From the NCBI RefSeq assembly GCF_007860125.1, contig NZ_SJPW01000001.1, positions 1,363,900 to 1,427,899 of the forward strand: a stretch of DNA of 64,000 bases, read 5' to 3'. Numbering within the stretch: position 1 is the stretch's first letter; each line of letters starts with the position of its first letter. Of the stretch, positions 1-64,000 are shown one piece after another. Origin of the DNA: Rubripirellula tenax (GTDB lineage Bacteria; Planctomycetota; Planctomycetia; Pirellulales; Pirellulaceae). Below the pieces are notes generated by a model. It did no database searches. It worked only from the letters and a program-made list of their open reading frames with translations, and was not told the origin of the DNA. The position numbers were made by a program, and so were the translations under genes.

Positions 1-543
1 TTAGCCGTCACGGCCGCCGCATCGATCGCCGCGGCACTGCACGATTCCGGTGAACCGTTCGGGCTGGCAACCAACGGTCGCGATGCTTCGGATCGTGTTC
101 GCGAAGAAGGTTGGACAGGCGACCACCGCGTCCGCGGCGCAGCAGCCGAAGCAGCGTCGATGCGAGAAGAAAGCGATCGACTGCGACCTGTACTGATCGC
201 ACCTGGTCGCGGTCCCGTTCAATTCAAAGAAGTGCATCGCACCTTGGCTCGCTTGGAACGAACCAGCGGATTAACGTTCGCGGAATTCTTGATCGAGTGT
301 GAATCACGAATTTCGTCGGAGACCACGATGCTTGTGATCGTGCAGGACACGCCTCCCGAAACGATCGCATCGCTCGTATCGTTGTCGCGCCGCGGCCGAG
401 CTGTGGCCGTGATCATCAACACACACGACATCAACGACTACAGCGCATCGGCGGGCCCATTGATCGCTAGCCGCATCCCCACGTTTCACCTAGCATCCAA
501 AGAAGCGATCGCCGAAGTGTGCCGTCAAACGCTTGTCCGGTAA
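1..543 (+). CDS. DUF58 domain protein, C-terminal part (cut by window edge)
   Basis: The frame is open from the first base and ends at TAA, giving about 180 residues of a longer protein. It opens with an Ala-rich helix followed by a Gly-Leu-Ala-Thr-Asn-Gly stretch, which matches the end of the vWA-like DUF58 domain ('VTAAASIAAALHDSG', 'GLATNG'). The remainder alternates short strands and helices and ends in VCRQTLVR. DUF58 proteins usually sit beside MoxR ATPases and Bat-type membrane proteins in a chaperone-like system. Those partners would lie upstream of this window and cannot be seen. The first in-frame ATG (160) is inside the domain, so the true start is outside. The family call is moderate and the exact function is unknown. 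Confidence 0.6.
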   Translation, partial: LAVTAAASIAAALHDSGEPFGLATNGRDASDRVREEGWTGDHRVRGAAAEAASMREESDRLRPVLIAPGRGPVQFKEVHRTLARLERTSGLTFAEFLIECESRISSETTMLVIVQDTPPETIASLVSLSRRGRAVAVIINTHDINDYSASAGPLIASRIPTFHLASKEAIAEVCRQTLVR

Positions 544-564
544 AAGCTGAGGCCCCAGGTTGCC

Positions 565-600
565 CTGCGACTCCGCTGGGTGGCTCTGCGACTCCGCTGG
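565..600 (+). repeat. Direct repeat of 15 bp (CTGCGACTCCGCTGG x2)
   Basis: The same 15 bases occur at 565-579 and 586-600, between the convergent ends of the DUF58 gene and tyrS. The GCGACTCCGCT core recurs, reversed, in the longer dispersed repeat just downstream (604-681) and near 36.53 kb. These two copies therefore look like part of the same intergenic repeat family. Confidence 0.7.
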
Positions 601-603
601 CAG

Positions 604-681
604 TTTGTACCGTGTGCTTGTGAACTGCTTTGCAGTTCATATCCCGCGAGCGGAGTCGCGGGTCCACATAGGGTTACCCGA
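604..681 (+). repeat. Dispersed intergenic repeat, copy 1
   Basis: This stretch holds two hairpins: TGAACTGC/GCAGTTCA around a 3-nt loop (621-639) and CCCGCG/CGCGGG. Nearly the same sequence occurs in reverse orientation at 36511-36590, including the GAACTGC palindrome, the CCCGCGAGCGGAGTCGCGG block and the CCACAT-GGGTT block. It lies at the 3' ends of two convergent genes and could also serve as a transcription stop. There is no T-run, so a Rho-independent terminator call is not supported. Confidence 0.7.
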
Positions 682-685
682 AAAC

Positions 686-1969
686 TTACGTGAACCTCAG
701 CAACGCATACTTCCGTTTGCCTTTCCGCAGCACCATGACGGTCTCGCTTGCCAAATCCGAGGTCGTCAATCGTTGTTGTTCGTCGGTAACGCGAATGTTG
801 TTGACATACACGCCACCTTCTTTGATTCCACGACGGGCCTCACCGCCGCTGGAAACCAAGCCGGCGGTCTGCAAGGCTTCGACGATCCAGTAGCCCTCAC
901 CATCGAGCTTACTTCGCTCGACATCGCTACTGGGGACATCCGCAAAGATTGCACCTAGCGAAGCATCGGTTGCTTCGCCGATCTCGCCGCCGAACAGGAT
1001 ATCCGAGGCGCGTTCGGCCGTCTTCAAACCTTCGTCGCCGTGCAGCAACGTGGTAATCCACTGGGCCAACCGAATCTGTGCCGCGCGTTTGCCCGGATCG
1101 GACGCTGTTGCTTCCGCCAACGCGTCGTACTCGTCCCGTTGGATCTCCGTTAGGTAAGCGATACAGCGCATCACGTCGGCATCGTCGACCGTTTTCCAGT
1201 ACTGATAAAATTCATAGGGACTCGTTCGATTCGGATCCAACCAGATCGCACCCTTTTCCGTTTTCCCCATCTTCTTACCGTCGCCAGTCGTCAGCAACGG
1301 CGCCGTCACGCCGAACAATTGCTTGCCCAACATGCGTCGTCCCAAATCGATACCGGCTGTGATGTTGCCCCATTGGTCACTGCCGCCGGCTTGGATCGAA
1401 CAACCGTGCGTCTTCGACAGATGCACAAAGTCGTACGCTTGCAACAGCATGTAACTGAATTCGGTGTAGCTAAGTCCGGCTTCGCTTTCCAAACGTGACC
1501 GCACCGACTCTTTGCCCATCATCGCGCCAACGGGAAAGTTCTTACCCACGTCACGCAAAAATTCCAAGTAAGAATAACCCTGCATCCAATCAAAATTGTT
1601 CAGCAACATCGCTCCATCGGTTCCGGTGAAGTCCAGCAGCATCCGCATCTGGGCGGCCACGCCGTCAACGTTCTCTTGCAGTTGCTCGGCCGACAACAGG
1701 TTGCGTTCTTCGCTTTTTCCGCTCGGATCACCAATCATGCCCGTCGCACCACCGACCAAAGCGATCGGGCGATGCCCGGCTTTTTGAAAACGGCGCAGCA
1801 TCATCAACTGCATCAACGAACCGACGTGCAAACTGGACGCCGTCGGATCAAATCCGATGTAGACCGTTTGCGGTCCCGAGGCCAGCAATTTGCCCAACCC
1901 CGCCTCGTCGGTGCATTGGTGAATCAGTCCGCGCCATCTCAGGTCGTCTAGCAAGTTTGTTTCAGGCAT
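686..1969 (-). CDS. tyrS: Tyrosine--tRNA ligase
   Basis: Cytoplasmic class I aminoacyl-tRNA synthetase that charges tRNA-Tyr. The 427-residue length is normal for the bacterial TyrS type. The HIGH-box equivalent is HVGS at residues 48-51, and the KMSKS-box equivalent is KMGKT at 233-237, the variant expected in this TyrS group. The Tyr-binding stretch 'QAGGSDQWGN' is at about 193-202. The last 65 residues form an S4-like RNA-binding domain (GGEARRGIKEGGVYVN). Its ATG lies 8 bp inside the end of ispD, so the two are probably translated from one message behind ftsK. Identification is firm. Confidence 0.97.
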   Translation of the reverse strand: MPETNLLDDLRWRGLIHQCTDEAGLGKLLASGPQTVYIGFDPTASSLHVGSLMQLMMLRRFQKAGHRPIALVGGATGMIGDPSGKSEERNLLSAEQLQENVDGVAAQMRMLLDFTGTDGAMLLNNFDWMQGYSYLEFLRDVGKNFPVGAMMGKESVRSRLESEAGLSYTEFSYMLLQAYDFVHLSKTHGCSIQAGGSDQWGNITAGIDLGRRMLGKQLFGVTAPLLTTGDGKKMGKTEKGAIWLDPNRTSPYEFYQYWKTVDDADVMRCIAYLTEIQRDEYDALAEATASDPGKRAAQIRLAQWITTLLHGDEGLKTAERASDILFGGEIGEATDASLGAIFADVPSSDVERSKLDGEGYWIVEALQTAGLVSSGGEARRGIKEGGVYVNNIRVTDEQQRLTTSDLASETVMVLRKGKRKYALLRFT

Positions 1970-2705
1970 CGTGCTTCTTTGTTTGCCGAGCGAAAATCGC
2001 TTCGGCGACCGCCAGGTCTTCGGGGTAAGTGATCTTCAAGTTGTCGGCGCTGCCGCGAACGATCGCGACGGCATGCCCGATCCGTTCGACCAACTCCGCA
2101 TCGTCGGTCGCCGGTCGACCATTGTGCTTTTGATATGCGTTTCGTAACACCCCGGCGTCGAAAACCTGGGGTGTCAGCGCCACGTACAAGTCACGGCGAT
2201 CGACCGTTTCGGTTCGCGCCGTTTGGCCAGAAATTCGAATTTCGCGGCGAATCGTCCCAGGTACCGGAGACGCTAAAATTGCCGACCCTGACTGGGACGC
2301 CGTCGCAAAAACGGCGGCCAGATCGGCTTCGCTGACCAGCGGACGGGCCGCATCGTGGACAGCGATCCAGCGAACTTGGGGATCGTCGCCGATCGCCTGG
2401 ATCCCCGCCCAGACGCTGTCATAGCGTTGGTCACCCCCACGAACGATTTCGATTCGAAGCTCGGCGACCAGATCGGAAAACTCGTTCTCGAAGGCTGCAT
2501 GATCGGTATCAGACACCGGCATCACGATGCGGCCGACCAGTGCCGACGACGCGAGACGTTCGGCCGATCGAAACCACAGCGGCTTGCCCGCCAAGGTCGC
2601 GAATAACTTGTTGTGTTCGCTGCCGAATCGAGTCCCGCTGCCTGCGGCCGGCATCACAACGGCGATCGAACCCAGGGTTGGCGGCTGGTGAGAGGGATCT
2701 TGCAC
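1962..2705 (-). CDS. ispD: 2-C-methyl-D-erythritol 4-phosphate cytidylyltransferase
   Basis: Third enzyme of the MEP isoprenoid pathway; it joins MEP and CTP to give CDP-ME. The 247-residue protein has the nucleotide-binding loop PAAGSGTRFG at residues 19-28 with the following Lys33, the HDAARP motif at 117-122, and the TPQVF motif near 177. It overlaps tyrS by 8 bp and starts 50 bp after ftsK, which suggests cotranscription. A short N-terminal extension (about 12 residues before the first strand) is slightly longer than usual. An internal start is possible but has no better Shine-Dalgarno. Confidence 0.96.
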   Translation of the reverse strand: MQDPSHQPPTLGSIAVVMPAAGSGTRFGSEHNKLFATLAGKPLWFRSAERLASSALVGRIVMPVSDTDHAAFENEFSDLVAELRIEIVRGGDQRYDSVWAGIQAIGDDPQVRWIAVHDAARPLVSEADLAAVFATASQSGSAILASPVPGTIRREIRISGQTARTETVDRRDLYVALTPQVFDAGVLRNAYQKHNGRPATDDAELVERIGHAVAIVRGSADNLKITYPEDLAVAEAIFARQTKKHDA

Positions 2706-2755
2706 GGCGATTTCGAATGAACGGTAAGTGACTGTATTGCCCGCTAGCCTACCTT

Positions 2756-5563
2756 TTAATCTTCGTCGTCGTAATCCTCGTATTCTCCGTCGCCCTCGTC
2801 GCCTTCGCCGGACTGTTCCTCTTCGACGTATTCCTCGTCGTCATCCTCCTGGACATCCTCATCGGCTTCGACGTCTTCTTCCGGTTCTTCTTCGACATCC
2901 AAGCCCTGCAGAGCCTGCCACTGGGGCATCGTCATCACGACTTCGCGAGCCTTGCTGCCGTTGTAGTCTCCGACGATTCCGTCCTCGGCCATGAAGTCGA
3001 TCAGCTTTGCGGCGCGGCCGTAGCCGATCCCCAAGCATCGCTGCAGCAGCGAACACGAACCGCGACCTTCGCGAATGACGACCTCGATCGCACTGTCATA
3101 CAGTTCGTCGCGTTTCTTGATCGCATCCATCGACGTGCCCTCGCCGGGCTCGCCTTCGGCATCCACTTTCAACTCCATCAACTCGCCGACAAAGTTCTGC
3201 TCACTCTGGCTACAGTGAGCACACACCGCATCGATTTCGTCATCCGAAAGATAGGTACCTTGGCCGCGAATCAAGGTGCTGGTGCCCGGCCACAGGAACA
3301 GCATGTCGCCGTTGCCCAGCAACTTGTCGGCGCCGTTTTCGTCTAACACAACGCGGCTGTCCGTCTTCGACGCCACTTGAAAACTTAATCGGGCCGGCAG
3401 GTTACTCTTGATCAAACCCGTGATGACGTCGACCGTTGGTTTCTGAGTCGCCAAAATCAAGTGGATTCCGACTGCACGGCTTTTCTGCGCTAATCGAATG
3501 ATGTGAGTTTCCACATCCTTGCCCGCCGTCATCATCAAGTCGGCCATTTCGTCGGCGATGATGACGATGAACGGCAGCTTGTCCGGCACGTCGCCGGCGC
3601 CGTCAGCTTCGTCAACTTCCAAACGTCGCAGAATTTCTTCGCGACCCAGATCGTTGAAACTGTTGATATGACGGACACCGACCTTGGCCAGCAGCGAATA
3701 GCGTTCTTCCATCTTCTCGACCGCCCACGCCAAGATCGCTTCGGCCTTGCGCATGTCGGTGATCACCGGGTGCATCAGGTGCGGCAACCGTCCGTAACCC
3801 GACAACTCGACCATCTTGGGGTCGATCATCAACATCCGCACCTCGTCCGGTCGACAGCACATCAGAATGGACGAGATGATCGTGTTCAAACACACCGACT
3901 TCCCCGTACCCGTTCGACCGGCGATCAACAGGTGAGGCATCTTCGCCAAGTCGACGACCATCGGATTGCCCGACACGTCTTTGCCAAGGAAGACGGGAAT
4001 ATTCATCTTGGCACTGCGCGTGTCGGATTCTTCGATCACATCGCGAAGCATCACCACTTGGCGAGTCTCGTTGGGCACTTCGATGCCGACGGTGTTCTTG
4101 CCCGGGATCGGCGCCACGATTCGAACGCTGGGAACCCGCAGCGCGATAGCCAAGTCGTCGGACAGTCCCGTGATCTTGCTCAGCCGCAGACCGGCTTCCA
4201 ATTCGATTTCGTACTGCGCGATAACCGGGCCGGTTTCGATCTCGACGACGCGAATATTGAAACCAAAGTCCTTGAACGTCTCTTCCAGAATGTGTGCCTT
4301 CCGGCGGACCTCTTGCAGCTGGTCTTCGTAACTGATGTCGTCGCTTTGACGCAGCAATTCCAACGGTGGAAGGCGGTAGTCCTCGATGCCCTTTGGCGCG
4401 GATTCTTTGACAGAGTTAAGAAACTCTTGCCGCGGATCCCGCTTGGCTTTCGCCTTGGGCGCGCGGACTTTCGGTTCGGACTTGGGCTTTGGAACATCTT
4501 CCGGACCGTCCTGGCGAAGGGTGACCGTCTCGCCTTCAAACTCGACGTCTCGCGTGGGAGCCGGTGCTTCCGCCTGCAGTTCTTCCTCTTCGTCTTCCCA
4601 GTCGCCGTCGTCGTACTCGTCACCTTCATAGTCACCGTCACCGGTCGCAGCCGACTCGGTCGATGGCGATAGCGCGCCGGTTGCCGCAGCAGCGAGCCCG
4701 GCTGCGGTGGCAGCCGCAGCGCCGACCATGCCCAGCCGCTTGGCGCGGTTGAACTTAATTTTCGGCCCGTCGTTGGGACGGTCTGGATCGACCACGTCCA
4801 CGCGCGATGAATCGGCGACCGAATCTGACGCCGCATCCTCGGCGATCGCTTCGGCGTCCAGTGTGATCGGTTGTTCCAAGTCCGTGAATGGTTGACGCGA
4901 TCGGCGTGCCGGCAATGCACCAGCGGCTCGCTGCATGCCCAGGCGAGACGCATTGGCGCCTCGCGCCACGATCTTTCGACCTGCATACAAAAGCGCATAG
5001 TCGGTGGTAAGCAGCAACCCGACGGCCAGCGTGGTCAGCGTAAGGATCCAACCGCCGGCCGGTGCAAAGTGCTCCAGCAACCACGTCGACGTCATTGCTC
5101 CCAGGTAGCCGCCCGCGCCCACCACCGGCATTCCTTCGAGCGCTATCGGCGAAAGCGCCGCGGCCGTTGCCGCACCCACGATCGTGATCGTCCCGCCAAG
5201 CGAGCGCAGCACGGGCGCGTTGAGTTTCCCGCGAATCAGCAGCGCCGTCGCAACGCCGCCCATGGCCGCAACCACCAAAGCCGTTGCCAATCCGACCGCG
5301 TCAAAGAGCGCCGATGACAATAGTGCTCCCCAGTATCCGCAAGCGTTCGAGATCGCTTCGTTGGCGGGATAGACGACGGCATCGGGCGTGTAGAACTCGC
5401 TGATCGGCCAGAACGGTTCGCTGACCGGATCGGCCGCATTTCGCGTGACGACGGAAACCAACATGATCAACGTGGCAGCCACCAAACCGATCGCGGCGAT
5501 GTCGCGAGTCAGGTTGGGCTGTCGTTCGTTCTCGTCAGATGAATCGATGGGAAGGGCCGACAT
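2756..5563 (-). CDS. ftsK: DNA translocase FtsK/SpoIIIE
   Basis: Membrane-anchored ATPase that pumps DNA at the septum and promotes chromosome dimer resolution. I chose the ATG at 5563 because an AGGCGG sits just upstream and MSALPIDSSDENE begins a normal N-terminus; the frame stays open further upstream. The result is 935 residues. About four hydrophobic segments lie within residues 15-195. An acidic Asp/Glu-rich linker holds an Ala-rich patch near 280-297. The motor has Walker A AGRTGTGKS at 548-556 and Walker B FIVIIADEMADL at 665-676. A winged-helix gamma domain (about 820-880) reads DNA orientation sequences in this family. The C-terminus adds an unusual acidic tail of about 45 residues. 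Transcription probably continues into ispD. Confidence 0.95.
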   Translation of the reverse strand: MSALPIDSSDENERQPNLTRDIAAIGLVAATLIMLVSVVTRNAADPVSEPFWPISEFYTPDAVVYPANEAISNACGYWGALLSSALFDAVGLATALVVAAMGGVATALLIRGKLNAPVLRSLGGTITIVGAATAAALSPIALEGMPVVGAGGYLGAMTSTWLLEHFAPAGGWILTLTTLAVGLLLTTDYALLYAGRKIVARGANASRLGMQRAAGALPARRSRQPFTDLEQPITLDAEAIAEDAASDSVADSSRVDVVDPDRPNDGPKIKFNRAKRLGMVGAAAATAAGLAAAATGALSPSTESAATGDGDYEGDEYDDGDWEDEEEELQAEAPAPTRDVEFEGETVTLRQDGPEDVPKPKSEPKVRAPKAKAKRDPRQEFLNSVKESAPKGIEDYRLPPLELLRQSDDISYEDQLQEVRRKAHILEETFKDFGFNIRVVEIETGPVIAQYEIELEAGLRLSKITGLSDDLAIALRVPSVRIVAPIPGKNTVGIEVPNETRQVVMLRDVIEESDTRSAKMNIPVFLGKDVSGNPMVVDLAKMPHLLIAGRTGTGKSVCLNTIISSILMCCRPDEVRMLMIDPKMVELSGYGRLPHLMHPVITDMRKAEAILAWAVEKMEERYSLLAKVGVRHINSFNDLGREEILRRLEVDEADGAGDVPDKLPFIVIIADEMADLMMTAGKDVETHIIRLAQKSRAVGIHLILATQKPTVDVITGLIKSNLPARLSFQVASKTDSRVVLDENGADKLLGNGDMLFLWPGTSTLIRGQGTYLSDDEIDAVCAHCSQSEQNFVGELMELKVDAEGEPGEGTSMDAIKKRDELYDSAIEVVIREGRGSCSLLQRCLGIGYGRAAKLIDFMAEDGIVGDYNGSKAREVVMTMPQWQALQGLDVEEEPEEDVEADEDVQEDDDEEYVEEEQSGEGDEGDGEYEDYDDED

Positions 5564-5736
5564 CGAATCGCCGCCTGCAAGTGAAAAGGCAAAGGAATAC
5601 GGTCCGAGCGCGCAACGGCGTCCTCGGCGTATCCCTTCATTCGGCACAATGTGGCGACCCGGGCAACCCGCCCGCATCCAATCGATACAACCGTTACATC
5701 CGGCCAGCTCCATGACCGGCAATCAACGAACGGTGC

Positions 5737-8700
5737 TTAGCGGCGGCGAAACACTTCGGGGTCCGACTGAATGACTAGAAATCCGTTTCCCGGCACCAAA
5801 CCATCATGCGACTGGTGCGTTCCGTCCGGCCAATGAACCGAGATGCTACATTGCGAGTTCTTTGGAACCGCGAACCGCAGACCTCGCTGGTTGCTGGAAA
5901 GATAACCATCGCCGGCAAGCAGAGTCGCCACCGCATACGGTGACTTCTTTACCGTTTGAATCGATAACTCGACCCTGGTGCCAATGGCATCCCGGCTTAC
6001 ACCAACGCCGCTCAATCCGATTTCAATCCAACCGCCCACACTCGGGCAACGATTTTGAAGCAAAGCCACGGGTTCGGTTTGGTGAGTGACGACCACATCC
6101 AATCGACCGTCTCGATCGGAATCAATTGTCCACAACCCGCGGCCCACGTGAAATCGTCTTAGATAGTCTCCAGCGACGAAAGATCCCACGGAATCGAATA
6201 CACCACTACCCCGCTGCTTAAAAATTTGCATCGGTTGGGCGTAAGTCGACGGCTCCCCCATGCGCGAGAAAACATCGACATGACCATTGGCAATGATCAG
6301 CTCGCTCCATCCATCCAAGTCGAAATCGATCGCTTCGGTCCCAAAACCAACCATCGACAAAGTTGGTCGGGCGAGCTTGGCCAGCGACGTTCGATCCTGC
6401 CACGTTCCAGGCGAAGTTTGAACATGTAGCGTGTTGTACTCTTTGTCAAAGTTGGTGACGTAAAGATCCAAGTCACCGTCACGATCAAAATCGCTCGCGG
6501 CTATCCCCATCGATCCTTGCGAAAGAGACCTGCCATCGGTCGCGATCCCTCGGATCATCGCCGACTCGATGACTTTCATTTTTGATGACGGCTCGTCGCG
6601 AGCAACGGTCCAGCAATGATTATTGGTCATGTCATTGACCACGAACACTTCGAGTCCGGGCTCCGAATCCAAAGCGCCCACGACAACTCCTAAGCCTCGT
6701 CCCGGTACATCCGGATCCATGCCCCAGTTCTCCGTTTGATTGACGAGTCGCGAATCTGCTTGTCCTTGCAGAAGCCAATCTCCATGACTGGCGAACTTCA
6801 CCGGCGAGCATGAACGGGCAACGGTCGCGTCACCCGACGAGCAAACTTCCGTCACCGGTTCGAGACCCTGGCAATAGTTAGCGATGAACACGTCGGACAA
6901 CCCATCGCCGTCGATGTCCGCGATGGCGGCGCTGGTCGACCAAGTGATCATGGAATCCTTATCGAAGTTCAAATTCCAGGCCCGCGTTTGATCCGAAAAC
7001 GTGCCATCACCATTGTTGATCAACAGGGTGTTTGGCCCGTAGTTGAGGATGAGCAAATCGAGAAAGCCATCCTCGTTTATGTCCCCGACCGTAACGCCTT
7101 GCCCGAATCCTTGATCGCCCGTTGACGATGATTCAGTCACGTCTGAAAAAGTGCCTCCGAGATTGCGGAACAAAGCATTCGCCGCCGAATCCTTCCATGG
7201 CGGAGTCCCGCCCGCAGCCATCAGGTACAAATCCGGCCAACCGTCCAAGTCATAGTCGATCGTACCGCCGCCACAACCGAGCGTCTCGTGCAACTTGATT
7301 CCGGGCTGATCCAGCCGGTCACTCGTTCGTCCGAAAAAGTCGATACCCAGTTCCTTTGCGCGATCGTCCAATTGCCAACCTTTGATCAACGCTTCATCCA
7401 CGCGACTCGTTCCTGGCGCAGATACGACAGGTTCTGCTCGTTCGCTCGCTATACCGCCTGACGCCTGTTGACTTGACCGAGCATTCATCGATGCAAGCGT
7501 GGGAAACGAAATCTGCGAAAGATCTAGCTGCATTTCCGGATAAGGATCCGTCAATTGCCAGGGCGTGTTTCGACTCAGGCTAGAGACGATCTTACTGCGA
7601 AGTTTCTCGATCGATTTATTTCCCGATGCCACATCCGATTCGGGGAAAGTCGTCGCGACAGACGCCCATGCTTCGGCTTCCCATGGACGCCCCAAATCGA
7701 ATAATGCGTTGACGATTTCCGATGTAATTTCACGAGACTGTTTGCCGTCCCGTTCAAACCGAGTTTTCCATTGACTCAATTTGCTTAGGTTCGCAACACG
7801 TGATCGAATCGAGTCGATCGTTTTCAAAGAATTCGCCGGTAACAGGTCTGGGGTGAGACGCCGTGTTTCGGCGAGTGCATCGCCCAATTTTGTCCACGGC
7901 TCCATCGAGTCGGGATCGATTCGAACGGATTCCCAATACGAGCGCGCGGCTTCGGCGTTTCGTCCCTCGGCGAGGGCCCAGTCACCCAACGCAAGCCAAT
8001 AGCCCGGTTGCGACTCGATACCCTCAGGCACTTGATCGAACCAACGAACCAATTCGTTGGTTCGACGTGCCAATGCGAGCGATCGTCCCAGCAGCACTTG
8101 CGCTGGCAGGTATTGCGGGTGCGTGTCGACGATCGACTTTAACATTTCGATCGCTGCATCCGTATCGCCTTCATCGAACTTGACCTTCGCGATACCAATC
8201 ATTGGTCGACGATCCGATTCATTTCGCTCTGACATCGATGCCAGGACAACCGGGTCTAAACTGCGTTTTTCTGTGTTGCCCAGCATCAGCAGTAAACTCA
8301 AATCAAAATTCCGACTCAGCACCAACTCGCGACCGTGCGGGAGTGCTCGTGCCCGCTCTTCGCTGTTCATCGCAAGTTCGAATAGTGTTCGTCGCGAGGA
8401 AACCTGGTCTGGGTGTTCCGCAACGGCGGATTCCAGTAAATCCATCGCGTCATAGAGACGACCGACTTCGATCAGTGAAACCAAGGCTTGCTGGACTCGC
8501 GCCTCTTTCGCATAGGATTCCGCGCGGCAAGCTCGTACAAGCAACGACGCAGTCTCATCCGGCTTGCCAATGGCGTAGGCGAGCTTGGCGATGCGTGCGA
8601 TGACCTCGGGATCATCACCATGCAAATCGAGGACATCCTTGGAGAGCACCCAGGCTTGCTCGTTCAAGCCGCGATTCATCAACGACGTCAACTTGCGCAG

Positions 8701-8814
8701 CGGACGCTCGGCCGACGCAGCGGGAGGCTTGTTCGACGAAGTCGGTTGACTACACCCGATGAATGCAAAAGCGACCACCATCAAGATCGCCGCAATAGTC
8801 AGGAAACGGGGCAC
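5737..8814 (-). CDS. ASPIC/UnbV and FG-GAP repeat lipoprotein with TPR-like N-terminus
   Basis: A large exported protein of 1025 residues. The N-terminal hydrophobic segment ends in a lipobox, AFIGC, so Cys21 is probably lipidated. Residues of about 35-430 are helical and TPR-like, with spaced pairs such as LLGRSLALARR and WLALGDWALAEGRNAEAA. From about 500 there are at least six FG-GAP/VCBS-type calcium-loop repeats (DYDLDGWPDLYL, DINEDGFLDLLI, DIDGDGLSDVFI, DFDRDGDLDLYV, DFDLDGWSELII, DSDRDGRLDVVV). The C-terminus (about 920-1010) matches the UnbV/ASPIC domain (IGTRVELS, GDGYLSSNQRGLRFAV, VHWPDG). The family is strongly expanded in planctomycetes and its role is unknown. It ends 173 bp before the ftsK start. 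Confidence 0.88.
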   Translation of the reverse strand: MPRFLTIAAILMVVAFAFIGCSQPTSSNKPPAASAERPLRKLTSLMNRGLNEQAWVLSKDVLDLHGDDPEVIARIAKLAYAIGKPDETASLLVRACRAESYAKEARVQQALVSLIEVGRLYDAMDLLESAVAEHPDQVSSRRTLFELAMNSEERARALPHGRELVLSRNFDLSLLLMLGNTEKRSLDPVVLASMSERNESDRRPMIGIAKVKFDEGDTDAAIEMLKSIVDTHPQYLPAQVLLGRSLALARRTNELVRWFDQVPEGIESQPGYWLALGDWALAEGRNAEAARSYWESVRIDPDSMEPWTKLGDALAETRRLTPDLLPANSLKTIDSIRSRVANLSKLSQWKTRFERDGKQSREITSEIVNALFDLGRPWEAEAWASVATTFPESDVASGNKSIEKLRSKIVSSLSRNTPWQLTDPYPEMQLDLSQISFPTLASMNARSSQQASGGIASERAEPVVSAPGTSRVDEALIKGWQLDDRAKELGIDFFGRTSDRLDQPGIKLHETLGCGGGTIDYDLDGWPDLYLMAAGGTPPWKDSAANALFRNLGGTFSDVTESSSTGDQGFGQGVTVGDINEDGFLDLLILNYGPNTLLINNGDGTFSDQTRAWNLNFDKDSMITWSTSAAIADIDGDGLSDVFIANYCQGLEPVTEVCSSGDATVARSCSPVKFASHGDWLLQGQADSRLVNQTENWGMDPDVPGRGLGVVVGALDSEPGLEVFVVNDMTNNHCWTVARDEPSSKMKVIESAMIRGIATDGRSLSQGSMGIAASDFDRDGDLDLYVTNFDKEYNTLHVQTSPGTWQDRTSLAKLARPTLSMVGFGTEAIDFDLDGWSELIIANGHVDVFSRMGEPSTYAQPMQIFKQRGSGVFDSVGSFVAGDYLRRFHVGRGLWTIDSDRDGRLDVVVTHQTEPVALLQNRCPSVGGWIEIGLSGVGVSRDAIGTRVELSIQTVKKSPYAVATLLAGDGYLSSNQRGLRFAVPKNSQCSISVHWPDGTHQSHDGLVPGNGFLVIQSDPEVFRRR

Positions 8815-8964
8815 AAGCCATTCTCGCCGGAAGGTGCGTCAACCAATGATCGGAACTGCAGTGTTCGATGGTTTCCAAGTCAGGCAACCGATCGTATCAG
8901 TCCACATTCTAACGGACTGACGTCGGATCCGAGTATCGGTGATACAGAACACATCGAGGGTCGA

Positions 8965-10689
8965 TTACCGAGTCCCGAACGTTGCCACGGCGGCCTTCAA
9001 ACTGGTTTCGCCGGCAATGGCCTTGTCGATCGCCGATTGACGCAGCAGACGCACGCCATTGTCCACGACCGCGCGGCGGATCATTCCGGGACCTTCCTGG
9101 TTCGCGATCATTTCGGCGATCGGACGGGTGACCCGGATGACTTCGAAGATCGGCACTCGGCCTCGATATCCCGATTGACGACACTGATCGCAACCGTTGG
9201 GACGATACAATTTTTCGCCCGGCGCAATTGCGAATTTTGTGGCCCAGGCCGGATCGACCGCGTGAAGTGTCTTGCAGTTGTCGCACAATCGACGTGCCAT
9301 CCGCTGGCTGACGATCGCACGAAGCGATCGCGCAGCGGTAGTGGGCTTGATCCCCAGTTCTGCGAGTCGATCCACGCACCCGATTGAATTGGCGTCTCGC
9401 ATCGACGTCAAAATCATTCGCCCACCCGATGCCGCGCGAAAACAAGCATCGGCAGTTTTTTCGTGATCTAATTCGCCGACCATGATGACGTCGGGATCCT
9501 GACGCAATAGCCCACGAAGCGTCGCGGCGTAGGTGAGTCCGCAGTCGTTTTGAAGGCGAACTTGGTGAACGCCAGGAATCGGCAAGTCTATATTTTCTTC
9601 GACTGCATAGATATTCGATTGCTCGTTTTGTAACTCGCGCAAACAGGCGGCCAACGTGGTGCTCTTTCCGCTGCCCAATGGGCCGGCAACCAGCACGATT
9701 CCGCCTTCACCGCGTAGCGCGTCTGACAAATCATCGCGTTGGCGATCCGTCATGCCCAGATCGACCAGGTCGACGGGAACAGATTGGCGATCAATCAAAC
9801 GAAGCACCGTCTTCACGCCCACAAGCGTGGGACAAGTATTCACGCGCACGTCGACCAACCGAGTCTCGCCGCGAAGTTGAAACGAACCTTCGCGAGGAAC
9901 ATCGTCGGAGTCCTCCACGATGCGTCCGAGCGATTCCAACTGCTGGACGATGTCACCCGACCACGTCGGCGACGGGTGGTCATAGTCTTCCAGCGTCTGG
10001 TCGAATCGCAAACGTACGCGGTGACCTTCGGCGACCGGTTCGATATGAACGTCTTGAATGCCGAATGAGAGTGCGTGATCGACAAGCTCGTTCATATAGT
10101 TCGCTGCCGCCAGCGGCAAAGTGATTCGGTGATCCGAAACATCAAACCACGGTGCACACGACTGGATCGATGGCAAGCCCGTCGTCAACGTTGGCGATGT
10201 TCCTTGACAAACCTGTTGCTCGTCGTACATGACATCCAGCAATCGGCGAATCACCGACAACGTGGTAAACATGGGCCGCATCTGGCGACCTGCCGCTAGC
10301 CTGATTTCGTCGGCCAACAACAATGAATCAGGCGAGAACATCGCGATCTCGATGGTTTGTCCATCCACGGACAAAGGCGCGATCCTATGCCGTCGACAAA
10401 ATTCAGCCGGCAACATTTTGCTGACCAATACATCGACGGGTACCGCCACGTCGGCCGGCGGATCGAACATCGGCAGCAAATAGTGTTTCGCGTATGTTTC
10501 GGCAATCAAGCGTTCGTCGGCCAAACCGCTGTCGACGGCTAGTTCGTCGAACGAAATATCGTTCTCTTCGGCTGCTTGGTACAGCATTTCGAGACGCGCG
10601 GGTTCCAAGCAATTCAATGTGTTGATCAGACGCACGATCAATGGATCGTGGACAACTTGCTTGGGCGGCGCGGCAACCATTTCGTTCAT
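8965..10689 (-). CDS. GspE/PilB-type secretion or pilus ATPase, divergent
   Basis: A cytoplasmic hexameric-type ATPase of 574 residues, as used by type II secretion and type IV pilus machines. The N-terminal part (1-160) resembles the GspE N-terminal (MshEN-like) region. The core has Walker A GPLGSGKST at 336-344, a Walker B-like stretch RQDPDVIMVGELD at 396-408, and paired cysteines CDNC (469, 472) and CDQC (500, 503), as in zinc-binding GspE/PilB. Two canonical spots differ: GEIRD reads GELDH, and the His box usually read as HTND is MRDAN. Catalysis may therefore be altered. The ATG overlaps the upstream pilin-like gene by 4 bp (ATGA), implying translational coupling. Confidence 0.85.
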   Translation of the reverse strand: MNEMVAAPPKQVVHDPLIVRLINTLNCLEPARLEMLYQAAEENDISFDELAVDSGLADERLIAETYAKHYLLPMFDPPADVAVPVDVLVSKMLPAEFCRRHRIAPLSVDGQTIEIAMFSPDSLLLADEIRLAAGRQMRPMFTTLSVIRRLLDVMYDEQQVCQGTSPTLTTGLPSIQSCAPWFDVSDHRITLPLAAANYMNELVDHALSFGIQDVHIEPVAEGHRVRLRFDQTLEDYDHPSPTWSGDIVQQLESLGRIVEDSDDVPREGSFQLRGETRLVDVRVNTCPTLVGVKTVLRLIDRQSVPVDLVDLGMTDRQRDDLSDALRGEGGIVLVAGPLGSGKSTTLAACLRELQNEQSNIYAVEENIDLPIPGVHQVRLQNDCGLTYAATLRGLLRQDPDVIMVGELDHEKTADACFRAASGGRMILTSMRDANSIGCVDRLAELGIKPTTAARSLRAIVSQRMARRLCDNCKTLHAVDPAWATKFAIAPGEKLYRPNGCDQCRQSGYRGRVPIFEVIRVTRPIAEMIANQEGPGMIRRAVVDNGVRLLRQSAIDKAIAGETSLKAAVATFGTR

Positions 10690-11168
10690 CGTTGATCCGT
10701 TGTCTGTTCGCGGCGGTCATCGGCGCGGTACCGGACGACGTGGAGAGGTGTCGCTGATTGGTGCGGGTTGATTTGATCATCGATGCGGCTTCTGACTTCA
10801 TCGAAACCGCGTTCGTTGAACACCAGCTCGTATTCAGAACATCCCAACGTCGCGCCGACGCGTGCCAACTTGAGCGACCATCCGCAGCCGGCTTCGATTT
10901 CAATTTTTCCGCACGAAAAGTGCGTCGGAATCGGCCGGGGCAGATCCAGTGGATCGATCGATTCCGCAAACTTGCCGTGTCGTTCGAAGTGATCGTATTG
11001 AGCCGCCCGCACGTCGCAAAGAAACGAGTAGGCTTCTTTGGCACGAGCGACCTCGACCGATCGCTTGTAACTCGCCACGGACCACCACACCAATAGTCCC
11101 AGCGTTACGGTCGCGAAGAACGCGATCGCAGAGACTTTCAAACGCTGTGGGAGGGGAACGGTCAACAT
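10686..11168 (-). CDS. Pilin-like membrane-anchored protein of unknown function
   Basis: A 160-residue protein with one hydrophobic helix near the N-terminus (about residues 11-30, then WWSVASYKRS) followed by a soluble domain. The layout resembles a pseudopilin, but I see no prepilin peptidase site of the usual G-F-x4-E form. Two short Gly/Cys-rich stretches (SCGKIEIEAGCGW) and a YELVFNERGFD strand occur in the distal half. The stop codon overlaps the start of the GspE-like ATPase in an ATGA, so the two proteins are probably made together and may act in one export or pilus-like apparatus. No closer family is recognised. Confidence 0.65.
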   Translation of the reverse strand: MLTVPLPQRLKVSAIAFFATVTLGLLVWWSVASYKRSVEVARAKEAYSFLCDVRAAQYDHFERHGKFAESIDPLDLPRPIPTHFSCGKIEIEAGCGWSLKLARVGATLGCSEYELVFNERGFDEVRSRIDDQINPHQSATPLHVVRYRADDRREQTTDQR

Positions 11169-11349
11169 GGCAACGAAAACGTGGGAATGCCCGTCGGGAT
11201 TCTTCGGGATACCAACGATTAGCCCACGGATAACGTCGAGGCACGATCGACCGCGTAATTGCCCCGGCGCGACTGGGGTGCGAGGGCAAAAGAATGGGGT
11301 TGCAAGGGTTGTGCGGGTTCACTTTACCGGGAACATCGCACGCCGACGG

Positions 11350-13443
11350 CTACATCAAAAACGCGTCTGCATCGGCCTTGGGCGCCGGCTGATAATTCAA
11401 CGGCTCCATGCTGCTTCCGGCACGGCCCTGGCTGAGGCTGCGCACGGCCCCGCTGTACCCGAACAACTCTTTCAGCGGCGCGTGCGCCGTGATGACGGTC
11501 ATTTGACCACGAGTTTCCGTCGCCGCGATGATCGCCCGACGCTGTTGCAAGTCACCGACCAATTCGCCCATGTATTCGTCCGGCGTGGTCAACTCGACCC
11601 GCATGACAGGTTCCAGCAACACCGGCCCGGCTTTTTCGAGTCCTTTGTCGAACGCGTCGCCGGCCGCGATCCGGAACGCGACTTCGTCGGATCCTTCCTC
11701 GGCCACTTCGGCGCCATAGACTTCGATCCGAACGCCCGAAAGTGGGAACCCGGCCAACATGCCACCACCGGCCGCCCGTTCTCGCATCTCATCCATCGCG
11801 GCCTGGCGAACGGCATTGGAAAGCGGTGTCTCGGGCGGCAAGCGATCAAACACTTGCACCGGAGCAGACGTATCCTCAAGCGCCGATACTTTCACCTTCA
11901 AACGAGCGAACATTTGTGTGCCGCCCATTTGCCGGTTGCAGACACCGACCACATCGGCTTTTCCGCCGATCGTTTCGCGATAATTGACACGTGGCTTGTA
12001 GAACTTGACGTTCAATCCAAAGTCACGGGTCAATCGGTGCTGGATGACTTCGAGGTGTAGTTCGCCCATACCGCTGATCAACGTTTGTCCCGTCTCGGCA
12101 TTTTCAACCGCGCGGAACGTTGGGTCTTGGCGACGGATCATGTCGAGCGTTTCTTCGAGCTTCTTCTTGTCGCCTGTGTTCTCGGATTCGATCGCCATCG
12201 AGATGACCGTCTCGGCAAACTTGATGCTGGGAAGCTCGATCGGGCTTTGAGTATCACACACCGTGTCGCCCGTGATCGCGAAACGAGGACCAATCACACA
12301 GGCGATGTCGCCGGCCGATACGGAATCGACTTGCCCGTCGCGATCCTTCTTCGTCGCATGAATCTGCCAAATCTGGGCGACGTTTTCTTTCTTGTCACGG
12401 TTGGGACATTGCAGCCGCGAGTTTTGCAAGAGCTGTCCGCTATAGACGCGGATCCAATAGTTATCGCCCGTCTTGGCGGGCAGAATCTTGAACACCAAAC
12501 CGCAGAACGGTTCCTTTGCGTCAGGTTTCCGGACCAACACCTTGTCTCGATTCTTCGGATCGACACCCTCGACCGGCGGCCGATCGAGTGGGCTAGGCAG
12601 GAAGTTGCCGACGGCCGTCATCAACGGTTGAACGCCGATACCGTGCAGCGCAGACCCACAGAGCACGACTTGAATCTTCAAGTCGATGACGCCTTTGCGA
12701 AGTGCGGCGATGATCAAATCGCGGGGGACCTCTTTGTCCTCGAGCGCAAGACTGGCCGCCTCTTCGCTAAGGTCGTAAACCGCATCGAGCATCTGCTCGC
12801 GCCACAGCAGCGCATCATCGCGAAGCTCAGCGGGTACGTCGGTTTCTTTGACTTGCTTGCCTTCGGTTTCGGGATCGAACTCCAACAGCTTCATGTCGAT
12901 CAAGTCGATCACGCCACGGAAGGGATCGGCGACGTGAGGCGGCCCTTGCCCGACCGGCAACTCGACCGCCACGGGCTTGCCGCCCAGTCGCGGTTCGATG
13001 TCATTGAGGACGGCTTCGAAGTTCGCACCTTCGCGGTCCATCTTGTTGATGAACACGATGCGAGGCACCTGATAGCGATCGGCTTGCCGCCATACCGTTT
13101 CACTTTGTGCTTCGACACCCTCGCGCGCCGAGAACACCGTTACGGCGCCGTCGAGGACTCGCAAACAGCGTTCAACTTCGGCTGTGAAGTCGACGTGGCC
13201 CGGCGTGTCCAACAGGTTGATGTTGTAGTCCTGCCATCGGTACTTCACGCAGGCAGAGAAGATCGTGATCCCGCGTTCTTGTTCTTCCGGATCGTCGTCG
13301 GTGTCGGTCGTCCCATGGTCGACGCGGCCGACTCGGTGCTTGGCACCGCTGAGGTAGAGCATCCGTTCGGTAACGGTCGTTTTGCCGGCATCGATGTGGG
13401 CGATGATGCCGATGTTCCGCAGCTTGGATATGTCGGTGGCCAT
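11350..13443 (-). CDS. fusA: Translation elongation factor G (divergent, spd-type-like)
   Basis: GTPase that drives ribosomal translocation and, with RRF, recycling. The 697 residues carry all G motifs: AHIDAGKTT at 15-23, a switch region ending EEQERGITI, DTPGH near 80, and NKMD near 134. Domains II-V follow and end normally. The switch I region reads DTDDDPEEQERGITI, where common EF-G has the DWMEQEQERGITI type. This suggests the EF-G branch found in spirochaetes and planctomycetes rather than canonical EF-G; only a tree would settle that. The gene lies behind rpsL and rpsG, separated by a 193-bp gap that contains a terminator-like hairpin. Confidence 0.94.
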   Translation of the reverse strand: MATDISKLRNIGIIAHIDAGKTTVTERMLYLSGAKHRVGRVDHGTTDTDDDPEEQERGITIFSACVKYRWQDYNINLLDTPGHVDFTAEVERCLRVLDGAVTVFSAREGVEAQSETVWRQADRYQVPRIVFINKMDREGANFEAVLNDIEPRLGGKPVAVELPVGQGPPHVADPFRGVIDLIDMKLLEFDPETEGKQVKETDVPAELRDDALLWREQMLDAVYDLSEEAASLALEDKEVPRDLIIAALRKGVIDLKIQVVLCGSALHGIGVQPLMTAVGNFLPSPLDRPPVEGVDPKNRDKVLVRKPDAKEPFCGLVFKILPAKTGDNYWIRVYSGQLLQNSRLQCPNRDKKENVAQIWQIHATKKDRDGQVDSVSAGDIACVIGPRFAITGDTVCDTQSPIELPSIKFAETVISMAIESENTGDKKKLEETLDMIRRQDPTFRAVENAETGQTLISGMGELHLEVIQHRLTRDFGLNVKFYKPRVNYRETIGGKADVVGVCNRQMGGTQMFARLKVKVSALEDTSAPVQVFDRLPPETPLSNAVRQAAMDEMRERAAGGGMLAGFPLSGVRIEVYGAEVAEEGSDEVAFRIAAGDAFDKGLEKAGPVLLEPVMRVELTTPDEYMGELVGDLQQRRAIIAATETRGQMTVITAHAPLKELFGYSGAVRSLSQGRAGSSMEPLNYQPAPKADADAFLM

Positions 13444-13571
13444 GAGTCAGGTATCGAGAGAGCGGTTGGATCGCGGTTTGGAATCGATAAGTATCCACGT
13501 TCGCGACGGCGTTACCAGGGACGGACAATGACCGATCCACGCCGAGAAACGCGTCCGGCGCGGCGGCGCAC

Positions 13572-13611
13572 AAAAAAACCGCGGCATGGCCTGGACGACC
13601 AACCGCGGTTT
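13572..13611 (-). terminator. Rho-independent terminator/attenuator between rpsG and fusA
   Basis: On the minus strand AAACCGCGG (13611-13603) pairs with CCGCGGTTT (13584-13576) around an 18-nt loop, and a run of T follows. It lies 26 bp after the rpsG stop and about 130 bp before the fusA ATG. It should end part or all of the rpsL-rpsG transcript. fusA would then depend on read-through or on a promoter of its own. Confidence 0.75.
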
Positions 13612-13636
13612 GGTTGTTTCTTGAAAACGTTTCTGC

Positions 13637-14113
13637 TTACCAAGCGAAGTGAGCGAACGCCTTGTTGGCGTCGGCCATGCGGTGCGTGTTTTCACGCTTG
13701 GTGTAGGCAACGCCTTCTTTCTTGTAGGCAGACATCAATTCGTCGGCCAACTTCAAGTGCATCGGGCGGCCCTTCTTGTCGCGAACCGCGATCAGCAACC
13801 AACGCAGTGCGAGGCTCTGCTGGCGAGCTCGGTTGACTTGCATCGGGACTTGATAGCTGGCACCACCGACTCGCTTGCTGCGAACTTCGATGTACGGCTT
13901 GATGTTCTCGATCGCGGCTTCGAAAACTTCGATCGGTGTCAGGTCGGCGATTTCGCCACGACGTCCGATTTCCTCGAGCGCGTCATAAAAGACTCGCGTC
14001 GCGGTCGTTTTCTTGCCGTCCAGCATCAAACAATTGATGAACTTTCCGGCCAGCTTCGAGTTGTGCCGCGGGTCGCCTTTAAGCTGCGTGCGGCTGGATG
14101 TGATACGTCCCAT
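13637..14113 (-). CDS. rpsG: 30S ribosomal protein S7
   Basis: Primary 16S rRNA-binding protein of the small-subunit head. The 158-residue length, the start [16 protein letters not shown], the conserved [15 protein letters not shown] block and the C-terminal [17 protein letters not shown] segment are typical of S7. It follows rpsL by 37 bp in the usual str order. A terminator hairpin stands immediately downstream. S7 autoregulates the str operon in E. coli; I did not identify such a site here. Confidence 0.98.
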
Positions 14114-14150
14114 CGATGACTTCTATTTTCTATGTAAGTTTGGTGTTGAA

Positions 14151-14519
14151 TTACTTCTTCTTCGCGCCATAGCGGCTGCGAGATTGCTTACGACCCTCGA
14201 CACCCAATGCGTCACGTGAACCACGAACGACTTGGTAGCGAACACCCGGCAAGTCGCGTACACGACCACCGCGGATCAACACGATCGAGTGTTCCTGCAG
14301 GTTGTGACCTTCACCGGGGATGTACACGGTGACTTCTTTACCGTTGCTCAGACGCACCCGCGAAATTTTTCGCAAAGCCGAGTTCGGCTTCTTGGGGGTC
14401 ATGGTCCGAACTTGCAAACAAACGCCCTGCTTTTGCGGGCATTTTTCCAAAACCGGCGACTTGCTTTGGCTCTTCTTCAGTTTGCGTCGTTTTCGGACGA
14501 GTTGATTGATCGTTGGCAT
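14151..14519 (-). CDS. rpsL: 30S ribosomal protein S12
   Basis: Decoding-centre protein of the small subunit. The ATG at 14519 gives 122 residues beginning [13 protein letters not shown], the standard S12 start. The frame runs further upstream but that part is not S12-like. The streptomycin-site loop [11 protein letters not shown] has the wild-type lysine (K42 equivalent), and the [11 protein letters not shown] motif is intact. First gene of the rpsL-rpsG transcript, with a leader of about 160 nt from the promoter at 14685-14714. Confidence 0.98.
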
Positions 14520-15023
14520 AGAAAATAAGTAAGTACGGCTTTGGTCGGCGTTGCTTCGCTGCGAGGCCCCACCGTCTGCACTTGGCAAATGCGGTAGAGC
14601 GTCCGCACGGTGGGTGAATCGGACACGTGGCCGATCAACAGCGGGAAATCACCACCAGGCCCAAGGGCTGGGCGGCGAATCGGCAAAGTATCGCCATCGT
14701 GAAATTTCTGTCAAGAGCTGACTGGGGACCGCTGGGTAGGTTCTTTGCCGGTCTGACGACTTATTTCGGAACATCCCCACTCGCAAACTATGAACAAACG
14801 AACAGTCAAGGACCCGAAATGCGAAAGAAGTCGTACTTTTTGGTTTTCGGAAGTTTTTTTGGGCGGTTTGCAGAACGGGTTCTCGCTGTTTCCTTTTAGG
14901 GCGACGACTGGAACCGATCGATTCCCAGCCACCGTCCCATTTTTGCTTTTTCCTCATTCGACTTGACCACCGCGCGACGTCGCGGTCGGCACCTTTGGGC
15001 CCACCCCTTCGAAGGAACATGAA
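14520..15023. other. Intergenic region between rpsL and a small-protein gene
   Basis: Divergent control region of about 500 bp. It holds the str promoter (14685-14714, minus strand). On the plus strand, the leader of the small gene includes a possible hairpin ACCGCG-CGACGT-CGCGGT near 14972-14989 and a clear Shine-Dalgarno at its end. I saw no tRNA or other RNA gene and no credible additional coding frame. Confidence 0.6.
14685..14714 (-). promoter_or_regulatory. Sigma70-like promoter of the str locus
   Basis: On the minus strand a perfect TTGACA (-35, 14714-14709) is followed after 18 bp by TACTTT (14690-14685); an overlapping GATACT gives 16 bp. Transcription would start near 14678, about 160 bp before the rpsL ATG. 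It is the best promoter match I saw in the window and its position fits a highly expressed ribosomal operon. Confidence 0.6.
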
Positions 15024-15206
15024 ATGAAACTCACCATGGCACCAGCCGCATCGGCTCAAACCGCAGCCAAAACCCAACCGGCGGCGAAGACAGTCGCCAA
15101 ACCGCGGCCAATGTTGGCCGATATCGTCGCTTCGATTCGCGCCGACGCTCGGAAGGACTCGCTCAAGTACGTCCTTCGCAGCAACACGTTCCACGACGGC
15201 GAATGA
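15024..15206 (+). CDS. Small conserved-looking protein, 60 aa
   Basis: An Ala/Lys/Pro-rich first half (MKLTMAPAASAQTAAK) leads into a compact, charged C-terminal half (MLADIVASIRADARKDSLKY, then VLRSNTFHDGE). AAGGA sits 6-7 bp before the ATG, and a strong terminator hairpin follows 60 bp after the stop. The gene therefore has its own expression signals and is unlikely to be a chance frame. There is no signal peptide or membrane helix. I do not recognise the family. Confidence 0.65.
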   Translation: MKLTMAPAASAQTAAKTQPAAKTVAKPRPMLADIVASIRADARKDSLKYVLRSNTFHDGE

Positions 15207-15264
15207 TTGCGGGCTGAGCAAAAAAACGACTCAGCAGTCAAACGACTGAACAAGAACTGCATCC

Positions 15265-15302
15265 AAACACGGCTTGGTGATGAATCACCAGACCGTGTTT
15301 TT
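15265..15302 (+). terminator. Rho-independent terminator after the 60-aa gene
   Basis: AAACACGG-CT-TGGTGAT pairs with ATCACCA-GA-CCGTGTTT around a 2-nt loop, with only two mismatches in the middle, and the stem runs into TTTTT on the plus strand. It also lies exactly at the 3' end of the convergent hisA gene. On the minus strand the trailing T-run is weak. Confidence 0.8.
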
Positions 15303-16105
15303 CATTTGCCGTTTCGTCGTAGCAAGTCGTCGTAACGAATGCCGCGACCGCCAAACAGGTCCAAAGCGCTCCCGACCGTGACATCGACGGCCCCGCCGCT
15401 GGCAGTCGCGATTTGATCGATGTCCGCCATCGTCGTCACGCCGCCGGCATAGGTCATGGGAATCGCCGCCGGACTTTGGCTGGCCCAGTCACCCAACCGA
15501 TCGACCAACGAAGCGTCGATTCCCTGGCAAAGTCCTTCGACATCGGCGGCATGGATCAGAAATTCGTCACAGAACGCGGCCAGACGGTCCAATTGCGCCG
15601 GCACGATTTCGATCTCCGTCTGCGTCTGCCAGCGATTCATCGCAACCCGCCACGCGGGTTCAGAGGCTTGATCCGCCGGCGAATCGACGCGCCGGCAACT
15701 CAGGTCCAGCACGATCCGCTGGCGACCGACGGCGCGGACAAGGCCAGACAAGCGAGACTCGATCAATTTCCCCACTTTGTCGAACAGCCAACTGGTCACG
15801 ATCACGTGACTGGCACCTGCGTCGATCCACTCGGCCGCGTTTTCCGCCGTGATCCCGCCACCGATCTGCATTCCGCCGGGGTACGCCGACAGCGCCGACC
15901 GGGCGGCGGCGTCGTTGCCCGGGCCGAGCTTGATGATGTGCCCCCCACCCAGGCCATCCCTGCGATATTTCGCGGCATACCATTGAGACGGTTGCTGGGC
16001 GACGAAGTTTTCGACCGGACCGTCGCCGACATCACGCAGCGATCCGCCCACGATTTGTTTGACGCGGCCGTTGTGCAGGTCGATACAGGGTCGAAATTTG
16101 GTCAC
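15302..16105 (-). CDS. hisA: ProFAR isomerase, eukaryotic HIS6 type
   Basis: Isomerises ProFAR to PRFAR in histidine synthesis, on a TIM barrel. The 267-residue protein begins (V)TKFRPCIDLHNGRVKQIVGG. It carries IKLGPGNDAAAR, QIGGGITAENAAEWIDAGAS, VIVTSWLFDK, VLDLSCR, MNRWQT, EFLIHAADVEGLCQGID and TYAGGV. This block order is that of yeast/plant HIS6 rather than bacterial HisA. I chose GTG at 16105 because it starts the conserved N-terminus; no strong Shine-Dalgarno is visible. Extending upstream would run into the divergent promoter. It is not in a his operon here. An inserted loop near residue 150 (DSPADQASEPA) looks lineage-specific. Confidence 0.9.
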   Translation of the reverse strand: MTKFRPCIDLHNGRVKQIVGGSLRDVGDGPVENFVAQQPSQWYAAKYRRDGLGGGHIIKLGPGNDAAARSALSAYPGGMQIGGGITAENAAEWIDAGASHVIVTSWLFDKVGKLIESRLSGLVRAVGRQRIVLDLSCRRVDSPADQASEPAWRVAMNRWQTQTEIEIVPAQLDRLAAFCDEFLIHAADVEGLCQGIDASLVDRLGDWASQSPAAIPMTYAGGVTTMADIDQIATASGGAVDVTVGSALDLFGGRGIRYDDLLRRNGK

Positions 16106-16136
16106 GGAATGACAAGCAAGTTTGATTGGACTGATC

Positions 16137-16145
16137 TGGTATAAA
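16137..16145 (+). promoter_or_regulatory. Extended -10 promoter
   Basis: TGG-TATAAA on the plus strand matches an extended -10 element (TGnTATAAT), without a convincing -35. Transcription would begin near 16152. That excludes the GTG at 16150 as a start and supports the ATG at 16195 for the following gene. Confidence 0.45.
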
Positions 16146-16194
16146 TAGAGTGCCGCCCGATTGGCTGGACCCATTCTATTTGAACACGACTTTG

Positions 16195-18519
16195 ATGCCT
16201 GCCAACCGACCGCTCGATCCGAAACTGACCTCGCTGTTAGAAAACCTACGATCACGGGTTCGTCGCTACGTCGTCTGGGATTCTGTCCTGGCACTCGCCA
16301 CGGTGATCTTGGCCGCGTTTTGGATCGGTCTAGCACTCGATTATTTGCCCGTCCAACTGGGCGGCACCGAAATGCCGCGACTGGCCCGGATGATGTTGTT
16401 GGCCGTGGTCGCCGCTGTGGTGGTCGCGATTGCGACTTTGATGTTGGTGGGACGGTTGCGCCGGCCGTTACCCGATGACAGCCTGGCGTTGCTTGTGGAA
16501 CGCCATCATCCGCGACTGGGCGGCCGATTGGTGACCGCTGTGCAACTGAACCGCCCCGATCGTGACGGCGACTCGCATTCGAGCGTGCTTTTGGATCACG
16601 TTCATCGCGAGGCGGCGCAAGCGATCGACGAAGTCGACCCGGGCAAGGTTTTCCGGTGGCAACCGCTGGTACGCAAGGCGATGGTGGCGGTGCCGCTGGC
16701 GCTGCTGTCGATCGCATTTTTAATCATCAGCCCACAGGCGTTTGCACGAGCAGCATCGCGGCTGACATTGCTGTCCGATGAACCCTGGCCACGGCGTGCA
16801 AATCTAGAAATGGTTGGCATCGAATTGCCGATCGTAACGGCGGTGGACGGTGACATAGCACCACCGAATTTGGTCGCGTTCGACCAGAACCAGACCGTCC
16901 GATTGCCTCGCGGCAGCAGCCCGACGCTGCGGATTCGGGCGGAAGCCGAAACGTCAGAGTTGCCAATCGTTTGCACCGTTTACTATCGGACCGATGGGGG
17001 CACGCGCGGCCAATCCAACATGCGACGTGTCGGCCGAGTGACCGATGGGTACCAGTCCTTTGTTTTGGACGGACCGCCGCTTAGCGGACTCAGCGAATCG
17101 ATGACGCTGGATGTCCGAGGACTCGACGATCGGTTGGATGATTTTCGCATCGAAGCGATCACACCGCCGGCGCTGACGGAGATGAACGTGACGGTTCGGT
17201 ACGCCGAGTATTTGCGCGGCGACGGTAGCGGCGAAACAGATATGCAGACCGATTATCAATCGGGACTTCGAATCCGCGAAGGCAGCGAAGTGACATTGGT
17301 CGCAGCTTCAAGCGAACCGCTGGGCGACTGCGAAGTGGTACTGAAGACGGCGAACGAATCGGCAACAGATTTTCAGTTGGCGTATTCGGATGACCGTCGA
17401 CAATTGAGACTGCTGATCGATGATTTTGATACGGCAACCACGGTGGCGATCGTGCCTCGCGACGCCGACGGAATCTCGGCCCAGGCACCGTATCGATACT
17501 TCTTGGGCGTTGTGCTGGACGAGCCGCCGGAATTGAAGATGCGGCTGGACGGAATCGGCAGCGCGGTGACGCCGATCGCACGAATCCCCGTCGAAGCCGT
17601 GGTGACCGATGACTATGGAGTTGACCAATTGGTCGTTTCGGTGACACCGTCGAAAGCGGAAGCCGACAACACAGATCAAAATTCGATACCGGAAGTATCA
17701 GCCAGCGTCCTTCCAAAAGTCGATCGTGATGGCAACGCGACAACCGAGTTGGATCTGCGTGAGTTGGTTGCCGGCGGCAAGCTGGCCGAATTGGTTCCCG
17801 GCGGTGCGATCAACGTGATCGGGGAAGCAAGCGACCGATACGACTTGGCCGGCAAGCACGTGACGCGAAGCGAAGTCTATCGCTTGGAAGTCGTTACTGC
17901 CGAGCAATTGCTGGCTCGATTGGAACGGAGCGAATTGGCGCTGCGATCTCGGTTGGAACAAACGATCGACGAGACGCGGAACCTGCGAGAATCGCTGAAT
18001 CTGCTGCGTCGCAATTTCGACGAAGACGACGGCGGACTCGACGAAACCGAAAAGACTCGGCAACAGCAAATTCGCCGACTTCGTGCCCAACAAAGTGGGC
18101 TGCAGGCGAGCAAGACGTCGGAGGAATTGTCGGGGATTGCGGCATCGCTGGACGACATCCTACGTGAGATGACAAACAATCGAGTCGATTCGGTGGACCG
18201 TCAAGAACGGATCGGACAGGGTGTGCGTGACCCGTTGCGAAAGATCGTTGACGAACCGCTGGCGAGGCTTCGCGAACAGATCGTCGACGTCGAACGCAGT
18301 GTCGATGATTCGGCGGACGCTCAAGGCAAGACGGTTGTCGCGATCGAAACGGCGGACGAAGTGCTGCTTCGGTTGACCGAAGTACTGGACAAAATGCTGG
18401 ATCTGGAGAGCTACAATGAGATTCTTGACATTGTTCGTGAACTGATCGACGACCAAGGCAAACTGTTAGACGACACAAAGAGCGAGCGGAAAAAGCGAGT
18501 CCTGGATTTGTTTGAATGA
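16195..18519 (+). CDS. Large membrane protein with coiled-coil C-terminus (DUF4175-like)
   Basis: 774 residues from the ATG at 16195. Residues 1-100 hold two hydrophobic helices (WDSVLALATVILAAFWIGLAL and LLAVVAAVVVAIATLMLV). A third lies near 160-185 (MVAVPLALLSIAFLIISP). A long Ig-like or beta-rich exported region follows. From about 590 onward the protein is charged and helical (RLERSELALRSRLEQTIDE, RLREQIVDVERSVDDS), predicting coiled coil. The stop overlaps the next gene in an ATGA. The arrangement resembles DUF4175-type proteins of planctomycetes and proteobacteria, but this is by layout only. It probably forms an envelope complex with the two following coiled-coil proteins. Confidence 0.7.
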   Translation: MPANRPLDPKLTSLLENLRSRVRRYVVWDSVLALATVILAAFWIGLALDYLPVQLGGTEMPRLARMMLLAVVAAVVVAIATLMLVGRLRRPLPDDSLALLVERHHPRLGGRLVTAVQLNRPDRDGDSHSSVLLDHVHREAAQAIDEVDPGKVFRWQPLVRKAMVAVPLALLSIAFLIISPQAFARAASRLTLLSDEPWPRRANLEMVGIELPIVTAVDGDIAPPNLVAFDQNQTVRLPRGSSPTLRIRAEAETSELPIVCTVYYRTDGGTRGQSNMRRVGRVTDGYQSFVLDGPPLSGLSESMTLDVRGLDDRLDDFRIEAITPPALTEMNVTVRYAEYLRGDGSGETDMQTDYQSGLRIREGSEVTLVAASSEPLGDCEVVLKTANESATDFQLAYSDDRRQLRLLIDDFDTATTVAIVPRDADGISAQAPYRYFLGVVLDEPPELKMRLDGIGSAVTPIARIPVEAVVTDDYGVDQLVVSVTPSKAEADNTDQNSIPEVSASVLPKVDRDGNATTELDLRELVAGGKLAELVPGGAINVIGEASDRYDLAGKHVTRSEVYRLEVVTAEQLLARLERSELALRSRLEQTIDETRNLRESLNLLRRNFDEDDGGLDETEKTRQQQIRRLRAQQSGLQASKTSEELSGIAASLDDILREMTNNRVDSVDRQERIGQGVRDPLRKIVDEPLARLREQIVDVERSVDDSADAQGKTVVAIETADEVLLRLTEVLDKMLDLESYNEILDIVRELIDDQGKLLDDTKSERKKRVLDLFE

Positions 18520-20234
18520 GCGGCGCGGTTGGTTCGATGACGGACAATCACTCGAAGAATAGAGATGCAAATATGATGATGCGAATCGTTCTGGCAATCG
18601 TTCTTGGGTGCTCCTTCGTTATCTCTCAAGCCGACGCATTACGAGCGGACGAGACGCCGCTTAGCCAGCGGCAAACCGGCGTGGCCGAGCGGTACCAGCG
18701 ACTAGAAGAGCTGCTGCTGCGATTGGCGGATGTCGAGTCGGTGGAGAACCCCGAACGCTCGGCACTGCTTCGACGGGCGGCCCGCCAATCAAGAGACAAA
18801 TTTGTACTCGAGCGTTTGCGGACGGCATCCAGTTCGCTTCAAAGCCTGGAGTTTCAGAAGGCCGTCGATGAACAATCGGCAGCGACGGAGGAGTTGGCGT
18901 CGTTGCTGAAATTGTTGCTAAGCGAAGATCGATCCAAGCGAATCCGGGATGAAAAAGAACGCTTCACCAAGCTGGTCAAGGATCTGAAACGGAACCTGAA
19001 CAATCAACGAAGCACGCGTGCCCGCACCGAGAACGGCGCGGACATGAAGGAGGTCGAGGCCGAACAAAAGGCTGTCACCGAGAAGAGCGAGGAATTGAAG
19101 TCGCGCTTGGATGAAGAGGAAGCGGAATCCAAGGAGAACGACGAACCTTCAACGTCGGATCCCGAATCAGATCCTTCAGACTCCAAACCTTCAGACTCCA
19201 AACCTTCAGACTCCAAACCGTCAGACTCCAAACCGTCAGATTCAAAGCCGTCAGATTCAAAGCCGTCAGATTCAAAGCCGTCAGATTCAAAGCCCTCAGA
19301 TTCCAAACCCTCAGACGCGAAGCCGTCAGATTCCAAGCCCTCTGACGCAAAACCTTCGGAGTCGAAACCTGCGGACGGCCAGGCTCCCCCGTCCGGTCAA
19401 CCGCCGTCGGCCGAGCAGGAGGTGCAGGAGCAACTGGACAAGGCCATCGAAAAGATGAAGCAGGCCGAGAAGGAACTCGAGGAAGCAAAACGGGAAGAGG
19501 CGACCGAAAAACAACGCGAAGCGGAAGAAAACCTGCGGGCGGCCATCGATCGGCTCGAACGGATCCTCCGCCAACTTCGCGAAGAAGAGATGCAAAGGGA
19601 ACTCGCCAAGCTGGAAGCACGTCTTAGAAAAATGGCGGCGATGCAAACGAAAGTCCTCGAGGACACCATCAATTTGGCGGCAACACCGGCAAGTCAACGG
19701 AGTCGTCAAACGGATTTGAAGGCCGGCGATTTGGCTTTTGAAGAGAAGAAGATAACCATGGAAGCCGACAGGGCGATGCTGTTGTTGCGGGAAGAAGGCT
19801 CAAGTGTCGCGTTCCCTGAGGTGGTTTTACAAATTCGCAGCGACACTGCTCGGGTTGCCGACCGATTGGCCGAAACCAAGATCGACGCGGTGACTCAGGG
19901 GATCCAAGAAGACATCTTGGCGGCCTTGGCGGAGATGATTGAGGCCTTACAGAAGGCTCAACGGGATCTGGAGAAGCAAAAACAGGAAGAAAGCCAGGGA
20001 CAGCCCGGCCAATCCGGACAAGGCGAACAACCGTTGGTCGAGGCTTTGGCGGAGCTAAAATTGATACGAACGATGGAAACACGGATCAAATCTACGACGA
20101 ACCGCTATTCGGGGCTGCTAGAATCAGGCGAGTCGTCGGGCGACGAAGTGCTGCCGTTATTGCAGGACTTGTCGGAACGGCAAAATCGTCTGTACCGGAT
20201 CACCCGAGATTTGGTATTGAAGAGAAATCAGTAA
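18516..20234 (+). CDS. Secreted coiled-coil protein with PSDSK tandem repeats
   Basis: The ATG at 18516 overlaps the preceding stop by 4 bp, giving 572 residues. A signal peptide-like segment lies at about residues 20-42 (MMMRIVLAIVLGCSFVISQ), so initiation at 18573 is also plausible. The mature part is almost entirely charged helix (KQAEKELEEAKREEATEKQR), predicting long coiled coils. In the middle is a linker of 13 tandem five-residue units, mostly Pro-Ser-Asp-Ser-Lys, encoded by near-identical 15-bp DNA repeats. Second gene of a three-gene operon. No enzymatic motif is seen; the role is probably structural. I do not recognise the family. Confidence 0.75.
   Translation: MSGAVGSMTDNHSKNRDANMMMRIVLAIVLGCSFVISQADALRADETPLSQRQTGVAERYQRLEELLLRLADVESVENPERSALLRRAARQSRDKFVLERLRTASSSLQSLEFQKAVDEQSAATEELASLLKLLLSEDRSKRIRDEKERFTKLVKDLKRNLNNQRSTRARTENGADMKEVEAEQKAVTEKSEELKSRLDEEEAESKENDEPSTSDPESDPSDSKPSDSKPSDSKPSDSKPSDSKPSDSKPSDSKPSDSKPSDSKPSDAKPSDSKPSDAKPSESKPADGQAPPSGQPPSAEQEVQEQLDKAIEKMKQAEKELEEAKREEATEKQREAEENLRAAIDRLERILRQLREEEMQRELAKLEARLRKMAAMQTKVLEDTINLAATPASQRSRQTDLKAGDLAFEEKKITMEADRAMLLLREEGSSVAFPEVVLQIRSDTARVADRLAETKIDAVTQGIQEDILAALAEMIEALQKAQRDLEKQKQEESQGQPGQSGQGEQPLVEALAELKLIRTMETRIKSTTNRYSGLLESGESSGDEVLPLLQDLSERQNRLYRITRDLVLKRNQ
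19173..19367 (+). repeat. Tandem array, 13 x 15 bp (PSDSK-coding)
   Basis: Thirteen contiguous 15-bp units such as CCTTCAGACTCCAAA and CCGTCAGATTCAAAG. The first three are identical, and four later ones (units 5-8) are identical to each other. The last ones diverge (Asp-Ala-Lys, Glu-Ser-Lys). The blocks of identical units point to recent slippage or unequal recombination, so copy number may vary between strains. Confidence 0.95.
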
Positions 20235-20247
20235 CCGAGAGGTGAAT

Positions 20248-21360
20248 GTGAATCGATTGACGTCAGCGCCCCAAGGCACCATGAAACGTCTCTGCCGGAT
20301 CCCTGCGATGGCCATCATCGCGATCGCGGCCCTGCTCGGTTCTCATCCATCCAACGCCAGGGCCGAAGATGCCCTGAAGCGCCAGGCGAGCTGGGAACGC
20401 TACGACGCCGCCACGATGGCCAAAATGTTGCGATCGGCACTCGACGAAATCGGTGTCGTCCCCGACCAAATGGACCGGATCGCCGATCGATTCCTGTCCT
20501 CGATCGAATCTGATGACGCCGATCCGCTGGACGCCTATGTGGCGGCAACCAGCCCCATGGTGCCCGTGGTCGACGAGGTCGTGTCCACGACGTCCATGAA
20601 CGCGTCGCTCGCAGCCGCGTCGACGGACCCCAGCACGCCGACCTACGGCGCGATCGAGTCACTACCAAAATCGATGCGGATGACGCTTCGCACCTGGCTG
20701 GGACGCGAATTGGTGCGGGCTCGCATGTATGACGAGGCGCTGCCGGTGATTGCCGAAGTCGACGCGACCGAATCGATCGACCCTGCGGCGGCGCTGTATT
20801 ACCGCGGGGCCTGCTATCACGCGCTGATGATGAAGACCGAATCGCTCGCCGATTTGCGTCGTTTGCTCGAACTGCAGGACGATGTTCCGGTGCGATTCAC
20901 GCGAACGGCACAATTGATGGTCGCCGACATCAAGGGTCTGGAGGAAGACTCGTTGGACGAAATCTCGCGTCTGATGACGGACGTGACGCGGCGTCTGGAC
21001 CTTGGTCGTGCCAGCGAAACGGTCGAAAAACAAGAACAGAAGATCATCGACAAGCTGACCAAGTTGATCGAGAAGATTGAAAAACAGCAGCAGCAACAGC
21101 AACAACAGATGCAGCAGCAGTCCGGCGGCAGCCCCAGCGGCGGCCAGGATCAGGGCAACCCGATGCAGGACAGCAACATCGCCGGTGGCGGTGGCAACGG
21201 CGACGTCGACCGCAAGGGCATCGATCCCAAAGACGGCTGGGGCAATCTGCCACCAGCCGAGCGGAACCAAGCGTTGCAGCAAATCAGCCGCGACCTGCCG
21301 ACCCATTACCGTGAAGCGATCGAAGCGTATTTCCGCAAATTAGCGACCGACGGCTCTTAG
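20248..21360 (+). CDS. Secreted helical repeat protein with Gln-rich linker
   Basis: About 370 residues. GAGAGG stands 5 bp before the GTG at 20248, chosen here; the ATG at 20281 gives a classical signal peptide (MKRLCRIPAMAIIAIAALLG, then an Ala-x-Ala site near SNARAED). The body is helical, with a TPR-like stretch (ALYYRGACYHALMMKTESLADLRRLLEL). It is followed by a coiled coil, a run of Gln broken by one Met, and a Gly-rich linker. The end, NLPPAERNQALQQISRDLP, is reminiscent of a conserved C-terminal helix in planctomycete proteins of this cluster. Third gene of the operon beginning at 16195. Function unknown. Confidence 0.72.
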   Translation: MNRLTSAPQGTMKRLCRIPAMAIIAIAALLGSHPSNARAEDALKRQASWERYDAATMAKMLRSALDEIGVVPDQMDRIADRFLSSIESDDADPLDAYVAATSPMVPVVDEVVSTTSMNASLAAASTDPSTPTYGAIESLPKSMRMTLRTWLGRELVRARMYDEALPVIAEVDATESIDPAAALYYRGACYHALMMKTESLADLRRLLELQDDVPVRFTRTAQLMVADIKGLEEDSLDEISRLMTDVTRRLDLGRASETVEKQEQKIIDKLTKLIEKIEKQQQQQQQQMQQQSGGSPSGGQDQGNPMQDSNIAGGGGNGDVDRKGIDPKDGWGNLPPAERNQALQQISRDLPTHYREAIEAYFRKLATDGS

Positions 21361-21583
21361 GAAGCTGGCGGTGGGCAGCGTGCCTGCGATTTCACTTTGG
21401 TCATTGAACGCGACCGTGATTGCGGATATCTTCGCGGACTTCCAATGATGTGCCTGAGGCTGCGCCGCGATTGATGCGGCTTTGAACATAGCGGCTACAA
21501 CCAAGGCACCCGTCCAATGCGACCCGATCGTGCACCGTCTCGGTCGCCGGTTGGGACTCACCAGGTAAAGAGAACGACTCGGT

Positions 21584-24500
21584 ATGAGCGTCGATTTAGA
21601 AGCAATTGCCCAACGCGGGCGTTGCGAAATTTCAAGTTTGCGTCTGGCTCTTCCGCTGCTCGAACAAGGGTACACGCCGCCGTTTTTGGCACGTTATCGG
21701 CGTGACGAGCTGGGCGGATTGGACGAGTCGAGCCTCTGGGGGCTGTCGTCTGCCGTCCAGACTGAGAAGCAAATCGCCGATAAACGCGAGCATCTTCGCG
21801 AAATTTGGCAGGCGACGTCGCTCCAGGACCCCGCCATCGGTTACGCCATCGGCAAAGCGAACTCGATTCGCATGCTGTCGCGTTTGGCCCGTCGATTGAA
21901 GCACGAATCCAGCGAACCGCCGACCGATGCGACGCGACTAGCCGTTCGAGTTCTGAACCCTAGCAAGGGCGATGGAAGCGATTTCGCAACGATCGCGTCG
22001 AATGTCGAGGGCATCGAAAGCGTCGATGCGGCATTCGAAGATCTCGACAATGCATTGGTCCAACGATTGGCCGGTGACCCCCGAGTGATCAGCGCCGCGG
22101 TCCGCTGGCTGGCCAAGAATGCTCGCATCCATATCGCAAAAATCAGCGATCCGCACGTGAGCGGCGAAGACGAAGACGCCCCCAAAGCGAAAAAGAAAAA
22201 GAAGAAAAAAGCCAAACCGGCCGAAACGGACGCAGCTGCGACCGCACCAACGGCGGTTGCCCCGACCGCGGAAACGGGCACCGAGGCTGTCGCAACGCCC
22301 GAAACCGTCGCAACGCCAAAAACTGAAGCGACGCCCGAAACCGAAGCGACGCCTGTCGCTGACGTGACGGCCGAAGCAGCCGCCACACAAGAACCAATCG
22401 CTGAGACCCCCGAGGTCGCTGCGGTGGATCCCGCCGTCGAAACGCCCGCGGTTGCCGAAACGCCACCCGCGACCGAAGCGGTCGCGCCGGCGACCGAAAG
22501 CCCTGCCGAAGGCCAAACTGAAACACCGGTCGGCTTCGCTGCTGATACGGAAGCGGAGAAGCCCGCCGTGGTTGTGAAAGCCAATCAAGCGGCAAAGAAA
22601 CCCAAAAAAATCTCGCCACGGCAACGCCGTCGGCGATGGTTGGTCGGGGTCCTCAAACCGCTGCAAGGCAAACGTTTCACGTCCGACAAACTCAGTTCGT
22701 TTCAATTGGTAATGTTGGGCCGAGCCCTACGAAGCCAAGTCGCCGAGTGCAGTTTCGAATACGACGCCGGCAAGCTGGTTGCCGAGCTTCAACGAACGGC
22801 CGCCGGTTTCAACCATCACCTCGAAGATCAAATGCGAGACATCGTCTTGCAGAACGAGGCGAGTATCCGTGAAGCCGCTGAAATCGCTTGGTGGGATGAC
22901 GTTCAAGAACGCGCGTCGGCGCGACTGGTTGCGATTACCGCCGATCATCTGCGTCGTCACGTCAACCGTGGCCCAGTGGATGCCAAAGTCGTCATGTCGA
23001 TCGATGCCGTCGGCCCTCGTACGGCCGCAACGACAGTCGTCTCGGCGGACGGTCGGGTGTTGCATACCGAAGACTTGCCGTGCCAATTGTCGGCGTCCCA
23101 ACGCGGCCAAGCCGTCGCGCGAATGGGCGAATTGATTCACACCCATCACGTCGATTTGATCGTGATCAGCAACGGTCCCGCCCGGCGTGCAACGATGATC
23201 GCTTTGGGCGATTTGATTGCCGCGTCGCCCGAAAAGTCCATTCGCTGGACACTTGCCGATCGCAGCGGCGCCGACGCTTACTCGGGCAGCAGCGTTTCAG
23301 ACCAGGAAATGCGTTCGACTCCACGACGATTCCGCGCCGCAGCCTGGTTGGCATTTGCCGTGCTACAACCGGCCCAATCGATGGCCAAGGTCGACCCGTT
23401 GAAACTGCGATTGAGTTCGTTCCAACGCGAATTGGCGGACGAAGCGCTGGCCGAAACGTTGGAAGACGTCATGGTTAGCGGTGCGTCACGAGGCGGCGTT
23501 GATGCAAACTCGGCACCCCAATCGTGGCTCCGCCGATTGCCCGGTTTGACGCCCGACGTGGCGTCGGCGATCGACAAAGCCCGGCGGCAAGAGCTGTTCA
23601 CATCACGCGAAAAAATCAGCGAGATCGCGAACTGGCCCAGCGCCGTCGAGAGTCGCCAATCGTTGCCGTTCTTACGCGTCTTCGGCAGCACCGAATCGCT
23701 GGACGGAACCCTGATCCATCCCGACGACTATCCGCTCGCAAAAAAGCTTGCATCGACGTTGGGCTTGGAACTGCCACCGGCGACACCGCCGGGCTATATT
23801 GTGCCCGATTTCACCAGCGGCGCGACGACCGAAGAGATCAAGCCGATCGAGGTCGCGACAACGGCGAAGCCGACGGTGGTCGAAGACTTCACCGCATCGG
23901 GCGAGAAATCACCCGACTTCACAATGCCGACCGAATCGGCCGAAGAACCTGTGGCGGCTTCCCAAACCGAAGACGCCACCGATGGTGCAACCCAAGCGTC
24001 GGCCGAAGTGACTCAAGAAGTCGCGCCGTCCGAACCGGCTGCCGATGAAACGTCCGCGGTTGAAGAAACACCCGCCGGCGAGACTCCCACTGCCGAACCG
24101 GCGACTGCGGAGTCACCCGCAACCGAATCACCCGCCGATGCCAGTGCCACCGTCGATACCAATGCCACCGTTGATACCAGTGCCACCGTCGATTCGATGC
24201 GTCAACCGCGACCCGAGCGAGCCAAAGTCGACAAGTGCGTCAAAGAGTGGCAAATCGGTACTCGTCGCGCACACCAGATCGTCCATTGGCTTTGCGATCC
24301 CTTCGGCGATAGCGACGCCAGCGGTTCGCCGCCGGCCGTTCTTTCGACGATGCCGTCGACCAAAAGCCTTCGCCCCGGCGACGCGGTAATTGGCGTTGTT
24401 GTCGGCGTGATGCCATTCGGTGTGTTCGTCGAACTGGCACCCGATTGCAGCGGCTTGATCCACGTCAGCCGCGTGTCCGATTCCTATGTCGAAGATTTGC

Positions 24501-25204
24501 ACGAGGCCGTCCAAATCGGCGACGTCGTCACCGCATGGGTCACCGGCATTGACGAAAAACGTCGCCGCGTCGGCTTGAGCGCCATCTCGCCTGAGCGTGA
24601 ACTGGAGCTGGAAGAACAACGCCGAAACCGCGACACACGCCCATCGCACGGTGGAGGACAACGCAGCGGTCAACAACGTGGTGGAAACCGATCGGACGGA
24701 GGAAGCGGTGGCGATCGAGCGGCCGGGAATCGAGGTCAATCGACCGGGGCACCGAATCGTGACGCACGCCCTGCCCGCAGCGGCCAAGGCGGCGGTGGAA
24801 ACCGATCGGGCGGCAACCGAGGCGGCGGAGGCGGTCGCCCCAATGATCGCCGTGGCGGTTCGACGGGTGGCGGTCGCGGCAAGAAGCCCGAAACGTATCG
24901 CGTGGTCGCCAAGGCCGACGCCAAACCGCTGACCGACGCAATGCAGGACGGTAAAGAACCGCTGCGATCGTTCGGCGACCTGATGCAGTACTTCGGCAAA
25001 GACAAAAAGACGGTAACGGAAACGCCGAAGCCAGAACCATCGACCAAGAAAGATAAACCGGCCCCCGCGGCCGAAGAAGTCAAGGTGGATGCCAAAGTGG
25101 AGCCAACGCCGGAACCCAAATTAGAATCCGCGCCCAAACAAGACGCTGCACCCGAGCAGTCATCACCGGAAACTGCATCCCAAGCGGACACGCCTGAAGC
25201 ATGA
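21584..25204 (+). CDS. Tex-like RNA-binding protein with S1 domain and RGG tail
   Basis: 1206 residues, against about 770 for typical Tex. The order of parts follows Tex. An N-terminal helical domain (LPLLEQGYTPPFLARYRRDELGGLDE) is followed by a degenerate YqgF/RNase H-like domain at about 467-572 (VVMSIDAVGPRTAATTVV, DLIVISNGPARR). A Tex signature (FAVLQPAQSMAKVDPLKLRL), an HhH region (about 646-692) and an S1 domain (about 932-1005, GDAVIGVVVGVMPFGVFVEL) come next. Two Ala/Pro/Thr/Glu-rich linkers (about 205-325 and 744-872) interrupt this order, the first after a poly-Lys run. A Gly/Arg-rich RGG tail follows S1, and the C-terminus is Lys/Glu/Pro-rich. Probably a transcription or RNA-processing factor. 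It is coupled to the next gene by an ATGA overlap. Confidence 0.85.
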   Translation: MSVDLEAIAQRGRCEISSLRLALPLLEQGYTPPFLARYRRDELGGLDESSLWGLSSAVQTEKQIADKREHLREIWQATSLQDPAIGYAIGKANSIRMLSRLARRLKHESSEPPTDATRLAVRVLNPSKGDGSDFATIASNVEGIESVDAAFEDLDNALVQRLAGDPRVISAAVRWLAKNARIHIAKISDPHVSGEDEDAPKAKKKKKKKAKPAETDAAATAPTAVAPTAETGTEAVATPETVATPKTEATPETEATPVADVTAEAAATQEPIAETPEVAAVDPAVETPAVAETPPATEAVAPATESPAEGQTETPVGFAADTEAEKPAVVVKANQAAKKPKKISPRQRRRRWLVGVLKPLQGKRFTSDKLSSFQLVMLGRALRSQVAECSFEYDAGKLVAELQRTAAGFNHHLEDQMRDIVLQNEASIREAAEIAWWDDVQERASARLVAITADHLRRHVNRGPVDAKVVMSIDAVGPRTAATTVVSADGRVLHTEDLPCQLSASQRGQAVARMGELIHTHHVDLIVISNGPARRATMIALGDLIAASPEKSIRWTLADRSGADAYSGSSVSDQEMRSTPRRFRAAAWLAFAVLQPAQSMAKVDPLKLRLSSFQRELADEALAETLEDVMVSGASRGGVDANSAPQSWLRRLPGLTPDVASAIDKARRQELFTSREKISEIANWPSAVESRQSLPFLRVFGSTESLDGTLIHPDDYPLAKKLASTLGLELPPATPPGYIVPDFTSGATTEEIKPIEVATTAKPTVVEDFTASGEKSPDFTMPTESAEEPVAASQTEDATDGATQASAEVTQEVAPSEPAADETSAVEETPAGETPTAEPATAESPATESPADASATVDTNATVDTSATVDSMRQPRPERAKVDKCVKEWQIGTRRAHQIVHWLCDPFGDSDASGSPPAVLSTMPSTKSLRPGDAVIGVVVGVMPFGVFVELAPDCSGLIHVSRVSDSYVEDLHEAVQIGDVVTAWVTGIDEKRRRVGLSAISPERELELEEQRRNRDTRPSHGGGQRSGQQRGGNRSDGGSGGDRAAGNRGQSTGAPNRDARPARSGQGGGGNRSGGNRGGGGGRPNDRRGGSTGGGRGKKPETYRVVAKADAKPLTDAMQDGKEPLRSFGDLMQYFGKDKKTVTETPKPEPSTKKDKPAPAAEEVKVDAKVEPTPEPKLESAPKQDAAPEQSSPETASQADTPEA

Positions 25205-25695
25205 GTGACGACTTCGATTCACGACTAGAATCTGCCATCTCGCGTGGGCAGAAACGAGCCGATCAGAAAGCGTCGGCCGAGCGTGCCAAAGAGATGAGCG
25301 AAGATGAGATGCGACGGATGCACACGTCGCTTCGGCTGTCGCTGTCCGAGCGTATCGAACGTGCCGTCCACAAAGTGGCAGATCACTTCCCCGGTTTCCG
25401 CGAGGAATCACTGTTCGGCGAAGTCGGCTGGGGTGCGGCGTGCTATCGCGATGACTTGAAAATCGTTTCTGGTCGGCGCGAGAACCAATACAGTCGCTTG
25501 GAAATGATGATCCGCCCGTACAGCGATTCGCGAGTGCTGGACTTGAAGGGCAAAGGGACAGTCATGAACCGAGAACTGTTCAACCGATCTTTCTTTGTAC
25601 CGATCGCCGAAGCCGACTCGGAAGAGTTCGAGCAACTGATCGACACCTGGGCGATCGAGTATGCCGAGGTCTACGCCGCCAAGACGCGGGCGTAA
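25201..25695 (+). CDS. Conserved hypothetical protein translated with the Tex-like gene
   Basis: 164 residues, starting in the ATGA overlap with the Tex-like gene. The N-terminal half is a charged helix (SAISRGQKRADQKASAERAK, EMSEDEMRRMHTSLRLSLSE). The second half looks like a small alpha/beta domain (GWGAACYRDDLKIVSGRREN, LEMMIRPYSDSRVLDLKGKG). There is no signal or membrane segment, so it is probably cytoplasmic. Coupling suggests a partner of the Tex-like protein. The stop TAA is part of the 4-bp duplication flanking a mobile element that begins at the next base. The family is not recognised. Confidence 0.75.
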   Translation: MSDDFDSRLESAISRGQKRADQKASAERAKEMSEDEMRRMHTSLRLSLSERIERAVHKVADHFPGFREESLFGEVGWGAACYRDDLKIVSGRRENQYSRLEMMIRPYSDSRVLDLKGKGTVMNRELFNRSFFVPIAEADSEEFEQLIDTWAIEYAEVYAAKTRA

Positions 25696-25793
25696 CAGCC
25701 TGTTGAAAAAGGGGTCTGACCTTTGGAGACGTTGCTAAAACATTGTGAATTCGAAACGTCGGAGAGAGTCAGCCCCCCTTTTTTAGCAGGCTG
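25696..25793 (+). mobile_element. 98-bp palindromic element, copy A
   Basis: Starts CAGCCTGTTGAAAAAGGGG and ends with its near-complement ..TTTTTTAGCAGGCTG, giving terminal inverted repeats of about 26 bp around an asymmetric core. It is flanked on both sides by GTAA (25692-25695 and 25794-25797), a perfect 4-bp target duplication; the left copy contains the TAA stop of the preceding gene. The core is in the opposite orientation to the other three copies. One core base (CTAAAAC against CTGAAAC) has introduced a stop into the otherwise open frame. Confidence 0.88.
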
Positions 25794-25823
25794 GTAAGCC
25801 CGGGCGTCGCCGTTGCAGTAAAC

Positions 25824-25848
25824 CCGGGCGTCGCAGAGCAACGCCCGG
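25824..25848. other. Hairpin between convergent genes
   Basis: CCGGGCGT pairs perfectly with ACGCCCGG around a 9-nt loop. A second CGGGCGTCGC lies just upstream (25801). There is no T-run. It may stop transcription from either side or be an intergenic repeat relic. Confidence 0.5.
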
Positions 25849-25873
25849 TGTGGTATCGATGCCGAAGGCCCGA

Positions 25874-26800
25874 TTAGGCCAACTTCTTACCGACCTTGAT
25901 CAGCAAGTCGCGGCTCTTCTTGATGCCTTCGAATTCGCTGACGCCGCTGCCTTCGTATTCGATGCCGACGTATCCGTGGTAGCCGGCCGCAAGCACGATC
26001 CGCATCATTTTTTCGTAATCGGTATGCGTTTCTTCGCCCGATTCGTCGAAGTCGTGTGTCTTGGCACTCACAGCCTTGGCATACGGCATCATCGCTTGAA
26101 CACCGTGGTAACGATCGAACATTTCTTCGTTCTTGCCGCGCGTGATATAGAAGTTGCCGAAGTCGGGAAGCGTTCCGCAGTTTTCAAGACCGACTCGTTC
26201 GATCACAACCGCCAACCATGCCGCATTGCTGCTTAAACCACCGTGGTTTTCGACGATCACGTTGATTCCGTGCGGTTGGGCAAACTCGCTGAGTGCACGT
26301 AGGCCATCCGAAGCGTACTTGATCTGGTCCAGGTATGTACCGTTGCTGGCCGCGTTGACGCGGATCGAATGGCAACCCAAGAACTTCGCCGCTTCGACCC
26401 ATTGGTGGTGATTTTCGACGGCCTTGGAACGCTTCGTCTCGTCGGGGTCACCCAAGTTGCCTTCGCCGTCGACCATGATCAACAGACTCTTCACACCTTC
26501 GCTTTCGGCGCGATCTTTCATATCGGCCAAGTACGTTTCGTCTTTGCCTTTGTCCTTAAAGAATTGATTGACGTACTCGATACCGTCGATACCAAATTCT
26601 TGCTTCGCGATTCGAGCGAAATCCAAGTTGGTGATCTTGCTCGCCGGGTCTCGCAACGTTCGGTGCAGCGACCACTCGGCCAATGAGATCTTGAACGGCA
26701 ATTCGCTCGACGCCGCTTCATCGGCATGAGAACGCTGGGTGCTCATCGCGGAAGCAAAAGCAATGGCGGCGGAAGTCTGCAAAAATTGTCGTCGATACAT
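25874..26800 (-). CDS. Exported sugar phosphate isomerase/epimerase (TIM barrel)
   Basis: 308 residues from the ATG at 26800. The N-terminus [20 protein letters not shown] is a Tat-type signal (RRQFLQ). The body matches the xylose isomerase-like AP endonuclease 2 family: [72 protein letters not shown] and [17 protein letters not shown]. The Glu, Asp and His residues that bind a divalent metal in this fold are in place (for example the E in VIVENHG and the E in GIEYEG). The substrate is unknown; planctomycetes carry many paralogues. Convergent with the Tex-like operon. Confidence 0.85.
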
Positions 26801-26854
26801 CAAGTCAATCTCGTGGAGGAAACAAAAGGAGGGGAGTAGGGAAAGGATCTTTTT

Positions 26855-28468
26855 CTATGGCTTGGCGGACGGCGCTGACCTGCCAGCCCACTTACGAGCC
26901 ATCGCCAACCGTTCTTCACGCGGCCCGTGCAAGAACAACAGGGCTTCTGAGCCGCCGACGATATCGAACGCCATCTCAACCTCTTCCGCCGTCAGCAAAC
27001 CCATGGTTTGGTACAGACGAATCTCGGCTAAGGTGTGAAGCGACTTCGCCTTGGGACTACCCAGAAGCATGGCGACACGACCTTTGGCCGCTTCGGCCGA
27101 AAGGTTCTGCGGCATCGAAACGGCTTTGGTGTCACGATCCATGATACCCAGCAGAGCGGCAATTTGATCGTTGATGTAAGCCCTTTCGTCGGCCGAACGA
27201 CCTGTACCGACCATCTGAGCGGCTTCTAAATTGTCGATGCCCTTGGACAACGCCATTTGCTTGCCCGAGGCGACATGGAACATGCGACATCGAGATACGT
27301 TTTGAGTCTTATCGCCGCGACCGGGCTTCAGCAGTACATCGAAATGCAGCAAAAATTCGATCCCTTCACGCTTGGCAACCAACAGCATCTCGTCCGAAGC
27401 CCCCATCCCGACGTAGGACAATCCTGGCTTCCACATCGTCAAAGAATCGGGTGCGATCGAAAGCAGTTCATCCAGTTCAGCCGACATTTCGGGATTGGCC
27501 ACGACCGGCGCCGCGATTGGGCTTCGCACCATGGACGCTCGCGGGTCCGCCGGCGCGGGTGCTGTGACGCTCTTGAACAGCGGGCCATAGTCACCCGCGG
27601 TGAAACGCTTCGTGAATTCTTCGGCAATCATCTCGGCAACCAATCCAAGATTTTCGGACATCACCGTTTCGGCTTCGGCGTTCAGCATGTCGCGCGATTT
27701 GATGACGGGTTTCTTGGCACTTGGCGTCATCGACATGGAATTCATATCGTCGTAGCCCGACATTGCTGAATTCATTTCTTCCATTTCCATCTGCATCTGC
27801 ATTTGCATTTGCTCCTCCATGGCACCGGAATCATCATACGACGGTCCACCGCCACCCCCGGCCATGCGTCGTCCGGGCGTCGTGGCACCTTCGCGGATCG
27901 GGTCGGGATCGGAAACATCCTCGCTGCCTCGCACGGCAATCGACACGGCCCAGCGAACGTTCCAAACCGGACGGCGCAGTGCTGGGCTGAACTGCACCGA
28001 TCCGATCACGGGACCAGCCTCGTCAAATTCGGTCGCCATGTGACCGCACATCAACGCCAGCGCGATCGCCGGATTCCCCGCCGCAAATGCTTGATCGGCT
28101 TCGCGGCTAAGCACCGGACCGGTCTGGACATCAACATTGGCGTCGGGGGCGAACAAGGGCGAAAGCTTGAATCCATCGACTAACGAGACAAGGTCGGCCA
28201 AGTACGTTTGAGTGGCGTCCGACTGGGCGCTGCCGCCGCCGTAGGGCGAACCGTAGCCGCCGCCGTAACCGCCGTATCCATCCATTTCTTCGTATTCGGA
28301 CCCGTACTCGGCGGATGCAGCCATTTCGGCTTCCATACGCGCCTGTTCGGCGGCCATTTCGCCGGGCGATTGTGCTGCTAATGGGTGGAACGATCCAAAT
28401 GCGATCATCCCAACGCACATCGTGGCAATCCAGGCGAGTTGGTGTGATCGAAATTGCAAACGGTACAT
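26855..28468 (-). CDS. Secreted hypothetical protein with Gly/Tyr- and Met/Gln-rich stretches
   Basis: 537 residues with a signal peptide (about 1-32, ending PLAAQS). A low-complexity region (YGGYGGGYGSPYGGG) and a second one (EEQMQMQMQMEMEEMN) alternate with folded-looking segments. The largest ordered part is about residues 325-535, with strands MLLVAKREGIEFLLHFDVLL and VSRCRMFHVASGKQMALSKG. No catalytic motif or known domain is visible. It is probably a periplasmic or cell-surface protein restricted to planctomycetes. It ends 54 bp before the isomerase gene downstream and may share its transcript. Confidence 0.7.
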   Translation of the reverse strand: MYRLQFRSHQLAWIATMCVGMIAFGSFHPLAAQSPGEMAAEQARMEAEMAASAEYGSEYEEMDGYGGYGGGYGSPYGGGSAQSDATQTYLADLVSLVDGFKLSPLFAPDANVDVQTGPVLSREADQAFAAGNPAIALALMCGHMATEFDEAGPVIGSVQFSPALRRPVWNVRWAVSIAVRGSEDVSDPDPIREGATTPGRRMAGGGGGPSYDDSGAMEEQMQMQMQMEMEEMNSAMSGYDDMNSMSMTPSAKKPVIKSRDMLNAEAETVMSENLGLVAEMIAEEFTKRFTAGDYGPLFKSVTAPAPADPRASMVRSPIAAPVVANPEMSAELDELLSIAPDSLTMWKPGLSYVGMGASDEMLLVAKREGIEFLLHFDVLLKPGRGDKTQNVSRCRMFHVASGKQMALSKGIDNLEAAQMVGTGRSADERAYINDQIAALLGIMDRDTKAVSMPQNLSAEAAKGRVAMLLGSPKAKSLHTLAEIRLYQTMGLLTAEEVEMAFDIVGGSEALLFLHGPREERLAMARKWAGRSAPSAKP

Positions 28469-28836
28469 CGGCTACCTACTTCACCGATCGAGCGAGGCTG
28501 AGTCGATCGAGCGGAAAACGGGGATAAATGGCCGGGCTAGAGCGAACAAAATGTCCGTGCCCTGAACGACTTCGCGTATCATAAATCGTCGGAAGGTGTC
28601 GGTGGGATGCTTTTTTGACAATCGGTGATCCAAATAAGACGAGATTTCTCGCGGATCCACCCGATTGAGGGAAACTTTTTAAACCGTCGCAACGTCGTAG
28701 ACAGTGGTGAAATCCAGACGTTTGGTTGTGATCACGGCCAAATATTCGACCCTTTGCCTTGCAGAAACTGATCTGACCACCGAATCGCTACGTCCTCCCT
28801 ACTTCTCAAGTCGAATCAACCCAGTCGATATTCAAG
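28469..28836. other. Intergenic region between divergent secreted-protein genes
   Basis: 368 bp with no coding frame of note. A TTGACA occurs at 28615-28620 on the plus strand but lacks a -10 at usual spacing. TATGAT on the minus strand near 28572-28577 also lacks a convincing -35. No repeat or RNA structure stands out. Confidence 0.5.
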
Positions 28837-31734
28837 ATGGCCCAACGCCCCAAACGTCTTCGCCAGCATCGCCTCGACATCCGCCGCCGATTGCACGTCG
28901 AACGATTGACCGATCGACGGGTGCTGGCCGCCATCACCGGTGCGGTTTTCGAAGATCTGAATCGATCGATGGCCCAGGACTCCGGCGAAGTCGCGGCGGC
29001 GGCTCGCTTGATCTACCTGGACACGAATGCCGACGGCCAATTGAACGCCGGCGAGTCACTGTCGTTGGCGGGGCCGGATGGAACATTCCGCTTCGATGAC
29101 TTGGCCGATGGCGAATACCGCGTCGCCCTGTACAACGCGGCCGCGACCCAGTCACAAACGTTCCCGGTCGATGCCCAAGCGTCGCCCGCCCTTGCCGTCG
29201 GCAATCAATTGACTGCCGCTGCAGCGCTGCCCGATGGACGCCAACTCGTCGTTGGATCCGACATCACCGGCGACCAGTCTTGGATTGTCGATGCGGATTC
29301 CGACACCGTGACGCCGCTGGCGTTTCACAACGGTGCCTTTGGCGTCACCGTTTCGGCGACCGGGTGGGGCCAATTGGCCATCGATGGTGACGGCAACGGA
29401 GTGATTCTGGAACACGTCGCAAACCCATCGTCGGCGGCCTCAATCCCGGTTCGCGCCGTCGATGCGACGAACGTCTTGTCGCGGATCGAAGTCACGACGA
29501 CAACCACTTCCGTGCCCGCCGACACTCAAGTCCTGTCGTCCGCCACGGGCGTGCGTTCAGTGTTCGCGTGGTCCAGCACGGACGGGCTAGAGCTATCGCT
29601 GTGGAGCAACGCGACATCCACATTGATCACCTCATCGCCGATCAACGTTCCCGCCGCGGTGGAATTATTGGCGTTCGATGACGCGGCGGGCTTGGTCGCC
29701 CTTCGATCGTCCGACGGCAGCGTCAGCATCCACGATGTCGACGGTAATTTTGCATCGCTGTATTCGATCACCGACGACATCGGTGCCATCACGATCGACG
29801 GCGAACGTGATCGACTGATGGCGTATTCGGCGGCCGATGCTGCATTGAAGGTCTTCCGATTGCAAGATGCCGATTTGATCGCCGAAATACCTTTGGATTT
29901 GTCCACGCTGGGCTCAGTCACCTCGATCGACATGGAACAGCAACCCGATGCGTTGATCGTCCTGGGCGATTCCGCTGTCCAACAAATCAAACTCGATCAA
30001 CCGACGTCACACCGTGTCACGATTGCTGCGGGTGCCGATGTCGGGGGCCTAAAATTCGGTGTTGTAGTGGCGGGTGCCAACGCGGCGCCGACCTATTCCC
30101 AGTTGCCGATTTTTTCCGCGGTCGAAGACCAAACGCTCAATCGCGACGCACCGCGAGCGCTCGTCGGTTCGTCGGATGTCGACGGCGACGCCTATGTTTT
30201 GGTTCAAACGGGCGCGGCCGCCAACGGCATTGCCGAATTCCGAACCGATGGCTCGCTGACTTACACGCCATCGGCCGATTTCAACGGCGCCGATTCGGTG
30301 ACGGTCGTGTTGCATGATGGCCAATCGGTTTCCGAGGCTTACACGTTGACCATCAATGTCGCCCCGGTGGCCGATCCGCCCATCGACATCAACGTCGATA
30401 TCGGTCCGATCCGCGAAGACATCGCCGCCGGCACGCCCATCGGAACGGTCGAAGTGATCGATGTGGACGGTGGTGGACACATCATCGCGATCGATGATCC
30501 ACGTTTCGGCGAACAGAATGGCCAGATCATTTTCATCGGCGGAGACATCAACTTCGAAAACGAGCGACTCATCCCGCTGATCATCACTGGCACCGACCCC
30601 GAGACGGGCGAAACGATTTCAGAGAATGCGTCCGTTCAAGTCACCGACGCGAATGATCCGATCACGGGCATCACTCCCACCGAAGCGTTCGTGTTTGAAA
30701 ATGCCCCCGGTGACATCGTCACTGAATTGAAGGTACTGGACGAAGACGAGGAACAGTTTCACACGTTCACCGTCGACGACCCCCGGTTCATCGTCGACAG
30801 CTATGACTTGCGTTTGGCCGATGGCGTCGCCGTCGACTATGAAACCGAACGCGAGATCATCGTTCGCGTGACGGCGACGGAATTCGGCACCGGCGGCACT
30901 TACACTGAAACGATCACGATCACGGTCCGGGATCTCCCCGAGCAACCGTCGACGCTGGCGCTGACCGATCACGCGGTCGTCGAATTGACACTCGGCGATG
31001 TCGCCGGCGACGTGTTGATTGATGGCAGCACACCCGATCCACGTTTCGACTTGACCGTCGACGACCAACGATTTGAAATCGAAGGCACGACGCTGAAATT
31101 GAAAGAGGACGTATTTGTCGAACTGGCCGTCCAATCGGAAATCCAAGTCGTGATCACGGCAACGGATTCACAAGGCGAGTTCGCGTCGATCGAGCGAACC
31201 TTCATCATCGCGGTACTTCCCAACGAAACGCCGTTGCACAACCGCAACGATCCCTTCGACGTCGACCACGGCGGATCGGTGACGGCCGCCGATGCGTTGG
31301 CGATCATCAACTACTTAAACGTTTATGGACCGGGTCCAGTGGGATCGGGCGGCATGGGCTTTTGTTACGACGTCAACGCCGACGGCTTCATCACTGCGTT
31401 GGATGTTTTGTTGGTTCTCAATCGGCTAGATGAATTGCCCAGCGGAACCGTGGGCGGTGAAGGCGAAGGCGAACAAATCCCTGCACCGGAGCAACAAACG
31501 CCCATTCAACAGAGACTTGACCAACCGACCGGCGGGCTTCAAATCGCCGTCGATTCCAGCACGCCCGCGGCCGATTCGTCGCCCAATCAGCCGCGAGACG
31601 CGATGTTTGTCCAGTGGCAGCGTGACTTGTCCCGCGACGACGACGCGATTGCCTCATGGGCGAATAACGATTCCGTCGCCTCGACTGCTGATGTGGACGA
31701 ATCACTGCGTTTGTTGAGCGACGAGAACGCATAG
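28837..31734 (+). CDS. Large secreted cadherin/Tandem-95-type protein with dockerin-like end
   Basis: 965 residues. The N-terminus has the planctomycete LEPR-XLL-like sorting motif in the form RRRLHVERLTDRRVLAA rather than a normal signal peptide. A SdrD-like segment follows (LIYLDTNADGQLNAGESLSL). Then come beta-propeller-like strands (about 110-400), a Tandem-95/VCBS repeat (SSDVDGDAYVLVQTG, LTYTPSADFNGADSVTVVLH) and two or three cadherin-like repeats (DPRFIVDSYDLRL, DYETEREIIVRVTATE). Near the C-terminus are two dockerin-type calcium loops (DVDHGGSVTAADALAIINYL and DVNADGFITALDVLLVLNRL). Probably an extracellular adhesin or structural protein. The stop TAG touches mobile element copy B. 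Confidence 0.85.
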   Translation: MAQRPKRLRQHRLDIRRRLHVERLTDRRVLAAITGAVFEDLNRSMAQDSGEVAAAARLIYLDTNADGQLNAGESLSLAGPDGTFRFDDLADGEYRVALYNAAATQSQTFPVDAQASPALAVGNQLTAAAALPDGRQLVVGSDITGDQSWIVDADSDTVTPLAFHNGAFGVTVSATGWGQLAIDGDGNGVILEHVANPSSAASIPVRAVDATNVLSRIEVTTTTTSVPADTQVLSSATGVRSVFAWSSTDGLELSLWSNATSTLITSSPINVPAAVELLAFDDAAGLVALRSSDGSVSIHDVDGNFASLYSITDDIGAITIDGERDRLMAYSAADAALKVFRLQDADLIAEIPLDLSTLGSVTSIDMEQQPDALIVLGDSAVQQIKLDQPTSHRVTIAAGADVGGLKFGVVVAGANAAPTYSQLPIFSAVEDQTLNRDAPRALVGSSDVDGDAYVLVQTGAAANGIAEFRTDGSLTYTPSADFNGADSVTVVLHDGQSVSEAYTLTINVAPVADPPIDINVDIGPIREDIAAGTPIGTVEVIDVDGGGHIIAIDDPRFGEQNGQIIFIGGDINFENERLIPLIITGTDPETGETISENASVQVTDANDPITGITPTEAFVFENAPGDIVTELKVLDEDEEQFHTFTVDDPRFIVDSYDLRLADGVAVDYETEREIIVRVTATEFGTGGTYTETITITVRDLPEQPSTLALTDHAVVELTLGDVAGDVLIDGSTPDPRFDLTVDDQRFEIEGTTLKLKEDVFVELAVQSEIQVVITATDSQGEFASIERTFIIAVLPNETPLHNRNDPFDVDHGGSVTAADALAIINYLNVYGPGPVGSGGMGFCYDVNADGFITALDVLLVLNRLDELPSGTVGGEGEGEQIPAPEQQTPIQQRLDQPTGGLQIAVDSSTPAADSSPNQPRDAMFVQWQRDLSRDDDAIASWANNDSVASTADVDESLRLLSDENA

Positions 31735-31832
31735 CAGACTGTTGAAAAAGGGGTCTGACCCTCTCCGACGTTTCGAATTCACAATGCTGCAGCAACGTCT
31801 CCAAAGGGTCAGACCCCTTTTTCAACAGGCTG
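31735..31832 (-). mobile_element. 98-bp palindromic element, copy B
   Basis: Begins CAGACTGTTGAAAAAGGGG and ends CCTTTTTCAACAGGCTG, with the same length and core as copies A and C. Flanks are ATAG on the left and ACAG on the right, which fits a 4-bp duplication with one change. The left flank includes the TAG stop of the preceding gene. Both strands keep a 32-codon open frame through the element. Confidence 0.85.
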
Positions 31833-31971
31833 ACAGGGGCAAACCCCGCTTCCGAGCGGATCGCAGTTTGCCGGTGTCGCTCGGTTGCCTCCGCCGACGC
31901 GCTTCGGGGTATGATGTCCGGTGAATCGGCGCCCGCGCCGGGTTGTTCCCCCTCCCTCCATTGAGTCGACA

Positions 31972-32742
31972 ATGAATCGTTTTCTTGCGTTGTTCATGTT
32001 GTCCGCTTTTGCGGTCATTCCTGCCTTGGCCGCAGATTCGCACCAGTACTACGAAGTCCGCAGTTACGTCCTTGGTGAAAAGGGCGATGCCAGTGCGATC
32101 GACGGATACTTGGAAACCGCCTATCTGCCTGCACTAAAGCGACACGGCGTCGGCCCCGTCGGAGTCTTTGCAAACGCGTCGAACGACGAAACCGGCAGCC
32201 CGCGAATCATCGTTGTGGTCCCGCATGATAGCGCCGATGGGATCGCGTCGTTGGAATCCAAAGTGCAAGCCGATGCTCAATTTCAAACCGATGCAAAGAC
32301 ATACCTGGATCGCGGCCCAGGAAAATCACCCTTCGCACGCATCAGTAGCGAATTGTTGGTCGCGATGGATTGCATGCCCCAGTTGGTTGTGCCCGACGGA
32401 TCGCTGGCCAATGACGATCGAGTTTACGAGTTGCGGATTTACGAAAGCCCCAACGAACGGCTTGGCCATTTGAAAGTCGAAATGTTCAACTCGGGCGAAG
32501 TCCCCATTTTCCTGGACTGCAAAATCACCCCGATTTTCATCGGGCAAGCCATCATCGGACCGCAAACGCCAAGCCTGACGTATTTAACGATGTACCCCAG
32601 CGAAGCCGCTCGAATCGAAGCGTGGAAGGCATTTCAAGTCCATCCGGATTGGCAAACGTTGAAGGTTGTCCCGAAATACCAGGGCACGGTCACCCGCATC
32701 GACAAGTTCGTGCTGGTGCCGAAACCCTATTCGGAAATGTAG
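31972..32742 (+). CDS. Exported NIPSNAP-family protein
   Basis: 256 residues from the ATG at 31972, with a signal peptide MNRFLALFMLSAFAVIPALA. Two tandem NIPSNAP-like ferredoxin-fold halves are visible. The first begins YYEVRSYVLGEKGDASAIDG and the second VYELRIYESPNERLGHLKVE; each carries the Y-E-x-R-x-Y strand typical of the family. No catalytic residues are known for NIPSNAP proteins, which often occur as secreted paralogues in planctomycetes. It stands alone, 140 bp after mobile element B. Confidence 0.88.
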   Translation: MNRFLALFMLSAFAVIPALAADSHQYYEVRSYVLGEKGDASAIDGYLETAYLPALKRHGVGPVGVFANASNDETGSPRIIVVVPHDSADGIASLESKVQADAQFQTDAKTYLDRGPGKSPFARISSELLVAMDCMPQLVVPDGSLANDDRVYELRIYESPNERLGHLKVEMFNSGEVPIFLDCKITPIFIGQAIIGPQTPSLTYLTMYPSEAARIEAWKAFQVHPDWQTLKVVPKYQGTVTRIDKFVLVPKPYSEM

Positions 32743-32905
32743 TCGACCTCGCTGACACGATCTGCCTGCCATCGCGACGCCATTGACGCCGCCGACGGAT
32801 CAAATTATCCAGGCCGAACGATCGTCATCGGCGAAATGGTCTTGTCATGTTTTTCAGCGCCCTTGTGTCTGTCCTGGCGACTTCGCCTGGGGTACGATCC
32901 TGGGC

Positions 32906-35539
32906 ATGACACCAATGATGAAACAGTACCATGAGGCCAAAGCAGCATGCGGCGACGCATTGCTGTTTTTCCGCATGGGTGACTTCTACGAATTGTTTTT
33001 GGACGACGCCAAAGTCGCGGCGGGCGTGTTGGGATTGAACCTGACCAGCCGCGACAAGGACAGCGATAACCCGACCGCGATGGCGGGTTTTCCGCACCAC
33101 CAACTCGACTCGTATCTTCAAAAGCTGATTCGCGCCGGCTATCGCGCCGCGGTGTGCGAACAGATGGAAGACCCCAAGACCGCCAAGGGTTTGGTCAAGC
33201 GGGAAATCACGCGAGTCGTCAGTGCCGGAACGCTGACTGACGACGGTCTGCTAGATCCTCGCGAAGCGAACTATGTCGCGGCAGTGTGCCTGCATCGCGA
33301 CAAAAAGAAATCGAAAGATGGCACGCCGCCGCAAGTCGGGATCGCGTGGGCCGAGCTTTCGAGTGGCCGTTTCGAAGCCGGAACGTTCCCCCAGTCTCGC
33401 ATCGAAGACGAGTTGGCCCGAATCGGACCGGCCGAAGTGATCTACCGCGAAGACGACGTCCACTTTTCGCCCGACACTTCGGCGTCTTGGTCGTGGACCG
33501 CGCGACCGGCGTGGTCGTTCGCCGAAGACGCGGCCAAAGAAACGTTGTGCAAACAGTTCTCGGTCCAATCGCTCGAAGGTTTCGGTTTCGAAGCGGACGA
33601 TACCGCCGCGGTTCGCGCGGCCGGCGCCGTGCTGACTTACTTGCAGGAAACCCAACGCCGCGATCTCGATCACTTCCAAAGCATCTCGGCCCACCATCGC
33701 ACCGGCTTTTTGCAAATCGATGCCGCCACGCGGCGCAGCCTGGAATTGACGCGTACGATCCGCAGCGGTTCTCGCGAAGGTTCGTTGTTGGGTGTGATCG
33801 ATCGCACGTGTACGCCGATGGGTTCACGCTTATTGGGCGATTGGATCGCAGCACCGTTGATCGATTCAAATGCGATCGGCGCGCGATTGAATGCCGTCGA
33901 TGAGTTGACCAACGACGGAAAACTACGCGGCGACCTGCGCGGCACGCTCAAAGAAACATTCGACCTAACGCGTTTGTTGGCAAGAATCGCGACCGGTCGA
34001 ACGGGACCGCGAGACTTGCAACAGGTCGCGCGAACGTTGGCCAGCCTACCGACAATGAAGGCACGTTTGACCCAACGATCGAGCGAGCGACTTGCGGCGA
34101 TCGAATCTCGATTGCACCTGTGTCCGGAACTGAGGTCACAGTTGGAAACGGCACTGGCCGATGATTGCCCGTTGTCAGCGATCGACGGCAACTTCATCCG
34201 TGCCGGGTACAGCGAAGAACTGGACGGACTGCGCCAACTGGCCAAGGGCGGTAAACAATGGATCGCCGAGTACCAGAAGCGGCAGATGGACGAAACCGGC
34301 ATCAATATGAAGGTCGGCTACAACCGCGTGTTCGGTTACTACTTGGAAGTCACCAACTCGCACCGCGACAAGATTCCCGAATCGTTCATTCGTAAACAGA
34401 CGCTGAAGAACTGCGAACGTTACATCACGCCGGAGTTGAAAGAGTACGAAGAGAAAGTCTTATCGGCCGACGATAAAGCGTCGTCGTGCGAGCAATTGAT
34501 TTTTCAAGAGCTACGCGCGCAGACTCATCGGCATCTCGCGGTCCTTGGGGAAGTCGCCGCAGCGATCGCTGAATTGGATGTGTTGGCGTCGCTTGCCGAG
34601 ATCGCGGTCACTCGTCGCTGGGTGCGTCCGGTGATCACGGACGATTCCATCTTGAAGATCGAAGCCGGTCGGCACCCGGTATTGGACGTGACGTTGCCGC
34701 AGGGCGAATTCGTGCCCAACGACTGTATCCAGTCGCCCGAAGCCGGCATGATCCTGCTGATCACCGGCCCGAACATGGCCGGCAAGAGCACGTACATCCG
34801 ACAAGTCGCGTTGATCACGCTGCTAGCGCAGGCCGGTTCATTCGTGCCGGCCGAGAGCGCCGAAATTGGCATCGCCGATCGCATTTTTGCACGCGTCGGC
34901 GCCAGCGACGAACTGAGCCGCGGCCAAAGTACGTTCATGGTCGAAATGGTCGAAACAGCTCGAATTCTGAACACGGCGACGTCGCGCAGCTTGGTGATCC
35001 TGGACGAAATCGGTCGCGGAACCAGCACCTATGACGGGCTATCGCTTGCGTGGGCGATCACCGAACACTTGCACGAACAAATCGGTTGCCGCACATTCTT
35101 TGCAACGCACTATCACGAACTGACCCAGCTTGAAGAATCACTTCCGCGGGTCGCCAATCTGAACGTGGCGGTCAAGGAATGGAACGACGAAGTGATCTTC
35201 TTGCACCGCATCGTTCAAGGCGGCGCGGACAAGAGCTATGGAATCCACGTGGCTCGCTTAGCAGGCATCCCGACGTCAGTGAACGAACGCGCCAAGGATG
35301 TGCTGGCCCAATTGGAAGCCGATCACCGCGACGCACTCGATCGGCCGACGATTCAAACGCCGGGCGCTTCGTCGTCCGACGCCAACGGCAAATTTCAATT
35401 GACACTGTTCGGCTTCGCGGACCATCCGTTGATCGATCAAGTCGAAAAACTGGATGTCAACGCGATGACGCCGATCGAGGCGCTGCAGTTCTTACAGAAC
35501 GCCCAACAATCGATGAAGTCGCCGGCCAAGAGTTCTTGA
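32906..35539 (+). CDS. mutS: DNA mismatch repair protein MutS
   Basis: Mismatch recognition ATPase of post-replicative repair. The ATG at 32906 gives 877 residues and the usual start MTPMMKQYHEAK; the frame extends upstream without similarity. The mismatch-reading motif is FFRMGDFYELF near residue 20. The Walker A loop is GPNMAGKSTYIRQ, the Walker B is LVILDEIGRGTSTYDG, and the signature and His loops (THYHEL) follow. All MutS1 domains are present and the length is normal. No mutL is adjacent. Confidence 0.97.
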   Translation: MTPMMKQYHEAKAACGDALLFFRMGDFYELFLDDAKVAAGVLGLNLTSRDKDSDNPTAMAGFPHHQLDSYLQKLIRAGYRAAVCEQMEDPKTAKGLVKREITRVVSAGTLTDDGLLDPREANYVAAVCLHRDKKKSKDGTPPQVGIAWAELSSGRFEAGTFPQSRIEDELARIGPAEVIYREDDVHFSPDTSASWSWTARPAWSFAEDAAKETLCKQFSVQSLEGFGFEADDTAAVRAAGAVLTYLQETQRRDLDHFQSISAHHRTGFLQIDAATRRSLELTRTIRSGSREGSLLGVIDRTCTPMGSRLLGDWIAAPLIDSNAIGARLNAVDELTNDGKLRGDLRGTLKETFDLTRLLARIATGRTGPRDLQQVARTLASLPTMKARLTQRSSERLAAIESRLHLCPELRSQLETALADDCPLSAIDGNFIRAGYSEELDGLRQLAKGGKQWIAEYQKRQMDETGINMKVGYNRVFGYYLEVTNSHRDKIPESFIRKQTLKNCERYITPELKEYEEKVLSADDKASSCEQLIFQELRAQTHRHLAVLGEVAAAIAELDVLASLAEIAVTRRWVRPVITDDSILKIEAGRHPVLDVTLPQGEFVPNDCIQSPEAGMILLITGPNMAGKSTYIRQVALITLLAQAGSFVPAESAEIGIADRIFARVGASDELSRGQSTFMVEMVETARILNTATSRSLVILDEIGRGTSTYDGLSLAWAITEHLHEQIGCRTFFATHYHELTQLEESLPRVANLNVAVKEWNDEVIFLHRIVQGGADKSYGIHVARLAGIPTSVNERAKDVLAQLEADHRDALDRPTIQTPGASSSDANGKFQLTLFGFADHPLIDQVEKLDVNAMTPIEALQFLQNAQQSMKSPAKSS

Positions 35540-35594
35540 TCACCATCGATGTGTCACGTCGGGCATATCGTGAACCGGCACATCGTCGCTCGGT

Positions 35595-36404
35595 TCACAA
35601 GCGAATGTCGACCCGCAATCCGTCGTAGGCCAAATCGATCCCATCGGGTAACGACTGTGTGGTCGGCCCGTGGTCCAGGTCGTGACAAATGTGAGTCAAC
35701 CAAGTTTGCTGGGCACCGACTTGCCGGGCAACTTCGACAGCTTGTTCGACATTGAAGTGAGTCGGATGCGGCTTGTGGCGAAGCGCGCCGACAACAAACG
35801 TCTTGACGCCTTTCAATCGCTCCATCGACGACGGCGGAATCTCGTTCGCGTCGGTACAGTACGCGAAGTCACCGAACCGGAATCCGAGCACGTTGAAGTT
35901 CGGGCCGTGCTTCAGCGGGATCGGAGTGACCGAAACGCCCAGCACGTCGAACGGTTCATCGGGCCCGATCGTGCGACATTCCAGTTGCGGCGTCGCACCG
36001 GGATGCGTCGGAACTCGCTCGGTGAACGCGTAGTCAAACGACTTTCGAATGCGTGCTTCCACGTGCGGTTCGCAGTACAGCGGCACCGGACCGCCCAATC
36101 GAAACGGGAACAGCCGCAAATCGTCCAGCCCGAACAGATGGTCCGCGTGCTCGTGAGTAAAAACGACCGCGTGGACGAGCGGAATTTTTTCGCGAAGCAA
36201 CTGAGTCCTGAGATCAGGCGGCGTGTCCACCAGAATCATATTCTCCCCGACATGGACCGTGATCGCGCATCGCGTCCGATTGTTACGTGGGTCATCACTT
36301 TGGCAGACATCGCAAGTACACCCGATCGCCGGTACACCGACGCTGGTGCCGGTACCCAAGAAAGTCACTTGGGCAGAAAATCGGGGGGAAGTTGTTTCGG
36401 ACAC
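35595..36404 (-). CDS. MBL-fold hydrolase (PhnP-like)
   Basis: 269-residue metallo-beta-lactamase-fold phosphodiesterase. It starts FLGTGTSVGVPAIGCTCDVC, with the Cys29/31/34 cluster typical of PhnP-like enzymes. The metal motif THEHADH is at residues 83-89, followed by further metal ligands (LKHGPNFNV, YCTDANEIP, HKPHPTHFN, TWLTHICHDLDH). The family includes cyclic phosphodiesterases such as PhnP. Without phn genes nearby the substrate is open. Convergent with mutS. Confidence 0.88.
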   Translation of the reverse strand: MSETTSPRFSAQVTFLGTGTSVGVPAIGCTCDVCQSDDPRNNRTRCAITVHVGENMILVDTPPDLRTQLLREKIPLVHAVVFTHEHADHLFGLDDLRLFPFRLGGPVPLYCEPHVEARIRKSFDYAFTERVPTHPGATPQLECRTIGPDEPFDVLGVSVTPIPLKHGPNFNVLGFRFGDFAYCTDANEIPPSSMERLKGVKTFVVGALRHKPHPTHFNVEQAVEVARQVGAQQTWLTHICHDLDHGPTTQSLPDGIDLAYDGLRVDIRL

Positions 36405-37062
36405 GTGATGCTTGTATCGGAGTGTGTTGGCTTACGAAGACGACGGTGACGAATCCGTTTGCCTACGGCTGAGTGGTTGGCAATAGCGAGTTTCGCAATC
36501 GAACTCGCAATCGGCAACCCGATGTGGAACCGCGACTCCGCTCGCGGGACGTGAACTGCAAATGCAGTTCAGGAGGCTAGCACCGTACACCCTAAGAACG
36601 GCGTCGCAGGGCCACGTTGGGTGATCCGAAACCTCAGAACCTCTCTGATATCGACACAACCCGAACTCCATAATTCACCCTCCCTCGGGAGGGTCGCGGA
36701 GGAGCTTGCGACGACGCGGGGAGGGCTCAAAAGCATCTCGAGAGGGGCGGCCCGACCTGGACCCGCGACGGAGTGCATTGACCGGTGTGCATTTACCGGC
36801 GTCGCAGGGCCACGTTGGGCGGCCGGTTCTCAACAATGCTTCGAAAAACGCATCGATGGATCCTCCCGGAAGCCCCTTGGCCGCAGAGGCTTGATTCTGC
36901 GATACTCTCAGACTTGAAAATAGGACCCTCCCGTGATTCCACCGTCATTTGAAGGCCTGATCACTCGGTAGAACGGTGCCCAGTGGTGATCTTGCTGCCC
37001 CCACGTTAGCGACGCTTTTGTCGTGACCCCCACCAAAAAATCAAATACGAAAGAATCTTACG
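36405..37062. other. Repeat-rich intergenic region
   Basis: 658 bp with no credible gene. It contains copy 2 of the dispersed repeat (36511-36590, reversed). GGCGTCGCAGGGCCACGTTG plus GG occurs as a 22-bp perfect direct repeat at 36600-36621 and 36798-36819. A palindrome ACCCTCCC-TC-GGGAGGGT lies at 36677-36694. The last 60 bp form the leader of the isomerase gene at 37063. Confidence 0.6.
36511..36590 (-). repeat. Dispersed intergenic repeat, copy 2
   Basis: Read on the minus strand it matches 604-681 closely: GAACTGC-ATT-TGCAGTTCA, then CCCGCGAGCGGAGTCGCGG, then CCACAT and GGGTT. Both copies lie between genes and contain two hairpins. Orientation is opposite to copy 1. Confidence 0.75.
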
Positions 37063-37998
37063 ATGAAAATGATCAAGAACTTTTCGCCCGGATCGCTGGG
37101 AATCAACGGTCGTCAAACCGAACTGCTGGAATTGGCGCTGACCTACGCGTTCAACGGCATCGACATCGACATGCACGAAATGTTGCGTCGCAGCCTGCGA
37201 ACGGACGTTGCCGATGCGGCGAAGTACTTGGAAGCCGCTCGCAAAGCGTTCAAGATCCGCATCGGCGGCTTCGACCTGGGCATCAACTTGGACGCCGACG
37301 AAGAAACGTTCACCGCGGCGCTGGCCGGGCTGCACCCGATCGCCGAATTGGCGAAAGAATTGGGCATCAAGCGTGCTTACACACGTTTGCCCGCGGCAAC
37401 GGATCGTCTGCCCTACCACGAGTACTTCGAAGTTCAAAAGAACCGCTTGTCGCAGGTCGCTGATCTGTTGGCGGTCCGTGAAATCAAGTTGGGCATCGGT
37501 TTTGCCGCCGGCAAAGAATTGGAAGAGGGCAAAGAGTTCCCGTTCATCCGCAACGTCGAAGGCTTCATCGCGATGGTCAAGGGCGTCGGATCGGCCAACG
37601 TCGGCTTCTATGTCGACACCTGGGACTGGGTCGTCGGCGACGGTGCCATGGACCAGTTCAGCGAATTGACGGCCGATGAAATCGTTGCCGTTCGCTTGTG
37701 CTCGCTGCGTCCCGAAAGCGATGCGGCCACTGCAAAATCGAACGAACGCGTCCTGCCAACGCTCGAAGGAGGACTGGATCACGTCAAAGTCATCACGCAT
37801 CTGACCGAAATCGGCTTCAGTGGCCCCGTCAGTCCCGGTGCGTCCGGTTCGAGCTACAAAGGCCAGACTCGCGAGAGCATCGTTCAACGCGGACAAGTCG
37901 CGATCGACGAGATCTTCACCGCAGCCGGTCTGACCGTCGCGCCGCTGCCGAAGGACTTGATCGAAGACATCCCTTACGAGCCCAACCCAATCGGCTAG
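37063..37998 (+). CDS. Sugar phosphate isomerase/epimerase-like TIM-barrel protein
   Basis: 311-residue cytoplasmic protein without signal peptide. It begins MKMIKNFSPGSLGINGRQTE, with barrel strands such as FNGIDIDMHEML, KIRIGGFDLGINL, EIKLGIGFAAG, VGFYVDTWDWVV and IGFSGPVSPGAS. This layout is that of the xylose isomerase-like family. Several metal-ligand positions are less clear than in the paralogue at 25874, so activity is uncertain. It is a single gene followed by an inverted repeat that separates it from the convergent neighbour. Confidence 0.75.
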   Translation: MKMIKNFSPGSLGINGRQTELLELALTYAFNGIDIDMHEMLRRSLRTDVADAAKYLEAARKAFKIRIGGFDLGINLDADEETFTAALAGLHPIAELAKELGIKRAYTRLPAATDRLPYHEYFEVQKNRLSQVADLLAVREIKLGIGFAAGKELEEGKEFPFIRNVEGFIAMVKGVGSANVGFYVDTWDWVVGDGAMDQFSELTADEIVAVRLCSLRPESDAATAKSNERVLPTLEGGLDHVKVITHLTEIGFSGPVSPGASGSSYKGQTRESIVQRGQVAIDEIFTAAGLTVAPLPKDLIEDIPYEPNPIG

Positions 37999-38012
37999 GG
38001 GAGTAGGGAATC

Positions 38013-38078
38013 GGTTTTAGCGATTGGGTTTTAGGTATTAGGATTTGGGACTTTTCCTAAAACCTAACGCCTAAAACC
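38013..38078. terminator. Bidirectional terminator-like inverted repeat
   Basis: Two 23-nt arms (38013-38035 and 38056-38078) pair at 19 of 23 positions around a 20-nt loop. The arms are built from repeated GGTTTTAG words. The structure fills the gap between the convergent genes ending at 37998 and 38085. The arms are A/T-rich at their outer ends, so it could stop transcription both ways. It may also be a dispersed repeat. Confidence 0.55.
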
Positions 38079-38084
38079 TTACGC

Positions 38085-39350
38085 CTATCTCAGCTGCAAG
38101 ACCTTTCGCAGTCTTGCCGCGACGATCGGGTCCGATTCGTCGATCATCAGCTTTTGCAGATGGTTTCGCGCGTCGCGATCGTTCATGGTCGCGATGACTG
38201 AAATCACTCGCAGACGAACTTCGCGACTCTCATCGCGGCTCATCATCCACAACCAGGGCCGCGGATCGATCGAAGGTTCGCGTGCGATCCGGTCGACCAA
38301 CTCCATTCGCGTCGGAACGTCGGCCGTCGCGATTCGAGCGGCCAAGCGGAGGTCATCCCGGCTGAACCCGCGCGACATCAATTCTAGCTTGGCTTTGTCA
38401 CGCAGTTCGCCGTGCTCGCTAGCCAACCAGTGAATCACGGATGCGTCGTCGTACGTTTCCATCGGCGAATCGACCAACGTGGGCTGCATCCCGGGATTTG
38501 TAGCCTGCACCTGTTCGACGAAGTATTCCGTTTCTTTTCGGATCGGCGGCTTTTCAACGACTGCGGGCTTTGCCGCCTGAACATCACGAAGCACGATCGT
38601 TTGATCCGGGTTGACCGGTTGCAGTCGCATCGCGGCCGATTTGTAGATCGACGGCGGGGGCGGATCGTTTGCATTCACGACGGGCGGTTCGTTTTCGATG
38701 CTGACCGGATACGGCCGACCGCGAACCTGCAAGCGTTGCGGCGACGAAGGGTCAAACGCGTCGTCGTCGATGATGCTTGGACCGCTGCGGTTGGACAACG
38801 TCAGCAAATCCAAGGTCTCGCCAGCGCGTCGATAGAGGTCTCGCGAGGATGCATCGGTGCGAGCGACGACTTCGGTAATGGTTTGTTGGATCAACGTCAC
38901 CGCCCAACCGGTTCGGTCGTCGGGCAAAGCCGCTGAGACAGACGAGATCGCAGTCACCAATTCCCGGTGCCGGGTCTGTTGCTGTGACGGCGTCAGAACC
39001 GTCCACTTGTTTTGCAAATTGCGAAGCAGGTCATAGGCCGTTCTCGCCACATCGATATCCGAATGCGCCATCGCAGCGGCCAGAGGCTCGATCGCCGGCG
39101 ATCCCATCTCGGCCATCTGCACCAACCGGTTCTGCTTGTCAGCAGCCGACAGTGAATCAAAATCCGCAGTCAATCGGTGCATCAAATAACGCTTGCTTCC
39201 AACGCTGATGCCCAACACGATTGCGAAACAAATGGCGACCAAAATCAAGAACTTCAGCGCCGACCGAACCGCCGAGTGACGCGGTTTGCTTTTTCCGGCC
39301 GCAGCCATCGCGAACGGATTGGGATAGTCGGTGAGGTCGCCGGATTGCAT
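38085..39350 (-). CDS. Membrane-anchored HEAT-repeat-like protein
   Basis: 421 residues from the ATG at 39350, which follows an AGGCAG. One hydrophobic helix (about 26-45, SALKFLILVAICFAIVLGIS) anchors a long helical domain. HEAT-like units are visible at about 65-90 (MAEMGSPAIEPLAAAMAHSD, DVARTAYDLL). Others lie near the C-terminus (SRDESREVRLRVISVIATMN, DRDARNHLQKLMID). A Pro-rich linker in the middle (NANDPPPPSIYKS) is probably disordered. No catalytic motif is seen. A scaffold function is likely, but the partner is unknown. Confidence 0.7.
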   Translation of the reverse strand: MQSGDLTDYPNPFAMAAAGKSKPRHSAVRSALKFLILVAICFAIVLGISVGSKRYLMHRLTADFDSLSAADKQNRLVQMAEMGSPAIEPLAAAMAHSDIDVARTAYDLLRNLQNKWTVLTPSQQQTRHRELVTAISSVSAALPDDRTGWAVTLIQQTITEVVARTDASSRDLYRRAGETLDLLTLSNRSGPSIIDDDAFDPSSPQRLQVRGRPYPVSIENEPPVVNANDPPPPSIYKSAAMRLQPVNPDQTIVLRDVQAAKPAVVEKPPIRKETEYFVEQVQATNPGMQPTLVDSPMETYDDASVIHWLASEHGELRDKAKLELMSRGFSRDDLRLAARIATADVPTRMELVDRIAREPSIDPRPWLWMMSRDESREVRLRVISVIATMNDRDARNHLQKLMIDESDPIVAARLRKVLQLR

Positions 39351-39520
39351 ATCATTCTGCCTGGGTAGATGCCGGCGCGATTGTCGCCACAGCATCGAGT
39401 CCGAGGCAAGATCATTTGCCGTGAAACGCGCTGGCAAGCCGTAAAAACCAATTAAAAACCGTATCCATCGCCCTCCACGCGGTGAAGCCCGACCGAACCA
39501 CGCGAATCGTCATGGCGGGA

Positions 39521-40021
39521 CTATCGCCAGATCCGAACGCGATAGGTACCGTTGGGTCCTCGCGCGACGGCATCACCCACCAGAATCGTGCCTGGCGCCC
39601 CGGCGTGAGTACCGCGTGCCAAGCGGCTGTACCTCGAATAGCCCGCCACGCTTGTTCCGACGGATGACCTTGACGCGTATCGATTTCGAGTCCATCCGAT
39701 CCCTTCGAATCTGCCGACGCTACCAACGTTTCCGATCCCACGAGGTGCGTGCGTTCGGACGTCATACCGAGCCATGAAGTTGGCACGAACCTGGGCCACC
39801 GCCTGGCCACGGCCAACGCGACGCACCCGTGGTGCGAAGCGAACCGTCGGAGTGCGGGACGGGTAAACACGACTGGACCCCAAACGCAGCGGCGCTTGCT
39901 GAGCAAAGGAACTGCTTTGCAGCAACAATAAAAAAACGATCGATGCGAAGGCGCCGCAGAATCGATTGACTTTCGGGTTCGTCGCTGAATTGGCTCTTAT
40001 GGGAATGGATGGGAAGCTCAT
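39521..40021 (-). CDS. Small secreted Arg/Gly-rich protein
   Basis: 166 residues. A hydrophobic segment at about 20-40 (FCGAFASIVFLLLLQSSSFA) ends in an Ala site before QQAPLRLG and acts as a signal peptide. The mature part is strongly basic and low in complexity (RVRRVGRGQAVAQVRANFMA, RYASRSSVGTSVAGYSRYSR). No family is recognised. It starts 171 bp upstream of the HEAT-like gene and may be cotranscribed with it. Overlapping long frames on the other strand and frame lack a signal or start context and were set aside. Confidence 0.6.
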   Translation of the reverse strand: MSFPSIPIRANSATNPKVNRFCGAFASIVFLLLLQSSSFAQQAPLRLGSSRVYPSRTPTVRFAPRVRRVGRGQAVAQVRANFMARYDVRTHAPRGIGNVGSVGRFEGIGWTRNRYASRSSVGTSVAGYSRYSRLARGTHAGAPGTILVGDAVARGPNGTYRVRIWR

Positions 40022-40335
40022 CGTGGCACCGGAGGGTTTGAGTGAGTTTCAGGTCGAAATCGAATCTCAACGTGTGGATCGCGTTGTGTAGATCCGCCAT
40101 CGGTTTCGCGAACCGGACCAAATCACTCCACGCGCAGCAACGGAATCGAAGTCGCTGCAGTCTTATTCTCCAGCGCTGACACGTCTGGTCAAACGACGAC
40201 GTTGCGGGACGCGCCAGAATTCAGGCCGCTTGAGAGGTAGCCCGCGTCGACCGCAACGAAACCGACGCTATCGCCAAAACGGCTAACAAATCGGCATAAC
40301 TTCTAGAACTTCTGGAACCAGAACGACCAATCCGC
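40022..40335. other. Intergenic region upstream of the secreted Arg-rich gene
   Basis: 314 bp between the start of the small secreted gene and the stop of fabH, both on the minus strand. I see no gene, strong hairpin or recognisable promoter. An imperfect direct repeat ACTTCTAGAACTTCTGGAACC occurs near 40299-40319. Confidence 0.4.
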
Positions 40336-41439
40336 TCACAAGCGAACCAGTGCAGCACCCCAAGTAAAGCCTGCGCCGAAGCCCATGAACAATACCAAGT
40401 CGCCTTCGTTGGCTCGGCCTTGCTGGATCGCCGCATAGAGAGCCATCGGAATCGAAGCGGCGGTCGTGTTGCCGTACTTCGCAATGTTATGCACGATCTT
40501 TTCGGGTGGGAGTCCCAGTTTTTCGGAAATGAATTCGTTGATGCGGACGTTGGCCTGATGGGGCACAACTAAATCAATGTCGTCCAGCGACACACCGTTT
40601 CGTGCCATGACCGACAATGCACATTCCGGCATCTTGCTGGTGGCCCAACGGAAGACCTGCTTTCCGTTCATCGACGGAAAGACGGCACGGTTGTCGATCA
40701 TCTCTTTCGTGATCCGGGGAATGCTGCCGCTCGCGGGAGCTTCCATCCACAGCTCTTTCGCGCCAACACCATCTGCATGGACTTCGACATCGATAACGCC
40801 TCTGTCCTCTTCCGTAGCAGCCTGTTGAAAAAGGGGGCTGACCCTCTCCGACGTTTCGAGTTCACAATGTTTCAGCAACGTCCCCAAAGGTTCAGCCCCC
40901 TTTTTCAACATGCTGGTAGGCCCGAGGATGGTTGCCGCAGCGCCGTCACCAAACAGAACGGCGATGTCGCGTCCTGCATCCGAGAAATCCAACGCGGTTG
41001 AATGAACCTCCGCGCCGACCAAGCAAACGCGTTCGTACATGCCACAACGAATCCAAGCATCCGCGATTTGCAAACCATAAAGGTAGCCGCTGCACTGGTT
41101 GCGGATATCAAGGGCGGGCACACCGGGCAGTTCAAGTTTATGACCGAGAAAACAGCCGCTGCCTGGAAAATCATGATCGGGTGAGAGCGTCGCGAAGATG
41201 ATCGCATCGATGTCTCGCACTTCGATGTTGGCTTTTTGACAGGCTTCTTGCACCGCAGGAACCGCCAAATCGCTGGGGGCAATTCCGGCATGTTCAATGA
41301 AACGACGCTCTTCGATTCCGGTCCGTTGGCGAATCCACTCGTCGCTGGTGTCGAACATTTCAGCCAACTCGTCGTTGGTGACGACTCTGCTGGGCACATA
41401 CTGTCCAACACCTAAAATCGCAGTTCTTGTCTTCGTCAT
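40336..41439 (-). CDS. fabH: 3-oxoacyl-ACP synthase III (FabH-like) carrying an in-frame mobile element
   Basis: Condensing enzyme that joins an acyl-CoA starter to malonyl-ACP. From the ATG at 41439 it has 367 residues; a normal FabH has about 320-335. The catalytic triad is intact: Cys116 (NQCSGYLYG), His294 (VPHQANVRI) and Asn324 (AKYGNTTAAS). The end FMGFGAGFTWGAALVRL is typical. Residues 176-209 are foreign: they are encoded by a 98-bp palindromic element plus its 4-bp duplication. Removing them restores GDGAAATILGPT-EEDRGVIDVE, a normal FabH junction. The insert falls after a strand, probably in a surface loop, so the enzyme may still work. The start overlaps the hotdog gene by an ATGA. 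Confidence 0.9.
   Translation of the reverse strand: MTKTRTAILGVGQYVPSRVVTNDELAEMFDTSDEWIRQRTGIEERRFIEHAGIAPSDLAVPAVQEACQKANIEVRDIDAIIFATLSPDHDFPGSGCFLGHKLELPGVPALDIRNQCSGYLYGLQIADAWIRCGMYERVCLVGAEVHSTALDFSDAGRDIAVLFGDGAAATILGPTSMLKKGAEPLGTLLKHCELETSERVSPLFQQAATEEDRGVIDVEVHADGVGAKELWMEAPASGSIPRITKEMIDNRAVFPSMNGKQVFRWATSKMPECALSVMARNGVSLDDIDLVVPHQANVRINEFISEKLGLPPEKIVHNIAKYGNTTAASIPMALYAAIQQGRANEGDLVLFMGFGAGFTWGAALVRL
40818..40915 (-). mobile_element. 98-bp palindromic element, copy C, inside fabH
   Basis: Bounded by GTAG on both sides (40814-40817 and 40916-40919), a perfect 4-bp target duplication. Element plus duplication is 102 bp, exactly 34 codons, and the fabH frame passes through without a stop. 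The inserted peptide starts SMLKKGAEPLGTLLKHCELE. Inverted ends and core match copies B and D in the same orientation. Confidence 0.92.
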
Positions 41440-41906
41440 CGAATCGGCCCCTTCCGATATCCTGGCGTGCGAATGGCAACACTGCACTGGATCCCTGCAC
41501 AGGGCGTCCCGTCGGTCAAATAGTAGGCGTACTCGAAAGTCGGTGTGCTACGTTCTTTCTCTTGCAGTTCTTTTTCAATCATCCGTTCCAACTCGATCGG
41601 AAATTCGAAACGCAATTCCAAGTCGGTTGTTCCTGCGCGTACGAAATCGATCGTTAGCTTTCGCGTCCAAGCGGCGTAGTTCGGATAGAGTTTGCCACAA
41701 GCGAGCGCAGCAACGGGGTCTGCCAGCGAAGCCATGAATCCGCCGAACATTGTGCCCTGTCGATTCCTGGCGGCTGCCGACAATGGCAGGAGCAAACGAA
41801 TGCTGCGCCAATCAGGCGACAGATGCAGAATTTTCACTTGCATCATCTTGAACGGCTCAAAATTCTCGAGCCGTTTGATTGCGCCACCTAGCTCGACATC
41901 TGTCAT
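41436..41906 (-). CDS. Hotdog-fold thioesterase-like protein (DUF4442-like)
   Basis: 156 residues. The segment GTMFGGFMASLADPVAALAC resembles the central helix of PaaI/DUF4442 hotdog proteins, followed by strands LTIDFVRAGTTDLELRFEF and FEYAYYLTDGTPCAGIQCSV. Members act on acyl-CoA or acyl-ACP thioesters. No catalytic residue can be assigned with certainty. It directly precedes fabH with a 4-bp overlap, so it is likely part of the same acyl-handling unit. Confidence 0.75.
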   Translation of the reverse strand: MTDVELGGAIKRLENFEPFKMMQVKILHLSPDWRSIRLLLPLSAAARNRQGTMFGGFMASLADPVAALACGKLYPNYAAWTRKLTIDFVRAGTTDLELRFEFPIELERMIEKELQEKERSTPTFEYAYYLTDGTPCAGIQCSVAIRTPGYRKGPIR

Positions 41907-42046
41907 TGAAGGTCCTTTCCTCTTCCGTGCGAAAACACAAATTTAGAAACTCAACCGTGCACCCGCTTCATACCGTGGCGTGTACCACCACAGAAGCCTG
42001 TCGAGCTTCAATTGTCTCAACTACTCTGTCAAGCTTGTCACACGCC

Positions 42047-42970
42047 TTAGAAAGATGGCAGGCCGGCGATGGGCATCTCAACCCGATAAAGTCCGGTGCG
42101 AGCGGTGGCGTACAACGTTTTGAGATCCGCTCCGGCAAACGTGACGTTCGACGGCTGCTCAGGAAACTCGATCAAGCCGACGGGTTTTCCAGCAGATGAG
42201 AAAATTTGGACTCCGAGCGAACTTGTGATGTAGACGTTGCCATCTTGATCCAACGTAAGCCCGTCTGCGCCGGTGATCTTCGTTGCTCCCTCGGGTTGCT
42301 TCAGCGTGCAGAACGTTCGCTCGCCGGAAAGCTTGCCGGGATGATCGATGTCGTAGACCAGCATCTCGGCTTGGTCACTCGGACCCACGTAAAGGTGTTT
42401 GCCGTCGGGTGATAGTCCAACACCATTGGGAACCTTCAAGTCGCCGGTCACGCGAGTCACCGTTCCCGAGTTGTCGGCGTAGTAGACGGCCAATACGGTT
42501 TGCGGCCATGGATCGGGAGCTCGATAGTGTGGATCCGTGAAATAGACCCCTCCATCGGCGTCGAATACCAAGTCGTTGGGCGCGTTGAACCGCTTGCCGT
42601 CGTGCTGTGCGACATACACTTCCGAGTTGCCGGTAACGGGATCGAACTGCGCGATCTGGCCTTCCATTTGGCATCCCAGCAGTTGCCCGTCGGCGGTCAT
42701 GATCAGACCGTTCGCCGTTCCCGAGTCGCTGGTTAGCGAACTGACCTTGTCGTCGCTGCCGAGGACGTGAATGGTATTCGTCTTGATATCCGTGAAGTAC
42801 AGCACGCCACGTTTGGAGTCCCAAGCCGGTCCCTCGGTGAACGAGAATCCATCGGCGACCTTCTCAACTTCGCCGACGGGACGAATCGTGCCATCCGGCG
42901 TCGCATCATCAGCAAAGGATTGGACGGTCCATCCCAATAGAAGCAGAAACAAAGTGAGTATCGATTTCAT
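42047..42970 (-). CDS. Exported SMP-30/gluconolactonase-family protein
   Basis: 307 residues with a signal peptide (MKSILTLFLLLLGWTVQSFA). A six-bladed propeller is suggested by the repeated strands FTEGPAWDSKRGVLYFTDI, APNDLVFDADGGVYFTDPHY, VPNGVGLSPDGKHLYVG and GADGLTLDQDGNVYITSS. The metal-site Glu (FTEGPAWD), Asn (NAPNDL) and Asp (GADGL) expected for SMP-30 lactonases are present. It hydrolyses sugar or other lactones in this family. It lies within the fatty-acid cluster, but mobile element D separates it from the upstream gene. Its inclusion in the operon is unsure. Confidence 0.87.
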   Translation of the reverse strand: MKSILTLFLLLLGWTVQSFADDATPDGTIRPVGEVEKVADGFSFTEGPAWDSKRGVLYFTDIKTNTIHVLGSDDKVSSLTSDSGTANGLIMTADGQLLGCQMEGQIAQFDPVTGNSEVYVAQHDGKRFNAPNDLVFDADGGVYFTDPHYRAPDPWPQTVLAVYYADNSGTVTRVTGDLKVPNGVGLSPDGKHLYVGPSDQAEMLVYDIDHPGKLSGERTFCTLKQPEGATKITGADGLTLDQDGNVYITSSLGVQIFSSAGKPVGLIEFPEQPSNVTFAGADLKTLYATARTGLYRVEMPIAGLPSF

Positions 42971-43020
42971 CGGTGTATCTCTTTCGACGTGAGGTTTAAG
43001 TTTGAGAGCTTCATTTCTAG

Positions 43021-43116
43021 CAGCCTGTTGAAAAGGGGTCTGATCCTCTCTGACGTTTCGAATTCACAATGTTGCAGCAACGTCTCCAAAGGGTCAGCCC
43101 CCTTTTCAACAGGCTG
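43021..43116 (-). mobile_element. Palindromic element, copy D (96 bp)
   Basis: Same ends and core as copies A-C but with one base less in each A/T run of the inverted repeats. Flanks are CTAG on the left and CTAA on the right. The right flank includes the TAG stop of the minus-strand gene at 43117. The shorter length means it would not preserve frame (96+4=100), consistent with its intergenic position. Confidence 0.85.
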
Positions 43117-44100
43117 CTAATGATTGCGCAGTTCGTCGTAGATTTCGGCAACGGACATCACGTTGTCGATCTTTTCAACACTCTTACCGGCCTGGAAAAA
43201 TTTCTTGTAGCTGGCTCCCTTCAAGTTGGATTTTTTCAACGTCAAAAGCGAGACAAGCATGTAGTACGATCGCATCCAATGCTTCGTCCGGCGACCTTGG
43301 AGCATCTTTCTCGCAAGCCAACCTGCCTTCAGCCCCATTCGCTGAATGTACGGCGTGTTGATCACCGACACGGGCACTCCCGAAATTTTATCCGTCAACA
43401 CGATGTCGGTCGCCTTTGCTTCGATGATCGCGTCTTTATAGTCCGCATGCACCTCTGCCTCTCGACTGGCGATGAATCGTGTTCCCATCTGCACCCCTAG
43501 GTAGCCAATATCCAAAGCCTCGTGAAAGCCTTCGCGATCGGCGACGCCTCCGGCACAAATCGTCGGCTTCCCAAGCGGCGCGATTTCGTCGAATAAGCTA
43601 CGAGGATCAAGCTCGCCTGCGTGCCCGCCCGCGCGATCGTTCACGCAAATAAAACCGTCCACGCCGTTGTCAAGCGCCTTGCGAGCGTGCTTCACATTGG
43701 TCACATCGTGAAAAACAATGCCGCCAACTTGATTCGCTTTGTCAACCACCCAGCGAGGATTCCCGAGCGCGGTGACAAAGAAACGAACGCCCTCTTCCAA
43801 TGAAATATCCATCCACTGGTCCAGTCGCTTGCGATAGGTTGCGTTGCTTCCTTCCACCAGCATATTGACTCCGATTGGCTGGCTGGTCAGATCCCGGATC
43901 CGGCGCAGCCCCTCGCGATATTCATAGCCGTAGACATACGTCAGACTGATTGGCTGGACGATCCCGATGCCGCCTGCCTCCGACGCCGCCGCAACCAGTT
44001 CGGGGTTGGAACATGGATACATGGCCCCGCAAATCGCCGGAAACTGGATGCAGACCAACCGCGTGAACTCGTTTTCGTTTGGATTCAATTCATTGCTCAT
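43117..44100 (-). CDS. Nitronate monooxygenase-like FMN flavoprotein
   Basis: 327 residues from the ATG at 44100, which overlaps the upstream stop (ATGA). TIM-barrel signatures of the NMO/2-nitropropane dioxygenase family are present: FPAICGAMYPCSNPELVAAA, EAGGIGIVQP, IGVNMLVEG, VNDRAGGHAGE, PTICAGGVADREGF, LGVQMGTRF. The GGHAG motif corresponds to the family's active-site region. Such proteins often sit in fatty-acid or polyketide clusters (FabK-like enoyl reductases share the fold), so an enoyl-reducing role here is possible. Third to sixth position in the fad-like operon. Confidence 0.85.
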   Translation of the reverse strand: MSNELNPNENEFTRLVCIQFPAICGAMYPCSNPELVAAASEAGGIGIVQPISLTYVYGYEYREGLRRIRDLTSQPIGVNMLVEGSNATYRKRLDQWMDISLEEGVRFFVTALGNPRWVVDKANQVGGIVFHDVTNVKHARKALDNGVDGFICVNDRAGGHAGELDPRSLFDEIAPLGKPTICAGGVADREGFHEALDIGYLGVQMGTRFIASREAEVHADYKDAIIEAKATDIVLTDKISGVPVSVINTPYIQRMGLKAGWLARKMLQGRRTKHWMRSYYMLVSLLTLKKSNLKGASYKKFFQAGKSVEKIDNVMSVAEIYDELRNH

Positions 44101-44582
44101 GTGGTCGTTTTCTCCGGGCCGATCACCCACAACGCAGAAACCACCGACACGATGTCCCCGGATTCGTCACGAATCTCGGCTTGAATCGTGTGTTCGGCAT
44201 TCTCGCTTGGGCTAGTGATGTCGCAACGACACGTGCTGGTCAGCAGCCCGCGTGCTTTCTTGTCGTAAGAGGCTTCCATGCGACGAAGAATGCAGCGAGT
44301 GTTCGGCGGCAGTCCCGAAACGACGGCAAGACCGGTGGTCAGCTCGCCAAGGTTCGCGATCGCAATCGCATGCACGCTACGCAAATGGTTGCGGACCTTC
44401 TTACGATCTTTCAGTGTTAGACGAACATAGCCGGGACGAAGCTCTTCGACGCGGGCACCGATGCTGCCTGAATACCGCACGAACCTGCCAACGGCCAAGC
44501 TGAACAAGAACTTTCCGCCAGGCTTCGTTTCGAGCACATTCCAATAGCCCAGCAGACGTTGGCCGAGAGAACGCTTACTCAT
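44097..44582 (-). CDS. DUF4442 hotdog-fold protein
   Basis: 161 residues. It reads LLGYWNVLETKPGGKFLFSL at the N-terminus. Then follow VEELRPGYVRLTLKDRKKVR, NHLRSVHAIAIANLGELTTG and the strands of a single hotdog domain, the usual DUF4442 pattern. The NH-SVH-IA-NLGE stretch corresponds to the substrate-binding helix. Probably an acyl-CoA thioesterase or binding protein. It overlaps both neighbours by 4 bp (ATGA), so translation is coupled on both sides. Confidence 0.85.
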   Translation of the reverse strand: MSKRSLGQRLLGYWNVLETKPGGKFLFSLAVGRFVRYSGSIGARVEELRPGYVRLTLKDRKKVRNHLRSVHAIAIANLGELTTGLAVVSGLPPNTRCILRRMEASYDKKARGLLTSTCRCDITSPSENAEHTIQAEIRDESGDIVSVVSALWVIGPEKTTT

Positions 44583-46435
44583 ACGATTTCATCTTCCATC
44601 CATTCGAATTCGCCTTGCATGAATTGCTTGTTCAGCTTCACTGTGGCTTTGTCGTTATTGGAACCGATATCACGAAAGAGTTGGTCGATACGACGCTGTG
44701 CTTCGCGGCAATAGTAATCGGCCAAGTCCGGCGCGCCTGCACCTTCGTCCGATTGGCTGGACAGCAAACTGTGTGCATACGAACAAGCTGCCGACATGAT
44801 AAAAAGCTCTGTCCCGATCTGTACGAACCGGTTGATCAACAACTGTTTCTCAGCCATCTTCTTTTGGTGGACGGCCATTTTATGGAACAGCACTCGCGAC
44901 ATCTTTTTGCTCAGTCTCGCCACGGTTCTCATGTGCTTGTTTAGCGGCGGCGACATTCCGAAATGACCCGACGATAAGACGGGCAGCCACAATTTTGGAT
45001 ACCAGAGTGAGTAAGTTTTGGTCATGTTCAGCAGTGCGCTGACTTTCCCGCCCATCGTAATCCCAGGCTTGAACAGGGCTCCGATGTGCTGCAGGTGAAA
45101 ATCCAGTGCTTCGCGAGCAATGAAGAGATGCATGATCTCCGTGGACCCTTCAAAGATCAGGTTGACTCGCGAATCTCGTAGTGCACGCTCGATCGGGATT
45201 CCCTCTTGGCCGCGAGCTTTGAGCGAGTCAGCGGTTTCAAATCCGCGACCGCCTCGAATCTGTAGCGTTTCCTGCAATATCGCGTAGTGGGCTTCGGTGT
45301 TGAACAGCTTGGCCACGGCGGCTTCCAGCCGAATATCAAAACGCTTGTTGTCAGCCATCGACGACGCCAGCTTCCAGACGGCGTCCATCGCAAACGTATC
45401 CGAAGCGATCTTGGCCTGTTTGCCGGCAATCGTCTCGTGCTCGCCGATCGGATGCCCCCATTGCACGCGTTCGTTCGACCACTTTCGAATGATCTTCATG
45501 CACCACTTGCTGTTACCCGTACACGCCGCGGGAATCGACAGACGTCCTGTGTTCAGTGTTTGAAGGGCCAGTCGTAGTCCATCGCCCTCACCAAGCAACA
45601 TATTCTCTTTCGGAACTTTGACCTCGGTAAAACGGATGACGCCGTTGTAGAGCGCCTTCAGGCCCATAAAGCGACAGCGATGAACGACTTCAACACCGGG
45701 CGTGTTCATCTCGACGATGAACGCCGTAATCTGCTTGCGTTCTTTTCCTCGAACAACTTTCGGAGCCGTGACCGCCATCAAGATGATCAGATCCGCCTTG
45801 GTGCCATTGGTACACCACAATTTCTCGCCACTTATGACGTAATGCGAACCGTCTTCGCTAAGCGTCGCGCTCGTCGTCATCGCGCGCGGATCCGAACCGG
45901 CGTCTTCTTCGGTCAATGCGAACGCGGAAATCGCGCCTTCGCGAAAACGCGGCAGATACTTGCGTTTCTGATCGTCGGTGCCAAACATCAGAAGCGGTTG
46001 CGGAACACCGATGCTTTGATGTGCGGACAGAAGTGCGCACAAGTTTCCGCAGTAGCTACCGGCAAGGTGCAGGACGCGGTTGTAATTGACCTGACTCAGT
46101 CCCAAGCCGTTGTATTCTTTGGGAATTTTCATTGCGAAGCACCCCATATCCGCGAGGCCCTTCAACACATCGTCGGGTATTTCGCCCGTTCGATCGACGG
46201 CATCCGCATCGAGGTGTTCTTCAATGAACTTCTGAAAATTCGCGATAAATTCATCGCCGATTTTCTTGTCTTCGATTGGCTGCTGAGGAAAGGGATGCAG
46301 CAAATCCCATTTGACATTCCCTTGGTAGAGCAGCGCTGAATAACTTGGGTGCTGCCACTCAGTGTCGCGTGAATCCTCGGCGAATTCCATGGATGCGCGA
46401 GCTTCTTTTCCCATGCTTTTATCGTACAAGCTCAT
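44579..46435 (-). CDS. Acyl-CoA dehydrogenase, long (VLCAD-like) form
   Basis: Flavoprotein catalysing the first oxidation step of beta-oxidation. The 618 residues are longer than the usual 380-400 and fit the VLCAD/ACAD9-like type with an extra C-terminal helical domain. FAD and substrate motifs are FALTEEDAGSDPRAM and GEKLWCTNGTKADL. The C-terminal ACAD core has LQIRGGRGFETA and RVNLIFEGSTEIMHLF, where the Glu of FEGSTE is the expected catalytic-base region. ATGA overlaps join it to the FadJ-like gene upstream and the DUF4442 gene downstream. Confidence 0.93.
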   Translation of the reverse strand: MSLYDKSMGKEARASMEFAEDSRDTEWQHPSYSALLYQGNVKWDLLHPFPQQPIEDKKIGDEFIANFQKFIEEHLDADAVDRTGEIPDDVLKGLADMGCFAMKIPKEYNGLGLSQVNYNRVLHLAGSYCGNLCALLSAHQSIGVPQPLLMFGTDDQKRKYLPRFREGAISAFALTEEDAGSDPRAMTTSATLSEDGSHYVISGEKLWCTNGTKADLIILMAVTAPKVVRGKERKQITAFIVEMNTPGVEVVHRCRFMGLKALYNGVIRFTEVKVPKENMLLGEGDGLRLALQTLNTGRLSIPAACTGNSKWCMKIIRKWSNERVQWGHPIGEHETIAGKQAKIASDTFAMDAVWKLASSMADNKRFDIRLEAAVAKLFNTEAHYAILQETLQIRGGRGFETADSLKARGQEGIPIERALRDSRVNLIFEGSTEIMHLFIAREALDFHLQHIGALFKPGITMGGKVSALLNMTKTYSLWYPKLWLPVLSSGHFGMSPPLNKHMRTVARLSKKMSRVLFHKMAVHQKKMAEKQLLINRFVQIGTELFIMSAACSYAHSLLSSQSDEGAGAPDLADYYCREAQRRIDQLFRDIGSNNDKATVKLNKQFMQGEFEWMEDEIV

Positions 46436-48585
46436 GATGTACCTTCATTGTTGGTTGGGGCGTAGAAGTTGACGCCGCTGTCGGCCATCTTCTGCAAGAG
46501 TCCGCTCGGCTCGAAACGCTGCTGATCAAACTGCGTTTGAAACGCCCGCAAGTCAGCCAAAATGTTTTTCACACCGACACTGTCGGCATATTTCAACAGT
46601 CCACCGCGGAAGGGCGGAAAACCGGTTCCGTAGATCATGCCCACATCAATCGTCGCCGCCGCATCCACGACGCCTTCCTCCAAACATCGCGAAGCCTCAT
46701 TGATCATCGTGTAGATCAGACGCTTCGTTGCGACCTCATCACTGTGCTTGAAGTCGGCGCTCGGACGCATGCCTAGAACCTTCGGGTTCACGGATGCTTT
46801 CTTGCCCTTGTGGACATAGAAACCGCTGCCCGATTTCTTCCCAAAGATGCCCGCGTTGTCGACGTCGGATAGGACGGGAGCGACTCTCATCCTGGGTCCG
46901 TACGCGGTTTCTAAGATCTGTGCCACGTGGAAACCGACGTCGATGCCCACTTCGTCGGCAAGCTCAAGAGGTCCCATCGGCATTCCGAAACCCTTTACGA
47001 TCTTGTCCAGTCGCTCGGGCTCGATCCCTTCTTGAAACAGGTAGGCGGCCTCGTTCATGTAGGGGAGCAAGATTCGGTTGACGATGAATCCTTCTTTGTC
47101 GCCAACCACAATCGGCATCTTTCCCAACTGTCTCGCAAACGCGACGGCGATCACGATCGTTTCGTCGCTCGTCTTGTCCGTCTTGATGATTTCGAGGAGC
47201 GGCATCCGATGCACTGGATTGAAAAAGTGAAAGCCGCAAACCTTTTCCGGACGGTTGGTACTTTCGGCAATCTCGGTCACTCGCAACGACGACGTGTTCG
47301 TAAAGAGACAAGCGTTTGGCTGGACGACTTCATCGAGCTCCTTGAACACTTGCTGCTTCACATCCATTCGCTCCACAACCGCCTCGATCACCAAATCAAC
47401 GTTCCCAAAACCAGCGTACGTTGTGGTCGGTGAAATCAAACTCATTTGAGCATCGACTTGCCCCTGCTTCATCCGACGCGTTTTGATTTGATAGGCGTAT
47501 AATTTCTTGGCCGTCTTGAGTGCGAGGGCCAGCGCTCCGTAATTGAGATCTTTGATGCGGCAGACAATATTTTTCTTGGCCAGCAACTGAGCGATGCCAC
47601 CGCCCATCACACCGGCGCCGACCACACCCACCTTTTCTACTTTCGCGGGAGGCGTCGTCGCGTCCGTCCACGATCTTTTTCGGTACGCTTCATCCAGATA
47701 GAAGACGTGGATTAGGTTCTTCGAGATTTTGGTCACCGCCAACTTCCCAAGCCAATCGCTCTCGATCCTAGATGCCTCGGCGTGCGACTTACCCACCATC
47801 GCTTGGATCGCGTCGAGCGCAGCAAGTGGCGCCGGGTAGTGGCCGGAGGTGGTCTTCCATACGTTCTTGCGCGCCTGTCGGAACAAGATGCTGCGGCCGA
47901 TCGGGTTTCCTTCTAGCAGTTTCTCGACGAGCTTCGGCTTGCGCGTCTTCACCTTGTCCCGACCCGCCAAAATATTGCGTCCGAACTTCGACGCTTCATC
48001 GACGAGCACCGGATCGTAGAACAACCGTTCGACCAACCCCATTTTCAAAGCCGTGCGAGAGTCGACCAACTTCCCCGGTAAGATCATCGCCAACGCTTTT
48101 GAAATTCCGATCCGTTTTGGAAGGCGAACGCAGCCGCCGAATCCGGGCAGAATCCCGAGCTTGACTTCGGGTAGCCCGATCTTGATCGAATCGGCAAAGC
48201 CAGCAACGCGATAGTCACAAGCAAGTGAAAGCTCGTAGCCGCCACCGACGCAGGCCCCGTTGATCACAGCGATCGTGACCTGGGGAAGCTTTTCCAACTT
48301 GTCAAAGATTTGTTTTCCGAGTTCGCATTTATCGCTCGCATCTTGGGGGTCGCTCAATGATTCGATCTCCTTGATGTCGGCGCCGGCGATGAAGATTGAC
48401 TTCTTGGCGCTCGTGATCAGCAATACACGAACATGCTCAAGCGCAGCGATCGCGTCGAGTTGCTGGTCAAGTTCCTTCAGTGCATGACTACTGAGGATAT
48501 TTGCGTTGGAATCGGGAGTATCGAATTCCAGGATTCCGATTTCGTCGCGCTGCGTGAAGGTGAAGTGGTTGATCGTGTTTCTCAT
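46432..48585 (-). CDS. fadJ: Bifunctional enoyl-CoA hydratase/3-hydroxyacyl-CoA dehydrogenase (FadB/FadJ-like)
   Basis: 717 residues, the length of FadJ. The N-terminal crotonase domain carries the oxyanion and Glu motifs (FIAGADIKEI, GACVGGGYELSLACD, LPEVKLGILPGFGG). The NAD-binding domain starts VGVVGAGVMGGGIAQLL near residue 318, and the dehydrogenase core has NTSSLRVTEIAE and GFHFFNPVHRMPLLE. Together they hydrate and oxidise enoyl-CoA to 3-oxoacyl-CoA. Start overlaps nothing; the stop overlaps the acyl-CoA dehydrogenase start. A 156-bp gap to the thiolase gene upstream may hold an internal promoter. FadB versus FadJ is not decidable by eye. Confidence 0.93.
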   Translation of the reverse strand: MRNTINHFTFTQRDEIGILEFDTPDSNANILSSHALKELDQQLDAIAALEHVRVLLITSAKKSIFIAGADIKEIESLSDPQDASDKCELGKQIFDKLEKLPQVTIAVINGACVGGGYELSLACDYRVAGFADSIKIGLPEVKLGILPGFGGCVRLPKRIGISKALAMILPGKLVDSRTALKMGLVERLFYDPVLVDEASKFGRNILAGRDKVKTRKPKLVEKLLEGNPIGRSILFRQARKNVWKTTSGHYPAPLAALDAIQAMVGKSHAEASRIESDWLGKLAVTKISKNLIHVFYLDEAYRKRSWTDATTPPAKVEKVGVVGAGVMGGGIAQLLAKKNIVCRIKDLNYGALALALKTAKKLYAYQIKTRRMKQGQVDAQMSLISPTTTYAGFGNVDLVIEAVVERMDVKQQVFKELDEVVQPNACLFTNTSSLRVTEIAESTNRPEKVCGFHFFNPVHRMPLLEIIKTDKTSDETIVIAVAFARQLGKMPIVVGDKEGFIVNRILLPYMNEAAYLFQEGIEPERLDKIVKGFGMPMGPLELADEVGIDVGFHVAQILETAYGPRMRVAPVLSDVDNAGIFGKKSGSGFYVHKGKKASVNPKVLGMRPSADFKHSDEVATKRLIYTMINEASRCLEEGVVDAAATIDVGMIYGTGFPPFRGGLLKYADSVGVKNILADLRAFQTQFDQQRFEPSGLLQKMADSGVNFYAPTNNEGTS

Positions 48586-48741
48586 TCAATGTTGTGCGTT
48601 CGTTGGATGACAATCGGGGAATGTTTGTGTGATCCGTGGACCGTCAGGCACAGTTTTTTTGCATGCCACCGTTCGGTAAATACTCGGCCACTGACGCGGC
48701 GCGTCTTACACGGAAGTGAATTATTGTGTCACGAACCGGCT

Positions 48742-50025
48742 CTACACGCGTTCCAAAATCACAGCTCCGCCTTGACCACCGCCGATGCAAAGTGACACGA
48801 TCGCGTGCGAATCATTGCGTCGATTCAGTTCTCGCAGAGCTGTTAAAATCAGGCGATTCCCCGTCACGCCGACTGGATGGCCCAGCGCGATGGCACCGCC
48901 GTTGACGTTCAGCCTTTCGGGTTCGAGCCGGCCGATTGCTTGATCACGCCCCAGTTCTTGTTTCGCAAAGTCGTCCGATTCAATGAGCTTGACGCAGCCC
49001 AAGACTTGAGCCGCAAAGGCTTCGTTGATTTCCACGAACGACATCTGGTCGAGGCTCATTTGAGCCTTCTTGAGCGCGGTCGAAATTGCGTAGACGGGGC
49101 CGAGTCCCATCACGGCTGGGTCCAACCCTTCATACGCATAGGATTTGATATAGCCGAGTGGATTCATCCCCAATTCACGGGCCTTCGATTCTTTCATCAT
49201 CAGAACCGCACTGGCCCCGTCGGTCAGCGGGCAGGCATTACCGACCGTTACCGTTCCGCTATGCCGATCGAAATACGGCTTTAGCTTTGCCAAGGCCTGC
49301 AACGACTGTCCTTCACGCGGTCCATTGTCTTGCTCGCAAGTGCTGTCGTAGCCAGGCTCGACGGGGACGGGCATGATTTCTTCGGCCAGTTTGCTGCGAC
49401 TTGCAAGAGCCCGATCGTGGCTTTCGAGCGCAAACGCATCTTGTTCTTCACGCGTGATTCCACATCGCATGGCAATGTTCTCGGCCGTCTGCCCCATGTT
49501 CAAACCGCAGACCGGATCCGTCAAACCACAGACGACTCCAATCACCGGCTTCAAAAAGTGCGGACGAAACGAGGCGATCGTCTTCAGTTTCTGAAACGCC
49601 GTCTTCGATCGCATCAGGTTGGCGAACAGGCCGGTCATGTGTTTGTTGTAGATCAACGGGATGTTCGTCATCGACTCAGTACCACCCGCGATGACAACTT
49701 CCGCTGCACCGCTAATGATCTTTTCGTAGCCGCTGGTGACCGACTCGAACCCCGAGGCACAATTCCGCGAAATCGTGTACCCACGAGACCGATGGGGCAG
49801 TCCAGCCATCAGCGCGGCGACGCGGCCGACGTTGGCAGCATCGACGGGGTTCGCAACACAACCCAAAATCACCTCGTCGACCAATCCCGGATCGATCGAT
49901 GTCCGTTCCAGCAATTCACGGATCACTAGCGCAGCAAGTTTCTGAGCGGGGATGTCTTTGAGGTCAGTACCGGCTTTGCAGAATGGGGTTCGTATTCCGT
50001 CAACGATTGCTATTCGATCAGTCAT
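48742..50025 (-). CDS. fadI: Acetyl-CoA acyltransferase (thiolase, FadI-like)
   Basis: 427 residues from the ATG at 50025 (MTDRIAIVDGIRTPF). The nucleophilic Cys is Cys89 in SRNCASGFES. The second set of catalytic residues is in NGGAIALGHPVGVTGNR (His) and CIGGGQGGAVIL (Cys). Length and start resemble FadI rather than the shorter FadA. It cleaves 3-oxoacyl-CoA with CoA, the last step of each beta-oxidation round. The ATG lies 8 bp inside the acyl-CoA ligase gene. Confidence 0.93.
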   Translation of the reverse strand: MTDRIAIVDGIRTPFCKAGTDLKDIPAQKLAALVIRELLERTSIDPGLVDEVILGCVANPVDAANVGRVAALMAGLPHRSRGYTISRNCASGFESVTSGYEKIISGAAEVVIAGGTESMTNIPLIYNKHMTGLFANLMRSKTAFQKLKTIASFRPHFLKPVIGVVCGLTDPVCGLNMGQTAENIAMRCGITREEQDAFALESHDRALASRSKLAEEIMPVPVEPGYDSTCEQDNGPREGQSLQALAKLKPYFDRHSGTVTVGNACPLTDGASAVLMMKESKARELGMNPLGYIKSYAYEGLDPAVMGLGPVYAISTALKKAQMSLDQMSFVEINEAFAAQVLGCVKLIESDDFAKQELGRDQAIGRLEPERLNVNGGAIALGHPVGVTGNRLILTALRELNRRNDSHAIVSLCIGGGQGGAVILERV

Positions 50026-51880
50026 ATTGAACGTTGATTGCTCGCTTGGGTGATTCGGCATACAGATCTTCAATCTCAGGTACAAATTTTTCAGCGATCT
50101 TTCGACGTTGAAGTTTGAGCGTCGGTGTCAGCAATCCGTTGTCCTGAGAAAATGGATCAGCGACCAGAGTGAAACGCTTGATACGTTCAAAGTTCGAGAG
50201 GCCAGACATCCCCGTCGCGAGCGCCTTTCGCATGACTTCGGTGACGCAAAGATCGTCGACGGAAGGCGTTTCCGCCAGATCGAGCGATCGACCGATCGCG
50301 CCCAAGTCGGGAACCACCAGCGCCGCTGTGAATCGTCGGCGGTCACCGATCGCACAAGCGCTGATCACAAAAGGCGTGCTCTTCAATGCGTTTTCGACCG
50401 CCTGTGGAGCGACGTTTTTCCCAGTCGAAAGCACCAAGATCTCGCGCTTACGATCGACGATGGTTAAGTATCCATCTTCGTCCAGAGTGCCAATGTCGCC
50501 GGTGTGATACCAACCATCTGCGTCGAGTACCTGCGCCGTTTCTTCGGGTCGCTGCCAATACCCCTTCATCACGATCGGACCACGAACCAAGACTTCGCCG
50601 TCGCTAGCCAGCTTGATTTCGACGCCGGGAACACTCTGACCAACGGTTCCCGGTTTCATTGCCTTTGGAAAAGTCAGCGCTGCGGTGCAGGTCAACTCGG
50701 TGGCTCCGTAGCCTTCATAGACGGGTATGCCGATGCCCCAGAAAAACTCAATGCTTGTCCGGTTGCTGTTGGCCCCACCGGTCACGACCAACACAAGATT
50801 GCGACCCATTTTTTCGCGAATCTTCTGCAACACAATTCTGTCAAGAAGCCTGTTGATCGAGCCAAGTCGAACCTCGCCGACTGGCCCTCCATCACGGATC
50901 GCCGCCAAACGAGGCTGGCGACAACGCTTCAATGCCAGGAGCGCCAGGCTTCGCATGACGAAGCCCTTGGAGCGAATCGCAGCCATCGAGAGTTCTGTGA
51001 ATTTATCCAACAGCAGCGGGACGGTTGGAAACCCATGTGGCGAAACGTCGGCAAGGTTCGCGATCAGTTTTTCGCGAGCAGGCTCGGCGATGACCAATCG
51101 TCCACCCGAGAGCAAAGTCCCGGACACCGTCGTGTTTCTCGCCATCACATGGGCCAACGGCAAGTGCAGCAATATTGTCTTTTCGCGTTCAGTCAGCAGC
51201 TGCGAAATCGTATTGTCCGTGTTCGCAAGCAAATTAGCATGAGTCAGCATCACACCCTTGGGATCGCCAGTAGTGCCGCTGGTATAGAACAGTGCGGAGA
51301 GGTCGTCGGGACCGACCGGCGGCATTCGCAAGTGTTGTGCGATGTCCGGCTGCGCCTCCAATGCCCGCTTACTCTCCTCGATCACCGTGGCGAAGCATTC
51401 GCCAATCTTGCCTTCGTCTTCGGAAAAAACAGCGATGGCAAGGTCATAATCGGTAATCAATCCAGCAAGTCGCTGTTGGTTCGATAGAACCGCCTTGGCC
51501 TCAGAGTCGCGTAAGAGCGAGGCAGCTTGCGACGGAATCAACGTGTGGTAGATCGTTGTCGTGACCGCCCCAATCAGTTGTGCAGCGAGATCACAAACGA
51601 TCCAGGACCAACCGTTGTCTAGCCAGATCGCGACACGGTCCCCCTTGGTGATACCGCGATTCGAAAGTGCCAAACCGCATGCGATCACGCGACGTTCAAG
51701 TTCAGCAAAAGTAATGCATTGCCATTCACCGGCCTCTTTCCATTGCAAAGCGGGCAGCTCGGCGAAGCGTTCGGTAGCTTCGAGCAAGCGATGAGCATAT
51801 GAGTCACCTTGAGGATGGCTCGCGTTCATTGGCAACGCGCGGTGTCTGAGATCCGCGACGCTTTGGCTAGTCACACTCAT
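50018..51880 (-). CDS. Long-chain acyl-CoA synthetase (AMP-forming)
   Basis: 620-residue adenylate-forming ligase that activates fatty acids with ATP and CoA. Motifs: the P-loop YTSGTTGDPKGVMLTH, the adenine site GYGATELT, WYHTGDIG, and the hinge DRKREILVLSTGKNVAPQ. The usual lid domain follows. It resembles the FadD15-like long-chain group. First gene of the leftward cluster, transcribed away from the AraC-type regulator. A second ATG (51829) is also possible; I kept the first. It feeds acyl-CoA to the thiolase, FadJ and dehydrogenase encoded downstream. Confidence 0.92.
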   Translation of the reverse strand: MSVTSQSVADLRHRALPMNASHPQGDSYAHRLLEATERFAELPALQWKEAGEWQCITFAELERRVIACGLALSNRGITKGDRVAIWLDNGWSWIVCDLAAQLIGAVTTTIYHTLIPSQAASLLRDSEAKAVLSNQQRLAGLITDYDLAIAVFSEDEGKIGECFATVIEESKRALEAQPDIAQHLRMPPVGPDDLSALFYTSGTTGDPKGVMLTHANLLANTDNTISQLLTEREKTILLHLPLAHVMARNTTVSGTLLSGGRLVIAEPAREKLIANLADVSPHGFPTVPLLLDKFTELSMAAIRSKGFVMRSLALLALKRCRQPRLAAIRDGGPVGEVRLGSINRLLDRIVLQKIREKMGRNLVLVVTGGANSNRTSIEFFWGIGIPVYEGYGATELTCTAALTFPKAMKPGTVGQSVPGVEIKLASDGEVLVRGPIVMKGYWQRPEETAQVLDADGWYHTGDIGTLDEDGYLTIVDRKREILVLSTGKNVAPQAVENALKSTPFVISACAIGDRRRFTAALVVPDLGAIGRSLDLAETPSVDDLCVTEVMRKALATGMSGLSNFERIKRFTLVADPFSQDNGLLTPTLKLQRRKIAEKFVPEIEDLYAESPKRAINVQYD

Positions 51881-52340
51881 GTTAGGACACCGCCTTCTGC
51901 CACTTCAACAAGGGTCGCATCCGGCGCGGGCAAGTGCGACGGTAGCGTTCAGCCCACCGGGCCCGATCGTATCGAAGCCGCTCACTTCTGCCTGTTTGGC
52001 CCGGCGGTTGCTACCAGAATGCTGAAATGCAAACCGACTCGGGCCTTCAACAAGAGTCCCAGCGTTACAACATTGGCGAATCAGAACTATCGAAATTCCG
52101 CAATCACGTTGAGTTCAATAGCGATTCCGGATGATCCCGACTCGTCGAAGCTTCGTTCGACTTTTCCCGTTCACGCAGCCTGAGTGAGCCCGACGTCCAA
52201 CGACGTTACATCAACGATGTGGGCGGCCGAGTGTATGGCTACACTTCAATTGAACACCTCAACAGGATATAGTGGTTTCTGCTCGATCGGCACTTGGTAG
52301 ACTTCCGTCGCGTCTACAGCATCTTCTTAATGGCGGCCAC
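51881..52340. other. Divergent control region of the fatty-acid cluster and its AraC-type regulator
   Basis: 460 bp between two divergent starts. A TATAGT (-10-like) near 52268 with a weak TTCAAT 17 bp upstream could serve the regulator. I found no clear promoter for the ligase operon. ACGACGTTACATCAACGATGT near 52200-52220 is weakly dyad-symmetric and could be an operator, with low confidence. No gene is seen. Confidence 0.45.
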
Positions 52341-53297
52341 ATGAAACCGCTCACACATTCCGAAACGATCACCGACCCGGCTGAGTGGGACGGGTCGATA
52401 TTTGGCACACAGCTCGAGCTCGTGCAGCTCGCTGGCCCTGGCTTTGTGAGCACACAAACGGTCACCGAGCTTCGCGACGGCGTAAAGCTGTTGCGGCTGA
52501 CGGTGAACCAGCCGATCACGGTGCGTTCACGCCCGCTCTCCAAACGCTACGCAGTGACTTCGTTTGACCGAACTCACGAAGGGCATTTCGCAGGCGTGCC
52601 AATCAATGAAAATCAACTGCTGATCTTTCCGCCCGACTTCGATTTCGATGCGTCCATCAAAGACTCTGGATTTCGATGCAGCACGATCTTCGCGCCACCC
52701 AAACCATTGCGGCGGTACTACAAAACATTGGTAGGTGAAGAAATCGAAGAGTTTCACTCGACGCTGATTGCGAATCCACCGCCAGACTCAGTCGAGTGGT
52801 TAGCCGCGTGGCCGAGTCTAGTTGATGATAAAATCACCGAATCACTCGAAACTCAACAACGCATTGATTTTCAAGAATCGCTAAGAGACGAGGCGCTGAA
52901 CTTACTTGTATGCGCACTTCAAACAGCTGCGAAACCGGAGTTCTCGGAAGAGATGCCGCGACTGTCGAAAGCACGACAGCTGATTCGAATCGCCGAAGAC
53001 TATGCGAACGGAAATCCCGAGCACGGATTGCGGATGGTTGACCTCTGCAATGCCACAGGCGTCAGTGAACGAACACTGCAATACGCCTTTCAAACATGCT
53101 TAGGAATTTCGCCAATCAATTACCTAAAACGGATGCGATTGCAACGTGCTCGACGGCAATTGAAAGTGTCGAACTCGAAGCAGACAACCGTCGCCGCGAT
53201 CGCATGTCAAATGGGTTTCTGGCACTTCGGTGAATTCTCGAAGGCTTACAAAGCCCAGTTTGACGAGTCCCCATCAACGACGTTACGAGGGCACTAG
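52341..53297 (+). CDS. AraC-family transcriptional regulator
   Basis: 318 residues from the ATG at 52341, preceded by GGCGG. The C-terminal 100 residues carry the double helix-turn-helix: GLRMVDLCNATGVSERTLQY, then FQTCLGISPINYLKRMRLQR, and AAIACQMGFWHFGEFSKAYK. The N-terminal part is a long ligand- or dimerisation-type domain without recognised motif (QLELVQLAGPGFVSTQTVTE). It is divergent from the acyl-CoA ligase cluster and is the obvious candidate for its regulator. The stop TAG is followed at once by a decayed end of the palindromic element. Confidence 0.88.
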   Translation: MKPLTHSETITDPAEWDGSIFGTQLELVQLAGPGFVSTQTVTELRDGVKLLRLTVNQPITVRSRPLSKRYAVTSFDRTHEGHFAGVPINENQLLIFPPDFDFDASIKDSGFRCSTIFAPPKPLRRYYKTLVGEEIEEFHSTLIANPPPDSVEWLAAWPSLVDDKITESLETQQRIDFQESLRDEALNLLVCALQTAAKPEFSEEMPRLSKARQLIRIAEDYANGNPEHGLRMVDLCNATGVSERTLQYAFQTCLGISPINYLKRMRLQRARRQLKVSNSKQTTVAAIACQMGFWHFGEFSKAYKAQFDESPSTTLRGH

Positions 53298-53340
53298 CAG
53301 CCTGTTGGCGTCGCAATGACGCGGATTCGCGTTTGAATGG
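53298..53340. repeat. Decayed palindromic-element remnant flanked by CTAG
   Basis: Starts CAGCCTGTTG, as the intact elements do, then departs (GCGTCGCAATGACGCG). CTAG stands on both sides (53294-53297 and 53341-53344). The flanks hold the stop codons of two convergent genes. This looks like a deletion product or a shorter relative of the 98-bp family. Confidence 0.5.
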
Positions 53341-54729
53341 CTAGCGTTTGACGGCGACTTCTCGACAGGTTCGGTCGTACACGGCGACCTGCTCGGTCCA
53401 CTGCTGGCGCAACCGACCGGGCACATCGACGCCGCCAATCACATCGCTAAGTGCGGCGCCGAACGTCGACAAGGTTGCTTCGCTGAACATCGGGTCGATC
53501 CAAGCTATCATCCCTCGATCGTCCATGATCGACGCGGCGCCAGGATCCAGCTCGATCGCCGCGGATACCTTGCCGTCACCATCAACAATGACCGGGACCG
53601 TTACTTGGTCGGGAACGAAACTCGCCGCGTCTGTGTCAACCAAAATCGCGAACCGCAGTTTGTCACGCAGTTCGTTCGGTAACCGATCCGACCAATTTTG
53701 GGCCGTCGCCACCGCGACCATGGTCAGGGGATCGCTGGACATGCGGACCCAGATCGTGATCGGCCGATCGGATCCCCAATCCGTAAACGTGATTCGGTTT
53801 TCCGAATCGGTCACGCGAAACGACGACGGCTTTGTCCCCAGGATGCGGGCCGGCCGCGACGGCGGCAGCGGAACAAACCGACGCACCCATTTCGGTGATT
53901 CCGGCAGCGGCTCAATCGTCGGCGCTCGATCGGGTGGGTTCACCGTCGCGCCAACCAAATCGATGCTCAACCGAATCGGTTGCGGCGCGGCGCCGGGGCG
54001 AAGCGGCGCGACGACATCGGGTAGATCCACCCGGCGCACCAAGGATGCCCGTTCGTCAATCCAGAACTGAAACGTCTGATCACCGGCTGCGACGACCACG
54101 CTGCGACATGTGCGACCGTCGACGATATCCGTTTTGCCGAAGTCGAATCGATGCTCGGCCTGGAAGAGCGACTTCATCGGTTCAGGCGAAAACAGCCATT
54201 CCAACTGCGGCGGCGGCCCCGCTAAACCGTTGGTGATGCGGCCAGCCAGGATCGGATCTTCCAGCAACTGCGAAACATCAGGACGTCCTGCGATTGCCGC
54301 AGACTTCAAAACTTGAGCGTCAAAGTTTTCCGACGATGGATCGGCAATCCAGGCCGTGACGCTCTCGGGATCGCTGGTCAAACGAACGTCGTAGGTTTCC
54401 AAATACAGTTCGTTTCGGTCGAACCAAATCCGCATCGGCGCAGCGCGAGTCTCGGTCGAGTTGCCGACCTCGTAGCTCATTTTCACACGTCCGCTGTCAC
54501 GATAGGACGCCACGGCGCGATACCGGGAAAGCGTCATCCCGAGCAGGTCACGGGGCGATTGAGAGGCGAACGATGCGGGCCGAACGGAATCGATCGGAAC
54601 GTCAGCGACTTGCGGGGGCGATGGCGAGCAACCGGCCAAAAACAACGTGAAGGCGGTGGCCCCGATTCGACAACATGCGCGGCGGTGAAGGGTGTTTGGC
54701 GATTTCACGATGGCAGATTCCGGTGGCAT
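53341..54729 (-). CDS. Lipoprotein of unknown function
   Basis: 462 residues with lipobox LFLAGC (Cys34) after a basic, hydrophobic leader. The first half (about 60-290) has the look of a LolA-like or outer-membrane lipoprotein-sorting beta-domain (VKMSYEVGNSTETRAAPMRI, FQFWIDERASLVRRVDLPDV). The second half (about 310-450) resembles a thioredoxin-like or redoxin scaffold by strand order, but no CxxC is present. No family is assigned. It is convergent with the AraC gene, with a 43-bp element remnant between the two stops. Confidence 0.68.
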   Translation of the reverse strand: MPPESAIVKSPNTLHRRACCRIGATAFTLFLAGCSPSPPQVADVPIDSVRPASFASQSPRDLLGMTLSRYRAVASYRDSGRVKMSYEVGNSTETRAAPMRIWFDRNELYLETYDVRLTSDPESVTAWIADPSSENFDAQVLKSAAIAGRPDVSQLLEDPILAGRITNGLAGPPPQLEWLFSPEPMKSLFQAEHRFDFGKTDIVDGRTCRSVVVAAGDQTFQFWIDERASLVRRVDLPDVVAPLRPGAAPQPIRLSIDLVGATVNPPDRAPTIEPLPESPKWVRRFVPLPPSRPARILGTKPSSFRVTDSENRITFTDWGSDRPITIWVRMSSDPLTMVAVATAQNWSDRLPNELRDKLRFAILVDTDAASFVPDQVTVPVIVDGDGKVSAAIELDPGAASIMDDRGMIAWIDPMFSEATLSTFGAALSDVIGGVDVPGRLRQQWTEQVAVYDRTCREVAVKR

Positions 54730-54797
54730 GCGACTTCTCGAACCTCGCCAAACCTACTAAAACCACCAGAACCGTCACAATCGCGATCTCGCGCGTC

Positions 54798-54825
54798 GCT
54801 TCTAGCTTCTAGCTTCTAGCTTCTG
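54798..54825. repeat. 7-bp tandem repeat (GCTTCTA)
   Basis: GCTTCTA occurs three times in a row, followed by a fourth unit with one change (GCTTCTG). It lies in the divergent gap between the lipoprotein gene and the DUF2088 gene. Confidence 0.85.
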
Positions 54826-54868
54826 GATCCTGGCTTCCTGTCACCTGCCCCCAAAACCTACTCCCCAT

Positions 54869-56071
54869 ATGCCGCTGAATTTCTCGCGAACGATCGACGT
54901 CCTGGCCAGCGAACAGGTCTGGCAATACGACGCCGTTTCACCCGACCGATGCGGCGACGTGGCCGCGACGACGTATGCCGCGCTGCATCGACCCGATGAT
55001 TTTCCGCCGCTGGGATCGGCGATCGTACCGGGCGACCGCGTCACCTTGGCTGTCGACCCGAACGTGCCGATGGTGGCCGAAGTCGTTCGTGGTGTGCTGC
55101 GTGCGATCAGCGAAACGGAAGCTGAAGGAGTGGACGTGCTGGTCTGGGACGAGGCCACCGACGCTACAATCGAAGCGATCCGCGCCGAACTGCCACCAAC
55201 CTCGCGAGTGGTGCGGCACCGTAGCGCCGATCGGCGTTCGCTCAGCTACCTTGCCGCCGATCCGGACGCGGACCCGATCTATCTGAATCGGTTGTTGGTG
55301 GATGCCGATTTCGTGCTGCCGATCATGGCGGGCCGGCCGATCGTCAAGTCGGCACCACGTGATGTGACGGGCATTTACCCGTGGCTGGCCGACTCGGGGG
55401 CTCGGGCCCGGTATCGCGATGCGCCGCCCTCCCAATCGAAGGCCAACGCCAAAATGGCCGTCGAGACGACTTGGTTGCTGGGCGTTCAGATGATGGTGTG
55501 CGTCGTGCCGTCGATCGACGCCATGGTAGCCGACGTGATCGCCGGAACGATCCCGGCGATCGACAAACGATTGACCGTTGAAACTGACGAAGAGCACGAT
55601 TTTCCGCCGCCGGCGGAATTGGTGGTAGCGTCGCTGGACGGTGACACCCAACAACAAACGTGGGCCAACGCCGCCCGCGCCGCAGTTGCGGCCGTGGATC
55701 GCGTGCTGCCCGGCGGGACCATCGTCGTGTGGACGGACATCAACGAATCGCCCTCGGATGCAATGCTGCGTCAAGCGAATCGCGACGCCGAGGAAGACGC
55801 GTCGAACGAGGAAGCCGAATCGGAATCCGACACAGAGAATAGTGCCGCGAAAGACGACGATATGGAGTTCCCCGCATGGGACGAATCGATCGCACTTTCA
55901 CGGGCGCTAACGGACATCGCCGCCGAATATCGGCTACTCATTCGCGCGGCGATTGACGATCAAACGATCGAAGCGCTGGGGCTTGGATCGGTCGCCGATG
56001 GGGCCGGGTTGTGTCGATTGAGCAAGTCATTCGGCGGTTGCGGCGTGCTGCGAGCGGCTCAGTTTGCGTGA
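54869..56071 (+). CDS. DUF2088 (LarA N-terminal-like) protein
   Basis: 400 residues. The first third matches the lactate racemase N-terminal pattern (IVPGDRVTLAVDPNVPMVAE, then a Rossmann-like helix and VDVLVWDEATD). LFDADF-type motifs and the IMAGRPIVKSAPRDVTGIYP stretch follow. The nickel-pincer His/Lys set of LarA is not visible, so lactate racemase activity is unlikely. A strongly acidic linker (about 310-345) separates the last helical part. No larB, larC or larE genes are nearby. Confidence 0.55.
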   Translation: MPLNFSRTIDVLASEQVWQYDAVSPDRCGDVAATTYAALHRPDDFPPLGSAIVPGDRVTLAVDPNVPMVAEVVRGVLRAISETEAEGVDVLVWDEATDATIEAIRAELPPTSRVVRHRSADRRSLSYLAADPDADPIYLNRLLVDADFVLPIMAGRPIVKSAPRDVTGIYPWLADSGARARYRDAPPSQSKANAKMAVETTWLLGVQMMVCVVPSIDAMVADVIAGTIPAIDKRLTVETDEEHDFPPPAELVVASLDGDTQQQTWANAARAAVAAVDRVLPGGTIVVWTDINESPSDAMLRQANRDAEEDASNEEAESESDTENSAAKDDDMEFPAWDESIALSRALTDIAAEYRLLIRAAIDDQTIEALGLGSVADGAGLCRLSKSFGGCGVLRAAQFA

Positions 56072-56369
56072 AACGGAATGATTCGTCGCGACAGAAATGG
56101 GGCACGCAAAACGCTTCGGAAACGCCATGATTTGCTAGCCAGACACCGAATCGTGATAAACCGTTCCGCTCGTAACGATCAGGGGATGCTCGGGCTTCCA
56201 AATTTCTTTGCAAAGGTCTGTTTTTGCTCAATTCCACGTTGAGCGGATAGCCGTGACGGATAGGATCGGAGTCATACCAATGGGTGATGCGAACGGCACA
56301 GCGACGGACGCTGGTCGATTCACCCAACGAAACGAACTGATAGCCCCCTGCCGACGAGGCGAGCATTCT

Positions 56370-56921
56370 ATGGACATGAGCGAGACGAGCCGACCGATCG
56401 TCGATGAAGTCGACTTGATGTTGGCAAACGCCCGCTTGCGAGACGAATTGGAACCGTACCGGGACGAGTCGATCGATGCTTCGATCCATCGTATGCCGCT
56501 GCGAACCGAAAACGAATATCTCGCATCGATGTTGGCTTGGGAACGAGCCCCGGCGCTTCCAATCGCAAGCTGGTTTACTCCCGTGATGGAGTTACCAGCA
56601 CCGGATTCATTGTCGGACGAGTCGCTGAAGGAATTGCTGATCGGAACAATCATCCGCCTGCATTCCCAACGCGTCGTACTGCGTTGCACGGACCACCTGA
56701 CGGATCGCGAACTCTACAAGATCATCTACCGCGACATCCTGCCGTGTTGTGAGAAGAAGGTCGAATTGCCAGGCAAGTTCCTGGAGTGGCGTTGCATCGA
56801 AGACAACGAAACGTGGCTGCGATTTTACGCCGACGCCGTCGAGCGACGACGCTTCCAAGAAGAATACGACGTCGAATTACCACCTAGCGAAACGCCGCCG
56901 TTTCATCGTGACTTGCCGTAG
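56370..56921 (+). CDS. Hypothetical cytoplasmic protein
   Basis: 183 residues from the ATG at 56370, which has a GAGG-containing leader. The protein is acidic and helical, with a striking stretch YIIYRDILPCCEKK-like in the form LYKIIYRDILPCCEKKVELP. No membrane or signal segment is seen. I see no known motif. A hairpin and a mobile-element end lie between it and the convergent ftr gene. The upstream extension of the frame is not preferred because it lacks a Shine-Dalgarno. Confidence 0.6.
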   Translation: MDMSETSRPIVDEVDLMLANARLRDELEPYRDESIDASIHRMPLRTENEYLASMLAWERAPALPIASWFTPVMELPAPDSLSDESLKELLIGTIIRLHSQRVVLRCTDHLTDRELYKIIYRDILPCCEKKVELPGKFLEWRCIEDNETWLRFYADAVERRRFQEEYDVELPPSETPPFHRDLP

Positions 56922-56937
56922 TCGAATAGGCCAGCCC

Positions 56938-56963
56938 GCCCCCGCGAAAGAAGTCGCGGGGGC
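56938..56963. terminator. GC-rich hairpin between convergent genes
   Basis: GCCCCCGCGA pairs perfectly with TCGCGGGGGC around a 6-nt loop. It lies 17 bp after the stop of the hypothetical gene and 32 bp from the ftr stop. No T-run follows on either side, so intrinsic termination is only possible. Confidence 0.5.
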
Positions 56964-56994
56964 CTCTCGTGCGCCAGCGACGCTTAACAGGCTG

Positions 56995-57918
56995 CTAACC
57001 AATCAGTTCGTGCAAGTGCACGAACGTCTTCCCCAAGCGTCCGCCGTAGTTTCCGGCACTGATTCGGACCAGACCCGGCGTCTTCGCCGCCGCGTGAATC
57101 GCGTTTCGCGTCGCGCTCTGCAATGCTTCTAAGTCACGGCCGTTGACGATGATTTCCATGATGCTGTTCACGCCGTCGGGAACCTTCGACTTTTCGCCCA
57201 GCTTGTCCTTCAACGTCGGACAAAATTCTGCGTAGGTCGCGGCAATCAAGAAATCGTAACTGCTGCCGGCCTTGGATCCGCTTGCCGCCACGCCACCGGG
57301 GAACGTCGTGATCACATCCGGCGTCGACTCCGCTGCGATCGATGCTGCTTCGGCCGCGTCCAATGCCGTCGCCTCGTCGGGACCAAAGAACCACAGATTG
57401 CCACCCATCACTCCGTCGCGAAACCCGAAACGCCGCGACAAAAAGAACTCGCCACCGAGCGTCGGAATCACCCACCCGGGATGCCCGAAGCGTGTATCAC
57501 GAAATTGATGCCGATCACCGAACAGGGCGATCTTGCGTCCTAACTTGAAATAGTTCTCGGTATCAAGTTGGTTGAATAGCGCCGTCGTTGGACACGTCAA
57601 CACGTTCTGGCTTAGCCTCGCCAGCATCACCTTCTCTAAGTGCTTTTCACGGTTCTTTACAAACCTTGGCACGTGAAATTGAACAACCGCGCCGATGCGA
57701 CCGTCGGGGGTTTCATCGGCGCTGACCCAACGCGACACACCCGCTTCGCAGTCGCAAAGGATCGTGCTGGACGCATGTCCGGTCACCGCGGCTACACAGT
57801 GCCGCAGCCAGCGGTCGTCGCGTGCCGTGATCAACACCTCGCCATAGATGCTGCGAAAGCCTTCGGCGTACGTGTCTTCGACCAGTTGCTTCAGATTCAG
57901 TTGATTCGAATCGGCCAT
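56995..57918 (-). CDS. ftr: Formylmethanofuran--tetrahydromethanopterin formyltransferase
   Basis: Transfers a formyl group between methanofuran and H4MPT, a C1-oxidation step best known from methanogens and methylotrophs. The 307 residues match Ftr along their length: AEAGVSRW-like CEAGVSRWVSADETPDGRIG, VLTCPTTALFN, FGDRHQFRDT, TLGGEFFLSRRFGF, TFPGGVAASGSKAGSSYDFL, FCPTLKDKLGEK, VPDGVNSIMEIIVNGRD and the C-terminal RISAGNYGGRLG. It is 3 bp behind the 5-formyl-THF cyclo-ligase gene, so the two C1 enzymes are cotranscribed. The stop TAG borders a 9-bp end fragment of the palindromic element. Confidence 0.94.
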   Translation of the reverse strand: MADSNQLNLKQLVEDTYAEGFRSIYGEVLITARDDRWLRHCVAAVTGHASSTILCDCEAGVSRWVSADETPDGRIGAVVQFHVPRFVKNREKHLEKVMLARLSQNVLTCPTTALFNQLDTENYFKLGRKIALFGDRHQFRDTRFGHPGWVIPTLGGEFFLSRRFGFRDGVMGGNLWFFGPDEATALDAAEAASIAAESTPDVITTFPGGVAASGSKAGSSYDFLIAATYAEFCPTLKDKLGEKSKVPDGVNSIMEIIVNGRDLEALQSATRNAIHAAAKTPGLVRISAGNYGGRLGKTFVHLHELIG

Positions 57919-57921
57919 TCC

Positions 57922-58521
57922 TTAACCCCGCCCTTTTCCCTGAAAAGCATTTTCTTCGGTAACCACGGTGTCCATGAAGATATCGTGGTCGTGCATCGGA
58001 ATCTGATCAAACATTTGGCACTCAAATGCCAATGACACCAACGGTGTATCCGCGCGAGCGTTTTCAAGCAGTTTGTCGTAGTAACCTTTGCCATGGCCGG
58101 TGCGACCGCCGGTTCGGTCGAACGCGACACCGGGCACCAGAATCAGGTCCAATTCTTTGACGTCGATTTTCTTGGCCGCAACCTCACGAAGGTCCTCGCG
58201 TGGTTCCAAAATTTTGTACATGCCGACGGCCAATTCATCCATCGACTCAAGCAAGAACAGTTCCAACTCGCCGTCGACACAGTACGGAATAACAATGCGT
58301 TTATCGCTGGCAACAGCGTCGGGAAGCGCGTGGCGTGTCCGCACTTCATCGCGAACGTCGACGTACCACATCACACAGCCCGCCGATTGATATTCGCTCA
58401 ACGCCATCACGCGATCGGTGATCCGTTGACTGACGCCGTCCTTGTCGGCTTGGGCTTTGCGAGCGGCATGGGCCGCTTTGCGAATTTCGTCTTTTCGAGC
58501 AGCGAAGGGATCAACGGTCAT
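57922..58521 (-). CDS. 5-formyltetrahydrofolate cyclo-ligase
   Basis: Converts 5-formyl-THF and ATP to 5,10-methenyl-THF, clearing a dead-end folate. The 199 residues carry the family signature GRTGHGKGYYDKLLENA near residues 147-163. KRIVIPYCVDGELELFLLES, ILVPGVAFDRTGGR and an N-terminal Arg/Lys helix are also present. It stops 3 bp before the ftr ATG, pairing a folate enzyme with an H4MPT enzyme. A 14-bp tandem repeat lies between it and the upstream rhamnulokinase gene. Confidence 0.93.
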   Translation of the reverse strand: MTVDPFAARKDEIRKAAHAARKAQADKDGVSQRITDRVMALSEYQSAGCVMWYVDVRDEVRTRHALPDAVASDKRIVIPYCVDGELELFLLESMDELAVGMYKILEPREDLREVAAKKIDVKELDLILVPGVAFDRTGGRTGHGKGYYDKLLENARADTPLVSLAFECQMFDQIPMHDHDIFMDTVVTEENAFQGKGRG

Positions 58522-58540
58522 CAGTGAGTCTCGGGTGCAA

Positions 58541-58596
58541 AGATTAGTGACTTGAGATTAGTGACTTGAGATTAGTGATTTGAGATTAGTGATTTG
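58541..58596. repeat. Tandem repeat, 4 x 14 bp
   Basis: AGATTAGTGACTTG occurs twice, followed by two AGATTAGTGATTTG units. A further partial copy is seen downstream. The array starts 19 bp upstream of the cyclo-ligase ATG (minus strand), in its leader region, and ends 13 bp before the rhamnulokinase stop. Confidence 0.95.
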
Positions 58597-58609
58597 ATTG
58601 GTGATTGGT

Positions 58610-60115
58610 TTACAACGTCGCAAACTGCTTGGCCGGCTCGGTCCAAACGTCGGAATTTTGTGGCTGATAAACCGTCGGCTCGAAACTCGCCCGCACCAAC
58701 GCGCGAGCTTCATCGAACGATTTCAGTTTCCCCAGCCCGACCATCTGCATCAGCACGTTTCCAATCGCGGTCGCTTCCACGGGACCGGCAACCACCGTTC
58801 GCTCGCAAGCATCGGCCGTCATTTGACAAAGCAGCGCATTGACCGAACCGCCGCCGACGATATGAATCGTCTCGATCGAGTGGCCGAGCATCGATTCCAA
58901 CATGCCCAAGCAAACGCGATAACGAAGGGCCAAACCCTCTAGCGCCGCTCGATAGAGGACACCGTCACTGGCGGGCTTCGCCTGACCCGTTTTCTCTGCC
59001 AACGCGACGATCGCTTCGGCCATGTCGACGGGCGCGACCAATTCGGGCGCGTCGGGGTTGATCAGCAATCCGAACGGCGGCGCCTCGGACGCCTGTTCGA
59101 CCATCATGTTCCAGTCCACTTCGTTGCCTCGACGGATCATCGATTGGCGTATCTGTTGAAAGATCCAAAGACCGCCGATGTTCTTGAGCAGTCGAGTGCT
59201 GCCGCCGACGCCTGATTCGTTGGTGAAGTTCAGTTCGGCACATCGATCTGTGATCATCGGCTCGGGCAATTCACATCCCATCAACGACCATGTCCCGCTG
59301 CTGATGTAGCACCATGACGGCTTGGCGGGCGCGAAGTCTTCGGCCGGAACCGCCAACACGGCCGACGCGGTATCGTGAGTGGCGGGCACGACAACCGGAA
59401 CACCTTCCAGCCCCGTGACCGACGCGACCGAAGGTTGAACCGGCCCCAGATTTGTACCCGGCAGCGTTACCTCGCCGAACAACTTGGCCGGCAAACCCAA
59501 TCCGGCGATCAGCTTGTCGCTCCACCGACCCGCCCGAGGATCGAACAACTGAGTCGTCGAAGCGTTGGTGACCTCGTTGCTGGGCCGCCCGGATAACAGC
59601 CAGTGGAAATAATCGCCAATCAACAGCATCGTCTCGGCCGTACCCAACGCCGGGTCATCGGCCAACTTTGCGGCCAAAAATTGGTAGATCGTGTTGATTT
59701 CCATGAACTGGACACCTGTGGCTTGAAAGATCTCGTCTCGCGAAACCAGCTCACACGCCCGCTCGATCATGCCTTTCGTTCGTCGGTCCCGGTGATTGAA
59801 ACAGGAACCCGCGAATTGTCCGGCGCGATCGATCAGGACATAGTCGACACCCCACGTATCGACCCCCACCGATCCGATGTGGGCGTACTTCGATGACGCC
59901 ATTCGCAGTCCCGTTTGGATCTCTCGCCACAAGCCCAGAACGTCCCACTGCAGCGAATCGTGGACTCGAACCGGTTCATTGGAAAACCGATGGATCGCCT
60001 CGAGCGTCAATTTCCCATCGACGACGACCCCGGCAATCACGCGACCACTACTGGCTCCCAAATCAACGGCGAGGTGAGCGGTTTGGCCGGAGTCCGATAC
60101 AGCGTTTGCAGTCAT
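58610..60115 (-). CDS. rhaB: L-rhamnulokinase
   Basis: Phosphorylates L-rhamnulose at O1 in rhamnose breakdown. The 501 residues match rhamnulokinases of the FGGY family: HLAVDLGASSGRVIAG, VDTWGVDYVLIDRAG, FNHRDRRTKGM, MEINTIYQFLAAKL, PATHDTASAV, YISSGTWSLMGCELPEP, LNFTNESGV, RLLKNIGGLWIFQ, and near the C-terminus IHIVGGGSVNALLCQMTADA. All catalytic and ATP-binding motifs are intact. No rhaA, rhaD or transporter is beside it. Confidence 0.94.
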   Translation of the reverse strand: MTANAVSDSGQTAHLAVDLGASSGRVIAGVVVDGKLTLEAIHRFSNEPVRVHDSLQWDVLGLWREIQTGLRMASSKYAHIGSVGVDTWGVDYVLIDRAGQFAGSCFNHRDRRTKGMIERACELVSRDEIFQATGVQFMEINTIYQFLAAKLADDPALGTAETMLLIGDYFHWLLSGRPSNEVTNASTTQLFDPRAGRWSDKLIAGLGLPAKLFGEVTLPGTNLGPVQPSVASVTGLEGVPVVVPATHDTASAVLAVPAEDFAPAKPSWCYISSGTWSLMGCELPEPMITDRCAELNFTNESGVGGSTRLLKNIGGLWIFQQIRQSMIRRGNEVDWNMMVEQASEAPPFGLLINPDAPELVAPVDMAEAIVALAEKTGQAKPASDGVLYRAALEGLALRYRVCLGMLESMLGHSIETIHIVGGGSVNALLCQMTADACERTVVAGPVEATAIGNVLMQMVGLGKLKSFDEARALVRASFEPTVYQPQNSDVWTEPAKQFATL

Positions 60116-60809
60116 AGGAGTCGAAATTTTGTGACGAGGTGCGACATCCGCGGCATGACTTGCGCGGCTGTTTTCGCCCTAGGTTATCGCACCGAAAGCA
60201 CGTCGGCCAGACGCGACAATTACCACAAACCCCTCTACAGAGCAATGGCTTTGCTATCTTGTTTTCGCGGCTGGGGAGGGCCGGGCGGCGACACCGAAAA
60301 AAAGGGTCCAAGAATGTAACTCGGGGTCCATCAACGCTTTACTGACGACAGCCGGGCACATGGGGGTCCAAAAGCGAAATTCTGGAGTTGACCGGTCCGG
60401 CCAAGGGCGTAATCTAACTCTACCGAAGCGACGAACGGCGTGCGAAAACCAAAGTCACTTCGGCACACCAACTTCCGCTGAAATTCGAATGTAAGTCGTT
60501 GACAGCATTCGGGTTGCGCTAGGATGCCGCGGCCTCCCTTTTTGGGGGATGGTTGTAGGCTTGCCTTTCCGCAACCCTTCAGCAATCGACTCCGCGAGTT
60601 CGCCTTGCGTGAGGTTAACGCGGTCAGCTTGCGGCCACGGGCTGACGTTCGTCGTTGGAAAACGACCACTTTCGGGTGGTAATTTTCCGACGCTCGGAAC
60701 CTCACGGGCCGGGTACAGGAGTACCCGGCCGCGAACGCTCGCAGGATCTGCTGTCACGCGATCGACGGCGGATTGTCGCCGCTCACCTGTCCGCGAAGCG
60801 CAAAGGCTT
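60116..60809. other. Intergenic region rich in hairpins, no credible gene
   Basis: 694 bp between rhaB and the NUDIX gene. The left part (60116-60350) is the upstream region of rhaB; GGGTCC occurs three times (60303, 60325, 60365). The right part holds several strong hairpins (60657-60730). Long minus-strand frames at 60331-60705 and 60455-60877 overlap each other, lack Shine-Dalgarno sites, and one runs through the NUDIX gene. I treat both as chance. Confidence 0.55.
60657..60730. repeat. Pair of strong hairpins (REP-like)
   Basis: 60657-60688 pairs GGAAAA-CG-ACCAC with GTGGT-AA-TTTTCC. 60707-60730 pairs GGCCGGGTAC perfectly with GTACCCGGCC around an AGGA tetraloop. Both are too symmetric to be chance and have no T-run. 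They may be a repetitive palindromic unit or an RNA structure 80 bp after the end of the NUDIX gene. Confidence 0.65.
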
Positions 60810-61286
60810 TTAGTGATCGAGATCGATCTCGCCCCGTCGCCAAGCGGCCACAAACGCCGGCAGACTGGGCAATACATCGTTGACGCTGTTGAGCTCGTCC
60901 GGCTTCATCCAAAAATACTCTGAAACTTCGGGTTCATACGGTACCGGCGTCACGTCTTGATCGAGTCGTGCCAACCACCACGCCAAGATCGTTCCCCAGG
61001 GCGTGACGCTTCGCCAACATAAACGAACCGGATCGACATCGATCGCCAACTCTTCTTGCATTTCGCGAACCAATGTCTCGTGCTCGACCTCACCCAATTC
61101 CATGGTTCCGCCGGGCAGACAAAGCTTTCCGGGTGCCGTCACGGTCAATGAACGTCGAATGATCAACAAACGTTCGTCACGAAAGATGACGCCGACCACT
61201 CCGCGCTTGCGACCAAAGTTGTCGGCCGGCCGGCGATCGGCTTTGGATGTATCGGAAGGCGGCGTCGGTGGTGGTATCCTGTTCAT
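60810..61286 (-). CDS. NUDIX hydrolase
   Basis: 158 residues with a complete Nudix box G-x5-E-x7-REUXEE-x-G/L, read as GGTMELGEVEHETLVREMQE then ELAI. The domain starts RGVVGVIFRDERLLIIRRSL. Enzymes of this family hydrolyse nucleoside diphosphate derivatives, and a short box-downstream region does not identify the substrate. It is divergent from the CCA enzyme gene with 28 bp between starts, so both promoters overlap. Confidence 0.9.
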   Translation of the reverse strand: MNRIPPPTPPSDTSKADRRPADNFGRKRGVVGVIFRDERLLIIRRSLTVTAPGKLCLPGGTMELGEVEHETLVREMQEELAIDVDPVRLCWRSVTPWGTILAWWLARLDQDVTPVPYEPEVSEYFWMKPDELNSVNDVLPSLPAFVAAWRRGEIDLDH

Positions 61287-61314
61287 GCTGTGCTTTTAGC
61301 CGAAGCAAACGCCA

Positions 61315-62643
61315 ATGACAATCGTGATCCGGTCGCGACCGAATCTCTCACCCAAGGCAACGCTCATCACCGCCGCTCAAACCGCATTTTTCCGGGGCCC
61401 CGAATCGGCGGAAGCCCTTCGCATCATAGACTGCTTGCGCCAATCTGGATTCGAAGCCGTACTGGCCGGCGGGTGCGTACGTGATGCGCTATTGGGAAAG
61501 CAACCCAAAGACTATGACGTCGCCACGAATGCGACGCCCGATGCGGTTCGACAAGTATTCGGGAAGCGAAGCACGCTTGCTTTCGGAGCCTCCTTCGGCG
61601 TCATCGGAGTCCTACCACCTCGCGGCGATCGATCCCCCGACGAAACCGTTCAACCGACCGAGGTCGCGACCTTTCGAAGCGACGGCGAATACAGCGACGG
61701 TCGACGACCAGATTCCGTCCACTACGGAAACGCGGAACAGGACGCGCTGCGTCGCGACTTCACGATCAATGGACTGTTCTACGATCCGATCTCCGATCAA
61801 GTCATCGACTACGTCAACGGCGTCAAGGATCTGCAAGCAGGACTCCTTCGCACGATCGGCAATCCCCATCTGCGATTCGGCGAAGACAAATTGCGATTGC
61901 TCCGAGCGGTTCGATTCACGACGACGCTGGGTTTCAAGATTGATCCAACCACCCGTCAAGCCATTCGATTGCACGCCCGCGACCTTCCGTTGGTCAGCGG
62001 CGAACGAATCGGTGCCGAGATGCGGCGCGTCTTCACGGCTCCGTCGTTCGTTGACGGACTCAGGCACTTGATCGACTGCCATCTGGATGAAGTCGTGCTA
62101 CCCGAGCTAGTGAGCGTGGATCTGGATTCATTGAAAACCACGTCTGATCATTTGGCACGACGCGACTTCCCCATCGTGATGGCCTGCTTTTTAATACATG
62201 CCGATGCACCGGAGCATGCTCTTCAATCGATCACCCAGCGATGGAAACTTTCGAACGAGGAAGTTCGCCGAGTCACCGCCGCGATAACGCATCACGAAAC
62301 CGTCATCCACGCCGATCGGCTCGCTTGGTCGACGGTCCAGCCCTGTTTGACCGATCGTGATGCCGATGTCATCATCGAAGTTGCGACGGCCATCACGCAC
62401 CAACGCGGCCACGATGTCAACGGCTTGTCGATTGCCCGCAAAGCCTTGACGTTGCCAGCGGACGAACTCAACCCGCCACCACTGCTAACCGGCGACGTCT
62501 TGCGGTCGCTCGGAATTCCCGCCGGACCGCAATACAAAGCGATCCTGCAAGCGGTCCGCGACGCCCAGCTCGACGGCACGATTCGGACTCGCGACGAGGC
62601 GATCGCCATGGCCAGGATCGATAAGCCGGGAAGCACTTCTTGA
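61315..62643 (+). CDS. CCA tRNA nucleotidyltransferase / poly(A) polymerase-like
   Basis: 442 residues of the class II nucleotidyltransferase family. The active-site strand is LAGGCVRDALLGKQPKDYDV (residues 50-69), with the metal-binding D-x-D in DYDVA. Then follow the RRDFTINGLFYDP motif and FGEDKLRLLRAVRFTTTLG, typical of the neck domain. It adds or repairs the 3' CCA of tRNA, or adds poly(A) to RNA. The two are hard to separate by eye. An extra loop at 104-120 is long. It is 36 bp upstream of the AstE/AspA-like gene and may be cotranscribed. Confidence 0.9.
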   Translation: MTIVIRSRPNLSPKATLITAAQTAFFRGPESAEALRIIDCLRQSGFEAVLAGGCVRDALLGKQPKDYDVATNATPDAVRQVFGKRSTLAFGASFGVIGVLPPRGDRSPDETVQPTEVATFRSDGEYSDGRRPDSVHYGNAEQDALRRDFTINGLFYDPISDQVIDYVNGVKDLQAGLLRTIGNPHLRFGEDKLRLLRAVRFTTTLGFKIDPTTRQAIRLHARDLPLVSGERIGAEMRRVFTAPSFVDGLRHLIDCHLDEVVLPELVSVDLDSLKTTSDHLARRDFPIVMACFLIHADAPEHALQSITQRWKLSNEEVRRVTAAITHHETVIHADRLAWSTVQPCLTDRDADVIIEVATAITHQRGHDVNGLSIARKALTLPADELNPPPLLTGDVLRSLGIPAGPQYKAILQAVRDAQLDGTIRTRDEAIAMARIDKPGSTS

Positions 62644-62679
62644 ATTCACCCACACCACTTCAACAACGCTGAGACTTCT

Positions 62680-63747
62680 ATGACTGACGCGTCCGACACA
62701 CAGCAATGGTTCGGCACCGACCTGGGCCCTGGACAATCGGTGAATACCGAAATTGAGGTGACCGAAAGTTACAGCGGGCGAAATATCGCGATCCCAATTC
62801 AGGTTCGGCGCGGGCTCCGCCCCGGCCCCACCGTGTTCGTCAGCGCCGCGCTTCATGGCGACGAACTCAACGGCACCGGTGCCATTCGCACGTTGATTGG
62901 TGATGATTCGTGGACTCTCGATTCCGGCACGCTCTTGATGATTCCGGTGCTGAATTTGTTGGGTTTTGAACGGCACTCGCGTTACCTTCCCGACCGCCGC
63001 GATTTGAACCGTTGCTTTCCCGGGTCGGCCGGTGGCAGTATGGCATCGCGATTGGCCAAAGTCATCTTTGACTCCGTCGTTGCACGATGCGACTACGGAA
63101 TCGACTTACACACAGCCGCCGTCCGTCGCACCAACTTTCCGAACGTACGCGCGAACCTTGACCAAGACGAGTGCTTGCGATTGGCAACAGCATTCGGATG
63201 CGGAATCTTGCTCCACGGCATTGGTCCTAAGGGATCGCTGCGCCGCGAAGCGACCAATCTGGGATGCCCGACAATCGTGGTCGAAGGTGGTGAAGTCTGG
63301 AAGGTCGAGTCGTCGGTCGCCGAGTGCATGACGCGAGGGGTTTTGAATGTGATGAAGGAACTTGGCATGATGCAGGGCGAACCGATCTTGCCCGATTCGC
63401 AGGTCATGATTCGAGAAACGAAGTGGCTGCGAGCCGAACGGGGTGGATTCATGTCGATGCACTGTGCCCCAGGCGATAGCGTCGAGAAAGGTCAAGCGAT
63501 CGCCACCAACAGCAGTTTGTTGGCCGAAGACCAAAACCGACTCGAAGCACCTTTTTCCGGAATCATCATCGGCATGACGACGTTGCCCGCCGTCCAACCG
63601 GGCGAACCCGTCGTGCACGTGGGCCGACTTGCGAATACCAAATCAGTCCGCCGACACGCGAAACAGGTCGCCGGCGACGATGTTCAGCGCACAGCGCACG
63701 AGCATTTGGCGACCAACATCCAAGTCACAACGCCGACGGAAGAATGA
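62680..63747 (+). CDS. Succinylglutamate desuccinylase/aspartoacylase-family protein
   Basis: 355-residue zinc carboxypeptidase-like protein. The metal site is visible as ALHGDELNG (His and Glu, near residue 60), DRRDLNRCFPG, and YGIDLHTAAV (third ligand His, near 147). The catalytic Glu is in VEGGEVW. The C-terminal barrel-sandwich part (HCAPGDSVEKGQAIAT) is as in other members. Members remove acyl groups from acylated amino acids. Without arginine-succinyltransferase genes nearby the substrate is unknown. Confidence 0.88.
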   Translation: MTDASDTQQWFGTDLGPGQSVNTEIEVTESYSGRNIAIPIQVRRGLRPGPTVFVSAALHGDELNGTGAIRTLIGDDSWTLDSGTLLMIPVLNLLGFERHSRYLPDRRDLNRCFPGSAGGSMASRLAKVIFDSVVARCDYGIDLHTAAVRRTNFPNVRANLDQDECLRLATAFGCGILLHGIGPKGSLRREATNLGCPTIVVEGGEVWKVESSVAECMTRGVLNVMKELGMMQGEPILPDSQVMIRETKWLRAERGGFMSMHCAPGDSVEKGQAIATNSSLLAEDQNRLEAPFSGIIIGMTTLPAVQPGEPVVHVGRLANTKSVRRHAKQVAGDDVQRTAHEHLATNIQVTTPTEE

Positions 63748-63767
63748 TGCCAGCGGTTCGGCAATCA

Positions 63768-63798
63768 AGTAGCCATCAGGCCCCGTGCGGTGGCTACT
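63768..63798 (+). terminator. Hairpin after the AstE/AspA-like gene
   Basis: AGTAGCCA pairs perfectly with TGGCTACT (extended by CAGG-like bases at the loop), and the hairpin is followed by TT-A. It starts 20 bp after the stop. The short T-run makes it a weak intrinsic terminator. Confidence 0.5.
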
Positions 63799-64000
63799 TT
63801 ACGTGACACGTCAGGGGGACACACATTCGGACTTGCACCGGGGGACAATCACCCGGTATGGAACAACTCACAAATGTTCAGAACGCAGTCGGCGGCCAAG
63901 GATGGCCGTGTCGATCAGGTTGCCCGTAAAGCACGCGGGCGACTCAGGCAGGGAGGCCTGGTGTGGCAAATACGCGGAGTCGCTCACGAAAAACATCGTG
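63799..64000. other. Unresolved structured segment at the window edge
   Basis: About 200 bp with no supported gene. Two structures stand out. CCGGG at 63838 pairs with CCCGG around a loop. GCGACTC near 63935 pairs with GAGTCGC around an inner hairpin AGGC-AGGGAG-GCCT. One plus frame is open to the edge, but its composition (TTHKCSERSRRPRMAV) does not look like a protein I know. It may be the start of a repeat, a mobile element or an RNA gene. Confidence 0.35.

Follow-up and report, generated by a model that had tools for sequence, protein, structure and literature searches.

An in-frame MITE insertion in a KAS III (FabH-like) gene of Rubripirellula tenax

The best-known mobile palindromes inserted in frame are those of Rickettsia, and the IS701 and IS5 groups are IS families with a 4-bp, YTAR-like target. 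According to an extract of PMC10969869, of the 44 integrations of Rickettsia palindromic elements (RPEs) initially described in R. conorii, nearly half lie in open reading frames (ORFs). The same extract describes in-frame MITE fusions as not unusual and the frequency of RPEs as unusually high. A second example is the enterobacterial repeats RU-1, RU-2, and RU-3, which are MITE-like, 103–168 bp long, and carry open frames fused to genes; in an extract of PMC2759123, none is reported within the conserved domains of superfamily proteins. The GTAG and CGTC REPs are palindromes that also occur within ORFs, and GTAG REPs often supply TAG stop codons (both from an extract of PMC3733652). REPs are described as 20–40 bp long with a constant tag. 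An extract of the Haloquadratum genome paper (PMC3119063) yielded nothing on in-frame MITEs. The kind of element described below is thus known; in the literature searched (planctomycete and Rhodopirellula MITEs, in-frame palindromic insertions), no published account of the R. tenax family or of the insert-bearing enzyme was found.

The locus lies in a window of 64,000 nucleotides of the R. tenax genome. Very probably, a MITE has inserted at a CTAC in a KAS III gene and is read through as a 34-residue, probably disordered loop, in an enzyme that most likely works, the family as a whole being placed where genes are spared. The initial annotation had recognized the geometry: an element of 98 bp plus a duplicated GTAG of 4 bp make 102 bp, exactly 34 codons, and the coordinates 40814–40919 hold to the base (Table 1). 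Removing one 102-bp unit restores the junction that it had given, ...ILGPTEEDRG..., and leaves 333 codons. The minus-strand reading frame of fabH is open across the whole element, and the inserted segment forms residues 176–209 of the protein. As RNA, the element folds into a hairpin of −55.8 kcal/mol (z −6.3). With up to 3 mismatches allowed, a 19-base pattern from the arm matches the window 5 times where 0.01 matches are expected, so the repeat is not due to chance. No Rfam family matched the window at the gathering threshold.

Table 1. Coordinates of the fabH insertion, its host gene, and the other family copies, as positions in the window
Feature	Position	Strand	Remarks
KAS III (FabH-like) gene	40336..41439	-	367 codons, 34 of them from the insertion; TIGR00747, PF08545, PF08541
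Left target-site duplication GTAG (CTAC on the coding strand)	40814..40817	.	Single CTAC at the SJ586 empty site
MITE, 98 bp, 6 differences from the family consensus	40818..40915	+	
Left terminal inverted repeat / hairpin arm	40818..40841	+	
Right terminal inverted repeat / hairpin arm	40892..40915	-	
Right target-site duplication GTAG	40916..40919	.	
Family copy L026, 96 bp	43021..43116	+	Right duplication holds the stop of nitronate monooxygenase gene 43117-44130 (PF03060)
Family copy L019	31735..31832	+	Left duplication holds stop TAG 31732-31734 of dockerin/cadherin-domain gene 28837-31734
Family copy L147	25696..25793	-	Left duplication holds stop TAA 25693-25695 of ORF 25201-25695

The host gene belongs to the FabH/KAS III family by its profile and by its Cys-His-Asn triad. 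It scores 344.9 bits against the NCBIfam profile TIGR00747 (cut-off 292.1) and matches the two Pfam domains listed. The catalytic Cys116, His294, and Asn324, said in the initial annotation to remain, are indeed retained and are invariant across all 46 sequences of the alignment, among them the window protein. The start is most likely ATG 41439 rather than GTG 41487; the former overlaps by a few bases the stop of an upstream ORF (41436–41906, thioesterase-like). The gene is the last of an acyl-metabolism run (window 40336–51880) that is partly shared with the relative SJ586 introduced below. The run includes acyl-CoA synthetase-like, enoyl-CoA hydratase/3-hydroxyacyl-CoA dehydrogenase, acyl-CoA dehydrogenase, DUF4442, NMO, SGL, and thioesterase genes, its content being read outside 48586–50017, and it was possibly acquired. 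Since the insert-bearing fabH stands at the end of this run, it is probably not the housekeeping FabH; the genome holds two other FabH-like genes.

Evidence for an insertion can be provided by relatives that lack it. When genome contigs were scanned with the protein minus its insert, 55 loci were obtained, and 45 of them were aligned with the window protein (the others being L102, L116, L119, L122, L123, L124, L125, L127, L128, and L129). None of the 45 has more than three residues opposite the 34-residue insert. This is the alignment that the initial annotation had called for, and no relative without the element was found to share the 34 residues. The nearest relative, Pirellulaceae bacterium SJ586 (L075), is 92% identical. 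Its junction has one CTAC, whereas in the window a CTAC stands on each side of the element, and SJ586 therefore preserves the empty site. Two neighbours are common to SJ586 and the window, the NMO (89% identical) and the acyl-CoA dehydrogenase (94% identical); two small genes between the NMO and fabH in the window are missing from SJ586.

The next 21 loci are 70–79% identical and come from metagenome assemblies, of which 18 carry the label Myxococcales or Deltaproteobacteria. A search of 59 further genomes from the genus, family, and order gave one match at 1e-60 (38% identical), and matches at 1e-20 in another set of 35 genomes are 32–44% identical. No close fabH homologue was found in 21 same-genus genomes, several of them incomplete. 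Judged from these searches, the distribution of the gene is patchy, several of the assemblies behind that view being incomplete. The gene itself may have been acquired.

The element in fabH is a MITE. It is 98 bp long, has inverted-repeat arms of about 24 bp, contains no transposase gene, and is flanked by a target-site duplication, with many copies at unrelated sites. A 106-bp query against the R. tenax genome (7.99 Mb) gave 69 candidates, many places appearing on each of the two strands owing to the palindromic nature of the element. Forty copies were scored, so that the family occupies at least 40 distinct places. The length is exactly 98 bp in 27 of them. The 4-bp duplications are perfect in 24, have one mismatch in 11, and are worse in 5. 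The extended target is GCYTARGC, and one perfect duplication, CTGG, has no TA.

The GTAG at fabH could also be taken for the tag of a REP-type element, moved by a tyrosine transposase, an origin that is compatible with read-through. Such an element would be a palindrome with GTAG at its edge, as seen here, and GTAG REPs are likewise found in ORFs and supply stop codons (extract of PMC3733652). Against this, GTAG or CTAC is the perfect flank of just 3 of the 40 copies, which is not the constant tag of a GTAG REP, and the flanks are direct 4-bp duplications whose sequence varies among copies. Direct 4-bp target duplications are not known to result from REP transposition. A REP origin is very unlikely; the GTAG at fabH is a duplicated target rather than a fixed tag. 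The MITE reading implies a non-autonomous element moved by a transposase, probably of the DDE type, and duplication of the four bases of the CTAC site in the KAS III gene upon insertion.

The source of this transposase was sought in the same genome. No autonomous element with the same ends was found there at up to 2 mismatches, except for an IS4-family copy seemingly nested in a palindrome. Target size and sequence resemble those of the IS701 and IS5 groups. IS701 was rejected as parent, however, as the sole IS701-like copy found in the genome (L037) has other ends, and at L042, where half a MITE adjoins an IS701 relic, the junction seems to be due to chance. A 1.2-kb locus flanked by TIRs (L034), which resembled an autonomous parent, was also rejected, its five relatives in other genomes having variable outer sequence. 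Four of these five have direct repeats of 10–11 bp just outside the shared ends (arms read by eye), and the outer repeats of L034 itself agree only in part. From these comparisons, L034 reads as an IS4-family copy that landed in a palindrome of the same type. Its positions 497–1718 are an IS4-family element whose transposase frame is broken up. A plasmid carrier was not found either, there being no match in a plasmid collection.

The element is matched at 1e-5 in 6 of 199 same-family genomes, its own included. The outer end nTAR-CAGCCTGTTGAAAAA occurs with unrelated interiors at loci L170–L182 of other genomes of the same family. The outer end with other interiors recurs in a few more genomes, chiefly G103, G029, G167, and G165; in most other genomes, its matches are at the level of a reversed-pattern control. 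The recurrence suggests several MITE families that share one transposase specificity.

Where the copies lie is informative about how genes are affected. With a simple, home-made, codon-based gene caller, for which 28 ORFs of the window served as training set, 3 of the 40 copies are genic, 18 coincide with a stop codon, and 19 are intergenic. The window's three other copies (25692–25797, 31731–31836, and 43017–43120 with their duplications) all lie on stop codons. In L019 the other copy of the duplication differs by one base, and the ORF beside L147 has no Pfam family. A tandem 15-bp repeat is also present in the window, at 19134–19388 within ORF 18516–20234, where it encodes Asp-Ser-Lys-Pro-Ser units.

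In all 18 stop-codon copies (for instance L004, L005, L014, and L018), the TAA or TAG of the gene-side duplication is the present stop of an ORF that is 131 codons or longer. Fifteen of these ORFs have a Pfam match, and in thymidylate synthase the match extends up to the last residue. The far duplication also holds TAA or TAG in 11 of the 18 and differs in seven (L005, L016, L019, L024, L027, L144, and L145). Copy L141, where the stop falls just before the duplication, was not counted. When sites are weighted by the target motif, 5.5% are expected on stops and about 75% in genes, compared with the 3 of 40 seen in genes. The share on stops exceeds that among all sites whether 18 of 40 (p 7e-13) or 11 of 40 (p 7e-6) are counted; relative to the non-genic share (22% of 37), 18 is an excess (0.0004) and 11 is not (0.18), all these values being approximate, given a home-made caller and a background that contains these very loci. 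Avoidance of genes by the family is clear, whereas a further preference for stop codons depends on the seven less certain copies.

The copies inside genes show a further regularity. The consensus has one stop-free phase on either strand, in which the TA straddles two codons, and 29 of the 40 copies can be read without a stop in both orientations. All three copies that the caller placed in genes (fabH, a membrane-protein gene, and a sulfatase gene) are in the open phase. Copy L009 places SSLLKKGSDPLRRFEFTMLQQRLQRVRPLFQQAAS mid-way in a membrane-protein ORF of 354 residues. Five of the six relatives of this ORF could be aligned, the sixth being dropped as too dissimilar; these five, four of them from the same genus, have 5–15 residues opposite 35 columns, in a variable linker. 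Copy L017 gives a peptide near the N-terminus of the sulfatase, where the N-termini of relatives vary too much for an insertion to be proved, and the sulfatase may use an internal start within the element. Like RPEs, the hairpin repeat is found in frame inside unrelated genes, those for fabH and the membrane protein, with the sulfatase as an N-terminal case. Selection for the open phase was considered as well; the case for it is weak, as about 25% of randomly generated palindromic 98-mers are open in both orientations.

It is conceivable that the hairpin is never translated, either because ribosomes hop over it or because it is excised from the mRNA. Known bypassing elements generally have the shape of a strong hairpin between short direct repeats, and so does the fabH insertion. 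Yet hopping or excision needs no open phase, and all three genic copies are in it (about 0.04 by chance, at 1/3 each); the firm count is two of two (about 0.11, weak), as the sulfatase copy could start inside the element. An untranslated hairpin is extremely improbable. Under read-through, ribosomes would pass straight through the hairpin, which is possible because the element and its duplication measure 102 bp and one phase has no stops on either strand. The protein would gain 34 residues, probably as a disordered loop, in the segment that connects two strands.

The initial annotation had suggested mapping the insert on a structure. An AlphaFold2 model of the 367 residues, built from a 46-row alignment, keeps the FabH fold (pTM 0.88; pLDDT at least 90 in 302 of 367 residues) and puts the insert in an inter-strand connection, between strands 166–174 and 214–222. 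Residues 181–207 have pLDDT below 50 and are modelled as disordered. In a Foldseek search the top two matches are FabH structures, and PqsD and BioZ are also among the best 50 matches. The inserted residues are thus predicted to form, probably, a disordered loop that leaves the fold undisturbed, a prediction from which the tolerance of the real fold is not demonstrable.

Constraint on the gene bears on whether the enzyme works. Compared with SJ586, dN is 0.037, dS 0.65, and dN/dS 0.056. Of 26 replacements, 10 fall on the window branch and 13 on the SJ586 branch, with 3 ambiguous (23 outgroup segments), so the window branch shows no acceleration. These values span the whole divergence from SJ586, most of which may precede the insertion. 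The share that follows it depends on when the six consensus differences of the fabH copy arose. Without constraint, about 47 replacements are expected if all six arose in place, about 24 if three did, and about 8 if one did, versus the 10 to 13 seen; in the last case the constraint test is uninformative. Constraint since the insertion is likely, judging from these counts, though not proved. All six differences alter the peptide when the consensus is read against the fabH copy, and for this reason nothing suggests selection on the inserted peptide itself.

The same data bear on a different history, in which fabH is a newly crippled paralogue that the insertion broke or weakened too recently for decay to be visible. 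The two other FabH-like genes could make such a loss tolerable, a copy 6/98 bases from its consensus may have inserted recently, and a hairpin of −55.8 kcal/mol in the message could lower expression. The frame is open, however, the triad is intact in 46 of 46 sequences, replacements are even on both branches, and the insert sits in an inter-strand connection with no predicted disturbance of the fold. This history is unlikely. Decay of fabH, which would have told against the initial annotation, is not seen: dN/dS is 0.056, there are no stops or frameshifts, and the core fold is modelled confidently. Its proposal that the gene tolerated an insertion that became a new protein segment is supported, at the level of sequence, by the lack of the insert in 45 relatives and of visible decay.

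Across the genome, the family is located where genes are spared. Copies are found between genes, on stop codons, and in one stop-free phase inside genes; the TAA or TAG of the duplicated target would keep the gene's stop, selection would act as a filter on the position of copies, and the enzyme most likely still works. Placement on stop codons offers a simple explanation for the persistence of a mobile element in a compact genome whose genes stay unbroken. It is doubtful that the family has evolved to spare genes, its step of 102 bp, the one phase without stops on both strands, and the target GCYTARGC, itself often a stop codon, making coding insertions harmless, allowing spread in a gene-dense genome, and occasionally handing an enzyme a ready-made disordered segment.

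The initial annotation had named RPEs as the closest parallel. The comparison is apt in the sense that the element appears to work like an RPE in its mode of insertion: both are short hairpin repeats found in frame in unrelated genes. It needs widening, as the element is a target-duplicating MITE to which RU elements and GTAG/CGTC REPs are also parallels. Unlike RPEs, the R. tenax family has clear inverted-repeat ends and a 4-bp target duplication, few genic copies (3/40), and many on stop codons; its host is not a rickettsia, and the nearest named relative is a Pirellulaceae genome. REPs differ from the R. tenax element in length, the latter having 98 bp, and in their constant tag, its duplicated target being variable. 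Unlike RU elements, the fabH insert lies within a conserved fold, that of KAS III. The locus adds a case from a lineage other than Rickettsia in which the steps of insertion are visible (empty site, duplication, copy family, and target), and its host protein is a conserved enzyme whose activity can be measured in forms having and lacking the segment.
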